A DNA stretch of 64,000 nt, from contig JBAIAA010000096.1 of assembly GCA_037893245.1 (NCBI GenBank), positions 496,001 through 560,000 on the forward strand, in the 5' to 3' direction. This stretch comes from Crossaster papposus. Its lineage: Eukaryota > Echinodermata > Asteroidea > Velatida > Solasteridae. Position 1 is the first letter of the stretch. Each line of letters begins with the position of its first letter. Both the position numbers and the translations under genes were made by a program. The notes under the pieces are model-generated. The model had not been told where the DNA came from. It was given only the letters and a program-made list of their open reading frames with translations, and did no database searches. Below, in pieces: positions 1-64,000 of this stretch.

Positions 1-1
1 T

Positions 2-313
2 ATCATTCCCTCGCCGGCTCCCACATCTGAGGTACACCAGTTACAGATGCAGATTCAGCAACTGACGCTGCAAGTTCAACAACTGACAAACCACGTGACA
101 TCTGATCGTCGTCAAGATCGGCGCAGACGGGATGGTAGTGCCAACACTCCACGCCAATCACGCAGCCCAAGTGCTCAGCGTCATGCAGCCGGTGAATGCT
201 GGTATCACTGGCGGTATGGTAAACAAGCCAAGAAGTGTGTACCACCTTGCGCCTATCAACATTCTCCTGATGCAACCGAGCGTGACATGGGAAACGGACA
301 GACCAGCCGCTAG
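2..313 (+). CDS. gag: gypsy-1 Gag, C-terminal part (partial)
   Basis: The frame is open from the window edge to a TAG at 311-313, about 103 residues. A glutamine/leucine-rich heptad-like stretch (about 38-98) is followed by a basic Arg/Ser-rich linker and the motif [18 protein letters not shown] (about 215-268). Gags of several gypsy lineages end with this type of Cys-His-Cys-Cys motif in place of a CCHC knuckle. Gag would form the particle shell and bind element RNA. It overlaps the pol frame by 28 nt. The capsid part is outside the window, so lineage cannot be fixed from Gag. Confidence 0.75.
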
Positions 314-3300
314 AGGCGACTAACACGGTTGGTCAACATGAGGGTCGCCTATTTTATGTAACTGATCAAGTCACCGGTTCACGATTCCTGATTGACACTG
401 GAGCAGAGGTCAGCGTCTGGCCCTCAACGGCCCAGGAGCGACGCACACCGAACAAGCTCACCCTCCAGGCAGTTAACCAGTCTCCGATCGCAACTCACGG
501 TGAAAAGTCCCTCACACTCAACCTCGGTCTGCGGAGATCATTTCGCTGGATTTTCATAGTCGCCGATCTACCAACTCCCATCCTCGGAGCAGATTTTTTG
601 CGACGTTTTGGATTGCTAGTCGACATCAAGCATCATAAGCTCATCGACACCACAACCAGCCTCGCTGTCAACGGGACTGTTACCTCGACACCCTCAATCT
701 GCCCGATGTTTGTCAAAACCGAGAGCGTCACGCGTTTCGACGACATCCTGCGGCAGTACCCTGACCTCACGCGACCTGTGTACCACGACGACGCAGTCAA
801 ACACACAACTACACATCACATCAACACCAGAGGCCCACCAGTGTCAGCTCGACCACGCAGGTTAGCCCCCGATCGCTATGTTGCGGCAAAGGCTGAGTTT
901 GAACATATGTCCGAGTTAGGAATAGTCCGACCCTCGAGCAGTAATTGGGCATCCCCTTTACACATGGTCCCTAAGAAGACGCAGGGTGACTGGAGGCCTT
1001 GCGGTGATTACCGCGCACTGAACCAAGCTACAGTTCCTGACTGTTATCCGATCCCTCATTTGCAGGATTACACAGCAGGTCTTCAAGGAAAAAAGGTATT
1101 TTCCAAACTAGATCTCGTAAGAGCCTATCATCAAATACCTGTTAACCCAGCAGACGTACACAAGACTGCTATCACGACCCCTTTTGGGTTGTTTGAGTTT
1201 GTCCGCATGCCCTTTGGGCTGCGTAATGCGGCACAAACTTTTCAGCGTTTCATGAATGAAGTGCTACGCGGCTTACCCTTCGTCTATGCCTACATTGATG
1301 ATATACTTGTGGCGAGTGAGTCGATGGAGGAACACGAGCAACATCTACAAGTTTTGTTCGCGCGTTTGTCTCAGTATGGAGTCATCATCAATCCAGCTAA
1401 GAGCCAGTTTGGTGCCTCCTCTCTGACATTCCTTGGTCACACCGTAGATAACTGCGGTATCCGCCCACTGGACGATAAAGTGAAGGTGATACAGGATTTT
1501 CCAGCACCACACTCACTACGCAAGTTGAGAGAGTTCTTGGGGCTCATCAACTTTTATCGCCGTTTCATCCCTCATTGTGCTAAAATTGTGCAACCACTGA
1601 CTGACTTGCTAAAGTGCAAGAAGAAAAACAAGGACATCACACTTGATGGTGCAGCGCAACAAGCGTTTGTCCAGGTTAAAACTGCCTTGGCAAATGCCAC
1701 TCTTCTTGTGCATCCTCAGTCATCTGCACCCATCTGCCTCATGGTTGATGCATCAGATTTTGCAGTGGGAGGAGTTCTACAGCAACTGGTCGACAGTAAA
1801 TGGGAACCCATCTCATTTTTCTCCAAGCGACTACAACCACCAGAGACAAAGTATAGTACCTTCGGTCGCGAGTTGCTGGCTGCATATTTGGGGATCCGGC
1901 ATTTTCGGCACTATGTGGAAGGTAGACAGTTTTGTATATACATGTTGTACACCGACCACAAGCCATTGACATACTCCTTCAACACGTCTCCTGACCGCTA
2001 CTCTCCCAGAGAAATACGCCATCTCGACTATATCTCCCAATTCTCCACAGACATTCGCCACATAAGTGGAAAAGAGAACACTGTAGCGGATGCTTTGTCT
2101 CGTTATGGGGTGAACACAGTCGGCACTTCAGCACAGATAGACTTTGCTAAGATCGCCGGTGCTCAAGAGAGAGATGAGGAGCTTAAACAACTCAAGACCA
2201 CCACTTCATCTTTGAGTTTCAAGCCAATTCCCCTACAAACCTCCGACGGCGAGATCATCTGTGACGTTTCTACCGGTGTAACACGTCCTTTCATCCCAAA
2301 GGCATTTCGTCGGCAAGTTTTCGACGCACTGCATGACTTATCGCATCCAGGAATACGGGCCACGCAGAAGTTGGTAACTTCACGTTTTGTGTGGCCGGGG
2401 ATCAACAAGGACGTACGAGCCTGGGCGAAGACTTGTCTTTCCTGTCAGCGATCAAAGATACATCGACACACCAAGTCTCCCCTCGGCACATTCGCGACGC
2501 CGGATGCCCGGTTTGATCATATCCACATAGACCTGGTCGGACCGCTACCTCCATCGGGCGGTTATACATATCTACTGACGTGTGTCGATCGGTATACCCG
2601 CTGGCCAGAGGCAATACCGGTTACAGACATCACAGCTGAGACAGTGGCACGAGCTTTTGTGTCACGGTGGGTGGCAGTTTTTGGAGCACCATCTACTGTG
2701 ACTACCGATCGAGGCCGTCAGTTTGAGTCGGCATTATTCAAGTCCCTCTCTGAACTCCTGGGATGTAAACGAACCCGAACAACGTCGTATCATCCTGCTT
2801 CTAATGGTCTCGTGGAGCGTTTCCACCGCCAGCTCAAATCAGCTCTAAAAGCCCATCATGACCAACGTTGGATTGAGACACTCCCGATTGTACTGCTGGG
2901 GATACGTACCGCTGTGAAGGCTGATCTTGGGTGTAGCGCCGCTGAACTGGTCTACGGTACCACAATCAGGTTGCCGGGACAATTTGTAGCAGCAAGCCAA
3001 GTAAGCAGCGACTATGAGCCAGGCGATTATGTTCACCGACTGCGACAACACATGTCCGATTTGCGACCTACACCGACTAGAACCCAACACAGACAGTCAC
3101 AAGTTCCTCCTGAACTGTCAACATGTACACATGTTTTCATTCGGATTGATGCTGTGAAGAAACCATTGCAACAGCCATACGAAGGTCCCTTTGAGGTAGT
3201 TCGTCGAACTGACAAGTTTTTCATTGTTTCCCGCAATGGAAAACACGACAGTGTCAGTATCGACCGTTTGAAGGTAGCATTCCTTGAGCCGGTTACCAAC

Positions 3301-3507
3301 CCTCACATTGCTCCAACTGCTTCCAACTCGTCCAGTTCTTCAGCCACAGTCACTGCCAACGACAACCTGCTAACGAGTTCGCCAATAACGGATGTGCCCA
3401 TCATGACATCTCAGCCTACTGATGTTGTACAACCAGAGTTCCGCACGACTCGTTCCGGTAGACACGTGCACTGGCCAGCCAAGTATTTGAACTATGATTG
3501 TGGCTGA
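286..3507 (+). CDS. pol: gypsy-1 Pol polyprotein (PR-RT-RNase H-IN)
   Basis: The frame is open for 1073 codons from 286 with no stop, in the -1 frame relative to gag, so it is probably made as a Gag-Pol fusion. The protease motif [11 protein letters not shown] is at about 388-420. Reverse transcriptase has the YIDD catalytic box at 1291-1302. RNase H has MVDASD at 1741-1758 and TDHKPL near 1951. Integrase has a Zn-binding region ending in CLSCQRSK (about 2430-2460), then catalytic-core motifs HIDLVGPLP (about 2524), [10 protein letters not shown] (about 2701) and VERFHRQL (about 2812), giving D, D and E. No chromodomain is evident in the tail, which ends [15 protein letters not shown]. All key residues I looked for are present, so this looks like a coding-competent pol that copies element RNA and integrates the cDNA. 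Confidence 0.93.
289..295 (+). other. -1 ribosomal frameshift heptamer GGGAAAC
   Basis: GGGAAAC is positioned as G GGA AAC relative to the gag frame, the canonical X XXY YYZ arrangement. The pol frame has a stop at 283-285 and is open from 286, and gag stops at 311-313. A shift can therefore occur only within 286-313, and the heptamer lies in that interval. A 7-bp stem can form downstream (314-320 with 344-350), 18 nt after the heptamer, which is longer than the usual spacer, so the stimulatory structure is uncertain. Betaretroviruses use the same type of heptamer at gag-pro; the role here is inferred. Confidence 0.72.
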
Positions 3508-3566
3508 AGAGAACTACGGCCACAGAATCGATCATTTCTTTGCCTCATGATCTAGGAGGGAGCTAC

Positions 3567-4081
3567 TGTAGTGACACTTTCCAATAATGTTGGATTCGGC
3601 CCTCCATAGAAACTTTGTTACATTCGGCCCGCCATAGGAGACCTTTTCGTTGGTTGGAGTTACCTGACCTGGGAACACGAACTAACGCACGCTTGACCTC
3701 TTTCTTCTTTATGACTAGGAATGGGTGTGCCTCGTGCGTAAAATCTCCTCGGTCGTCGCCAGTTTTTCGTTGTGTTATATTTACCTTTTTGTGCCAAGTT
3801 TTCGCCTGTTACTACTGTTAAGAGTTATTACATTTCATCGTGTGCATTTTTGAACTAGTCTACGCCAGTCATTATTGCACTAACTGTCGTTAGTGGGAAC
3901 TCAAGCAAACTCTCGCCGTGAATCGGCCCCTTGCTCGCGGGCCAGGACACTCGCGCTGAACGCTACCTACCACACGGACCACGTGACTGGATTCGTGCCG
4001 GGGTGCCACGGACTTCGTAACTTGCTTGGTGAGTTAATCTTTAGGATCAAATCTCTTGTGGAGACAACATAAAATCTCACA
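3567..4081 (+). repeat. gypsy-1 3' LTR (about 515 bp)
   Basis: It begins TGTAGTGACA just after the purine-rich stretch and ends TCTCACA, giving TGT...ACA ends. The right edge is set by the empty site in unit C. The left edge rests on the TG start and the adjacent purine tract, because the 5' LTR is not available for comparison. Confidence 0.7.
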
Positions 4082-5114
4082 ATCACAAACAGTCATGAAG
4101 TTGATTACAATTGCCTGTACCCTCTCAAACACGAAAGGGTGTAAATATGTAATACGTTAAAGTTAGGGAATAAAAAGTTAAAGTTAGACAAGATGACAAT
4201 ACTGCCGCTTACCTTAATGATTCTCTTGATAAAGAATGCGTAGTACCTAATGTCACATAAGAGTTCAAAAGCAAATATAATCTATGTCGGTTGGGAAAGC
4301 AACAGCTCTGGATGGCATTGGTGTTAAAATTGTCAAAATTGCTTCACCTTAGGCCTATATCATTAAATCTTTAACTGGTAATTTTACTGGTGACCTTTGA
4401 CCCTTTCTTAATTAGGGATGGCACCACTTGTAACTTTCTTAAGTGGCGGATTTTGCTTCAGCAAGGTGTCAGCTACACATTGACATTGACTTATTCTTGC
4501 ACTCGTAAAATGATTAAACGTGTAATTAGCACTAATTACAGACCTTCTTAATTAGACTTTGCACCATATATCATGTTCTTAAGCTTGTGATCAGTGATCG
4601 GTCTATGATAACCTATTTGTATGTATCATAAATGCAAGTTGCACTCAACGGTATAATTATTGGTGTTTAATGACTTATGATGACCTTTGACCCTTTCTTA
4701 ATTAGGGATGGCACCACTTGAAACTTTCTTAAGTGGCGGATTTTGCTCCAGCAAGGTGTCAGCTACACATTGACACTTGTTTTATCCTTGCACTCAAAAT
4801 TATGATTAAACGTGTAATTAGCACTAATTAATAACCTTCTTAAGTGTACTTAGCACCAATTATATTGTTCTTAAGTATACAAATCCTATTCAGTACACGA
4901 TAAACTTTCGACTCATGAAGAAATTATGTTTGCACTCAAGATTATGATTAAATCGAATTTTGGGGGGTCTGTCAGGGGCTCCCCCCTCCCAACGCACCAC
5001 TCGCCAAACTTAAGAAAACACATTTTGCAGTTGTCCCAGTCACCCCAACATATCCCACGCTTCAAACCTTTTGCACTCAAAATTATGATTAAACCTGGCT
5101 GGGCTCCTGGACTA
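4082..5114 (+). mobile_element. Foldback-like element, right part (unit A copy)
   Basis: This stretch is nearly identical to 45712-46742 in unit C, where the complete element has two inverted arms of about 0.7 kb. It contains two imperfect repeats of about 300 bp, with recurring blocks such as GACCTTTGACCC, AAGTGGCGGATTTTGC and TGATTAAACGTGTAATTAGC, and ends GGCTCCTGGACTA. Gypsy-1 has inserted in the element's central spacer, so the left arm would lie upstream of the window. No protein coding was recognised. Confidence 0.75.
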
Positions 5115-6016
5115 TTTGGGTGTGCTGTGCGTGTTGTCGGTGTGTTGTCGGTGAACAGTATTTTAGGCCAAATAAAAAAAAAAACATGTTTAGCGTCATG
5201 CCTTTTTTTTTTTTTAAAGCAAGGAGGAGGCCTTTTTTGTTGTTTTTTCCTTCAAAATGGCCGCCCGACACATCTCAATTCAAGTCATCATGCACACCCT
5301 AGCCTTCCTATTAGAATAAAAATATTTCCAGAGCATGTACACAGTGATGCTAAAGTCTAAAATACGATCTTATAATTTTAGTACCGATATCTTTAAAAAG
5401 ATTTTTTGTTTTTTTTAATTTTTTTGCCAAAATGATCAAATTTATCATTTTTTCAAAAAGAAAAAAAGAAAAGAAAAAAGGAAGCGGCCCCCAAAAAGAA
5501 GCGGGCGGTGACGCTAAGCTATACTGGCAGGACCACCCCCTGTATCTTGAGTAACACACCGATTGTGCTCAAATAATGTTGCCAAACGATGTACTTCCTC
5601 AATTTATCATCTAGACTGTCTTCCCATTGATGCCTGATATGGACTCTAACACCAGCGGAGAAAATCAAAGGTCATATGTGCATGATACATGACCTCAAAC
5701 CACATCTTAATTCCATGAATATTATGTATGGAATTTGGTTTAAAATTTTTTTGTAACAACTTGCATGGCTTTCAAGATAGGATGTAAGTTCTCAGCATTT
5801 TCCATAATTAACAGATTGGATTGACAAATGGGGGGAAAAAAAGTGATGATACAGTGTGTACTGATAGTTTAAAGAGAATGTGCAGTTTTGGTAAGAGGGT
5901 GATTTGGCACTTCTTTTAAATTCACATCTATAGCTCTGGCTGTCGATACCTACATGTATTTAGGCTATTATTAAATACATGAACACATTCTTTTTCTTTT
6001 TCCCAGACAAAACAAA
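5115..6016 (+). other. Upstream region and 5' UTR splice acceptor of TRIM-NHL copy A
   Basis: This region is conserved with 25070-26004 and 46743-47645, and partly with 61590-63377. It has long A and T homopolymers (about 5176-5215, 5400-5480) and no other gene. A pyrimidine-rich stretch ends in TTTTTCCCAG at 6006, ten bases before the ATG. All four gene copies keep a consensus acceptor here, so a non-coding first exon further upstream is likely. I could not locate that exon or a promoter. Confidence 0.6.
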
Positions 6017-8867
6017 ATGGCGACCGGACCTGCGATAAGTTTAGCTCTGGAGACTATTAGCAGACAGCATCTGGAGTGCGGCATATGTCACGAGAGATAT
6101 GAACGCCCTAAGATACTGGAATGCCTGCACAGTTTCTGTGAGCAATGTCTGCTGAAATACTACAGCATGAACCACCAGGGCTGTACGAAGATTCCTTGCC
6201 CCGTGTGTCGACAGGAGACGAAGCTTCCAGAGGCAGGGGTGCAGGGTCTGAAAACCAACTTTCATCTAAACGGTTTGGTTGAGGAGATTGAACTTCAGGA
6301 GAAGGTAGTGAGCTTGGGTGATGCTGGTATTTTGTGTGGTATTTGTGAGGAAGCCAATGAGGCAACACATAGATGTCTGGACTGCGACCAGAATGTGTGC
6401 TCGGCCTGTAGCAAAATGCATCTTCGATTTGCTGTCTCATCACACCACAAGGTGACTCCACTGAAGGACATTCGTGAGGGAAAGGTTACACTGACAAAGA
6501 AACATCAGAAACCACATCCAAAATGTCCGATCCATGAGGGCGAAGCAGCACGGTTCTTTTGCACGACATGTGAAGTGTTGATCTGCCGAGATTGTACCGT
6601 CGTTGACCACTGTAAGCCAGAACACGCGTACATTGACATGAATCTGGCTTCATCAACGTACAAGCAATCGTTGGCTGTTCTGTTTTCTCCACTTGAAAAA
6701 TCAATGAAGAAAATCCAGGAATCACAAGAAAAAGTCTCAAGACTGAAAAAAGATTTAAATCTCACAATTAAGAAAGTCAAGAAAGAAGTTCAAGACAGAG
6801 CAGCTAAGATACGAGCAGAGATCACGGCCCAAGAAAATCGCATCCTTGACGACATCAAAAACATTCAGTCGGACCGTGAGCAGAAACTGGAAGAATGTGA
6901 GAAAACCGCGAGCTTGGCTGTGGAGAGGTTTCAGTTTTCACTAGATACAGCTAGAGAGGTGACAAGGACTGCATCGGATAGTGACTTCCTGTCACTCTAT
7001 CCTACAATCAGCAAAGACTTGAAACTGTTGGCCGGTCAGGCTATTCCTAGAGTTGATGACAGGCTGGCATTTCTAAAGTTCAAGCAGAGTGGGGGGATTG
7101 GCGACATTAATCTGGGTGAGGTGGTGATGGAAGACAAGTGGGAGCTGTGTGGGGAGTTTGGTAGACGGGGAAGCGGTCCAGGAGAGTTCAATCTGGCTTG
7201 GGACATTGCTACTCGTCAACCTGATGAAATTGCAGTGACTGACCTCAACAACAAACGAGTTGTGATATGCAGCGTCGATGGCAACCAGAAAAGCACAATT
7301 CCGATGCAAGGATGTAAGTAAAAATAACATGCTATCTGCAAAAGTATGCACTTGAACAATGTCCATTCGCTCTTCACTAATATTCTCTGTATTTAAATTT
7401 TTAACAAATAAGGTAAACAAAAAAGTAAATAAAACTCCATTGAAACTGTAAAATTTAAAACAAAATAATGATCTACTGTATTCAATAAGTTGGTATTCAT
7501 GACATGGGAACGTTTTCAACCTCAATGTATATTCCATGAAAACAACATTTCAAAAGTGGACAAACCAAAAATGAAAATTTCACCTCAGTAATTTGATTTG
7601 CTTTATTCCTGAAGCTCTTTGCAAAAGATGAGCATTCCAAGCAAAATACATCTGATAGTTACAGAGAAAAAAACACATAAATACTGTGAATTTGATGAAA
7701 GAAAACATCGGTAAACAACGATATCCACAGATTTACACTGCAAAACCTGTGCTTACCGAGTAAACAGACTTTGTTTGCTAACAGTTGACATGTTTTGCAG
7801 CTAATACCCGTATCCAATTTCTAAACATTGATGTTCAATTACTAAAACTCCATCCTTATGCTAAACAGGCATGTTTAGCATGTAAACACGTTTACAAACT
7901 GATAGCAAATAGTGTTTAGAAAAGTCTTTACGAGCTAAACACAGTTTTTGCAGTGAATGTTTATCACTCTTAGGCATTTAAAAAAATTATATATAGCACT
8001 TTATTTACACAGAAAGATAAATCACGGTGAAGCATGTTATGCCGCACAATCTTGGGCATAAATAAACACCATCAAGATGAATTATAAGACGTGGTGATTT
8101 CTCAAGCATGTACACCAAATCTGAACAATGTATTTTTGACAGGCATTTTTCTAAAGTTTTTACTCTTTCAAGAATGTCTTTTTTGAACGGATTGTGCAAT
8201 AAATGCTTAATGCTTGTCTGTTTGTTTTGACATCATGACTCCTACAGGTCCACGCCGCATCGCAGCTACACGCACCAACAATCGTTTAGTGGTCGTTGAG
8301 GAAGGCACACATGTGAAAGTGTTTAAAAGCGACGACATGCTGGCCTACGAGTTTCCAACGGTGCCACCGAGTGAGGTCAGTAAGACCGCAGTTGACCTCT
8401 GGAGTGTAGCTGTCAAGAATGATGGTACCATCGTAGTAGGTGATGTCAAGAGGCTGGTGTTGACTGAACACAGGCCCACTGATGGTAAGCTCCTGCGTAC
8501 AATACCAGTCAAGGTTGCACCTTACTATCTGGCTGTAGACAGCAATGATAGAATTGTCATCAGTTCATGGTCACAGACAGTAAATGTTGCTGATGTTAAT
8601 GGTACTACACAGCGCACTATCAAACCCACCATCAATGGTCAACCAGTACAGCGCTGCCGCGGTGTGTACACTGATAGCTCAGGTATCTATGTTGCGATGT
8701 ATAATGGTTTTTTTAACACGTGTCATATCCACCACTATGACCCTCAAGGTGGCTTTCTCAAGTGCATTGCACAGGGTCTGTACTGTCCCCGCGGAATCAC
8801 ATTCACATCAGATGGGCAGCTGGCAGTGGCTGACTACTACTCAGTCAAGATGTATCACCAGGTGTGA
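6017..8867 (+). CDS. TRIM-NHL protein, copy A (RING, two B-boxes, coiled coil, NHL propeller)
   Basis: Two coding exons, 6017-7313 and 8248-8867, joined by a GT-AG intron (GTAAGT donor, CCTACAG acceptor). The join is phase 1 and gives exactly 639 codons, a 638-aa protein. The RING ligands are C21, C24, C36, H38, C41, C44, C61 and C64. B-box 1 spans about 105-150. B-box 2 spans about 170-203 (C170, H173, C182, C185, C190, C193, H198, H203). A Lys/Glu-rich coiled coil runs about 215-320. From about 370 six NHL-type repeats follow, the first in exon 1 and five in exon 2. No filamin-type domain is evident between coil and propeller, unlike TRIM2/3. By family it should be an E3 ubiquitin ligase with a ligand-binding propeller; its substrate is unknown. 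It is the first of four tandem copies, and exon 1 is almost identical to copy C. Confidence 0.92.
7736..7955. mobile_element. Intronic MITE with CACTGCAAAA ends, copy A
   Basis: The left end CACTGCAAAACCTGTG is mirrored by a right end reading CACTGCAAAAACTGTG on the other strand. The interior carries many TAAACA/TGTTTA pieces. The same element sits in the intron of copies B and C, where TA flanks it on both sides; here the right flank is AA. It therefore predates the gene duplications. No coding capacity. Confidence 0.65.
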
Positions 8868-9906
8868 CGTGACATTGTAATCAGTCATGTCAGTTTCTAA
8901 TCACCTATGACATGCCAATAGTTCAGTTTACTGTTGTGTATCGTTCTACATTTGTACATTGTTTGGTCATTGTTAACTGAAACCTGAAACCAAGGGAATC
9001 CCTTACCAATGCTCGTGCAGTGTGACGTCACATTTTCATAAAAGAATCTATCACACACAAAATATAAAGCCCAATCATCGATATTTATCGCATCGTAATT
9101 ATTCAAATCGGTCAAATTAGTGTTCTCTGAAACTCTTACCTTATGTTAAGAGCCACACATTCACAAAGGGCCACATATGTCAACAATGACATTTTTTTTC
9201 CGATTTGTTTTTCAGTATTTTGCTTTAAAACTCTGTACTTAAACATTTTGATATGCTTCTGTGAGCAAAACATCATTAATTATATTAACCCTTACAGTTC
9301 TCAATCCTCCAAAATCAATATGATTTTGCACACACCCTAGGGAGTTAGGGTTAATTACGTTATTGGTGCAAGAGACAGCCATCTTGATAAATGCATTTTG
9401 TTTTCACGAAGAGCCACACATCTTTGTTACATTTTCGGCCGTGCGCGCCTGTAAACACGTGCGCCCCTTCCATTATGGAAAAACACATTAAACAGAAAGG
9501 GCGGCAATGTAGAAAAACTTAAATTTACGTTTTCACAAATTAATTTACCATTACCATTGTGTTAATTCTAATTACTGGGTTTATGTAAAAAAATCACCTC
9601 TCATAGAATCATGTGAAGGTTTCCTTTATACTGCAAAAGTTGTTGCAAATAAAGTAGTATTTTTTGAAGTTTTAAAGTAGGAGAAAATCTTCCTGCGATT
9701 ATCTCAAAAACGATTTTCTTCAAAATCCACACATGTGGCTTATTGGTGGAACTACATGTATGATAATCCGCATCATATACTGTAGCTGACCATTTTAATA
9801 GTTATTTTACTGTGATTGGTCAAACCCTCGGTGATAAAATCCCCCAAGAACATGTAACTGTTATCATTATTTGTCGAATCTTAACTTTTCTTCTCCAAGT
9901 AATAAT
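8868..9906 (+). other. 3' flank of TRIM-NHL copy A, no gene seen
   Basis: AT-rich sequence conserved in the same place in units B and C. The short open frames here change freely between copies and resemble no family I know. The 3' UTR and poly(A) site presumably lie in the first few hundred bases, but no AATAAA stands out. Confidence 0.5.
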
Positions 9907-11380
9907 TTAATGGGTCAAGAAATCATTGATATCGAACATAACCTGGCAATGAAAAAAATGTGCAGGTTCTGATCTGATAAACAGTTCGCTAATAAAGAAA
10001 ATTACTTGTGCACTTTCTAAGCCTTGAACCCCCTCATCGTGAATGTTCCCCATCTCAACAGGAATAAATCCTGCAAAAGTGAAAGTTGCCAGAGTTACTT
10101 CTATCTTCAAGAATTGCTAGTTCGAAATTGGTTGATTATTATAGACCATTCTCAATTGTAACCACTTACAGTCGTACCGCTATTTTTTTTGAAAATATTA
10201 TACTGTGTAATATAATATATCTAACAATAGTTTTGTTAATGAGAAAATCACTCAACAACGCACGCTATCACTCAGTTAATTGATAAAGTAACTACATGTA
10301 CTAATATTAATTAAGCCTTTAGTACGCTTGGAATATTTTTAGACCTTTCCAATGTCTTTGGTACTATTAACCATGGTATTATAATTATCTGTCTTTAGAT
10401 GGTTATGAGTCTTCTCTCTCATTTCTTTTTACATGGCTTCCATTAACGATTGTTTTCTATTTTACAGTCTTTAACAAATCGTCAAAATAATTTTTGTATA
10501 CATGTTTTTTTGTATTGTGTTTGATGATGGCAGTACATTGTATTAGTCATAATAACATTGATGTACAATGTACTTGCAGATACATGTACGTATAGCTAAT
10601 ATGGAACTACTTTTAATAAACATGTAGGTTTTCCCGGTCAGTTTAATAGATTTGGCAGCCAAATCGTTTTTAAAGCTCTTTTTAATGTTTTTAAAGCTCC
10701 TTTTAATTAATGTTGCTGGCAACTTTATTTGTATATCTTTTAGGTTTTTTTATATAATTTTGTTATATATCATTTTGTCTCTAGATTTTACTTATCGAAA
10801 ACCAATGTTATTAAGTTATTAAGAAAACCAATGCTTAACCAGTGTATTAAGCCTAGTCCTTGTTTTTGTTCATTTTTATTTCTTGTTCTGATGTTTTTTA
10901 TTTGTCCTGTTCTTTCTTTACTGTCATTGTTTGTATATGTATTTTAATATTTGTTCTTATTGTCTTGCATATTCAAATTTGTATTTTATATGAATTTTGT
11001 TTGCTATAATTATGTTTCATCATTGTATTTGTTTGCTTAATCTTAACATGTTTTTAAAATTCCTATGAAACAGGAATAATGCTCTTAGTCTTAATGTTTT
11101 TGATTAAGGTGCTGTTTGTATTTATTGGAATAGTCTTTGGATCTAATATATCTTTTTCTCTGTGGTCCTTTTTATTTTTGTTTGAACGTTAATTTGAATG
11201 TTAATTTAAAATGTTAATTTAAATTTTAGATTTAATTTTTTTGTTTTGTTTTTGGTCTTGTTTTATTTCAATTTCTGTATTTCTAAATATTATTTAGGTT
11301 ATATGCAGGGCCCTTTTGGAAAGCAGTTTTTTAACTGATAAGGCCATCCTGGTTAAATAAAACGACAAATAAATAAATAA
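9907..11380 (+). mobile_element. Degenerate LINE fragment (unit A copy)
   Basis: Broken plus-strand translation matches the order of LINE reverse-transcriptase motifs: a KCAGSDLINSSLIKK-like stretch (about 9955), TGINPAKVKVARVTSIFKN (10058-10114), YYRPFS (10137-10154), ENIIL, then LDLSNVFGTINH (10339-10374), the counterpart of LDLSKAFDTINH. The rest of the RT is missing, and the element ends in a LINE-like 3' region (AAGGCCATCCTGGTTAAATA) with an AAATAAATAAATAA tail at about 11366-11380. Stops and frameshifts make it inactive. It lies in all three full units, so it was part of the ancestral unit. Confidence 0.8.
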
Positions 11381-12714
11381 GAATCGCCCATTTTCGCACG
11401 AATTTTGATGCACGTTTTAGATCAACATTTTTATTAGCTAAATAGATTGTTCATTTTTAATCTCGATGCATCCAACTTCATTTTGCAACAATGTCACATT
11501 GGGTTATTCAAATTCGCTCGAGCTTCTAGTTGCACCAGTTCGGCAAGTATATGGAATATAAGCAAAGAAATTCGAAAACGGTTCAGTTCTTTAGAATTAC
11601 ACAGTGCCTTATTCCAAATTGATTAAGTAAATGAGAACGTTTCTAACAAAATTTTGCAACAAAGAAGCAGCAACAAAATAACTAAATTGATTGCTCTTTC
11701 CCGCTTTTGCAACACATCAAAAAGAAAAACCAGTTAGAAAAAAAGAAGCATGAAAAACAGAGATATAACATAAACACAGAAGATAAGAAAGCTAAAAGTA
11801 ACTAGTAAAAACATACAAAAACTATGTGTATACGCGATAAAAAGCGGGGAAACCTAAGTTTACTATTGCCAAAGTTTATTGTTTGTATCTTGACTTTCAC
11901 CCGGTATGTATCATTTTCCCGTATTGCTAACTTATATTTTACTTCTTTGGGTTAAAGACGGATACGTTAAAACTGAACAAACTAGACTAGAATTAAACTT
12001 GTGAAAAAGTTGCAACAAATTACTTCACATCTTGCCTGAGTCGTTTCCCTTTTATTATTTTAGATGCAGAAAGTGCGAATATAATGAGCGAAAATTAAAA
12101 CGAATAGATGAATGTGGATCTTATGCAAACCGAACCGACTGCTACATTAAATGACCACTTAAACCAAATGTCCAAATAATGTTTTGGTGGCGATAGATGA
12201 ACAAAATGATTGTTAATGCTGTACCCTCATAGAGAGATTTTACCTGAAAACTCGCCCAGTATAGGTTAGTTCTCCAATAATATTGATCTAGTTCCCTCTG
12301 GAAGATTTGTTTTTATAAAATAGGCAAACAGATAAACAAATAAACAGATACTGTATACCGTGTTTTGGGCTTTATAGAGATTTTTTGAATTTCTGAATGT
12401 ACTCCTCTAGGTTTTAAAGTTACATGATTTGAAGGTAGTATACACCATTTGCTTTTGTTGTAAATTTCTAAATTGTATGGGTTTGAAATATAGTTTATAT
12501 TTATGGTAAATATTGTGACGGAGATCAATTTTTAAAGTTTTGCGTGAATAGATGCTGGGAAAAACCAAGAACATTAATGCTGTTCCTCGACTTCATTCAG
12601 ACAAAACAGAGCAATTGATAGATGCAGGTTAGGAAACCAGACTACTGACTGACAACAGCATGCACGGATATGTAACAGTATTGCCAAATAAATGAGGTGT
12701 AATTTAATAAATTG
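11381..12714 (+). other. Shared unit flank, no gene seen (unit A)
   Basis: AT-rich sequence matching 41321-43000 in unit B and parts of 53032-54180 and 57060-58090 in unit C. Unit A lacks about 340 bp present in B at about 42110-42455. The short minus-strand frame at 12313-12528 recurs in three places but carries no recognisable domain. Confidence 0.5.
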
Positions 12715-14783
12715 ATTATTATTATTATTATTATTATTTATTCAGCCAAAACAAGCAACAATCATACAGACAATATATGATATTGAACAGATAAATCAAG
12801 ATATGTAACAGGATGTATACATTTTACGTGTAGATCATAAGAATACAGACTGGAATGAGAGAGAAGAGGAGGGGTACGGGTGTAGAGAGCAATAAAATGA
12901 AAGTCAAAGTAACAAAACATGTACAAGAAAGCAGCAATTAACAAAACAAGGGATAATAAGTAAAGGCAACATTAATCATAAAGGCAGCAGGATAGAAACA
13001 TGACAAAACAAACAACCCATTCTAAGATGGCCAGGATTAATAAAAGCGAACTTAATCACTGTGACTCGAGAGCCTACTAATCCAATCTTAAAATGGATCA
13101 CTTACAAAAATAATGTATTATATAAAAGCTAAAACTCTGTAAGAAAAAAAGAACATGAGGCAAATAATTAAATAAATAATATATGTAAGAATAAACATTT
13201 CATGTACTGTGTATCTTAACATTCAATCAGTCCCTAATATTCATAAGAACAAGAAAACAGTTTGCACTTTAAACAGACAACAATGTGAAGAACAAAAAAT
13301 ATAGTTGGGGGAAGGTACCATAAGTTTGAAGACGAAATATAGACAGGCAAAATTAAAAATAAACAGCGGCAACAATAGTGGGTGAGCTAAATAAACATGA
13401 ACATGCATGCAACACTAAGCCAAACCATGTGAAACAAACAGATAGTAGGAGCAAGACAACCCCATTCAAGCAATTACACAGACACACAATTAAGATAGGA
13501 ACTGGTAAACAACCAATGACACAGTATGACTGGCCAAAAGTGAAAACAGCTACATGTACATGTACTGACAAACAATCTAGGAAATAAACAAACAACCATG
13601 TAAATGACACTTACAGACAATCAAGGAAACAAACAAGTAACCTCCAGTAAGTAGGTTAACAAAAACAACACATCAGCACATCAGGTGTATAAACATGCAA
13701 CAAACAAACAAACAAAAACAAACAAACAAACAAACACCCCCAACACCACAAAAACTCACATAACTATAGTACATCTAGATATCATTGAAATGGTTACACA
13801 AGTACTTGTTGAAACATTTAAATGAATCCATAATTAGGGCGTTCGTAACACTTGTAGGCAGACTACTCCAAATACGAGGAAATGAATGGATAGATGTGTT
13901 CTTAAGGCTTTGCGTCCTCGCGTAGAGATGATTGAAAGTGAGTGTGTCCATGTGGCGGGTATTCACAGAAGTATGTGAGTTGACAGTGTGACAGTCAACA
14001 AGTTTAAATAAACATTTAGTGGTAAATTGGACAGTTATTCGTTTACGTCTGGATTCTAGTGTTTGCCAGTTTAGTTGTGTTAGTCTGTCCTCATATGACA
14101 TTGCCCCTCTCTGTTGTTTAAGAAACATTCTCGTTGCTCTCCTTTGGACTTGTTCTAGTTTAGCTGATAAAGTTGCTGTATATGGGCACCAGGCAGGCAG
14201 CCAGTACTCAAGAACTGATGACAAGTGACCGGTAGAGAGACATTAGTGCATTTGTAGAAGTTCCTCCTGCTGTATGCCAGATGAAACCAAGACTGAGTCT
14301 TATTTACCTTGGCAACCACATTGTTGACATGGTCGTTCCATGTAAGAGTACTGTTCATTGTGACACCAAGGTACTTGTAGGTGGTTGCAACTGTTAAGGG
14401 AGATCCAAGAATATAGTACTGCGGAAGGGCTAGTGGTTTCGTTGATCTAGTCATGTGCATTATCTTTGATTTGCTTGTATTAAGTTTCATCCCATTCGAC
14501 TCACTCCATCGGCTAAGGGCATCTAGGTCTGCTTGCAGGAGGAGTTCGTCTTCATGGGAATTGATGGGTTGATAAGTAAGTGTGTCGTCAGCGAAGAGTA
14601 GGGATTTGGTGGCGAGAGTGTGTGAAATGTCACTGATGAATAAATTAAACAGCAGGGGACCTAGGACACTTCCTTGTGGAACGCCAGATGTTACAGGAGA
14701 CCAAGATGAAAAGGCCCCATGGTACATGACTCGTTGATGCCGTCCAACAAGAAAAGATTTCAACCATGACCAAGTTTGACCAT
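12715..14783 (-). mobile_element. 5'-truncated LINE, minus strand
   Basis: The insertion is bounded by comparison with unit B, which reads uninterrupted at the same point (about 43000). Read on the minus strand it starts inside the reverse transcriptase and ends in an ATA/AAT microsatellite tail (plus-strand ATT repeats from about 12717). About 1 kb between the last coding residue and the tail shows no ORF and is a long 3' UTR. The 5' truncation and microsatellite tail are typical of target-primed retrotransposition. Family is jockey/L2/CR1-like, not resolved further. Confidence 0.85.
13775..14763 (-). pseudogene. LINE reverse transcriptase C-terminal half, one frameshift
   Basis: The upstream frame (14763 down to 14155) has SGVPQGSVLGPLLFNLFISD and the catalytic FADD (14584-14595), then GMKLNTSKSKIM and YLGVTM. 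The continuation (14224 down to 13775) is in another frame: SSVLEYWLPAWCPY, QRRATRMFL and the LINE C-terminal motif RIWSSLPTSVTNA. The two halves meet at about 14224 with a small indel, so the protein is broken. The N-terminal RT motifs and the endonuclease are absent. It would have been the RT of a non-LTR element. Confidence 0.85.
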
Positions 14784-14892
14784 GACCAAGTGTTTAAAAA
14801 TAGTCCGGTATTTCCAACCATTGCCGGAATCTCAGTAATTCCTTTGAGATAGGGGTGTGTGTGTATGATATAGGGACAAGAGCGGAAGAGGG

Positions 14893-14923
<31 letters not shown>

Positions 14924-14996
14924 GTCTCCCCTCTACTATTATTGTGATGGAGATACGGCTCATCAAAGGAACAAATCAGTTTTTGAAGGAAAATAT
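14784..14996 (+). repeat. Unit flank with TG repeat and poly-G tract
   Basis: Unit A resumes after the LINE. A short (TG)n tract runs into an uninterrupted G run (about 14909-14924), then CTCCCCTCTACTATTATTG. Equivalents are at about 43110-43150 (unit B) and 58200-58230 (unit C). The flank ends with ATAT at 14993-14996, the target duplicate of gypsy-2. Confidence 0.75.
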
Positions 14997-15726
14997 TGTT
15001 GCGTTCACGCATACAGCGAGCGGTCTTTATTTCTTTCCCAACCAACGCGCAGCGCACGGTTCTTGCAGCGATATGTGTGCCCTCACACAGCGCGAAGTTA
15101 TCACGCACCACTACTGGTACGCGTGTGTATACGGTATGCTATTGTGTAGCGCGCAATGCATCTAGCATGTACTGTGTGCTATGACCTCGTTCACAGCGAG
15201 TTATGACTTAGTCGTTTTCCCTCATACTTTCCCCGGAGTCGATGTGAATTCCCCTCATATACCTTACCCCTGTATTCGACCCAAACTGACCCTTCATATT
15301 AGCAAGTGTGGACCGCTAAACCTTCCCGTGTATCTGACCCTATACATAGCGACTGGGAGCCGCTAAACCACACTGTACTGTCACGGTACACCAGAGGTCA
15401 AGTTACCCTCCCCACGCAAGAGTTTACTCCATAGAACTGTGTGTAGGTTCTCATCTTGTCTAGAGACTAAGTCTTGTGCATAACCCTATGTACCGAGAAA
15501 GTTACCCCTTTCCCTTTCCTCGAGGATTACTCCCCGTAACGCACCCACGAGTAATCCTACTTCACCCGCTCACCACAACTCTCGGACTTTCTCCTGCAAG
15601 AATGTCTAAGTCAGAACGTGTACAAATCCTCCATAGGAACATCCCCATTGACTTTGTACACGTATGCATTATTCATAACTACCAGAATCCAATGCTCTCA
15701 TTGGTTAAGACGCGCACCCAAAAGCC

Positions 15727-15734
15727 TATATAAA
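15727..15734 (+). promoter_or_regulatory. TATA box of gypsy-2 5' LTR
   Basis: TATATAAA followed by GGGTGTGG, with ATTGG (an inverted CCAAT box) about 25 bases upstream. Transcription should begin roughly 25-30 bases downstream, near 15760. The 3' LTR has the same box at 23221-23227. Confidence 0.75.
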
Positions 15735-15907
15735 GGGTGTGGAAATGGCGGAGTAGATTATTATCCGAGCTGAGCTCATACACAGAGCTTCGTTCCCAGC
15801 ATGTGCTCTAGCCACAGAGCTTCACTCTCTCAATACTCAGATAACATGTAAGGCACAAACTAGATCTTGTATATAGTGCGCCCTCTATTGTGATGTAAAT
15901 ACTTCTG

Positions 15908-15913
15908 AATAAA
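15908..15913 (+). terminator. Polyadenylation signal in gypsy-2 LTR
   Basis: AATAAA within CTTCTGAATAAACC, about 180 bases downstream of the TATA box. The functional copy for the element transcript would be its counterpart in the 3' LTR at about 23402-23407. Confidence 0.6.
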
Positions 15914-15991
15914 CCAGTAGTATAGTGTGTGTAAGATGCTGTATCTTGACTCTTATTTTGATAACGCCTCTACCCAAGTGAGACGTTACAC

Positions 15992-16010
15992 TGGTGGCAA
16001 GCGGTGGGAT
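15992..16010 (+). other. Primer-binding-site-like sequence of gypsy-2
   Basis: TGGTGGCAAGCGGTGGGAT lies one base after the 5' LTR. The initial TGG complements the CCA end shared by tRNAs. I cannot assign the tRNA from memory. Confidence 0.6.
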
Positions 16011-16135
16011 ATGAACTTACACACATCATCGAACTCAATCATGACTTGTAATTAAGTCACATCGCATGCCCCTCCACTGAGCGGATCTGCTAGCTTTGAA
16101 CTCTGGTTTTCAGCCCGTCAAACTCGAACGCTACC

Positions 16136-17311
16136 ATGCCTACCAAGCAAAGGCGAAAATCTCGCAGGTTGCAGTCATTGTATGAGGGTGATGACAGCGA
16201 CATGTCGTTTTCAAGTCTACAGGCAGAAAGTTCAGAACTTCAACAACTCAAGCAAGAATTCGAACTCTTGAAGCTTTGTTCAGTGGAGGCAGAGAAAGAG
16301 CTGAAACAGCTCCGTGCAACTGCTGCGTTTCACAGTCCACCAACGGCTGAGCAGACAGGAGCAGATGTTTCAGCAAATTCGCCCCAGGAATCACAGCCAG
16401 TGATGTCAACCACCAGTACCAACCCTTCTACTGTCCCCAGGCCAACAGCAGCAGAGTCCCGTCTTTCCAGAACACAGCCGAGTCATAAGCTGGATGTTCC
16501 TCTCCCTCGCCAAGGAGAATTTGACGGCACGAAGTCATGGGAAGGCTTTGTCCGTCCTTTGATGGGTCTCGCCGAGGCTTGCGGCTGGACTGAAGAAGAA
16601 AAACGCTTCCGACTTGTAAGCAGCTTACGAGGGAAGGCGGCTGAGTACGTGTTTCAACAAATGGAACCTGAGGCAATCAAGTCGTCAGACACTTTGATAA
16701 AAGAGCTCGACAAGCGATTTGGCGAGCGACAGTTGCCAAACTACTACATCGCTCAGCTAGAAGCGAGGAGACATCAGCCGGCGGAGAAGCTGGCGGAGTT
16801 TGTAGCTGACATTCGCCGCCTCGTCTTTCGTGGCTACCCAACGGCTGACCCAGTTACAAGGGGAAGCATCGCCCTTCGCCACTTTCTGAAGGGTCTCTCT
16901 GATCAGCAGATGGCAGTTTCTGTTGGGATGACAAATCCCAAGTCCCTTGAGGAGGCCACTACAGCGGTGGAAAACTTCCTGAGCCTCCGTGATACTACAA
17001 GCCCAGGAAAGGCACATCGAGTGAACACCGTGCAGGCACCACCCGAGGCGGAGCCGGGGTTTGTCACCCAAAAACAGCTCAAGCAGTTTCAGGACAACCT
17101 CGACCGGCGGTTGAATGGAATCGTCAAGCTGATCAAAGATACGCCCGCCCACAACGCCAACAAACAGAGATTTTCCACGTCCGCTGAAGCCAAGAGGCAG
17201 AGGAGAGCTGACGATGTGACTTGTTTCAAATGTGGTAAGCCCGGCCACTTTGCAAACAAGTGCCCCGACAGAGCGGCCAAGGAGGTCGTCGTCATACAGT
17301 CGGAAAACTAA
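16136..17311 (+). CDS. gag: gypsy-2 Gag (391 aa)
   Basis: The first ATG after the LTR opens a 391-aa frame. A basic start (PTKQRRKSRR) leads into a Leu/Glu-rich coiled-coil-like segment (about 30-65), a Pro/Thr/Ser linker, and a retrotransposon capsid region (about 125-290) with WEGFVRPLMGLAEACGW and LRGKAAEYVF. Near the C-terminus is a CCHC zinc knuckle CFKCGKPGHFANKC (C363, C366, H371, C376) that should bind element RNA. The frame is intact and overlaps the start of pol. Gag is thus full length although pol is damaged. Confidence 0.93.
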   Translation: MPTKQRRKSRRLQSLYEGDDSDMSFSSLQAESSELQQLKQEFELLKLCSVEAEKELKQLRATAAFHSPPTAEQTGADVSANSPQESQPVMSTTSTNPSTVPRPTAAESRLSRTQPSHKLDVPLPRQGEFDGTKSWEGFVRPLMGLAEACGWTEEEKRFRLVSSLRGKAAEYVFQQMEPEAIKSSDTLIKELDKRFGERQLPNYYIAQLEARRHQPAEKLAEFVADIRRLVFRGYPTADPVTRGSIALRHFLKGLSDQQMAVSVGMTNPKSLEEATTAVENFLSLRDTTSPGKAHRVNTVQAPPEAEPGFVTQKQLKQFQDNLDRRLNGIVKLIKDTPAHNANKQRFSTSAEAKRQRRADDVTCFKCGKPGHFANKCPDRAAKEVVVIQSEN

Positions 17312-20300
17312 CGCGGACCGTGCCGTCCGGCCTGGCAACGGTCCGTCCAAATGAACAGAACACTATCCGATTGGGTAGACAGACATTTCAAGGCATGTCT
17401 GCATTTTTGCAAGTGCAGATGTGCGGCAAATATAGCGAACTTTTAGTCGACACCAGAGCGGCGGTGACCATCATTTCTTCAGCACTTTTCAGCCAGATCC
17501 CCGCTGAAAAACGCCCTGAACTCAAACCCCCCTGCAAAAGCACAAAACTAGAAACGGCAAACAAGGAACTAATTGACATTGAAGGTGTTGCCACAATAGA
17601 CATGATGATTGGTGAACGGCACTTTCAATGGGATGCATTTGTCGCCCCCGTCAGCGATGAAGGAATCCTTGGCTATGACTTTCTGTACCACTATGATTGC
17701 GTATTGGAGGCACGACACGGCATGCGAATTGCCGGTGACTGGGTTCAATGGACAGTCAAAGTAGCCCCTCCCCATGCAATTAAGATTGCACTGAAGCAGA
17801 ACATTACAATTCCAGCATGCAGCGAGTGGATTGCAGAGAGTGTAGCCGATCATTACAAACTCAACTCAGAGTTTGCAGTCGTTGAGCCTGTGAACCATCT
17901 TCACAATCTCGTGGTCGGAAGATCCCTAACTGATCCCTACCGAGAGGACATCGGCATACCCGTCAGAGTTATGAACACATCACCCGAGAACATTGAACTT
18001 CAGGCGGGTATAACACTTGGTTACCTGCATGAAGTTGATGCAGTGGAACTCATAGCCGAACAAGAAAACGGTGAAATCGATCACCTTTATCGAGTAACAC
18101 GTGTGTGCAGAGAGCATGCCCGCCCAGCATCATATGCAGTTAACCCAGTCAGACCCGCCGCCCCCAACCCCAAGAATCCTTCTGACAAGTGGTCAGAAAA
18201 TCTTCAGAAACTGTACGAGAGGAGCTGTGAAAACCTGTCCCCGTACCAGCAGAAATCATTGTGTGAACTTTTGGCTAACCACGAGAACACTTTCGCCAAA
18301 TCCGCGGAGGATTTGGGAAAAGCTTCAATAGTGCAGCACACTATCGACACCGGCGACGCACGTCCTATACGACAACCTCCCCGCCGTCCCCCCAAGGCAT
18401 TCCAAGGCGAGGAGGAGAAAGTGCTCGAGAGCCAACTCAAGGCGGGTGTAATCCGCGAGTCTACATCCCCTTGGGCATCGCCAATGGTTTTTGTCAGAAA
18501 AAAGGACGGCACAACTCGTCCCTGTGTCGACTATCGGAAACTGAACGATGTTACGCGCCGTGACGCGTACCCCCTACCCCATGTTGACGACTGTCTAGAT
18601 TGCCTGAGTGGGGCAAAAATCTTCAGTACACTTGATCTGCAGTCGGGCTACTGGCAGATTGAGGTGAAGGAGGAAGATCGTCACAAGACCGCGTTTGTAA
18701 CCCGAAGTGGACTGTACGAGTACGTGACCATGCCTTTTGGGTTATGTAACGCACCCAGCACCTTTGAGCGCTGTATGGAACTAGTACTCAAGGGTCTGCA
18801 ATGGCGAACTCTTCTGATATATCTAGACGATATCATCATCCAGTCATCAACATTTTCAGAGCATATTGAGCGTCTTGATGAAGTTCTACGCCGACTAGGG
18901 AACGCTGGACTGAAGCTGAAGCCGAGCAAGTGTGAACTTTTCCAGACGGAAGTTCTGTTTCTCGGCCACATCATCACACCAGATGGTGTCAAACCCGACC
19001 CTAGTAAAGTTTCTGCCGTGCAGAACTGGCCGACTCCCAAGAACATTACTGAAGTACGCTCTTTCCTTGGACTCTGTTCCTACTACCGTAGATTCATAGC
19101 CCAATTCGCCACGATGGCCAGCCCCTTACATCGTCTGTTAGAGGCCGGACAGACGTTTAAGTGGACGCCTGACTGCCTAGCGGCTTTTGAGAAATTAAAG
19201 GCCGCCCTCACCGGCAACGAAGTCATGTCGTATCCAAATGATGATGGGTTGTTCATCATTGATACCGATGCTTCAGATACTGGCATTGGTGCAACTCTAT
19301 CGCAACTCCAGTGGTGTGATCGGACCCAGAGGGAGGAGGAACGACCGATAGCTTACGCCAGTCGTTCGATGACAAAGCCGCAGCGCCGGTACTGCACTAC
19401 GAGGAGAGAACTCCTTGCTATCGTCACCTTCCTCCAGTACTTCCGGCACTACCTACTGGGAAAACAGTTCCTCGTCAGAACTGATCACAGCGCTCTTCGA
19501 TGGGTCATGTCCTTTCGTGAGCCTGTCGACCAGATGGCAAGATGGCTTCAAATATTGTCCCAGTTCGACTTCAAAATCGAGCATCGACCAGGGAGAAAAC
19601 ATGGCAACGCAGATGCCCTCTCTAGGGTGCCATGTGACCCTGACGACTGCCTGTGCTACGACGGCACGACCATACTCACTGATCTCCCTTGCGGCGGATG
19701 CGAGAAGTGCAAAGCCAAAAGCGAGATGTGGTCCGATTTTGTCAAAATCGACGACGTGGTCCCCCTTTCGACCAAACGAGTAAACGCTACCACCGTTGAA
19801 GTTCAATCTCCGCCGAGAACTTCGCCTGACGATCAGCCCTCGAGCAATGACGTCAACCCTAAGGCCATGCCCGCATCCCCGCGGACAGTCCTCGCACTGA
19901 TGGCAATTATAGTAACACTCCTACTGGTTCCTGTGTGCAGCCTTGGTAAACTTATTTGGCGCTCGTGCAGTGAGTTTACCGGCGACCTTGACGATGGACC
20001 GTTCAACGGTCATTTTTGGCGCACAACCACGCCTCCTGGAGAAACTACCGGGCAAGCCCAATTGCCCACTGCCATTCGGGTAGTACGGCCGCCCAACCGA
20101 ACTAAACCTGCTACAGGATCCTCTGATTCAGCTGGAGGAGAGTCGAACTGCAACGCGCCCTGCATCCCTCGTAAGGATGCCGACGCCGGTTCAAGTGCCG
20201 GGCAGCAACTTGCAGAACAATCGAATCCAACTGAACAGCAAGACGACCAAGATAGTGAGGACACGAGTGAGCGTGCCCCTTCGAGTGCCCCCGCCGCTCC

Positions 20301-20631
20301 CAGCGCCGGACGAGCCACATCTCGGGTCGGTGGCTATAAGACAGAGGAAATAGCTGAACTGCAGAGAGCAGATCCAAACCTGAGAATCATCATGGAATTG
20401 ATGATCAAATCTCCCGACAGACCAAGCAGAGACCAGATAGCACGAGAGAGTCCCGCCTCAAGGAACTTGTGGTTGCTATGGCAACAGCTGGTGCTAAAAG
20501 ACGGTGTTCTTTTCAAAAGATGGGTGACCCCTGATCAAACCCAGTCTTACCTACAACTTGTTGTTCCACAAGAACTACAGGGTGCCGTTCTTAAAGCTAC
20601 ACACGACGCCGTGATCTCTGCTCATCTCTGA
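17239..20631 (+). pseudogene. pol: gypsy-2 Pol, first part: PR-RT-RNase H, then premature stop
   Basis: The -1 frame relative to gag is open from 17239; I saw no canonical slippery heptamer in the overlap. Counting from 17260, the protease motif reads DTRA at residues 64-67 where DTGA is expected (AGA at 17455-17457), a change that should abolish proteolysis. RT has DYRKLND and YLDD at 521-524. RNase H has DTDASD near 670 and TDHSALRW. An unusual linker follows: a Cys cluster (CLCYDG, CGGCEKCK), a hydrophobic run VLALMAIIVTLLLVPVCSL at 877-895, then a Pro/Ser/Gln-rich tract. The frame hits TGA at 20629-20631 inside the integrase zinc region, just after HDAVISAHL. Confidence 0.9.
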
Positions 20632-20632
20632 G

Positions 20633-21913
20633 AAAACTTCTCAGAAAGTCAAACGCCAGTTTTACTGGTACCGACTGAAGGAAACCGTTCGTGAATGGGT
20701 CCGGAAGTGTGCGAAGTGTGGTGCACGGAAAAGGCCACACACAACCCCCAGAGCACATCTCAAGGATCATCGAGTCGGCGCGCCGCTAGACAGACTGGTC
20801 ACCGTCCTTGGTCCGTTTCCTGTCAGTGACAATGGCAACAGATACATTCTCCTAGTCGGTGACCAATTCACAAAGTGGATGGAGGCTTACCCCATTCCCA
20901 ACCAGAAGGCAGAGACGGTAGCTCATAAAATCGTCTACGAGTATATTTCCCGTTTTGGCCCACCCCTTGACATTCACTCCGATCAGGGTCGAACGTACGA
21001 GTCTCATCTCATGCAAGAAGTTTGTAAACTGTTGGAAATCCACAAAACTCGAACTTCTCCATACCATCCATCCGCCAATGGACAGGCGGAGAGATTTAAT
21101 CAAGTTTTAGTCGACATGATCGCAGCGTATGATGACGGTGACCAACGCAATTGGGATACCCACCTCCCACTTCTAACTTCAGCGTACAGAAGTTGTCAGC
21201 ATGAAGCTACACGTTACTCACCCAACATGTTGATGTTAGGTCGAGAAACACACTTGCCGATTGCGTTTGTACTCGGTGGCCCCGCCACAGAGGACACACC
21301 CCAAAATGAATGCGAGTATGTTGCATCATTAAGGAAGAGGATGGAAACCGTCTATCATCTAGTTCGCAAACATCTTGGTAAATCCGCTGAACGACAGAGG
21401 AAAGACCACGATCCCCGAGTTTCCCAAAGAAACTATCAAATTGGTGACCTGGTGTACATGCGCGATAGCACCAGAACCCCTGGTTTATCCCCTAAGCTAA
21501 AACAAGCTAAATGGGTAGGCCCCTGCATCATTCTCCGAACAATGAGTGATCTCCTGTTTGAGATACGGGTCAAGCAAAGAGGAAAAACAAAAATTCTTCA
21601 TCACGACCGGCTTAAACATTATTTCAGCAATGAAGTCCCTTCATGGATGGTGGACATCCGTAAGACGTTACTTGCGAAAAGTTCTCCTTCAACGGATGAT
21701 GCCGTCCTCCGCAGTAACACCAGAAAAACACCTGGCACCGGGAACACTGGCGCCCCCTCGTCAGCCCGGCCTGCTAAAGTACATGGTTCCCCCAAACCAA
21801 CTGTAGCGCCATCTACGTCAGGAACGTCGCCCTTGTCAGAGAGGAGAAGTGCACGTACTAAGAAAAGGCCAGCGAGACTGCAGGATTTCGAATCTCGAAT
21901 CTCCAACCAGTGA
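20633..21913 (+). pseudogene. gypsy-2 Pol, second part: integrase, shifted frame
   Basis: Integrase continues from KTSQKVKRQFYWYR in a different frame directly after the stop at 20629-20631. About 5 nt appear to be missing compared with the usual spacing between the HL of the zinc region and K-T. The zinc ligands CAKCGARK follow, then core motifs LVGDQFTKW, HSDQGRTYES and SANGQAERFNQ, giving D, D and E. A C-terminal domain contains QIGDLVYMRD and WVGPCIILR. The catalytic residues are intact, so only the frame is broken. The tail is Pro/Thr/Ser-rich and ends SRISNQ. Confidence 0.9.
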
Positions 21914-22163
21914 GCCCGTCCCTGGCTCCTCACGTCTCCCGTCTGATGGGTGGGTCGCCCAGACATCGGACAAGTATTCCCGGACGCCCCGATCCCAGTC
22001 CCCTCCGGCACCGCCGATCACGCTCACAGACGTGATGGATGCCATCGGGATCCTCAACAAGCGTCTTGACGGGATGGAACACGCCGTCAAGGCCAAGGTT
22101 AAGGAAGTCGCTCAGGTCCAGTCGTGTCACCTGGTCCGTGTGATCCAACGCATTGACAATTAG
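21849..22163 (+). CDS. Unrecognised small ORF after gypsy-2 integrase
   Basis: A 104-codon frame overlaps the end of the integrase frame (+1 to it) and ends at 22163, before the 3' LTR. The second half, ITLTDVMDAIGILNKRLDG, looks helical. It may be a lost extension of Pol after another frameshift, an accessory ORF, or chance. There is no signal peptide or membrane segment and I recognise no family. Its start is uncertain because no ATG opens it. Confidence 0.25.
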   Translation: MHVLRKGQRDCRISNLESPTSEPVPGSSRLPSDGWVAQTSDKYSRTPRSQSPPAPPITLTDVMDAIGILNKRLDGMEHAVKAKVKEVAQVQSCHLVRVIQRIDN

Positions 22164-22458
22164 GGACAAACTGCGTCAATTGTGAACTTATAGTGATTTC
22201 ACTACCATCTCAATGGACACTGAACTTTTACTTTCGTCGTTTTAGATGGATATTTATTCTTCTGTTTTCGCTCTCATTATTCTTATGTTAAAGGATTGTA
22301 TTCTTTTGATTTTCTTTTTGAGTTAACCTTTAGTGTGTCTTTTCTAGCGCTCCGTTTAACTTTGATGTATTCAGTTACTTTAGTTAAATTTTCGCTTTTC
22401 GATTATTTTGTTTACCGTATGTTATTCCCTACGTTACAACGAGGACGTTGTAAAAACT

Positions 22459-22495
22459 GGGGGGGGGGGGGGGGGGGGGGGGGTAGGGGAGATAG
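22459..22495 (+). other. Poly-G run and polypurine tract before gypsy-2 3' LTR
   Basis: An uninterrupted run of about 25 G (from about 22459) is followed by TAGGGGAGATAG and then the LTR TG at 22496. The purine stretch next to the LTR is where plus-strand priming is expected. The G run length may be uncertain in the assembly. Confidence 0.7.
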
Positions 22496-23484
22496 TGTTG
22501 CGTTCACGCATACAGCGAGCGGTCTTTATTTCTTTCCCAACCAACGCGCAGCGTTCTTGCAGCGATATGTGTGCCCTCACACAGCGCGAAGTTATCACGC
22601 ACCACTACTGGTACGCGTGTGTATACGGTATGCTATTGTGTAGCGCGCAATGCATCTAGCATGTACTGTGTGCTATGACCTCGTTCACAGCGAGTTATGA
22701 CTTAGTCGTTTTCCCTTATACTTTCCCCGGAGTCGATGTGAATTCCCCTCATATACCTTACCCCTGTATTCGACCCAAACTGACCCTTCATATTAGCAAG
22801 TGTGGACCGCTAAACCTTCCCGTGTATCTGACCCTATACATAGCGACTGGGAGCCGCTAAACCACACTGTACTGTCACGGTACACCAGAGGTCAAGTTAC
22901 CCTCCCCACGCAAGAGTTTACTCCATAGAACTGTGTGTAGGTTCTCATTTTGTCTAGAGACTAAGTCTTGTGCATAACCCTATGTACCGAGAAAGTTACC
23001 CCTTTTCCTTTCCTCGAGGATTACTCCCCGTAACGCACCCACGAGTAATCCTACTTCACCCGCTCACCACAACTCTCGGACTTTCTCCTGCAAGAATGTC
23101 TAAGTCAGAACGTGTACAAATCCTCCATAGGAACATCCCCATTGACTTTGTACACGTATGCATTATTCATAACTACCAGAATCCAATGCTCTCATTGGTT
23201 AAGACGCGCACCCAAAAGCCTATATAAAGGGTGTGGAAATGGCGGAGTAGATTATTATCCGAGCTGAGCTCATACACAGAGCTTCGTTCCCAGCATGTGC
23301 TCTAGCCACAGAGCTTCACTCTCTCAATACTCAGATAACATGTAAGGCACAAACTAGATCTTGTATATAGTGCGCCCTCTATTGTGATGTAAATACTTCT
23401 GAATAAACCAGTAGTATAGTGTGTGTAAGATGCTGTATCTTGACTCTTATTTTGATAACGCCTCTACCCAAGTGAGACGTTACA
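22496..23484 (+). repeat. gypsy-2 3' LTR (989 bp)
   Basis: It matches the 5' LTR except for a missing 5 bp (the 5' copy has GCGCACGG near 15050) and about four C/T substitutions. It ends GTTACA followed by ATAT, the target duplicate. Confidence 0.95.
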
Positions 23485-24511
23485 ATATCAAGGAATGAAA
23501 AAAAAGACAAGAAATAAGCAAATAAGAAAATGTTAAAATAAAAAGAAAAAAATTAGTGCGGAAGAGGCAAGACAACATAATGAAGACAATGGGGAAAACA
23601 ACTACGGTACGCAACATGAGTTGAGATACTTTTTGGTTGTAAGCAGATTTGACGGAAGCAGCTCACAGACGACTTTGTTCTTAAAGGTGTGTCTATAGGC
23701 TCAGGTTCCAAAGACCATTACAGGGAAATTACAAAGAGTGTATAAGCATAAAGGTATTGTAAGGAACGTTAGATTAATGTTATAACGTGTATTACAGTAT
23801 ATTCATGGATGTCATATCAGTTTTGATGAAATTTAAAGGTTTGCATTGCGAAAAAGCAATAAGAGTAGTTTGAAGTAACGCCACTATACTCTTTAGTGAG
23901 ATGTGTGGTTGTGAACGAGTGCAGTCTATGGCTCTTTTCTGTGTGACAATGACAAAATGTAGTTAGTGGTACTGGTAGATCGTGCCCACACAATCAGTGT
24001 AGTGCACCCATAGGTAATTTAACCCGAGTACTATTGCTGCGTTCCAATCGCGTCGTGTTTATCGTGTTCACGAGTTCACAAGTCGTATAATGGCGTTCTA
24101 ATCGCCTGGTAACTCGTGTTCACCAGTGGTGAACTCGAGGTGGAATTTTTTTCTCCATGTTCACGACTTCACGAATGAAATACTCGCACATGCGTACGTG
24201 TTGGTTCACGTACAAGTTCTGGCGCCCTAAAGAATGTCCTTACCGCACGACTAACTCGACTGTGCGCGTGCGTCGTGGTGTGTAGCGTTTGGAATGCAAC
24301 CTACTCGTGAACGTGGAGAAATTCACGGTGAACACGATAAAAACGACGCAATTGGAACGCAGCATATACACCGCGCTGCGCCCTCGCGCAGGTTGTGCTC
24401 AACCGCCGTTTTCCAAGCCCAAGCTTCGTCTCCGTATTGGCTTTGTTTATGCAGTAAATCGAGTAATAGAGCCAAATGATCCTATTGGGCTTGGAAAACG
24501 GCCAGAGTGAT
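23485..24511 (+). other. Shared unit flank, no gene seen (unit A to B)
   Basis: Unit A resumes at ATATCAAGGAATG. The stretch matches 43208-44285 in unit B and about 58405-60480 in unit C. The open frames near 24289-24561 change between copies and show no domain. Confidence 0.5.
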
Positions 24512-24682
24512 GGGCCGGGTTCGGGCGGTCTATTCTTGACACGCGTAACTTGTTCTTGCAAAACCTATGTGGATAGGTGGTGTGTGTTCTTGTTCCGAGT
24601 GCAATGTTTACGGGTCGCGTTCCCGCCGTTCGAGCGTAAGAACAGAGTTCGCGTGTCAAGAACAGACCGCCCGAACTCGGCC
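24512..24682. mobile_element. 171-bp inverted-repeat element
   Basis: The left end GGGCCGGGTTCGGGCGGTCT and the right end are inverted copies over about 33 bp with a few mismatches. Unit B reads GAGTGATAACGCTGGG without the insert. Here the order is GAGTGAT, element, ATAACGC, so AT is the apparent duplication. It is too short to code. Confidence 0.75.
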
Positions 24683-26004
24683 ATAACGCTGGGCGTGTTG
24701 TCTTGGTGGCGCTCTTTATCACGTTGCATTCAACGTCGACTTTGTATGTAATGTGTATACGTGTACTTATAAATGTACAGTACTTCCGTGTTGCTTCGAT
24801 GACCGATGACTTTCTGAAAGGACCAATAACAAAAAGTGAGCAAAGATATTATTAATATTATCGGTCAATTAGAACATGGAAGAGAATTGTGCAACCTGAC
24901 GCTGTTTTTTGGATTAGAGATATATTTATTTTTGCGTAAAAAAATTTCATTTTCACAAAAGAAATGTAACCCAGCCGGCCAGGCTCATAATAATCATATC
25001 CATCAAGTCAAGCACAATCATTTGTATCGTGGGTACTATTTTATACCTTTTTGTCAAGATTACGTTTTGGGTGTGTTGTCGGTGCTGTGCGTTAATGTTG
25101 TCGGTGTGTTGTCGGTGAACAGTATTATTTTAGGCCAAATAAAAAACAAACATGTTTAGCGTCATGCCTTTTTTTAAAAAGCAAGGAGGAGGCCTTTTTT
25201 GTTGGTTTTTTTTTGGTTTTTTTCTTCAAAATGGCCGCCCGACACATTTCAATTCAAGTCATCATGCACACCCTAGCCTTCCCATTAGAATAAAAATATT
25301 TCCAGAGCATGTACACAGTGATGCTAAAGTCTAAAATACCATCTTAAAATTTAATTATCTTTAAAAAAAATAAAAAAAAAAATATTGTTTTTAAATTTTT
25401 TTTGGCCAAAATGGTCAAATTTATCATTTTTTCAAAAAGAAAAAGAAAAGAAAAAAGGAAGCGGCCCCCCAAAAAGAAGCGGGCGGTGACGCTAAGCTAT
25501 ACTGGCAGGACCACCCCCTGTATCTTGAGTTACACACCGATTGTGCTCAAATAATTTTGCCAAACGATGTACTTCCTCAATTTATCATCTAGACTGTCTT
25601 CCCATTGATGCCTGATATGGACTCTCACAACAGCAGAGACAATCAAAGGTCAAACGTGCATGATACATGACCTCAAACCACATCTTAATTCCATGAATAT
25701 TATGTATGGAATTTGGTTTAAATTTTTTAAAAGTTTAAACAACTTGCATGGCTTTCAAGATAGGATGTAAGTTACTTATAAATTCTCAGCATTTTCCATA
25801 ATTAACGGATTGGATTGACAAATGGGGAAAAAAAAAGTGATGATACAGTGTGTACTGATAGTTTAAAGAGAATGCGCAGTTTTGGTAAGAGGGTGATTTG
25901 GCACTTCTTTTAAATTCACATCTATAGCTCTGGCTGTCGATACCTATTTAGGCTATTATTAAATACATGAACACATTCTTTTTCTTTTTCCCAGACAAAA
26001 CAAA
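24683..26004 (+). other. Unit junction and upstream region of TRIM-NHL copy B
   Basis: The stretch to about 25067 matches 44286-44760 and 60490-60910. From about 25068 it matches the upstream region of copies A and C. Unit B has no foldback element here and reads ACGTTTTGGGTGTG straight through, the empty site for that element. A splice acceptor TTTTTCCCAG lies just before the ATG. No gene seen. Confidence 0.6.
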
Positions 26005-29000
26005 ATGGCGACCGGACCTGCGATAAGTTTAGCTCTGGAGACGATTAGCAGACAGCATCTGGAGTGCTGCATATGTCACGAGAGATACGAACAGCCTAAA
26101 ATACTAGAATGCCTTCACAGTTTCTGTGAGCAATGTCTGCTGAAATACCACAGCACGAAGCGCCAGGGCTGTACGGAGATTCCTTGCCCCGTGTGTCGAC
26201 AGGAGACAAAGCTTACAGAGGCGGGGGTGCAGGGTCTGAAAACCAACTTTCATCTAATCGGTTTGGTTGAGGAGATTGAACTTCAGGAGAAGGTAGTGAG
26301 CTTGGGTGATACTGGTATTTTGTGTGGTATTTGTGAGGAAGCCAATGAGGCAACGCATAGATGTCTGGACTGCGACCAGAATGTGTGCTCGGCCTGTAGC
26401 AAAATGCATCTTCGATTTGCTGTCTCATCAAACCACAAGGTGACTCCACTGAAGGACATTCGTGAGGGAAAGGTTACACTGACAAAGAAACCTCAGAAAC
26501 GACAACCAAAATGTTCAATCCATGAGGGCGAAGCAGCACGGTTCTTTTGCACGACATGTGAAGTGTTGATTTGCCGAGATTGTACCGTCGTTGACCACTG
26601 TAAGCCAGAACACGTGTACATTGACAGGAATCTGGCTTCATTAACGTACAAGCAATCGTTGGCTGTTCTGTTTTCTCCACTTGAAAAATCAATGAAGAAA
26701 ATCCAGGAATCACGAGAAAAAGTCTCAAGACTGAAAAAAGATTTAAATCTCACAATTAAGAAAGTCAAGAAAGAAGTTCAAGACAGAGCAGCTAAGATAC
26801 GAGCAGAGATCACGGCCGAAGAAAATCGCATCCTTGACGACATTAAAAACATTCAATCGGATCGTGAGCAGAAACTGGAAGAATGTAAGAAAACCGTGAG
26901 CTTGGCTGTGGAGAAGTTTCAGTTTTCACTAGATACAGCTGGAGAGGTGACAAGGACTGCATCGGATAGTGACTTCCTGTCACTCTATCCTACAATCAGC
27001 AAAGACTTAAAACGGTTGGCCGGTCAGGCTATTCCTAGAGTTGATGACAGGCTGGCATTTCTGAAGTTCAAGCAGAGAGGGGGGATTGGTGACATCAATC
27101 TGGGTGAGGTGATGGTGGTGATGGAAGGCAAGTGGGAGCTGTGTGGGAAGTTTGGTAGACAGGGAAGCGGTCCAGGACAGTTCAATTGGGCTATGGGCGT
27201 TGCTGCTCGTCAACCTGATGAGATTGCAGTGGCTGACTTCTACAACAAACGAGTTGTGATCTGCAGCATCGATGGCAACCAGAAAAGCACAATCCCGATG
27301 CAAGGATGTAAGTTAAAATTACATGCCATCTGCGAAATGATGCACTTTAAAAATTGTCCTTCGCTCTTCACTAGTATTGTAATATTCTTTGTTTTTAAAT
27401 TTTTACAAATAAAGTTTTAAAAAAGTAAATAAAATTCTATTAAAACTGTTAATTTGAAACAGAATACTAATCTATTGAAGTAGTTAATATTCATGACATG
27501 GGAATGTTTTTCAATCTCAATGTATATTCCATGTAAACAAAATGTTAAAGTCCAAGAAAAAAACATCTTATAATTACTGTGAAGTACATGTAGATGAAAG
27601 AAATATTTGTGCGGAAACTTCAGTGTACGCGGGTTTACACTTCAAAACCTGTGTTTACCGAGTAAACATACTTTTTTTGCTAACATTTAACATGTTTAGT
27701 AGCTAAACACCTGTGTCCAGTTCCTAAACATCGATGTTTAACCCTAACCACCCTCCCTGAGTCCATCAAAATCCATTTCCTGTTTTGGAGGATTTTACCG
27801 GATTCAGGATACCTCCATATTGAACAAACTGGAGGAGTGTGATGGATTGAGGATTTTAAGCCTAGTGTTACTGCAGGAGTTTGATGGATTCAAGATATAG
27901 AAATTTAGGTGATGGACTGTGATGGACTCTATGGAGAAACACACTGCAATTTTTTGTATACCACCTTGGTATCCTGAATCCGCCAGAGTCCATCAACTTT
28001 TGCTGGTGGATTATTGATGGACTCAGGATCTCTCCAGTATGCATACTGGTGGAGTCTGATGGACTCATCAGGACACCAGCAGTTTTTGCAAACCAAAATT
28101 GGTGGATTGTGGCGGATCAGGATACTTTCTAGAAAAAGCAGTGAGGGGGTTAGGGTTAATGACTAAACACTATCCATCCTCTTGCTAAACATGTTTAGCA
28201 TGTACATTTTGTAAACATATACAAACTTTTAGCAATCAAGTGTTTAGAAAAGTGTTTACTCGCTAAACACAGTTTTTTGCAGTGTATGCTTATCACTCTT
28301 AGTCATAAAGGACCTTTTTTTAAATGCTATATCGCACATTATTCACACAGAAAGATGAATCACGGTGAAGCATTTTATGCCCCACAATCTGGGGCAAAAC
28401 ACCAAACATAACAAGATCATGCAAGATGAATTATAAGACGCTGTGATTTCTCAAACATGTTATGTATACCAAATCTTAACAATGTATTCTTTTACAGCCA
28501 TTTTTCTACTGCAGTTTTTACACTTTCAAGAATGTCTGTGTTGAAAGAATTGTGCAATAAATGCATAATGGTCGTTTGTTTGTTTTGACATCATGACTCC
28601 TACAGGTCCACGCGGCATCGCATCTACACGCAACAATAATCGTTTGGTGGTCGTCGAGGAATGCGCATTCTGTGTGAAGGTGTACAACAGCGATGACACG
28701 CTGGCCTACGAGTTCCCAACAGTGCCACCGAGTGAGGTCAGTAAGACCGCAGTTAACCTTTGGAGTGTAGCTGTCAAGAATGATGGTACTATCGTAGTAG
28801 GTGATGTCAAGAGGCTGGTGTTGACTGAACACAGCCCCACTGATGGTGAGCTCCTACGTACCATACCAGTCAAGGTTGCACCTTACTATATGGCTGTAGA
28901 CAGCAATGATAGAATTGTCATCGGTTCATCTTCACAGACAGTAAATGTTGCTGATGGCAATGGTACTACACAGCGCGTCATCAAACCCACTATCAATGGT

Positions 29001-29225
29001 CAACCAGTACAGAGCTGCTGCGGTGTGTACACTGATAGCTCAGGTATCTATGTGACAATTTATAATGGTTATAACACGGGTCATATCCACCACTATAACC
29101 CTCAAGGTGGCTTTCTCAAGTGCATTGCACAGGGTCTGTACTGTCCCCACGGAATCACATTCACATCAGATGGGCAGCTGGCAGTGGCTGACTGCTACTC
29201 AGTCAAGATGTATCACCAGGTGTGA
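26005..29225 (+). CDS. TRIM-NHL protein, copy B
   Basis: Exons 26005-27307 and 28606-29225, GT-AG, phase 1, joining to 641 codons (640 aa). Exon 1 has two more codons than copies A and C (GEVMVVMEGK against GEVVMEDK). All RING and B-box ligands are present; near the RING it reads LECCICHERYEQP, so an extra Cys follows C21. Exon 1 differs from A and C at many sites, so B is the more distant member. In exon 2 the propeller loops differ from C by 31 replacement codons against 6 silent by my count, for example SSSQ against SSEQ-type positions and YNGYNT against YNGKNT. The exon 1 frame stays open past the splice donor to 27420, but NHL homology resumes only at the spliced exon 2. A likely E3 ligase; ligand unknown. 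Confidence 0.92.
27638..28284. mobile_element. Intronic MITE with CACTKCAAAA ends, copy B, interrupted
   Basis: The counterpart of 7736-7955: left end CACTTCAAAACCTGTG, right end ACAGTTTTTTGCAGTG, with TA on both sides. It is split by the 414-bp TTAA element at 27742-28155. Confidence 0.65.
27742..28155. mobile_element. TTAA-flanked element with CCCTAACC ends (414 bp)
   Basis: It lies between TTAA at 27738-27741 and 28156-28159. The left end CCCTAACCACCCTCC mirrors the right end GAGGGGGTTAGGG. Copies A and C lack it at this point in the intron. TTAA targets with CCC-starting ends are typical of piggyBac-type elements. The interior is built of imperfect inverted pieces of the kind GGTGGAxTxxGATGGA. 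Not coding. Related copies are at 55415-55644 and 56289-56430. Confidence 0.7.
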
Positions 29226-29708
29226 CGTGACATTGTAACCAGTCATGTCAGTTTCTAATCACCAATGACATGCCAATAGTTCAGTTTACTGTTGTATATC
29301 GTTCTACATTTGTACATTGTTTTGTCATTGTTAACTGAAACCTGAAACCAAGGGAATCCCTTACCAATGCTCGTGCAGTGTGACGTCACAAATTCATAAA
29401 ATAATCTATCACACACAAAATATAAAGCCCAATCATCGATATTTATCGCATCGTAATTATTCAAATCGAACAAATTAGTGTTCTCTGAAACTTCTAACTT
29501 ATGTTAAGAGCCACACATTCACAAAGAGCCACATATGTCAACAATGACATTTTTTTCCCGATTTGTTTTTCAGTATTTTGCTTTAAAACTCTGTACTTAA
29601 ACATTTTGATATGCTTCTGTGAGCAAAACATCATTAATTATATTAACCCTTACAGTTCTCAATCCTCCAAAATCAATATGATTTTGCACACACCCTAGGG
29701 AGTTAGCC
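29226..29708 (+). other. 3' flank of TRIM-NHL copy B, no gene seen
   Basis: Closely matches 8868-9352 and 50497-50976. It is interrupted at 29708 by the hAT-like insertion. Confidence 0.5.
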
Positions 29709-30593
29709 CAGGGTTCGTTTTACAAAAAAAAAGTTGCATGCACTGGTGCATGTAGACCAAAAAACCTACATGCACCAGCAAAAAGTTACATGCACCATTA
29801 ATTTTGCAAACTCGTACTATACTCCGCGGCCGCCGTTGCAAAAATCACAATTCACTGACAGCGCGTGCAACACGTGCGTGCGACAGCGAGTGTAGTCTTG
29901 GTGCAAGACGTTCTTGTTGAGTTAGTGAAACCATAAAACCATAGGGCCTATGTACTCAACACTATACGCGTCGCTACTATTCCACCGATAGAGGGCGTAT
30001 TCTGGAAGCCGCGAATCTGTTCTGAGCCGATGTGTGGTGGTTATCTGGAAGTTTCCCAACAGCGCCCTCTATTGTTTGATAGTAGTTAGGCGCAAGGGCG
30101 CTAAATCGCGATAGTTGCGTGATAATGAACAACAACGTCTTGCACCAAGACTACAGCGAGTGCTGAGCAAATATTGCCTAGAGGGGTAGCCACAATTGAG
30201 TCAATTACGATAACCCCTGTATGACGTCACTCCCGTAAACAACGTGTACTAACGTACGAATATGGATGGCTTTCCCGATTACAAAAATAGCACTAGCGCT
30301 AGAACATGACGCCACGCGACGGCGTGCGCAAGTTTACTGATTCTGAATCTGCTGCAAGGAATAAATTATGGATTTATGAAATAAATAACACGTTCGTACA
30401 TTATCTGGTAAAGTATTCAACCAACTTTATTCGTATTCTCACTGGGGCTGATAAATATATGTCTGAAATGAGTACTTTGGTGGTCAAAAAGCTACGTACA
30501 TGCACGGCGTGCACGTGGGGCAGAAAAGTTACGTGCACAAAAAAAAATCTACATGCACTGGTGCATGCGTGCACCCGGGTAAATCGAACCTTG
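29709..30593. mobile_element. hAT-like non-autonomous element (885 bp)
   Basis: Left end CAGGGTTCGTTTTAC, right end inverted as CAAGGTTCGATTTAC. The flanks are GAGTTAGC and GAGTTAGG, an 8-bp duplication with one change. Units A and C read GGAGTTAGGGTTAATTACG uninterrupted. CAG-type ends and 8-bp duplications are hAT hallmarks. Near both ends is a palindromic TGCATGCACTGGTGCATG-like block. No transposase was found; the plus frame at 30306-30743 runs across the right boundary and looks accidental. Confidence 0.75.
29893..30153. mobile_element. 261-bp MITE nested in the hAT-like element
   Basis: Perfect 20-bp inverted ends TAGTCTTGGTGCAAGACGTT, flanked on both sides by CAGCGAGTG (29884-29892 and 30154-30162), an exact 9-bp target duplication. 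Nine-base duplications suggest a Mutator-like transposase. Not coding. Confidence 0.8.
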
Positions 30594-31159
30594 GAGTTAG
30601 GGTTAATTACGTTATTGATGCAAGAGACAGCCATCTTGATAAATGCATTTTGTTTTCACGAAGAGCCACACATCTTTGTTACATTTTCGGCCGTGCGCGC
30701 CTGTAAACACGTGCGCCCCTTCCATTATGGAAAAACACATTAAACAGAAAGGGCGGCAATGTAGAAAAACTTAAATTTACGTTTTCACAAATTAATTTAC
30801 CATTACCATTGTGTTAATTCTAATTACTGGGTTTATGTAAAAAATTCACCTCTCATAGAATCATGTGAAGGTTTCCTTTATACTGCAAAAGTTGTTGCAA
30901 ATAAAGTAGTATTTTTTTTAAGTTTTAAAGTAGGACAAAATCTTCCTGCGATTATCTCAAAAACGATTTTCTTCAAAATCCACACATGTGGCTTATTGGT
31001 GGAACTACATGTATGATAATCCGCATCATATACTGTAGCTGACCATTTTAATAGTTATTTTACTGTGATTGGTCAAACCCTCGGTGATAAAATCCCCAAA
31101 GAACATGTAACTGTTATCGTTATTTGTCGAATCTTAACTTTTCTTCCCCAAGTAATACT
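30594..31159 (+). other. Shared unit flank, no gene seen (unit B)
   Basis: Resumes at GGAGTTAGGGTTAATTACG and matches 9345-9906 and 50970-51524. No reading frame of interest. Confidence 0.5.
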
Positions 31160-32076
31160 TTAATGGGTGAAGAAATCATTGATATCGAACATAACCTGGC
31201 AATGAAAAAAATGTGCAGGTTCTGATCCGATAAACAGTTCGCTAATAAAGAAAATTACTTGTGCACTTTCTAAGCCTTGAACCCCCTCATCGTGAATGTT
31301 CCCCATCTCAACAGGAATAAATCCTGCAAAAGTGAAAGTTGCCAGAGTTACTTCTATCTTCAAGAGTTGCTAGTTCGAAATTGGTTGATTATTATAGACC
31401 AATCTCAATTGTAACTACACTTACAGTCGTACCGCTATTTTTTTTGAAAATATTATACTGTGTAATATAATATATCTAACAATAGTTTTGTTAATGAGAA
31501 AATCACTCAACAACGCACGCTATCACTCAGTTAATTGATAAAGTAACTACATGTACTAATATTAATTCACCCTTTAGTACACTTTGAATATTTTGTAGAC
31601 CTTTCCAATGTCTTTGGTACTATTAACCATGGTATTATAATTATCTGTCTTTAGATGGTTATGAGTCTTCTCTCTAATTTCTTTTTACATGGCTTCCATT
31701 AACGATCCCTAATTTGACTTCTTTTGTTTTCTATTTTACAGTCTTTAACAAATCGTCAAAATAATGTTTGTATACATGTTTTTTGTATTGTGTTTGATGG
31801 CAGTACATTGTATTAGTCATAATAACATTGGTGTACAATGTACTTGCAGATATAGCTAATATGGAACTACTTTTTATGAACATGTAGGTTTTCCCGGTCA
31901 GTTTAATAGATTTGGCAGCCAAATCGTTTATAAAGCTCTTTTTTAATGTTTTTAAAGCTCTTTTTAATTAATGTTGCTGGCAACTTTATTTTTATATCTT
32001 TTAGGTTCATTTTGTCTCTAGATTTTACTTATCGAAAACCAATGTTTATTAAGCCTAGTCCTTGTTTTTGTTCATT
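31160..32076 (+). mobile_element. Degenerate LINE fragment, unit B copy, part 1
   Basis: The same old LINE as 9907-11380: TGINPAKVKVARVTSIFK-like translation near 31310, YYRP near 31390 and the LDLSNVFGTINH region near 31595. The Helentron-like nest splits it at 32076, and it continues at 40808. Confidence 0.8.
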
Positions 32077-32239
32077 AGCTGTTTCGGTTTTTCACCGAAA
32101 CAGCTTTTGTTTTCGTTAAAGTTTTTTAGCTGTTTCGGTTTTTCACCGAAACAGCTTTTGTTTTCGTTAAAGTTTTTTTTAGCTGTTTCGGCATTTCAGC
32201 CGAAACAGCTTTTGTTTTCGTTAATGTTTTTTTTTTTCT

Positions 32240-32298
32240 TTTTTTTGGCTTTTTCGCAATTTTGCGAAAAAGCCTTTGTTTTTGTTCTGATTTTTTTT

Positions 32299-32333
<35 letters not shown>

Positions 32334-33673
32334 CTTTTAGTAACCTAAACTCCATAGACTTTGTACACGTTTTTTTGCACAAGTACTTTTACCAGAAAAC
32401 AAAGTCATATTTCCATAAAACTTAACCCAAGTGAAGACCCCATAGTAAGCTCGTGCCTAGCAAACATACGTCATGGTGACGTCATCAGGGATCACGTGAC
32501 GTCATCTTAAAGGTGCAATTGATTTAATCTTTGAAAATCAATAACAAATCAACCGCAAAAGACCTAAACTTGATTTTTGTGGCAATAGATAGAATAATTA
32601 AGGATCTTCATTTCATCTCATGTGCGTGAAATCACGTGACCCTTCCTTCCGGTCCAAACCGGAAGTGCCTTATAATTTAAAACTGAAAAATGATATGAAC
32701 TTAATTTCAACGATGTTAGTGTCTGGCTAGAATAAACTTTTCAAAAAATTACCGGCGACGTCATAACACGTTATAGCGCCCTCTAGCGGCAGGTTGAAAA
32801 ATGGTTAAAATGCATAATTTGTTGGTGTGTGTGGCGAAGTTTGCTGAAATCACTTCATAACCGGTGTATATAATCAGCTTCGTGCTAAGAACATATTGAG
32901 AAAGAGATTTATTGATGACGTCACCAAACCGGAAGTTACAATAAAAAGACCTTAAAACCTTAAAACGTCGCTTAAAAATCAACCGCGATAGATATAATCC
33001 AGATTTTTGCTTTAAATAGCACAGTTAAGACAGCTCTCGAGCTTTCTGTTAATTACGTCACGATGACGTCATCAAGTGTCAGATTACAAGCAACCAAATA
33101 TTTCGAAATTTAATCTTTGAAAATCAATATAAAATCAACTGTAAGAGATCTGATTTAGATTTTTAGGAGAATTGATAGATTAATCCATGGTCTTCATAAT
33201 TTGTATTACATGCAAAAAGACCTGACACTTCCTTCCGGTCCAAACCGGAATTTCCTTATAATTTAAAAGTAAAAAACGATGTGAACTTACTTTCAACGAT
33301 GTTAGGAGCTGGCTAGGTTGTAAGTAACAAAAATGTTAACCGTGACTTCATAAAATGTTAAAGCGCCCTCTAGCGTCATGTTGACAAATGTTACGTCATA
33401 TTACGATTATGTTTGAATTATTACGTTTTTAGACGTTGAAGGCATATCTCAGCAAAGGATCGTGTTAACATAACACCTCATTTTGTGTTGTTAGGTGATA
33501 GATAGTTGCACAAAAAGTTCAGAAACGTGTGACGTCATCGTTTTAATCAGTTTGAATTTATTTTAATCTGTTTAAATTAACTTAAAATCGTTTTTTTTTT
33601 TTTTTTAATACTCAAAAAAAATGCGAAAGCGAAAAAGCCCTATGTTCTGTTCCTTGAACAGACGTAGTTCTAG
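32240..33673 (+). mobile_element. Helentron-like element, family 2, copy 1
   Basis: The 5' hairpin GGCTTTTTCGC/GCGAAAAAGCC is at 32247-32274. The 3' end has GCGAAAAAGCC (about 33629), stem-loop TCTGTTCCTTGAACAGA (33646-33662) and CTAG (33670-33673). A long T run (about 32303-32333) follows the 5' end. The body holds one full (32345-33090) and one partial (33095-33590) copy of a module of about 0.7 kb with CCGGTCCAAACCGG, AGCGCCCTCTAG and TGACGTCA. Confidence 0.65.
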
Positions 33674-33694
33674 TTTTTCTTTTTTTTCTTCAGA

Positions 33695-34620
33695 CTTTTC
33701 CCCATAGGATTTGTACACGTTTTTTCTGGCATAGCACTTTGACACTTTAGTAAATCCGATCTACTTGAGACTTGGCATACATTTAGACAACCACCCAAGG
33801 ACGGTCCTAGAAGAAATTCGTCGCGATTACGTCATTCAAGGTCACGTGACGTCATGTTAAAGGTGGAATTTTTCTCATAGGTTTTGTACACGTTTTTCTT
33901 CAGACTCTTGACTTTGACACTTTGGTATATCCGACCGACTTGAAACTTGGTATACACTTAGAACACCACCCACATATGCGTCTTGAAGAAATTCGGTACG
34001 ATTGCGTCATTCAAAGTCACGTGACGTGACGTTAAAGGTGCACATTTTTTCCCCATAGGGTTTGTACACGTTTTTCTTCAGACTATTGACTTTGACACTT
34101 TCGTAGACTTGATCGACTTGAGACTTAGCACACACCTCAACCACCATCCCCAGGGGGGCCAAGGGAAAAATCGTCATGATGACGTCATCGTGGGTCATGT
34201 GACGTCACATTAAAGGTGCAGTTTTTAGGCCCCTCTATCTCTGGAAGTACAGGCCCGATTGGGGCCAAACTTGGTATGCAAGTATTCCAGGATGTGTTAT
34301 AGACACAAATCAGGGTGACGTCATGATGACATCATCGTGGGTCATGTGACGTCACATTAAAGGTGTAGTTTTTAAGACCCTCTATCTCTGGAAGTCAAAT
34401 CCAATTAGGGTCAAACTTGGTATTCAGGTATTCCGGGATGTGTTACAGACGAAAATTAAGATGACATTGTGATGATATCATCGGGTGTCATGTGACGTCA
34501 CATTAAAGGTTTAATTTTCCCCATAGGATTTGTACACGTTTTTTTCAACCAATACATCTTTGGCACTAAATTTGATCGACTTTAGACTTGGCACACATTT
34601 AGACCACCACTCAAATATTG
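33695..34620 (+). repeat. Six degenerate tandem units of about 150-175 bp
   Basis: Units start near 33701, 33875, 34051, 34228, 34374 and 34514. Most begin CCCATAGGATTTGTACACG, and two begin with a variant (CCCTCTATCTCTGGAAGT). Each continues with a block like GACTTGxxACTTGGCATACA and most end at TCAxGTGACGTCA then TTAAAGGTG. They form the body of family 1; a second set is at 39965-40760. Confidence 0.75.
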
Positions 34621-35464
34621 AAAGTCATTTTAGACATGCGAAACAGCTCTGTGTTTGTCCACAAACACATTTCTAGTTTTTCTTTTTTTTTCTTTTTTTG
34701 GGTTTTTCGCTTAAAAGCGAAAAACCCTTTCTTTTCGTTCTGTTTGTTTTATTTTTTCTTCTTCTTCTTCTTCTTCTTGTTCTTGTGCCATAAATCGCAT
34801 AGACTTTGTACACGTTTCATTCTGGCGGTCACTTTTGTCATTAAACAGACTTCAATGTCATTGAAACTTTGCACATACTCGGAACTCATACTGAGCTAGT
34901 GCCTAAAACTCGGATGTCATCATGACGTCACCACGTGACATGTGACGTCATCTTAAAGTTTTAATAATTTAATCTTTGAAAATCAATACAAAATCAACCG
35001 CGAAAGACCGAAACTAGATGTTTGTGGGAATCGATAGAATAATTAAGGGTCTTCATTTTATCTCGTGTGCGTAAAATCACGTGACCCTTCCTTCCGGTCC
35101 AAACCGGAAGTGGCTTATAATTTAAAAGTGGAAAATGATTTGAACTTACTTTCAACGATGTTAGTCTCTAGCTAGGCTGCGCTCTACAAAAAAGTGATCG
35201 GTGACATCATAAATTGTTTTAGCGCCCTCTAGCGGCAGGTTGAAAAATGTTTGAAATGAACAATCTGTTGATGTGTGTGGCGAAGTTTGTTCAAATCACT
35301 TTATAACTGATGTATATAATCAGCTTCATGATAGGAACAGGTTGACGGAAAGAAAAAAATATGACGTCACCAGACCGGAAGTTATAATGAAATTACCTCT
35401 TTTCCTTAAACAATTCCTAAAAAATTAACCCAGACAGATATAATCTTGTTTTTTGCTCTAAAGG

Positions 35465-38310
35465 TTAATGTACAAGTACTTCTCAGACTTCCCTGTGTTT
35501 TGTAGCAAAAGGCGAACTTGGACATACCCTGAGACACCCTTGAAATTTCATGTTTTTTGTCCTTGATTGCAAGGCCCCAGTATACGTGTACATTGTATTA
35601 AGCGTACTTGCACGTACGATGTCAGTACGCTCCATACATTGTACAATAGAGAAGGGAAGGCGGGACACTGGTATCCATTTGTACGGTGACATGTGAAACA
35701 CGAGAGTCATCAACATAGGCCACGAGGAAGGGCGCCGCTTATGGCAGGTAGGTAAACGTGCCTTCGGCAACGCAGAACTACGCGTGAATTATACACGTAC
35801 CACAGTCAGTCCGCAGCGCACGCGTTAATAAGGTCATATCCCGAACTTTATTTGCAGGGCCGGCGTCGCAAATCGGCCACGAGATTTACGCGAGTAATTG
35901 CAGGAGTTCGACCGCTTTGTTTTCACGAGCTACACGTTGCAAACGAAGCAGTGATTTTCCAAGATGGCGTGGTAAGTGGAAAGCGAACGATTTTCTGAAT
36001 CGAATGATATAAAATATGACGAGATTCAGTGTGTTTTTGGCAGAATTTTGTTCACTCGAAGTTAGAGTATAATTTCAAGAAATGTTTTTGTCGTGTGTTT
36101 AGTTTCTGCGCCCTGACTGGACTAAAAAATATTACCAAAAATGATCACTACACATTGATAAAAGAAGCAATGATATTTCGTTTGATATACAATTTAGCCT
36201 GTGGCGACATTTTGTTCATGTATTTTGCGACGATTTTCGTGCGCGCGATTTCAACTTTTTCGGCCATGTCTTTCGGCTTTACATACGCAGAACGTGTATT
36301 TCATTATGCACACAAGCACATGTGTACATGTGCTGGATATGCACTAGATGCGATGGTGATTGCACAGTAGCCTTATTTATATGATAAAGTTAGGTTTCTT
36401 TCATGTATAAAAAGGCCTATGTTTTTGTTCAAAATTGTTTAATAATAATAAATTTAGTTACTACTATTATTGTGCTAAACTTCATAGTTCCTATTTCTGT
36501 CTTCCAATATGTTTCTTATACTAGGTAGCACTCGTCCACCACCATGGCCATGCCCACCACCATGCCCACCGCAGCCATCGCAGCCATTGCCAGCATGTCG
36601 GGAGCCTCTACAGAAGGCCAAAGGCAACTCTTCTCCTTGGATATTCTCTCACAAAGTATCTCAAAGAGAACATCACTACTAAAGTTGGTTGATTTGCAGG
36701 TAGTGACTCATCGCGGTACTACATTTTCTGACCTTAGAAAGTATCTGCTTCATCAGCATGACATCTGCTCTTATTCATCCATGGCCTGACATTGTATTTG
36801 TAATGATTCATGTTGGGACAAATGATCTAGAGTTGGGTTTCCAAAGAAGTGTTGAAAATAGTTGAAGATTTAAATGTACTGGTGGATATGCAGCACGTGC
36901 TTTGTACATGTATATTTAAAGGTTTTGTATTTTAGTGTTTTAAATAATATACATGAATTTGTGTCAGTGTTGTGCAAACGCAATGCAGCTAAAACAGATC
37001 AAAACCGAGTCTGGCCGAGTCGGGTGAGTTTGTCAAAACATCTAGGAATAATGCCCCAAACTATGCCAACAAAGTTTTGAGCTACAATGTAAATTTGACA
37101 CAAACTGCATATAACTTTATTAATGCAGATTGTATTATTTCTATTATCAGTGATATAATTTATGTGCATTAACACTTATATTAGCAAAATTTATGTCTTA
37201 TTTAAAATATTTTGTTTTTGCAATGTTAGAAGCGGGCATACATTGTAATTTAATATTTACAATAATTTAATGCCAAAGAAACTATGCCAAAAACATCAAG
37301 CAAAGATAAAACAAGCTTTATTTACTTTTATAATAAATCTCAATGGTTTGCACATTGAACATTATGCCAAAGATGAATAAGTTTTAACAATTTCAGGGTT
37401 TAATTTAACAATTTTATTCAAGCCATATAACATCAACAGGGTATGTTAATGTAAGCGATAAAATTCAAGTTTCAGATAAAAAGTGCAGTTTCCTTTATAA
37501 ACCAACCTCACAATACAGAAACTGATATAAATTGTTGTAAACATTTGTATTTCTCAATGTTATTGTTGTCAATACATTTTAAACAACGACTTCATTTGTC
37601 GCTTGTTTTTTGTTTATTTGGCTGTATACATTGTATTATGCAGGCAATATTATTATTTTTTAATCAGTCCACTGTTAAAAAGAAAAAAAACCTGAATAGC
37701 AGATAAATCCTTTTCGCTCGAGCTTACAATTAAAAAAATACACAAAAAACAACTGCGTATTGAAATGTGCATGAACTACACGTTACCACGAAGCCTTTTT
37801 CAATGAAGTCATTTTCGACCAATGAGGGCGCAGGAAGACTATGGACTGTCATGGCGGGATGTTCCGTTTGTTAATTTATTGAGAACGTTATAATTTTCTG
37901 CGCCCTGACTGGACTAAGTTAAAATCAACCCCAAAACTACAGTTTTGTGATAGAATATGAAATTATCTTTAACATCAGTGTGAAATTGGGTTGTGGCCGC
38001 TGCCAGAAGATGGACAAAATTCGTCTTTTTTTAAAGGTCAATTTGTTGGTTCGGGAGCTTTTTTTACGTTATAAATTTTACCCTCTAAATGTCATATAAA
38101 TTCCAATCTGATTTGATAATATAACAAAATGTTTCCTTATCCAAAAGAAAATATACATAATATTGACAGCCAGTGAATAAAACGGATGTTTCGGACCAAA
38201 TTCCAGGCGTTGTCGCCAGCTCATTAAGTATTCAAAAACGAGGTCACGCACAAAGTGCCATGCATAAATCGCACATAAAAGAAACGGCTTTTCAGTGCGC
38301 TGCGGACTGA
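35465..38310 (+). other. Unrelated segment carried inside the Helentron-like element
   Basis: It is absent from the other copies of the module. Near its edges are inverted blocks CAGTCAGTCCGCAGCGCAC (about 35812) and its complement (about 38295). A second block, CTGCGCCCTGACTGGACTAA, is repeated directly at about 36105 and 37899. The left part (about 35740-35960) is less AT-rich, then comes a possible exon-intron-exon structure; the rest (about 36850-38000) is AT-rich with nothing recognised. Confidence 0.45.
35966..36850 (+). pseudogene. Possible captured gene fragment with SGNH-hydrolase-like motif
   Basis: A start context AAGATGGCGTG is followed by a good donor GTAAGTGG (about 35964-35980). 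A possible acceptor (TATACTAGGTAG) precedes 36526, after which a Pro-rich stretch begins. Further on, one frame (36544-36789) contains VVTHRGTTFSDLRKYLL, and a second frame directly after has LIHPWPDIVFVMIHVGTND (from about 36770). Together these resemble the last conserved block of SGNH/GDSL-type hydrolases (HVGTND). The frame change and the nearby stop (TGA at about 36862) make it non-functional as read. The donor-acceptor pairing is a guess. It could instead be a piece of a retrotransposon ORF that carries such an esterase. Confidence 0.4.
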
Positions 38311-39026
38311 CTGTACCATATAATAGATGTACGCGAACGTTTGCACAAGTACTTTTAACAGAAAACAAATTGGTATTCCCATCAAACTTAACCTCCGTAA
38401 ATACTCTATAGTGCACTCGTGCCTTGCGGACAGGCGTCGTGATGACGTCACCATGGGTCACGTGACGTCGTCTTAAACGTGCAATAGATTTAATGTTTGA
38501 AAATTAATAAACAAATCAACCGCGTATGATCGGAACTTGAAGTTTGTGGGAATTGATAAAATATTAAATCCATGATCTTCATTTTATCTCGTGTGCGTGA
38601 AATCCCGTGACCCTTCTTTCCGGTCAAAACCGGAAGTGGCTTATAATTTAAAAGTGGACCATAATGTGAACTTATAGTTTCAACGATGTTAGTCTCTGGC
38701 TAGTAGTGCTTTTCACACAAAAATACCGGTAACGCCATAACATGTTACAGCGCCCTCTAGTGGCAGTTTGAAAACTGTTAACAATGAATAACCAGTTGAT
38801 TTGTTTTGCGAAGTTTGCTCAAATCACTGTATAACTGGTTTATATAATCAACATCTTGTTAGGAACAATTTGGCGAAGACAAAAAAATATGACGTCACTA
38901 GACCGAAAGTTACAATGAAAAGACCTTTAAACCTTAAATAATTGCTGAAAAATCAACGCGATAGATATAATTCTTTTTTTTTGCTTTAAATAGACAAGTT
39001 CAGACAGCTCTCGAGCTGTATGTTAA

Positions 39027-39260
39027 CCAGTTCGCTCCGGGATTATTTTAACATCGCCGAGCCGACGGGCGGGATTATTTGTAACGAAACTCGATCCGAA
39101 GCGTGTTCAGGCCTATAGTGCTGGGTAGCACACCCACGCATTTCCGGCCTTGCGCGCTGCTGACATATATTTCCGAACTTGAACTTGGCGTATATATTCG
39201 TCATCCGTTTTGAATTTGGGGAAATTTTTGCGTTTATATTCGTCATCCGGCGCGAACTGG
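39027..39260. mobile_element. TTAA-flanked MITE with CCAGTTCGC ends, copy 1 (234 bp)
   Basis: Flanked by TTAA at 39023-39026 and 39261-39264, with ends CCAGTTCGCTCCGG and CCGGCGCGAACTGG. A sister copy of the surrounding module (near 33050) lacks it. The second copy is at 61942-62184. Non-coding; piggyBac-like by target. Confidence 0.85.
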
Positions 39261-39964
39261 TTAATGACGTCACGATGACGTCATCAAGTATCAGATTGCA
39301 AGCAACTAATGATTTGTAGATTTAATCTTTGAAAATCAATATCAAATCAAATGTAACAGATCTGATTTAGATTTTAACGGGAATTGATAGAATAATCCAG
39401 GGTCTTCATATTCGTATTACATGCAAAATGACTTGACCCTTCCTTCCGGTCCAAACCGGAAGTGCCTTATAATTTGAAAGTTGAAAATGATATGAATTTA
39501 CTTTCAACGATGATAGTCTCTAGGTAGCCTGCACTCTACAAACAAAGTTACCGGTGACGTCATAAATTGTTATAACGCCCTCTAGTGGCAGGTTGAAAAA
39601 TGTTTAAAATGAATAATCAGTTCATTTTTGTGGCGATCAGTTTGCTCAAATCGCTTTATAATTGGTATTTATAATCAGCATCTTGTTAGGAACAAGTTGG
39701 CGGATAAAAACAAAATAATATGACGTCACTAGACCGGAAATTACAATTAAAAGACCTTTAAACATTTTTAAAAATTAACCGCGAGAGATATAATCCAATT
39801 AATAATTTAAAATTTGCAGTTTTGAAAAAATTAAATAAAGAAATTTATTAAATGAAATCATAAATGTAATGAACAATACAAAAAAAAAATGCGAAAAAGC
39901 CATATGCTCTGTTCCTTGAACAGACATATCTCTAGTTTTTTTTTTTTTTTTCCACTTTCAGTGT

Positions 39965-40760
39965 TTTTACCCATAGGATTTACACACGTTTGTTCTGCCA
40001 TAGCACTTTGACACTTTGGTAAATCCGATCGACTTGAGACTTGGCATACCTTTAGACAACCACCCAAGGACGGTCCTAGAAGAAATTCGTCGCGATTACG
40101 TCATTCAAGGTCACGTGACGTCATGTTAAAGGTACAATTTTCCCCATAGGTTTTGTACACGTTTTTCTTCAGACTATTGACTTTGACACTTTGGTAAATC
40201 CGACCGACTTGAAACTTGGCATACACTTAGAACACCACCCACATAAGACCCTTGAAGAAATTCGACACAATTGCGTTATTCAAGGTCACGTGACGTGACG
40301 TTAAAGGTGTAAATCTTTCCCCATAGGGTTTGTACACGTTTGTCTTCAGACTATTGACTTTGACACTTCCGTACATTTGATCGACTCGAGACTTAGCACA
40401 AACCTCGACCACCATCTACAGGAGGGCCAAGGTGAAAATTGTCATGGTGACGTCATCGGGGGTCATAGGACGGTACATTACAGGTTCAGTATTTAGGACC
40501 CTCTATCTCTAGAAGTACATGTCCGATTGGGGTCAAACTTGGTATGCAAGTATTCCAGGATGTGTTACAGACCAAAATTAAGATGACATCATGATGACAT
40601 CATCGGGTGTCATGTGACGTCACATTAAAGGTGGAATTTTCCCCATAGGATTTGTACACGTTTTTTTCAACTAATATATCTTTGGCAATTGTGTAAATCC
40701 ATCGACGTCAGACTTGGCACACACATAGACCATCATCAGATACACATATAGAAAGTAATG
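39965..40760 (+). repeat. Second set of about 150-175-bp tandem units
   Basis: Five units, starting near 39971, 40143, 40319, 40497 and 40644, equivalent to those at 33695-34620 with one unit fewer. They belong to the outer family 1 element and lie between the end of the inner element (39935) and the outer 3' end. Confidence 0.7.
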
Positions 40761-40807
40761 TTAGACACCCGAAACAGCTCTGTGTTTGTCCACAAACACA
40801 TGTCTAG

Positions 40808-41320
40808 TTTTTATTTCTTGTTCTGATGTTTTTTATTTGTCCTGTTCTTTCTTTATTGTCATTGTTTGTATATGTATTTTAATATTTGTTCTTATTGTCT
40901 TGCATATTCAAATTTGTATTTTATATGAATTTTGTTTGCTATAATTATGTTTCATCATTGTATTTGTTTGCCTAATCTTAACATGTTTTTACAATTCCTA
41001 TGAAACAGAATTCTTAATGCTTTTAATTAAGATGCTGTTTGTATTTATTGGAATAGTCTTTGGATCTAATATATCTTTTTCTATAAGGTCCTTTTTATTT
41101 TTATTTGAACGGTAATTTGAATGTTAATTTAAAATGTTAATTTAAAATGTTAATTTAAATTTTAGATTTAAAGTTTTGATTTTTTGTTTTATTGTTGGTC
41201 TTGTTTTATTTCAATTTCTGTTTTAATTACTATTTAGGTTATATGCAGGGCCCTTTTGGAAAGCAGTTTTTAAACTGATAAGGCCATCCTGGTTAAATAA
41301 AACGACAAATAAATAAATAA
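40808..41320 (+). mobile_element. Degenerate LINE fragment, unit B copy, part 2
   Basis: Continues the LINE broken at 32076 and ends with AAGGCCATCCTGGTTAAATA and the AAATAAATAAATAA tail, as in unit A at 11380. Confidence 0.8.
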
Positions 41321-44300
41321 GAATCGCCCATTTTCGCACGAATTTTGATGCACGTTTTAGATCAACATTTTTATTAGCTAAATAGATTGTTCATTTTTAA
41401 TCTCGATGCATCCAACTTCATTTTGCAACAATGTCACATTGGGTTATTCAAATTCGCTCGAGCTTCCAGTTGCACCAGTTCGGCAAGTATATGGAATATA
41501 AGCAAAAAAATTCGAAAACGGTTCAGTTCTTTAGAATTACACAGTGCCTTATTCCAAATTGATTAAGTAAATGAAAACGTTTCTAACAAAATTTTGCAAC
41601 AAAGAAGCAGCAACAAAATAACTAAATTGATTGCTCTTTCCCGCTTTTGCAACACATCAAAAAGAAAAACCAGTTAGAAAAAAAGAAGCATGAAAAACAG
41701 AGATATAACATAAACACAGAAGATAAGAAAGCTAAAAGTAACTAGTAAAAACATACAAAAACTATGTGTATACGCGATAAAAAGCGGGGAAACCTAAGTT
41801 TACTATTGCCAAAGTTTATTGTTTGTATCGTTACTTTCACCCCGTATGTATCATTTTCCGTATTGCTAACTTATATTTTACTTCTTTGGGTTAAAGACGG
41901 ATACGTTAAAACTGAACAAACTAGACTAAACTTGTGAAAAAATTGCAACAAATTACTTCACATCTTGCCTGAGTCGTTTCCCTTTTATTATTTTAGATGC
42001 AGAAAGTGCGAATATAATGAGCGAAAATTAAAACGAATAGATGAATGTGGATCTTATGCAAACCGAACCGACTGCTACATTAAATGACCACTTAAACCAA
42101 ATGTCCAAAAATTAACGTAGGATGAGTAAAACATGAATATGTCAGGTATGAAAACGAATGTGAACGTCTGCAATCTAATACGAACCACGGGAACAACAGC
42201 CGAGAGCTAATTCGCTTGAAATTTTAAAAAGAATAAGAACGCTATTTTTGAGAAATTGGTCGGGGAAACCTATATTAAATTATTATGATAATGTTATCGT
42301 TATTTTACACACAAAATGGATAAATGTTTTACTAAATCCGCGACGTTTAACACCAATTACGCAAGTGAAAATGTATTATTTGTTCGGCTTTTCTTTTCTA
42401 AAGGAGTGATAAGTGTAGGTCATAATGTATAGTAAGATCTGTGGGTACACTGTTGAATAATGTTTTGGTGGCGATAGATGAACAAAATGATTGTTAATGC
42501 TGTACCCTCATATAGAGATTTTACCTGAAAACTCGCCCAGTATAGGTTAGTTCTCCAATAATATTGATATAGTTCCCTCTGGAAGATTTGTTTTTATAAA
42601 ATAGGCAAACAGATAGAGAAATAAACAAATATACTGTATACCGTGTTTTTGGCTTTATAGAGAATTTTTGAATTTTTGAATGTACTCCTCTAGGTTTCAA
42701 AGTTACATGATTTGAAGGTAGTATACACCATTTGCTTCTCTTGTAAATTTCTAAATTGTATGGGTTTGAAATATAGTTTATATTTATGGTAAATATTGTG
42801 ACGGAGATCAATTTTTTAAGTTTTGCGTGAATAGATGCTGGGAAAAACCAAGAACATTAATGCTGTTCCTCGACTTCATTCAGACAAAACAGAGCAATTG
42901 ATAGATGCAGGTTAGGAAACCAGACTACTGACTGACAACAGCACGCACGGATGTGTAACAGTATTGCCAAATAAATGAGGTGTAACCTAATTTAATAAAT
43001 TGGGGAAGTGTTTAAAAATAGTCCGGTATTTCCAACCATTGCCGGAATCTCAGTAATTCCTTTGAGATAGGGGTGTGTGTATGATATAGGGACAAGAGCG
43101 GAAGAGGGGTGTGTGTGTGGGGGAGGGGGGGGGGGGGGGGGTCTCCCCTCTACTATTATTGTGATGGAGATACGGCTCATCAAAGGAACAAATCAGTTTT
43201 TGAAGGAAACTATCAAGGAATGAAAAAAAAGACAAGAAATAAGCAAATAAGAAAATATTAAAATAAAAAGAAAAAAATTAGTGCGGAAGAGGCAAGACAA
43301 CATAATTAAGACAATGGGGAAAACAACTACGGTACGCAACATGAGTTGAGATACTTTTTGGTTGTAAGCAGATTTGACGGAAGCAGCTCACAGACGACTT
43401 TGTTCTTAAAGGTGTGTCTATAGGCTCAGGTTCCAAAGACCATTACAGGAAAATTACAAAGAGTGTAAGCATAAAGGTATTGTAAGGAACGTTATATTCA
43501 TTTTAGAACCTGTATTACAGTATATTCATGGATGTCATATCAGTTTAGATGAAATTTGAAGGTTTGCATTAATGCGAAAAAGCAATAAGAGTAGTTTGAA
43601 GTAACGCCACTGTACTCTTTAGTGAGATGTGTAGTTGTGAACGAGTGCAGTCTATGGCTCTTTTCTGTGTGACAATGAAAAAATGTAGTTAATTAGCCGG
43701 TACTGGTAGATCGTGCCCACACAATCAGTGTAGTGCACCCATAGGTAATTTAACCCGAGTACTCACATACATAAATAACCTATAGACCGACAGCGCCTAT
43801 GGAAATCAACCTCCAGGTACCGTAATTTTGACGGCGCCTGACTAAGTATGAAATCGTGGGCGGAAGTGATTGACAAATGTGCACGAATCTATGGACTAAT
43901 TTCGGGAGGACGGATACAAATTGGTAATTTCGGTTGAAAACGCAGCCGATGTCGACTAAAAATACTTTCAGCTGTTAACTATATAAATGCTGCATAGTTC
44001 TAAAAAAAAATAAAAAATTGTCAAAAATAATGAGTTCTTACAGAAAATAAACAATTTGCCCACGATTTGTGGCTTTCATGAAATTTCACTCTGGCGCCCC
44101 CTGCTGTCCGTCTATAGGTTATTTATGTCTGTGCGAGTACTATACACACCGCGCTGCGCCCTCGCGCAGGTTGTGCTCAACCGCCAGTTTCCAAGCCCAA
44201 GCTTCGTCTCCGTATTGGGTTCGTTTATGCAGTAAATCGAGTAATAGAGCCCAACGGAGCCTATTGGGCTTGGGAAACGGCCAGAGTGATAACGCTGGGC

Positions 44301-44568
44301 GTGTTGTCTTGGTGGCGCTCTTTATCACGTGGCATTCAACATCGACTTTGTACATACTTCCGTGTTGCTTCGATGACCGATGAAACTAGGACAATAACAA
44401 AAAGTGAGCAAAGATATTATTAATATTATCGGTTAATTAGAACATGGAAAAGAATTTTGCAACCTGACGCTGTTTTTTGGATTAGAGATATATTTATTTT
44501 TGCGTAAACAAATTTCATTTTCACCAGGCCAGGGACAGGCAGGCGGGCTCATCAAGTCAAGTCAAGCA
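41321..44568 (+). other. Shared unit flank, no gene seen (unit B to C)
   Basis: Matches 11381-12714, 14784-14992 and 23489-24960 of unit A without the LINE and gypsy-2 insertions, so it serves as the empty site for both (about 43002 and 43207). It has a TG/poly-G tract at about 43105-43140. A stretch at about 43765-44140 is not in unit A; the surrounding text is continuous with unit A on both sides. Confidence 0.55.
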
Positions 44569-44692
44569 CTAGACCCAATAATTGGGGCGTTTTCACTCCT
44601 TTTTTTAAATTTTGGATTTTGTCTGTCGCTAACGACAGACAAAATCCAAAATTTAAAAAAAGGAGTGAAAACGCCCTAATTATTGGGTCTAG
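44569..44692. mobile_element. 124-bp near-perfect hairpin element
   Basis: Two 60-base arms (44569-44628 and 44633-44692) around a 4-base loop CTAA, with one mismatch (G opposite T). The arm starts CTAGACCCAATAATTGGGGC. If the ends are TAGACCC...GGGTCTA, both sides have GTCAAGCAC, a 9-bp duplication. Units A (25008) and C (60820) read CATCAAGTCAAGCACAATC with no insert. Confidence 0.85.
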
Positions 44693-44760
44693 TCAAGCAC
44701 AATCATTTGTATCGTCGATCGTGGGTACTATTTCATACATTTTTGTCAAGATTACGTTTT

Positions 44761-46742
44761 TAGTCCGGGAGCCCAGCCAGGTTTAATCATAATTTTGAGT
44801 GCAAAAGGTTTGAAGCGTGGGATATGTTGGGGTGACTGGGACAAATGCAAAATGGGTTTTCTTAAGTTTGGCGAGTGGTGCGTTGGGTGGGGGGAGCCCC
44901 TGACAGACCCCCCAAAATTCGATTTAATCATAATCTTGAGTGCAAACATAATTTCTTCATGAGTCGAAAGTTTATCGTGTACTGAATAGAATTTGTATAC
45001 TTAAGAACAATATAATTGGTGCTAAGTACATTTAAGAAGGTCTTTAATTAGTGTTAATTACACGTTTAATCATAATTTTGAGTGCAAGGATAAAACAAGT
45101 GTCAATGTGTAGCTGACACCCTGCTGGAGCAAAATCCGCCACTTAAGAAAGTTTCAAGTGGTGCCATCCCTAATTAAGAAAGGGTCAAAGGTCATCATAA
45201 GTCATTAAACACCAATAATTATAACGTTGAGTGCAACTTGCATTTATGTGTATATCAACAGATTATCATAGACCGATCACTGATCACAAGCTTAAGAACA
45301 TGATATATGGTGCAAAGTCTAATTAAAAAGGTATGTAATTAGTGCTAATTACACGTTTAATCATAATTACGAGTGCAAGAATAAAACAAGTGTCAATGTG
45401 TAGCTGACACCTTACTGGAGCAAAATCCGCCACTTAAGAAAATTAAAAGTGGTGCCATCCCTAATTAAGAAAGGGTCAAAGGTCACCAGGGGTATAAACT
45501 GAACACCAACAAAAAACAATGTAAGTGCAACTTGCATTTCTATGTGGATCAACCGTTTATTATGGACCAATCACTGATTACACGGCGCAATGTCCGATCA
45601 AAATGTCTGATTAATAAATGATTAGAATGGTAATTGAAATCATAAAACGAGCGTCAAAGTGTACATGTACTTTACCAAATGCAGGAACAAAACCCACCAC
45701 ATACAAAATATCACAAACAGTCATGAAGTTGATTACAATTGCCTGTACCCTCTCAAACACGAAAGGGTGTAAATATGTAATACGTTAAAGTTAGGGAATA
45801 AAAAGTTAAAGTTAGACAAGATGACAATACTGCCGCTTACCTTAATGATTCTCTTGATAAAGAATGCGTAGTACCTAATGTTACATAAGAGTTCAAAAGC
45901 AAATATAATCTATGTCGGTTGGGAAAGCAACAGCTCTGGATGGCATTGGTGTTAAAATTGTCAAAATTGCTTCACCTTAGGCCTATATCATTAAATCTTT
46001 AACTGGTAATTTTACTGGTGACCTTTGACCCTTTCTTAATTAGGGATGGCACCACTTGTAACTTTCTTAAGTGGCGGATTTTGCTTCAGCAAGGTGTCAG
46101 CTACACATTGACATTGACTTATTCTTGCACTCGTAATTATGATTAAACGTGTAATTAGCACTAATTACAGACCTTCTTAATTAGACTTTGCACTATATAT
46201 CATGTTCTTAAGCTTGTGATCAGTGATCGGTCTATGATAACCTATTTGTATACACATAAATGCAAGTTGCACTCAACGGTATAATTATTGGTGTTTAATG
46301 ACTTATGATGACCTTTGACCCTTTTTTAATTAGGGATGGCACCACTTGAAACTTTCTTAAGTGGCGGATTTTGCTCCAGCAAGGTGTCAGCTACACATTG
46401 ACACTTGTTTTATCCTTGCACTCAAAATTATGATTAAACGTGTAATTAGCACTAATTAATAACTTTCTTAAGTGTACTTAGCACCAATTATATTGTTCTT
46501 AAGTATACAAATCCTATTCAGTACACGATAAACTTTCGACTCATGAAGAAATTATGTTTGCACTCAAGATTATGATTAAATCGAATTTTGGGGGGTCTGT
46601 CAGGGGCTCCCCCCTCCCAACGCACCACTCGCCAAACTTAAGAAAACACATTTTGCAGTTGTCCCAGTCACCCCAACATATCCCACGCTTCAAACCTTTT
46701 GCACTCAAAATTATGATTAAACCTGGCTGGGCTCCCGGACTA
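44761..46742. mobile_element. Foldback-like element with long internally repetitive inverted arms (unit C)
   Basis: The left arm 44761-45488 is the inverse of 46015-46742, about 728 bp each with scattered differences, around a spacer of about 526 bp. The left arm has an extra diverged repeat (45489-45700). The ends are TAGTCCGGGAGCCCAGCC and its complement. Within each arm a block of about 300 bp occurs twice. The empty site ACGTTTTGGGTG is intact before copies B and D. Long arms made of internal repeats are typical of foldback elements. No transposase seen. Confidence 0.8.
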
Positions 46743-47645
46743 TTTGGGTGTGCTGTGCGTGTTGTCGGTGTGTTGTCGGTGAACAGTATTTTAGGCCAAA
46801 TAAAAAAAAAAAAAATGTTTAGCGTCATGCCTTTTTTTTTTTTTAAAACAAGGAGGAGGCCTTTTTTGTTGTTTTTTCCTTCAAAATGGCCGCCAGACAC
46901 ATCTCAATTCAAGTCATCATGCACACCCTAGCCTTCCTATTAGAATAAAAATATTTCCAGAGCATGTACACAGTGATGCTAAAGTCTAAAATACGATCTT
47001 ATAATTTTAGTACCGATATCTTTAAAAAGATTTTTTGTTTTTTTTTAATTTTTTGGCCAAAATGATCAAATTTATCATTTTTTCAAAAAGAAAAAAAGAA
47101 AAGAAAAAAGGAAGCGGCCCCCAAAAAGAAGCGGGCGGTGACGCTAAGCTATACTGGCAGGACCACCCCCTGTATCTTGAGTAACACACCGATTGTGCTC
47201 AAATAATGTTGCCAAACGATGTACTTCCTCAATTTATCATCTAGACTGTTTTCCCATTGATGCCTGATATGGACTCTAACACCAGCGGAGAAAATCAAAG
47301 GTCATATGTGCATGATACATGACCTCAAACCACATCTTAATTCCATGAATATTATGTATGGAATTTGGTTTAAAAATTTTTTGTAACAACTTGCATGGCT
47401 TTCAAGATAGGATGTAAGTTCTCAGCATTTTCCATAATTAACAGATTGGATTGACAAATGGGGGGAAAAAAGTGATGATACAGTGTGTACTGATAGTTTA
47501 AAGAGAATGTGCAGTTTTGGTAAGAGGGTGATTTGGCACTTCTTTTAAATTCACATCTATAGCTCTGGCTGTCGATACCTACATGTATTTAGGCTATTAT
47601 TAAATACATGAACACATTCTTTTTCTTTTTCCCAGACAAAACAAA
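46743..47645 (+). other. Upstream region and 5' UTR splice acceptor of TRIM-NHL copy C
   Basis: Almost identical to 5115-6016, including the A/T homopolymers and the acceptor TTTTTCCCAG just before the ATG. No gene in it. Confidence 0.6.
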
Positions 47646-50496
47646 ATGGCGACCGGACCTGCGATAAGTTTAGCTCTGGAGACTATTAGCAGACAGCATC
47701 TGGAGTGCGGCATATGTCACGAGAGATATGAACGGCCTAAGATACTGGAATGCCTGCACAGTTTCTGTGAGCAATGTCTGCTGAAATACTACAGCATGAA
47801 CCACCAGGGCTGTACGAAGATTCCTTGCCCCGTGTGTCGACAGGAGACGAAGCTTCCAGAGGCAGGGGTGCAGGGTCTGAAAACCAACTTTCATCTAAAC
47901 GGTTTGGTTGAGGAGATTGAACTTCAGGAGAAGGTAGTGAGCTTGGGTGATGCTGGTATTTTGTGTGGTATTTGTGAGGAAGCCAATGAGGCAACACATA
48001 GATGTCTGGACTGCGACCAGAATGTGTGCTCGGCCTGTAGCAAAATGCATCTTCGATTTGCTGTCTCATCACACCACAAGGTGACTCCACTGAAGGACAT
48101 TCGTGAGGGAAAGGTTACACTGACAAAGAAACATCAGAAACCACATCCAAAATGTCCGATCCATGAGGGCGAAGCAGCACGGTTCTTTTGCACGACATGT
48201 GAAGTGTTGATCTGCCGAGATTGTACCGTCGTTGACCACTGTAAGCCAGAACACGCGTACATTGACATGAATCTGGCTTCATCAACGTACAAGCAATCGT
48301 TGGCTGTTCTGTTTTCTCCACTTGAAAAATCAATGAAGAAAATCCAGGAATCACAAGAAAAAGTCTCAAGACTGAAAAAAGATTTAAATCTCACAATTAA
48401 GAAAGTCAAGAAAGAAGTTCAAGACAGAGCAGCTAAGATACGAGCAGAGATCACGGCCCAAGAAAATCGCATCCTTGACGACATCAAAAACATTCAGTCG
48501 GACCGTGAGCAGAAACTGGAAGAATGTGAGAAAACCGCGAGCTTGGCTGTGGAGAGGTTTCAGTTTTCACTAGATACAGCTAGAGAGGTGACAAGGACTG
48601 CATCGGATAGTGACTTCCTGTCACTCTATCCTACAATCAGCAAAGACTTGAAACTGTTGGCCGGTCAGGCTATTCCTAGAGTTGATGACAGGCTGGCATT
48701 TCTAAAGTTCAAGCAGAGTGGGGGGATTGGTGACATCAATCTGGGTGAGGTGGTGATGGAAGACAAGTGGGAGCTGTGTGGGGAGTTTGGTAGACGGGGA
48801 AGCGGTCCAGGAGAGTTCAATGGGGCTTGGGGCATTGCTACTCGTCAACCTGATGAAATTGCAGTGACTGACCTCAACAACAAACGAGTTGTGATATGCA
48901 GCGTCGATGGCAACCAGAAAAGCACAATTCCGATGCAAGGACGTAAGTAAAAATAACATGCTATCTGCAAAAGTATGCACTTGAACAATGTCCATTCGCT
49001 CTTCACTAATATTCTCTGTATTTAAATTTTTAACAAATAAGGTATACAAAAAAGTAAATAAAACTCCATTGAAACTGTAAAATTTAAAACAAAATAATGA
49101 TCTACTGTATTCAATAAGTTGGTATTCATGACATGGGAACGTTTTCAACCTCAATGTATATTCCATGAAAACAACATTTCAAAAGTGGACAAACCAAAAA
49201 TGAAAATTTCACCTCAGTAATTTGATTTGCTTTATTCCTGAAGCTCTTTGCAAAAGATGAGAATTCCAAGCAAAATACATCTGATAGTTACAGAGAAAAA
49301 AACACATAAATACTGTGAATTTGATGAAAGAAAACATCGGTAAACAACGATATCCACAGATTTACACTCCAAAACCTGTGCTTACCGAGTAAACAGACTT
49401 TGTTTGCTAACAGTTGACATGTTTTGCAGCTAAATACCTGTATCCAATTTCTAAACTTGATGTTAAATTACTAAAACTCCATCCTTATGCTAAACAGGCA
49501 TGTTTAGTATGTAAAAGTGTTTACATGCTAAACACAGTTTTTGCAGTGTACATGTATGTTTATCACTCTTAGGCATGGAAGACCTTTTAAAAATGTCTAT
49601 ATAGCACATTATTTACACAGAAAAATAAATCACGGTGAAGCATGTTGTGCCCCACATTGTGGGATTAAATAAACGCCAAAAACATAACAAGATCATGCAA
49701 GATGAATTATCAGACGCGGTGATTTCTCGAACATGTATACCAAATCTTAAAAATGTATTCTTTGACAGACATTTTTCTACTGTAGTTTTCAATCTTTCAA
49801 GAATGTCTGTGTTGAAAGGATGGTGCAATAAATGCATAATGGTCGTTTGTTTGTTTTGACATCGCGACTCCTACAGGTCCACTCCGCATCGCATCTACAT
49901 GCACCAACAATCGTTTGGTGGTCGTCGAGGGAGGCGAATCCCATGTGAAGGTGTTCAACAGCGACAACACGCTGGCCTACCAGTTCCCAACGGTGCCACC
50001 GAGTGAGGTCGGTAAGACCGCAGTTGACCTCCGCAGTGTAGCTGTCAAGAATGATGGTACCATCGTAGTAGGTGATGTCCAGAGGCTGGTGTTGACTGAA
50101 CACAGCCCCACTGATGGTGAGCTCCTACGTACCATACCAGTCAAGGTTGCACCTCACTATCTGGCTGTAGACAGCAATGATAGAATTGTCATCAGTTCAG
50201 AGTCACAGACAGTAAATGTTGCTGATGGCAATGGTACTACACAGCGCGTCATCAAACCCACTATCAATGCGAACCCAGTACAGAGCTGCAGCGGTGTGTA
50301 CACTGATAGCTCAGGTATCTATGTTGCAATGTATAATGGTAAAAACACGGGTCATATCCACCACTATGACCCTCAAGGTGGCTTTCTCAAGTGCATTGCA
50401 CAGGGTCTGTACTATCCCCGCGGAATCACATTCACATCAGATGGGCAGCTGGCAGTGGCTGACTGGTACACAGTCAAGATGTATCACCAGGTGTGA
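47646..50496 (+). CDS. TRIM-NHL protein, copy C
   Basis: Exons 47646-48942 and 49877-50496, GT-AG, phase 1, 639 codons (638 aa). Domain order and zinc ligands are as in copy A. Exon 1 differs from copy A at about 7 bases, three of them within a few codons of blade 1 (FNGAWGIA against FNLAWDIA). Exon 2 differs strongly from A and B at loop positions: SSESQ, SCSG, NGKNTG, YYPRG and DWYT. At the splice junction the codon becomes CGT (Arg) where A and B have TGT. Like the others it is probably an E3 ligase whose propeller recognises a ligand; no target can be named. Confidence 0.93.
49365..49548. mobile_element. Intronic MITE with CACTSCAAAA ends, copy C
   Basis: The counterpart of 7736-7955, shorter inside. 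Left end CACTCCAAAACCTGTG, right end CACAGTTTTTGCAGTG, flanked by TA. Confidence 0.65.
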
Positions 50497-51524
50497 CGTG
50501 ACATTGTAACCAGTCATGTCAGTTTCTAATCACCAATGACATGCCAATAGTTCAGTTTACTGTTGTGTATCGTTCTACATTTGTACATTGTTTGGTCATT
50601 GTTAACTGAAACCTGAAACCAAGGGAATCCCTTACCAATGCTCGTGCAGTGTGACGTCACATATTCATAAAAGAATCTATCACACACAAAATATAAAGCC
50701 CAATCATCGATATTTATCGCATCGTAATTATTCAAATCGGTCAAATTAGTGTTCTCTGAAACTCTTACCTTATGTTAAGAGCCACACATTCATGGACCAC
50801 ATATGTCAACAATGACATTTTTTTCCCGATTTGTTTTTCAGTATTTTGCTTTAAAACTCTGTACTTAAACATTTTGATATGCTTCTGTGAGCAAAACATC
50901 ATTAATTATATTAACCCTTACAGTTCTCAATCCTCCAAAATCAATATGATTTTGCACACACCCTAGGGAGTTAGGGTTAATTACGTTATTGGTGCAAGAG
51001 ACCGCCATCTTGATAAATGCATTTTGTTTTCACGAAGAGCCACACATCTTTGTTACATTTTCGGCCGTGCGCGCCTGTAAACACGTGCACCCCTTCCATT
51101 ATGGAAAAACACATTAAACAGAAAGGGCGGCAATGTAGAAAAACTTAAATTTACGTTTTCACAAATTAATTTACCATTACCATTGTGTTAATTCTAATTA
51201 CTGGGTTTATATAAAAAATTCACCTCTCATAGAATCATGTGAAGGTTTCCTTTATACTGCAAAAGTTGTTGCAAATAAAGTAGTATTTTTGAAGTTTTAA
51301 AGTAGGAGAAAATCTTCCTGCGATTATCTCAAAACGATTTTCTTCAAAATCCACACATGTGGCTTATTGGTGGAACTACATATATGATAATCCGCATCAT
51401 ATACTGACCATTTTTATAGTTATTTTACTGTGATTGGTCAAACCCTCGGTGATAAAATCCCCCAAGAACATGTAACTGTTATCATTATTTGTCGAATCTT
51501 AACTTTTCTTCCCCAAGTAATACT
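50497..51524 (+). other. 3' flank of TRIM-NHL copy C, no gene seen
   Basis: Matches 8868-9906 closely and has no gene of its own. Confidence 0.5.
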
Positions 51525-53031
51525 TTAATGGGTGAAGAAATCATTGATATCGAACATAACCTGGCAATGAAAAAAATGTGCAGGTTCTGATCTGATAAAC
51601 AGTTCGCTAATAAAGAAAATTACTTGTGCACTTTCTAAGCCTTGAACCCCCTCATCGTGAATGTTCCCCGTCTCAACAGGAATAAATCCTGCAAAAGTGA
51701 AAGTTGCCAGAGTTACTTCTATCTTCAAGAGTTGATAGTTCGAAATTGGTTGATTATTATAGACCAATCTCAATTGTAACTACACTTACAGTCGTACCGC
51801 TATTTTTTTGAAAATATTATACTGTGTAATATAATATATCTAACAATAGTTTTGTTAATGAGAAAATCACTCAACAACGCACGCTATCACTCAGTTAATT
51901 GATAAAGTAACTACATGTACTAATATTAATTCACCCTTTAGTAAACTTGGAATATTTTGTAGACCTTTCCAATGTCTTTGGTACTATTAACCATGGTATT
52001 ATAATTATCTGTCTTTAGATGGTTATGAGTCTTCTCTCTAATTTCTTTTTACATGGCTTCCATTAACGATCCCTAATTTGACTTCTTTTGTTTTCTATTT
52101 TACAGTCTTTATAACAAATCGTCAAAATAATTTTTGTATACATGTTTTGTGTATTGTGTTTGATGATGGCAGTACATTGTATTAGTCATAATAACATTGA
52201 TGTAATGTACATGCAGATATAGCTAATATGGAACTACTTTTAATAAACATGTAGGTTTTCCCGGTCAGTTTAATAGATTTGGCAGCCAAATCGTTTTTAA
52301 AGCTCTTTTTATTGTTTTTAAAGCTCCTTTTAATTAATGTTGCTGGCAACTTTATTTTTATATCTTTTAGGTTTTGTTTATATCATTTTTTTTTTATATC
52401 ATTTTGTCTCTAGATTTTACTTATCGAAAACCAATGTTATTAAGTTATTAAGAAAACCAATGCTTAACCAGTGTATTAAGCCAAGTCCTTGTTTTTGTTC
52501 ATTTTTATTTCTTGTTCTGATGTTTTTTATTTGTCCTGTTCTTTCTTTGCTGTCATTGTTTTTATATGTATTTTAGTATTTGTTCTTATTGTCTTGCACA
52601 TTCAAATTCGTATTTTATATGAATTTTGTTTGCTATAATTATGTTTCATCATTCTATTTGTTTGCCTAATCTTAACTAGTTTTTAAAATTCCTATGAAAC
52701 AGAATTCTTAATGCTTTTAATTAAGATGCTGTTTGTATTTATTGGAATAGTCTTTGGATCTAATATATCTTTTTCTATAAGGTCCTTTTTATTTTTATTT
52801 GAACGGTAATTTGAATGTTAATTTAAAATGTTAATTTAAAATGTTAATTTAAATTTTAGATTTAAATTTTTGATTTAAATTTTTGATTTTTTGTTTTATT
52901 TTTGGTCTTGTTTTATTTCAATTTATGTTTTAAATACTATTTAGGTTATATGCAGGGCCCTTTTGGAAAGCATTTTTTTAACTGATAAGGCCACCCTGGT
53001 TAAATAAAACAACAAATAAATAAATAAATAA
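51525..53031 (+). mobile_element. Degenerate LINE fragment, unit C copy
   Basis: The same old LINE as in units A and B, uninterrupted, with RT motif remnants at about 51675-51770 and 51960-52000 and an AAATAAATAAATAAATAA tail ending at 53031. The matching minus-strand frame (51525-51773) is only its antisense. Confidence 0.8.
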
Positions 53032-54454
53032 GAATCGCCCATTTTCGCACGAATTTTGATGCACGTTTTAGATCAACATTTGTATTAGCTAAATAGATTG
53101 TTTACTTTTAATCTCGATGCATCCAACTTCATTTTGCAACAATGTCACATTGGGTCATTCAAATTCGCTCGAGCTTCCAGTTGCTCCAGTTCTGTAAGTA
53201 TATGGAAAATAAGCAAAACAATTCGAAAACGGTTCAGTTCTTTAGAATTATACAGTGCCTTATTCCAAATTGATTAGGTAAATTAGAACTTTTCTAACAA
53301 AATTCTGCCACAAAGAAGCAGCAACAAAATAACCAAATTTGTTGCTTTTTGCCGCTTGTTTAACACATCAAAAAGAAAAATAAGTTAGAAAAAAAAATAA
53401 AAACAGATTTCTATTAAATACACAAGATAAAAGAGCTAAAAGTAACAAGTAAAAACATACAAAAACTATGTGTATACGCGATAAAAAGCGGAGAAACCTA
53501 AGTTTACTATTGCCAAAGTTTATTGTTTGTAACTTGACTTTCACTCCGTAGGTAAAATTTGTCCGTATTGCTAACTTATATTTTACTTCTTTGGGTTAAA
53601 CACGGATTCGTTAAAACTAAACAAACAAGACTAGAATTAAACTTGTGAAAAAGTTAAAACAAATTACTTTGCATCTTGTCTGAGTCGTTACCCTTGTTAT
53701 GTTTTTGATGCGGAAAGTGCTAAATAGAATGAGCGAAAATGAAAACGAATATGAATGTGGATCTTATGCAAATAAGCTTTTACCAAACCGACTGCTAAAT
53801 ATTGAATGACCATTAAACCAAATGCCAACAAATTAACGTTGGATGAGTAAAACATGAATTTGTCGGGTATGAAACCGAATTTGAACGGCTGAAATCTAAT
53901 ACGAACCACACGAACGATAGCAGAGAGCTAATTGGTCGGGAAAACCTATAATAATTTATTATGATAATGTTAATGTTATTTTACACACAAAATAGATAAA
54001 TGTTTTACTAAAACTGTGACGTTTAACACCAATTACGCGAGTAAAAATGTATTATTAGTTCGGATTTTCTAAAAGAGTGAAATGTGTGGGACATAATGTA
54101 GCCAGATCTAAGGTGTACACTGTTGAATAATGTGTAACAGTATCGCCAACAATTGAGGTTTAACTTAATTTAATAAATTGGGGGAAGTGTTTGAAAATAG
54201 GCAGGTATTTCCAACCTTTGCCGAAATCTCAATAATTTTTTTGAGATATAAATTATAAGGGGTGTGTGTATAGGGTATAGCGGGCAAAAACATTCAAGTT
54301 TATTTACTATATTAAAAATATTACAATTTATTCACAATTAATTATATATTCACATTTACAAATATAATATTCCTTTAGCCTTTAATATTTTTTAATTTTT
54401 TGGGTGTTTTTAGTCTAGGAAAAAAAGTCTAGGAAAAAACATTTATCGAATAAA
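53032..54454 (+). other. Shared unit flank, diverged (unit C), no gene seen
   Basis: Matches 11381-12180 and 42107-42460 but is more diverged than the A-B pair. The part at 53690-54130 is repeated at 57060-57545, so unit C has an internal duplication about 3.4 kb apart. Confidence 0.5.
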
Positions 54455-54650
54455 TAAGCGGGCGCGCGAGCTATCGTCTCGTATGAGCTCTTGGTCCCCT
54501 TCATAAGCGGGCGAGCTATCGTCTCATATGAGCTCTTGGTCCCCTTCGTAGCGCGGGCGCGCGAGCTATCGTATCGTATGAGCTATTGGTCATCTTCATA
54601 TAAGCGGGCGAGCTAGAGTCCCTTGTGAGCTCTTGGTCCCTTCATGAGCG
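54455..54650 (+). repeat. Tandem repeat, about four units of 46-52 bp
   Basis: Units start near 54455, 54504, 54550 and 54602, with a partial one near 54645. Consensus features are AGCGGGCG, (CGCG)AGCTATCGT, TATGAGCTCTTGGTC and CCCTTC. It is more GC-rich than its surroundings. Alternating units carry or lack a CGCG insert. Confidence 0.85.
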
Positions 54651-55137
54651 GACGATTGAGCGAACGGTCATCCCCTGTATTTAGCGGTTTCCGCGGTGCT
54701 GGTATGCAAAATAATCCAATGCGGACCGTCAGACTCACCACAGAGTTGTTGGCCAACTACACAGTAGGCCTAATACAAATAAACACAAAACTTCGACGAA
54801 AATAAATTATATGCCTTATGTCGGGAATGTTTCCCAAAATCTTAAATAAACGGATGACAAAAGGTGTTATCGAAAGAATATATTCTCAGGTTTTTAAGAA
54901 AAAGTAAACTTGACCACTTCAATACCAAAAAGATACAAGGTGAACATCAATGATAGGTTTTCCCGGACGATATCGCAACATTTACACATTCATTTGTAAA
55001 AGGTGCATTCAATTTCGAGCTGATTTTCAGAACGACGTATGTCCGAGTTTCATTTTCGCAAAAACGAGAATTCAATTTTATTTTGTTTAATTCAAATAAA
55101 TGAATGTGCTTAGCGTTTCATTTAAACGATTACAAAC

Positions 55138-55960
55138 ACACGATTGGGCTTTCGGCTTGACGTATGCGTGGCCGATTATTAAGAATGCGCAATCTATTTC
55201 GCAGCAAATCGATTTATCATTGTGTCACGGCCTGAATTGAATATTCTTTTTCATTTGTTATAATTTGAATTCGCGTATTCTGCATTCAATTTCAAAAAAG
55301 TATATATGGCTATACAATTCACGATACAATTTGGATTAAATCATTAATAAATCATTGTATTGTAGGACTAATTGATCAATAATATGTTGGCTCTTTATTT
55401 TAAATGTATTTTAACTCTAACCATCCCAAATCCTTCAAAATCCTCTTTGCAAATTGCCGGATTTTGCAGGAATGAGGTCACTTGGAAGTTGATGCATCCG
55501 ATGAATTTGCAGGATTGAGGGCGTTTAGGGGTTTGCCACTTGAGGACAATGCAGGCTCTAGGTCATAAGGCCTAATGCTGGATGAATTTGCAGGATTGAG
55601 GTTACTTGAATATTTATCCAAATGAAGATTTTGGAGGATTGAGGTTAATATGTTTTTGTAAATGACTTCTCTATCATGTTATCAGTTCAATTGTCTATCC
55701 GTCAACGAACTATCCACCAAGACATGAGTGGTCGATGTCCAGTATATTCTAAGTAGTCCGCGTCATCAGCCTCAAAGGCATCGATGAGACGATTTCGATC
55801 AACGTCCGAGACTCGTCTGTATCTCCCTCTTGCAGCCAGTATTGGAAATTTTAGGGGGCATAAAGTAAAATCTAGCAATAAGATGCGATCGTGGCAAATG
55901 CTGAGCAAATACAGATTTTTGTTCTTCAACTTAGGGGTTTATAAAGCATTTATTTGGTAT
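55138..55960 (+). repeat. Local duplication, copy 1 (about 0.8 kb)
   Basis: Blocks such as GATTGGGCTTTCGG, GCGTATGCGTGGCCGATT, TCGCAGCAAATCGATTTATC and GACATGAGTGGTCGATGTCC recur in the same order at about 56008-56740. No gene recognised. Confidence 0.75.
55415..55644. mobile_element. TTAA-flanked element related to 27742-28155, diverged
   Basis: TTAA at 55411-55414 and 55645-55648. It starts CTCTAACCATCCCAAATCC and ends GGAGGATTGAGG. The interior repeats GAATTTGCAGGATTGAGG-like pieces. Confidence 0.55.
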
Positions 55961-56007
55961 GTTTCAAAGACGAGACCACCTAGTTTAATTCCCCATATAA
56001 AACGATT

Positions 56008-56740
56008 ACAATCACGTGATTGGGCTTTCGGTTTGGCGTATGCGTGGCCGATTTCTAAGAATGTGCAATCTATTTCGCAGCAAATCGATTTATCATTGTG
56101 TCACGGCCTGAATTGAATATTCTTTTTCATTTGTTATAATTTAAATTCGCATATTCTGCATTCAATTTCAATAAAGTACATATGGATATATAATTCACGA
56201 TACAACTTGGATTAAATCATTAATAAATCAATGTATCGTGGGACAAATTGATCATTAATTTATGTGTTGGCTCTTAAATTTATTTTAACCCTAACCATCC
56301 CAAATCCTCCAAAATCCTCTTTGCAGGTTTTTGCAGGAATGAGGTCACTTGGAAGTTGATGCATCAGATGAATTTGCAAGATTGAGGCTACTTAGGAATT
56401 TATCCAAATGAGGATTTTGAAGAATTGAGGTTATTTTGTTTTTGTTAATGACTTCAATTGTCTATCCGTTAATGAACTGTCCACCAAGACATGAGTGGTT
56501 GATGTCCAGTCTATTTTCTATCTAAGTAGTCCGCGTCGTCAGCCTTAAAGATGAGACGATTTCGATCAACGTTCGAGACCCATCTGTATCTCCCTCTTGC
56601 AGCCCTTATTGGAAAATTTTAGGGGGCATAAAGTAAAATCTAGCTATATGATGCGATCGTAGCAAATGCTGGGGAAAGAATTATTTTTTTCTTCCACTTA
56701 GTGGCTTATATAGCATTTATTTGGTAGTTTCAAAGACGAG
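56008..56740 (+). repeat. Local duplication, copy 2
   Basis: The second copy of 55138-55960 with several small deletions. It contains the reduced TTAA element at 56289-56430. Confidence 0.75.
56289..56430. mobile_element. Shortened copy of the CCCTAACC element
   Basis: TTAA lies before CCCTAACCATCCCAAATCC. The right side GAAGAATTGAGGTTAT has lost the exact TTAA. It is probably a co-duplicated, internally deleted sister of 55415-55644. Confidence 0.5.
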
Positions 56741-57059
56741 ACCACCTGGTTTAATTCCCCATATGTTACTTCTGATAACACATATGGATTCCAATGCTTG
56801 ACCAGGCATACAAATGCGTAGAAAATCGGCTGCTCATTTAGCGAAATTGATTGCGGGTGTGCATTCAAATTCGCGCTAAAATGAACTATCAATATACTAA
56901 ATTCAGTGCACTGGATGCACCATTATGCAAAAATGAATTATCTATTGTTAAAAAGAAAACGGGAATGTGAACGTTCATACTATTTCGCCCGAAAACGAAT
57001 GCACCAGTTACAAATTTATGTGCACATTTTGCGATATCGTCCGGGAAAACCTATATTTT

Positions 57060-58936
57060 GGATGCAGAAAGTGCTAAATAGAATGAGCGCAAATAAAAAC
57101 GAATAGACGAATATGGATCTTATGCAAATAAGCTTTTACCAAACCGACTGCTAAATCAAATGACCACTTAAACCAAATGCCAAAAATTTAACGTAGGATG
57201 AGTAAAACATGAATACGTCTTGTATGAAACGTCGAATTTGAACGTCTAAAATCTAATAGGTACCACGGAACGTCAGCCGAGAGCTAATTCGCTTCACATT
57301 GGTCATTATCAAGATGAATTGGAACGCTATTTTTTTCGAAATTGGTCGGGAAAACCTATATTACATTATTATGATAATTTTAATGTTATTTTACACACAA
57401 AATGGATAAATATTTTACTAAAACTGCGACGTTTAACACCAAATAAGCGAGTGAAAATTTATTATTTGTTCGGATTTTCTTGTATTTTATAATAGTGTGC
57501 GAGTGATAATGTAGCAAGATCTATGGGGTACACTGTTGAATAATGTCGTGGTGGCGATAGATGAAAAAAATGCCTCGTTTTCAATGATTGTTAATGCTGT
57601 ACCCTCATACTAAGATTTTACATGAAAATTTCGCCCAGTAGGTTAGTTCTCCAATGGTATTGATATAGTTCCTTCTGGAAGATTTGCTTTTATAAAATAA
57701 GGCAAATAGATAGAGAAATATATATATACTGTATACCGTGTTTTTGGCTTTATAGAGATTTTTTGAATTTCTGAATGTACTCCTCTAGGTTTCAAAGTTA
57801 CATGATTTGAAGGTAGTATACACCATTTGCTTTTGTTGTAATTTTCTAAATTGTATGGGTTTGAAATATAGTTTTTATTTATGGTAAATATTGTGACAGA
57901 GATCAATTTTTTAAGTTTTGCGTGAATAGATGCTGGGCCAAAAACCAAGAACCTTAATGCTGTTCCTTGACTTCATTCAGACAAAACAAAGCTGCAATTG
58001 ATAGATGCAGGTTAGGAAACCAGACTACTGACTGACAACAGCATTCACGGAATGTGTAACAGTATTGCCAAACAAAAGAGGTGTAACTCAATTAAAAAAA
58101 AATTGAGGGAAGTGTTTGAAAATAGTCGAAATCTCAGTCATTCCTTTGAAATATAGGGTGTGTGTGTATAGGATATAGGGGCAAGAGAGGAAGAGGAGTG
58201 TGTGTGGGGGGGGGGGGGGGGGTTCTCCCTCTACTATTGTGCTGGGTATACGGCTCATCAAAGGAACAAATCCGTTTTTCAAGGGCCCTGTGCAGGTAAA
58301 GTAAATACATTTTAGGAAACGTGTTTTCATACAAACACCCCAACAAACAAACAAACAAACAAGACAATGACTAACACAACAAAATAAATGGAGGGGGAAA
58401 TATGACTATCAAGGAATACAAAAACAGACAAGAAATAAGCAAATAAGAAAATATTAAAATGAAAAGGACAAAAATAATTGCGGAAGAGGCAAGACAACAT
58501 AATTAAGACAATGGGGAAGAAACTACGGTACGCAACACGAGATGAGATATTTCTTTATTGTAAGCAGATTTGACGGAAGGAGCCCACAGACGACTTTGTT
58601 CTTAAAGATGTGTCTATAGGCTCAGGTTCTAAAGACCATGACAGGGAAATTACAAAGAGTGTAAGCATGGAGGTAGTGTAAGGAACATTAGATTAATTTT
58701 AGAACGTGTATTAAAAATTATATTCATGGATGTCATAATCAGTTTAGATTTAGGTTTGCATTGCGAAAAGGCAATACTAAGATAGTTTGAAGTAACACCA
58801 CTATTTATACTCTGTAGTGAGTTGTGTGGTTGTGAACGAGTGCAGTCTATAATGGCCCTTTTCTGTGCGACAATGAGAAAATGTAGTTAATTAGTGGTAG
58901 ATCGTGCCCACACAATCAGTGCCAGTGCACCCATAT
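57060..58936 (+). other. Shared unit flank (unit C to D), no gene seen
   Basis: Matches 12100-12690 and 42000-43740, including the TG/poly-G tract at about 58198-58222. It begins with a second copy of 53690-54130. Confidence 0.5.
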
Positions 58937-60262
58937 CAGGCGCGGATCTAGGATTGTTTTTAGACGGGGGGCACACCCCAAACTGGAAAATGCGAGCGCA
59001 AAGCGCGAAGCCCTTATGGCGTGGGTGCGGGAAAGTTTTGGATTCTATATGCATTGTGGTGCAATCTGTGGCGATTCCCGGCCTCTTTCCTGTGATTGTT
59101 TTTAGCAAAAGTTATAAAAAATATATGGAGATAAAATGGAGAATTATGGAGATTTTAATGGAGAATATAATAAATAAATATATACTAATTTATATATGAA
59201 TGTGGGGCACACCCAAAACTGAAAAATGCGCGCGAAGCGTGGGGTCTAAAATAGACTCGATATGCTTTGTGGTACAATCTGAGGCGATTTCGAGAATTAT
59301 GAAGATTATAATAGAGAATATAATTTATATAAATATATATTACACATACATTTATTGGTGATTGTGGGGCACCCCCCAAATTGAAAAATGTGAGCGTGGG
59401 GCCTTTACGACGTGGGTTCCGGGGCCCGCTTAAGGGCCCCGGAAATTATATATGCTTTGTGGTGCAATTTGAGGCGATTCCTGTCCTCTTTACTCTGACA
59501 AGTTTTCAAGATTATATGGAGATAAAATGCAGAATTATGGAGATTATAAAGATATATAAGTTTATATATGAATGTGGGTCACTCCCAAAACTGGAAAATG
59601 CGAGAATATATTTAAATATTATATAGCAAAAATGTCGCCAAAAAGATTTCGGACAGTGTCCTAGCTTGGGTTGGACAAACCATAGCTCCGTGAACAAACC
59701 AACCCACTAACTAACATTCTTACACAAGGTCATTAACAATATAAACATTCATCCATACTGCAATAAAAGGGTAGCCTTATTGGCAATGAAGGGGACAGTA
59801 CTGCCAATTCAATGACCACATGTCCACCAGGCGCGGGATTATTTATCGAACCTCGATGCCAGGTAGTGCGAGTATCATACGTTGGTTAACGGAGCCACCC
59901 CTGATGATACCAACGAGCGGCTAGATGCGCGCCAGGCGGGTTGCGGGTTCAGGTTGTCTTCTGCGGATAAGACCAACCTCGCTCTCCCGCTGCGAGTAGA
60001 GACCCTAAGAGAGCTTCTTGTGCATGGAGAAATTAAACGGGTGCGTGTCGCAAACTGGGGTTCCGTGGATTGATAACCCTTTTTGTCAGTATTATATTAT
60101 GCCCCAAAATAGACACAGCAGATCCTCCGATCCGATTCTCCTTCCTTCCTTTTCTCTCACCTCCCCCTCTTTTCCCCCACACCCCGTTTTTTTTAAAACT
60201 CATTTTACCTAGGGGGCACGTGCCCCCGCGGCCCCCCCCCCCCCCCCCCGGATCCGCGGCTG
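58937..60262. mobile_element. hAT-like element with internal about 200-bp repeats (1.3 kb)
   Basis: The left end CAGGCGCGGATCTAGG mirrors the right end, which reads CAGCCGCGGATCCGGGGG on the other strand. CATAT flanks both sides (58932-58936, 60263-60267), shorter than the 8 bp usual for hAT. Three degenerate units start near 58975, 59203 and 59366, with GGGGCACxCCCCAAAxTG and GTGGTGCAATCTGxGGCGATT. A poly-C run lies near the right end (about 60234-60249). No transposase frame. Confidence 0.65.
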
Positions 60263-61941
60263 CATATTTAACCCTAGTATTAATAACACCGCGGCGCCTC
60301 GCCCTCGCGCTGGTTGCGATCATCCTAATGCCTCATCGATCAGGTATACCGTGGCCATTGGAAAAAAGCTTTTGCCGTTTTCCAAGCCCGAGCTTCGTTC
60401 CCGTTCGGCTTTGTTTATGCAGTATATGTAATTCGTCAATGGTACCGGTATCAGAGCCAGATGAAGCCTATTGGGCTTGGAAAACGGCCAGAGTCAGAAC
60501 GCTGGGCGTGTTGCCTTGAGGGCGCTCTTCGTCATGTTGCATTCATTGTCGACTTTGTTGTTGTCCATTAATGATTTACCTTTATTAAAGTACATGTACT
60601 TCCGTGTTGCTTCGAGTTCGAGGACTGAGTGAAAGGACCTATAACAAAAAGTGAGCAAAGATAATATTATCGGTCAATTAGAAAATGAAAAAGAATTGTG
60701 CAACCTGACGCTGTTTTTTGGATTAGAGAAAATAGAGGTATATTTTTGGCGTAAAAACAAATTTCATTTTCACAAAAGAAATGTAATAACCCAGTCCCAC
60801 TCCCAGCCAGGCCCAGGCTCATCAAGTCAAGCACAATCATTTGTATCGTATGTGCTTGTGTACTACTCTTAGTATTTGCTATACCTTTTTGTCAATATAG
60901 ATTACGTTTTGGGTGGGTTGTCGGTGCTGTTCATGTTGTCGGTGTGTTGTCGGTGAATATTAGTATTTTAGGACCGCAACCAATCAGTGTAAAAATGCTC
61001 AAAGTTACACCGTGGCTATTCTTACGTCATATGTGACCGCAATCCTACGTACTTTGTCTATTCTTACGTGAGTTTCGGTACCGGTAGCGCATCCGTGACT
61101 GATGATTGGGTGTGTACTGACAGAGTACAGATACTACCAACTTCAAAATAGTAACAGTGGCACTACAGGTCAGTAATACCATGGAGGAATCTGCTCTTAT
61201 TCCTCCATGGTAATACTTACCTGGCAAAAAATGCAGTAGTCCAGCCTTGACCCATTTCTGTGTCCCAAAGGACAATTTTTGCTGTAGAGTTTAGATCACC
61301 CTACACAGCATACTACACATGCACACTCAGCAAGCAAAGGGGACCAAATGCTATAAAAGTACTACGAGTGCAATTAGGGGTGAAGTACCAAATGCTAAAA
61401 ATTACTACAGGCATTGCACACAAGTCAGTGAGAGTACTGCATACTACGTTTTACTACTCGTAGTAAAAAGTATAGGGTTAGGGTTAATGTAATACTTCAT
61501 TTGATAGTAGCTAGCTGTACTGCAGCTGTAGTTAGTTTATTGCATATCTGTACATTTCGTGATGAACACATTTTGTGACAACTTGTGGCAATACTGGCAT
61601 GACCACACCCTGTATCTTGAGTTACACACCGATTGTGCTCAAATAATTTCGCCAAACGATGTACTTCCTCAATTTATCATCTAGACTGTCTTCCCATTGA
61701 TGCCTGCCATGAACTCTAACACCAGCGGAGAAAATCAAAGGTCAAACGTGCATGATACATGACCTCGAACCACATCTTAATTCCCTGAATATTATGTATG
61801 GAATTTGGTTTAATGTTTTTTTGTAACAACTTGCATGGCTTTCAAGTTAGGATGTAAGTTACTTATAAATTCTCAGCATTTTTCATAACGGATTGGATTG
61901 ACAATTATGGGAGAAAAAAAGTGATGATACTGATAGTTTAA
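60263..61941 (+). other. Upstream region of TRIM-NHL copy D, no gene seen
   Basis: 60290-60960 matches 24350-25120 and 44150-44760. About 60975-61590 has no counterpart in the other units. From about 61592 the common upstream region resumes (ACCCTGTATCTTGAGTTACA). The homopolymer part seen in A to C is missing. Confidence 0.5.
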
Positions 61942-62184
61942 CCAGTTCGCGCCGGGATTATTTTAACATCGCCGAGCCGACGGGCGGGATTATTTTTTTT
62001 AACAAAACTCGATCCGAAGCGTGTTAAGGCCGATAGTGCTGGGTAGCACACCCACGCATTTCCGGCCTTGCGCGCTGCTGACGTACATTTCCGAACTTGA
62101 ACTTGGCGTGTTTATGCGTCATCCGTTTTGAATATGGGGAAATGTTTGCGTTTATATACATGTACGTCATCCGGTGCGAACTGG
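61942..62184. mobile_element. TTAA-flanked MITE with CCAGTTCGC ends, copy 2 (243 bp)
   Basis: TTAA at 61938-61941 and 62185-62188, ends CCAGTTCGCGCCGG and CCGGTGCGAACTGG. Copies A, B and C read CTGATAGTTTAAAGAGAATG here without it, a clean empty site with a single TTAA. About 90 percent identical by eye to 39027-39260. Confidence 0.9.
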
Positions 62185-62235
62185 TTAAAGAGAATGTGCA
62201 GTTTTGGTAAGAGGGTGATTTTGCACTTCTTTTAA

Positions 62236-63291
62236 AGGTTCTACGCAGACCTTTCGAGGAGAATTGCTGTTTAATAATTTAAAATGTACCTTGGTGTGTA
62301 ACAAAACCAGGGGTGATAAACTTGTATAAAATGACATTTATTGGGGTTCAGTAATTACCGTAAATGTAATTGGCCCCCTCATTAACATGTTCAAACACTG
62401 ACAAATGGTGGCGCTGTTCGTGACGAACATTTGGCAACCCACCAAAAGAAACAAAATTATAGTCTGGTACCTGGCAATACGTCTGGACACCAGATAAGCC
62501 CCATGATGTGCGTGCAGCATGCGATCCGATTATATACATTCATGTACAATGTACATGCGTGATGTCATGCCTGCGGGTACGGTACGCACGCAGCAGATTT
62601 TGTTCAGACATGGCGAGTAAAGACGACAGTAATTCGGGGCCGGGAGGCGCATATTCCACAGAATCGGACGAAATTTTCGCAGTATCATCAGAAATATTGT
62701 TGGCACTGCAGTTGGTTTCAACAACCTTTTAAATTTCATGCCAAACGACTCGTACTATTTGCTCGAAGAACTCCGGCTCGAAGTGTTCGCTGCATAGCGT
62801 GGAGCTTGGTTTCGGGCCTATCCACTTCGCCCTATTCAGCCCGACTTTGGCAGTCCAAATCCGTCTATATTTTGGATCAGTTGGAAATGTGTGCATGCTC
62901 ATGCCATCTTTGTTGGTGTTGCTGCAACTTGCAGCAACACATCTGGCTGAGATTCACCTTTTAAATATGAAAACTCAGAACAATTCCTTTGACAATAAAC
63001 TTGAGTCGACCATCGACTGAATGATTTTGCATAGATACGCGTGGCACATGATGCATGCATGCACGGGCAGGCTGGTCGCGACGTCGAAGTCTTCCCGCAC
63101 ACACGTCACAATTCTGCAAATTTTACTTGTTAATAAGCTACCATTCTAGGGGCGGGGCCGGTACCCCAAAGCACTTTATATATATTTTTTTCATATTAAT
63201 TACCCCAAAATAAAACTTTTATCAACTGAAAATCACTCAATTAGTTATAATCTTTCATTTAAACTAATACAAACCACATTTCTAGGACCCT
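62236..63291. mobile_element. TTAA-flanked insertion of about 1.06 kb upstream of copy D
   Basis: Sister units read ACTTCTTTTAAATTCACATC. Here TTAA (62232-62235) is followed by AGGTTCTACGCAGACC, and the right side ...CTAGGACCCT precedes TTAA (63292-63295). The ends are only weakly inverted (AGGTTCTA and AGGGTCCTA), compatible with a Kolobok- or piggyBac-type element. Inside, an ATG at 62610 opens a 40-codon frame (MASKDDSNSGPGG...) of no known family. Confidence 0.55.
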
Positions 63292-63377
63292 TTAAATTCA
63301 CATCTATAGCTCTGGCTGTCGATACCTATTATTAAATACATGAACACATTCATTTTCTTTCTTCCAGGTAAAACAAA

Positions 63378-64000
63378 ATGGCGACTGGACATGCGATAAG
63401 TTTAGCTCTGGAGACGATTAGCAGACAGCATCTGGAGTGCGGCATATGTCACGAGAGATACGATCGCCCTAAGATACTAGAATGCCTGCACAGTTTCTGT
63501 GAGCAATGTCTGCTAAAATACCACAGCACGAAGCACCAGAGCTGTACGGAGATTCCTTGCCCCGTATGTCGACAGGAGACGAAGCTTCCAGAGGCGGGGG
63601 TGCAGGGTCTGAAAACCAACTTTCATCTAATCGGTTTGGTTGAGGAGATTGTACTTCAGGAGAAGGTAGTGAGCTTGGGTGATGCTGGTATTTCGTGTGG
63701 TATTTGTGAGGAAGCCAATGAGGCAACGCATAGATGTCTGGACTGCGAACAGAGTTTGTGCTCGGCCTGTAGTAAAATGCATCTTCGATTCGCAGCAATG
63801 TCAAACCACAAGGTGACTCCACTGAAGGACATTCGTGAGGGGAAGGTTACACTGACAAAGAAACATCAGAAACAACATCCAAAATGTCCAATCCATGCGG
63901 GCGAAGCAGCGAGGTTCTTTTGCACTACGTGTGAAATACTCATCTGCCGAGACTGTACGGTCGTAAACCACTGCAAACCAGAACACTCGTACATTGAGGG
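63378..64000 (+). CDS. TRIM-NHL protein, copy D (N-terminal 207 aa, cut by window end)
   Basis: Open from ATG at 63378 to the window edge with no stop. The RING (CGICHERYDRP ... CPVC), B-box 1 and B-box 2 (CPIHAGEAARFFC ... CRDC ... HCKPEH) are complete, with the zinc ligands kept. Differences from A include Y28-D-R in place of Y28-E-R and IVLQEK in place of IELQEK. A splice acceptor (CTTTCTTCCAG) precedes the ATG as in the other copies. The coiled coil and propeller lie outside the window. Confidence 0.9.
   Translation, partial: MATGHAISLALETISRQHLECGICHERYDRPKILECLHSFCEQCLLKYHSTKHQSCTEIPCPVCRQETKLPEAGVQGLKTNFHLIGLVEEIVLQEKVVSLGDAGISCGICEEANEATHRCLDCEQSLCSACSKMHLRFAAMSNHKVTPLKDIREGKVTLTKKHQKQHPKCPIHAGEAARFFCTTCEILICRDCTVVNHCKPEHSYIE

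Follow-up and report, generated by a model that had tools for sequence, protein, structure and literature searches.

A sea-star TRIM-NHL gene array in which the top face of the NHL propeller has probably diversified

The NHL propeller is known mainly from conserved developmental regulators, and in known TRIM proteins the RBCC half serves dimerisation and ubiquitin transfer. TRIM2, TRIM3, TRIM71/LIN41 and Brat share the propeller fold and the domain order RING-B-box-coiled coil-NHL (subfamily C; PMC3503706), and most RNA-contact residues of LIN41 are identical across species (PMC5908797). Diversified recognition domains have been described elsewhere: the finTRIMs of teleost fish are expanded TRIMs with a conserved N-terminal half and a selected C-terminal B30.2 domain, with positively selected sites mostly in variable loops and a detected recombination site (PMC2657112); zebrafish NLR-B30.2 genes show gene conversion that is unequal between the signalling and recognition parts, the latter positively selected (PMC4852459); and the Podospora HNWD/HET-E propellers are under diversifying selection at few repeat positions on one interaction face, with exchange between family members (PMC4986451). 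Each of these papers is cited for the available part of its text. Here, we describe an array of TRIM-NHL genes that probably represents a large sea-star family in which the RBCC half is kept alike, the top face of the propeller is diversifying and the propeller cassette has a history of its own. In one open-licence collection of papers, covered mostly by titles and the beginnings of abstracts, we found no account of echinoderm TRIMs with a hypervariable NHL domain.

The window (the whole 64-kb stretch of sea-star DNA analysed) holds three full-length copies (A, B and C) and the start of a fourth (D), all on the + strand (Table 1). Each full copy consists of exon 1, one intron and exon 2; exon 1 encodes the RING, two B-boxes, the coiled coil and the start of the propeller, and exon 2 encodes blades 2-6. 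The joined frames are open and splice signals are present in all three (for copy A, donor GTAAGT after 7313 and acceptor CTACAG before 8248). A Pfam scan of the spliced copy A protein gave zf-C3HC4 at 21-64, B-box matches at 106-146 and 167-206, and NHL, and no filamin domain. None of the eight RING Cys/His residues varies across 71 aligned relatives, and A, B and C have all of them; with these ligands intact E3 ligase activity is putative. In an AlphaFold2 model of the relative P0001 (71 aligned relatives; overall pTM 0.48), a predicted long helix at 207-317 was taken as the coiled coil. By domain content the copies are thus TRIM-NHL genes (class VII/subfamily C) with RING, B-boxes, coiled coil and a predicted C-terminal six-bladed NHL propeller.

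Table 1. Features of the TRIM-NHL array (window positions; codons in copy A numbering; residues in the order A/B/C).
Feature	Position	Strand	Basis
Copy A exon 1: RING, two B-boxes, coiled coil, NHL start from ~7139	6017..7313	+	Pfam hits, donor
Copy A exon 1, NHL-coding 3' end: closing strand and blade 1	7139..7313	+	model of relative P0001
Copy A intron	7314..8247	+	7314-7920 near-identical to C; 7975-8247 divergent
A-C divergent block: 3' intron and most of exon 2	7879..8721	+	three-segment fit, odd-one-out counts
Copy A exon 2: NHL blades 2-6 to stop	8248..8867	+	acceptor; AlphaFold2 model of P0001
Copy B exon 1	26005..27307	+	
Copy B exon 2	28606..29225	+	
Copy C exon 1	47646..48942	+	
Copy C exon 2	49877..50496	+	
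Copy D, exon 1 start, cut by window end	63378..64000	+	
Hypervariable columns, exon 1: 384, 392, 410, 411, 413; splice: 433			
Hypervariable columns, exon 2: 451, 540, 567, 568, 570, 584, 588, 612, 614, 629, 630			
Codon 451 (E/E/G), blade 2 strand b end	8301..8303	+	
Codon 540 (W/S/E), blade 4 b-c loop	8568..8570	+	
Codons 567, 568, 570 (570 = R/C/S, classed mid-strand), blade 5 entry	8649..8660	+	
Codons 584, 588 (588 = F/Y/K), blade 5 b-c region	8700..8714	+	
Codons 612, 614, blade 6 entry	8784..8792	+	
Codons 629 (Y/C/W), 630, blade 6 b-c loop	8835..8840	+	

The array is interspersed with other elements. Retrotransposon coding regions occur twice, before copy A (598-3507) and between A and B (16136-21913); both encode reverse transcriptase, RNase H and integrase domains, in an order that is presumably Gypsy-like. 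A reverse-transcriptase fragment, perhaps of a non-LTR element, lies on the minus strand at 14155-14763. Upstream of copy C is an inverted repeat (44761-45389 and 46114-46742) with 629-base arms, 97% complementary and separated by 724 bases, of which 44761-44975 is a reverse match to 4900-5114 upstream of copy A. The sequence at 33626-34693 and 39888-40824 is a repeat-rich stretch with tandem units of 146-178 bases, of which pieces recur 6.1-6.3 kb further on. The 3' flank of copy B carries an insertion of ~0.9 kb relative to A (29706-30593), and open frames of 154 codons run antisense to the end of exon 1 on the minus strand in A (7073-7537) and C (48702-49166).

Among the best 120 of 243 protein matches to copy A, 108 bear sea-star names (61 Patiria miniata, 31 Asterias amurensis, 8 A. 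rubens and 8 Acanthaster planci), and the best 20 are paralogs from P. miniata (Asteroidea, Valvatida, Asterinidae), 65-76% identical to copy A over the whole protein. From these 120, sets of 20, 13 and 25 proteins were used for the main comparisons and 7 more as a fourth group; the 55 excluded were other species, ENA rows, partial proteins and shorter P. miniata proteins, along with three full-length P. miniata rows on other contigs and 6 of the 31 A. amurensis rows. Columns with at least six different residues among the 20 P. miniata paralogs were called hypervariable, a rule that uses P. miniata data only, with the cut-off of 6 chosen after trying 5, 6 and 7 and with the A/B/C alignment already seen. 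Seventeen such columns were found in the propeller, codon 588 alone showing 13 residues among the 20 paralogs. Five of the 17 lie in exon 1, within its NHL-coding 3' end, so the variable surface extends beyond exon 2. The idea of a recognition repertoire in the earlier note is supported.

The same columns vary in two test sets, a second P. miniata clade (clade 2; 13 proteins, 51-54% identical to copy A) and A. amurensis (25 proteins). Mean entropy at the 17 columns is 2.33 bits in clade 2 and 2.10 bits in A. amurensis, versus 0.47 and 0.44 elsewhere in the propeller, and mean pairwise identity there is 18% and 27%, compared with 87% and 82% for the RBCC half and 81% and 83% for the remainder of the propeller. 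At 18 columns, two or more of the three groups exceed 1.9 bits of entropy; all 18 are in the propeller and none in the counted RING, B-box 1, B-box 2 and coiled-coil stretches. Nine columns do so in all three groups, again all in the propeller. Variation is concentrated, not general, as the propeller overall does not exceed the rest of the protein in variability. Some columns did not repeat (neither 384 nor 451, the latter a gap, varies in A. amurensis, and 413 is low in clade 2), and the fourth group (7 P. miniata proteins) shows a weaker pattern (1.27 vs 0.52 bits). In P. miniata, entropy is 1.16 bits over the 53 propeller columns that vary among A, B and C, higher than the 0.47 bits over the 215 that do not (p = 6e-9). 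At a subset of 14 hand-picked columns the residue strings are distinct in 58 of 58 proteins, and sharing of variable residues among P. miniata paralogs drops weakly with distance (r -0.17, p 0.009). B-box 1 of P. miniata P0001-P0020 has a second variable cluster (copy A residues 125, 132, 134, 140 and 145), which is invariant among A, B and C; as a second variable region it was discarded, with 5 columns of at least six residues in clade 1 and none above 1.9 bits in the other two groups.

The loops of a four-stranded propeller blade are divided between two faces, with d-a and b-c on one and a-b and c-d on the opposite one. The P0001 model predicts six blades, most 10-residue blocks of its propeller reaching pLDDT values near or above 90, and Foldseek matched it to the NHL domain of TRIM2 (7qrv, E 9e-20) and also to that of TRIM3. 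On this model the hypervariable columns cluster on one face, 16 of the 17 being placed at the top (d-a or b-c loops, or strand ends), one mid-strand and none at the bottom (Fisher, top vs bottom, p = 7e-5), where the face classes rest on the strands of one model as read by us and on our cut-off, and strand a of blade 6 was set by hand at 614-617 (DSSP gives 616-617 only). Residues that vary among A, B and C make up 30/110 of the predicted top, 13/90 of the bottom and 9/62 of the mid positions. Variable spots number at most two per blade. They occupy the d-a and b-c loops, 15-18 residues apart, and under the strict rule sit at equivalent places in five of the six blades (1, 2, 4, 5 and 6); in blade 3 (484, 500) and at 523 and 525, the first spot of blade 4, high variability is reached only with a looser cut-off or in other groups.

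A face of this kind could bind RNA, as in LIN41 and Brat, and the copies could be diversifying against transposon or viral RNAs, not proteins, a reading that we hold to be unlikely while giving it real weight. The RNA-contact residues listed for zebrafish LIN41, when paired by us (R564/R581, R611/K628, Y658/R676, R707/F722 and R752/R770), are 15-18 residues apart in successive blades, which is the spacing of the variable spots (PMC5908797, available part); 6fpt_A 290-309 aligns with copy A 612-631, the top 20 Foldseek matches include RNA-bound NHL domains, and copy A 614 and 629 may correspond to LIN41 R707 and F722, going by equal spacing alone. Against RNA as the ligand, K/R make up only 12-20% of residues at the variable positions, alongside many aromatic residues, Asn, Ser, Gly and Cys. 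A role of the variable face in self or mate recognition, or in development, in place of defence seems improbable to us, with the precedent that fungal propeller repertoires selected at equivalent positions act in self/non-self recognition (PMC4986451, available part).

Along the array, the copies are mosaics of closely and distantly related segments. Across 5200-10300, A and C are ~1% apart outside one block, and a three-segment fit gives an A-C divergence of 0.60% to 7879, 10.6% to 8721 and 1.5% beyond (log-likelihood gain 92.6, versus a highest value of 12.4 in 30 shuffles). The similar-different-similar pattern of the earlier note is therefore upheld with altered limits, as the block runs from 7879 to 8721 instead of from ~7960 through the whole of exon 2. 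It starts within the intron, where A and C differ at 6/570 positions in 7314-7920 and at 37/272 in 7975-8247, and it ends ~150 bases before the stop for both A-C and A-B. The first A-B break (7184) falls in the NHL-coding end of exon 1 and the second at 8721, and the B-C breaks are at B 27178 and B 28763. Recounting reproduced the earlier differences for exon 1 of A and C (7/1297) and for exon 2 of B and C (44/620, with 31 replacement and 6 silent codon changes); exon 2 differs at 47/617 positions for A-C and 46/617 for A-B. Low divergence in the first 175 bases 3' of the stop was likewise found, with 3 B-C differences in place of the ~4 given before, 3 for A-C and 6 for A-B. The replacement changes between A and C in exon 1 number three, in codons 393 and 396, all at the NHL end and none in the RBCC region, and the split codon 433 also differs.

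From 5200 to ~7880, B is the odd one out in 28 of 31 differing 5'-flank columns and 81 of 85 5'-intron columns. Within the block the three copies are about equidistant, with odd-one-out counts for A, B and C of 19, 14 and 19 in the 3' intron and 22, 18 and 18 in exon 2 to ~8720, and in the 3' flank they differ by only 1.3-1.8%. With A, B and C about equidistant in the block, B was rejected as donor of the A or C tract, and a runs test gave no signal of a fine-scale mosaic inside the block (p 0.40). In trees of both halves, A, B and C form one clade versus 20 P. miniata paralogs and one Acanthaster protein (100/100 and 99/98), and because they group together for both halves the trees are silent on the donor paralog of exon 2. 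We have good confidence that exchange or conversion of a propeller cassette took place.

The earlier note had also held that exon 2 evolves faster than adjacent noncoding DNA. The argument in that form lacks support, because divergence in the noncoding 3' intron equals or exceeds that of exon 2 (A-C 37/272 vs 47/617). Exon-2 dS is 0.139 for AB, 0.102 for AC and 0.058 for BC, and whole-exon dN/dS is 0.48, 0.73 and 1.40, significantly above 1 in none of the three pairs (BC one-sided p 0.26), so that whole-exon dN/dS was set aside as too blunt a test of selection. The note had named an exon-2 dN/dS at or below 1 over a full paralog set as refuting its idea; taken on their own, the AB and AC values lie in that range and BC does not. 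Since the block includes noncoding intron and has these ratios, the whole of exon 2 is not evolving faster than neutral; the high exon-2 dS and the divergent 3' intron mean that a different age or ancestry of the block explains most of its contrast with the flanks, and the block itself is for the most part a cassette that is old or was exchanged.

Exchange could then be the whole explanation, with a diverged paralog as the source of exon 2 and the 3' intron and with loops varying through tolerance, without selection; the divergent intron, the exon-2 dS values, the whole-exon ratios and the behaviour of the A-B pair all fit such an account. It was weighed by comparing dN among A, B and C at the 11 exon-2 members of the 17 P. 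miniata-defined columns with exon-2 dS. Replacement is in excess at these sites in two of the three pairs, dN/dS being 1.98 for AB (p 0.17), 5.29 for AC (p 0.0003) and 7.62 for BC (p 0.00007), where the pairs share sequences and are not independent, there being three full-length DNA copies in all; the remaining exon-2 sites give 0.39, 0.52 and 1.04. The site set of cut-off 5 gives 1.83 (p 0.075), 3.37 (p 0.003) and 6.68 (p 0.00002), that of A. amurensis 1.03 (not significant), 3.36 and 6.70, and that of P. miniata clade 2 0.65 (not significant), 3.44 and 4.68, with p <=0.009 for AC and BC in the last two. With the 3' intron in place of dS as reference for these sets, AC and BC give p 0.0015-0.035, except 0.052 for BC with the clade-2 set. 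No site set gives a significant excess for the A-B pair.

The residues at these sites also depart from neutrality. Unconstrained sites are expected to drift to the mutational residue mix, which from the base composition of copy A exon 2 would be 11% F/W/Y/H and 35% A/V/L/I/M/P, versus 21-34% and 7-16% observed at the 17 columns. Relaxed constraint and pseudogenes were rejected as explanations, given the undisrupted frames, the full set of RING ligands and a residue mix far removed from the neutral expectation. The site excess over both dS and the 3' intron in two pairs, the lack of any of the 17 sites in bottom-face loops and the non-neutral residue mix make exchange without selection quite improbable, and in our reading the top face of the NHL propeller is very probably under diversifying selection. 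Both halves of the earlier proposal of 'selection, exchange, or both' are supported, but selection is seen neither in A-B nor over the whole exon, its signal lying at the P. miniata-defined top-face sites. That the copies are alleles or mis-joined haplotypes assembled in tandem is very improbable: the ~1% between A and C is a possible allelic distance for a marine invertebrate, but the same sites vary in other paralog sets, including in another species, and C and D are not a second haplotype of A and B because D is equidistant from A, B and C (52-53/623 bases).

A scheme that would join selection with exchange runs as follows. Copies would arise by tandem duplication, with flanks recently duplicated or homogenised, and the propeller cassette (the 3' end of exon 1, the intron and exon 2) would differ in ancestry from its flanks; A and C would be a recent duplicate in which one copy had a tract of ~0.85 kb, carrying blades 2-5, overwritten by sequence of an unseen paralog; alternatively, the tract stayed distinct while the flanks were homogenised. 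The RBCC half may supply dimerisation and ubiquitin transfer, as in known TRIMs, and the propeller top may bind a paralog-specific ligand that is then tagged. The top face would thereby bind variable ligands, most likely intracellular pathogen or other non-self molecules, with binding directing ubiquitination, and we lean somewhat towards immune or non-self recognition as the reason for diversification. More tentatively, sea stars may possess a germline-encoded, antibody-like intracellular repertoire of dozens of TRIM ligases, joining one conserved tagging half to propeller tops that are shaped by selection and by reshuffling of the propeller cassette and in which aromatic residues, Asn, Arg, Ser and Gly are prominent, each paralog with its own non-self ligand. 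Echinoderms are, to our knowledge, a phylum without antibodies, and the finding points to a diversified recognition surface in the NHL propeller there. The residues for testing are named here, and the paralogs form a natural library of solutions on one scaffold.

Compared with known systems, the 10 Pfam families found in copy A include no B30.2/SPRY, NACHT or WD40, so that neither the B30.2 domain of finTRIMs nor the NACHT and WD40 domains of HNWD proteins were found in it. The sea-star copies resemble finTRIMs in belonging to an expanded TRIM family with a conserved N-terminal half and a C-terminal recognition domain, in the sea star one with probable selection on its loops, and differ in having an NHL propeller where the fish genes have B30.2 and several middle exons (PMC2657112, available part). 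Zebrafish NLR-B30.2 genes are similar in the unequal histories of their two parts and differ in being NLRs with B30.2, not TRIMs (PMC4852459, available part). The HNWD-like feature, variable positions at equivalent blade places on one face, is present in the predicted propeller; HNWD proteins have WD40 domains in NLR-like proteins with near-alike repeats that change in copy number, whereas the sea-star blades are unalike and six (PMC4986451, available part). In fold and domain order the copies match TRIM2, TRIM3, LIN41 and Brat, but the face corresponding to the largely invariant RNA contacts of LIN41 varies (PMC5908797, available part). We read the locus as diversifying selection on NHL recognition surfaces borne by a conserved RING/B-box half, finTRIM-like with an NHL propeller; the copies would appear to work most like finTRIMs and zebrafish NLR-B30.2 genes, and in geometry like HNWD, as members of none of these families.
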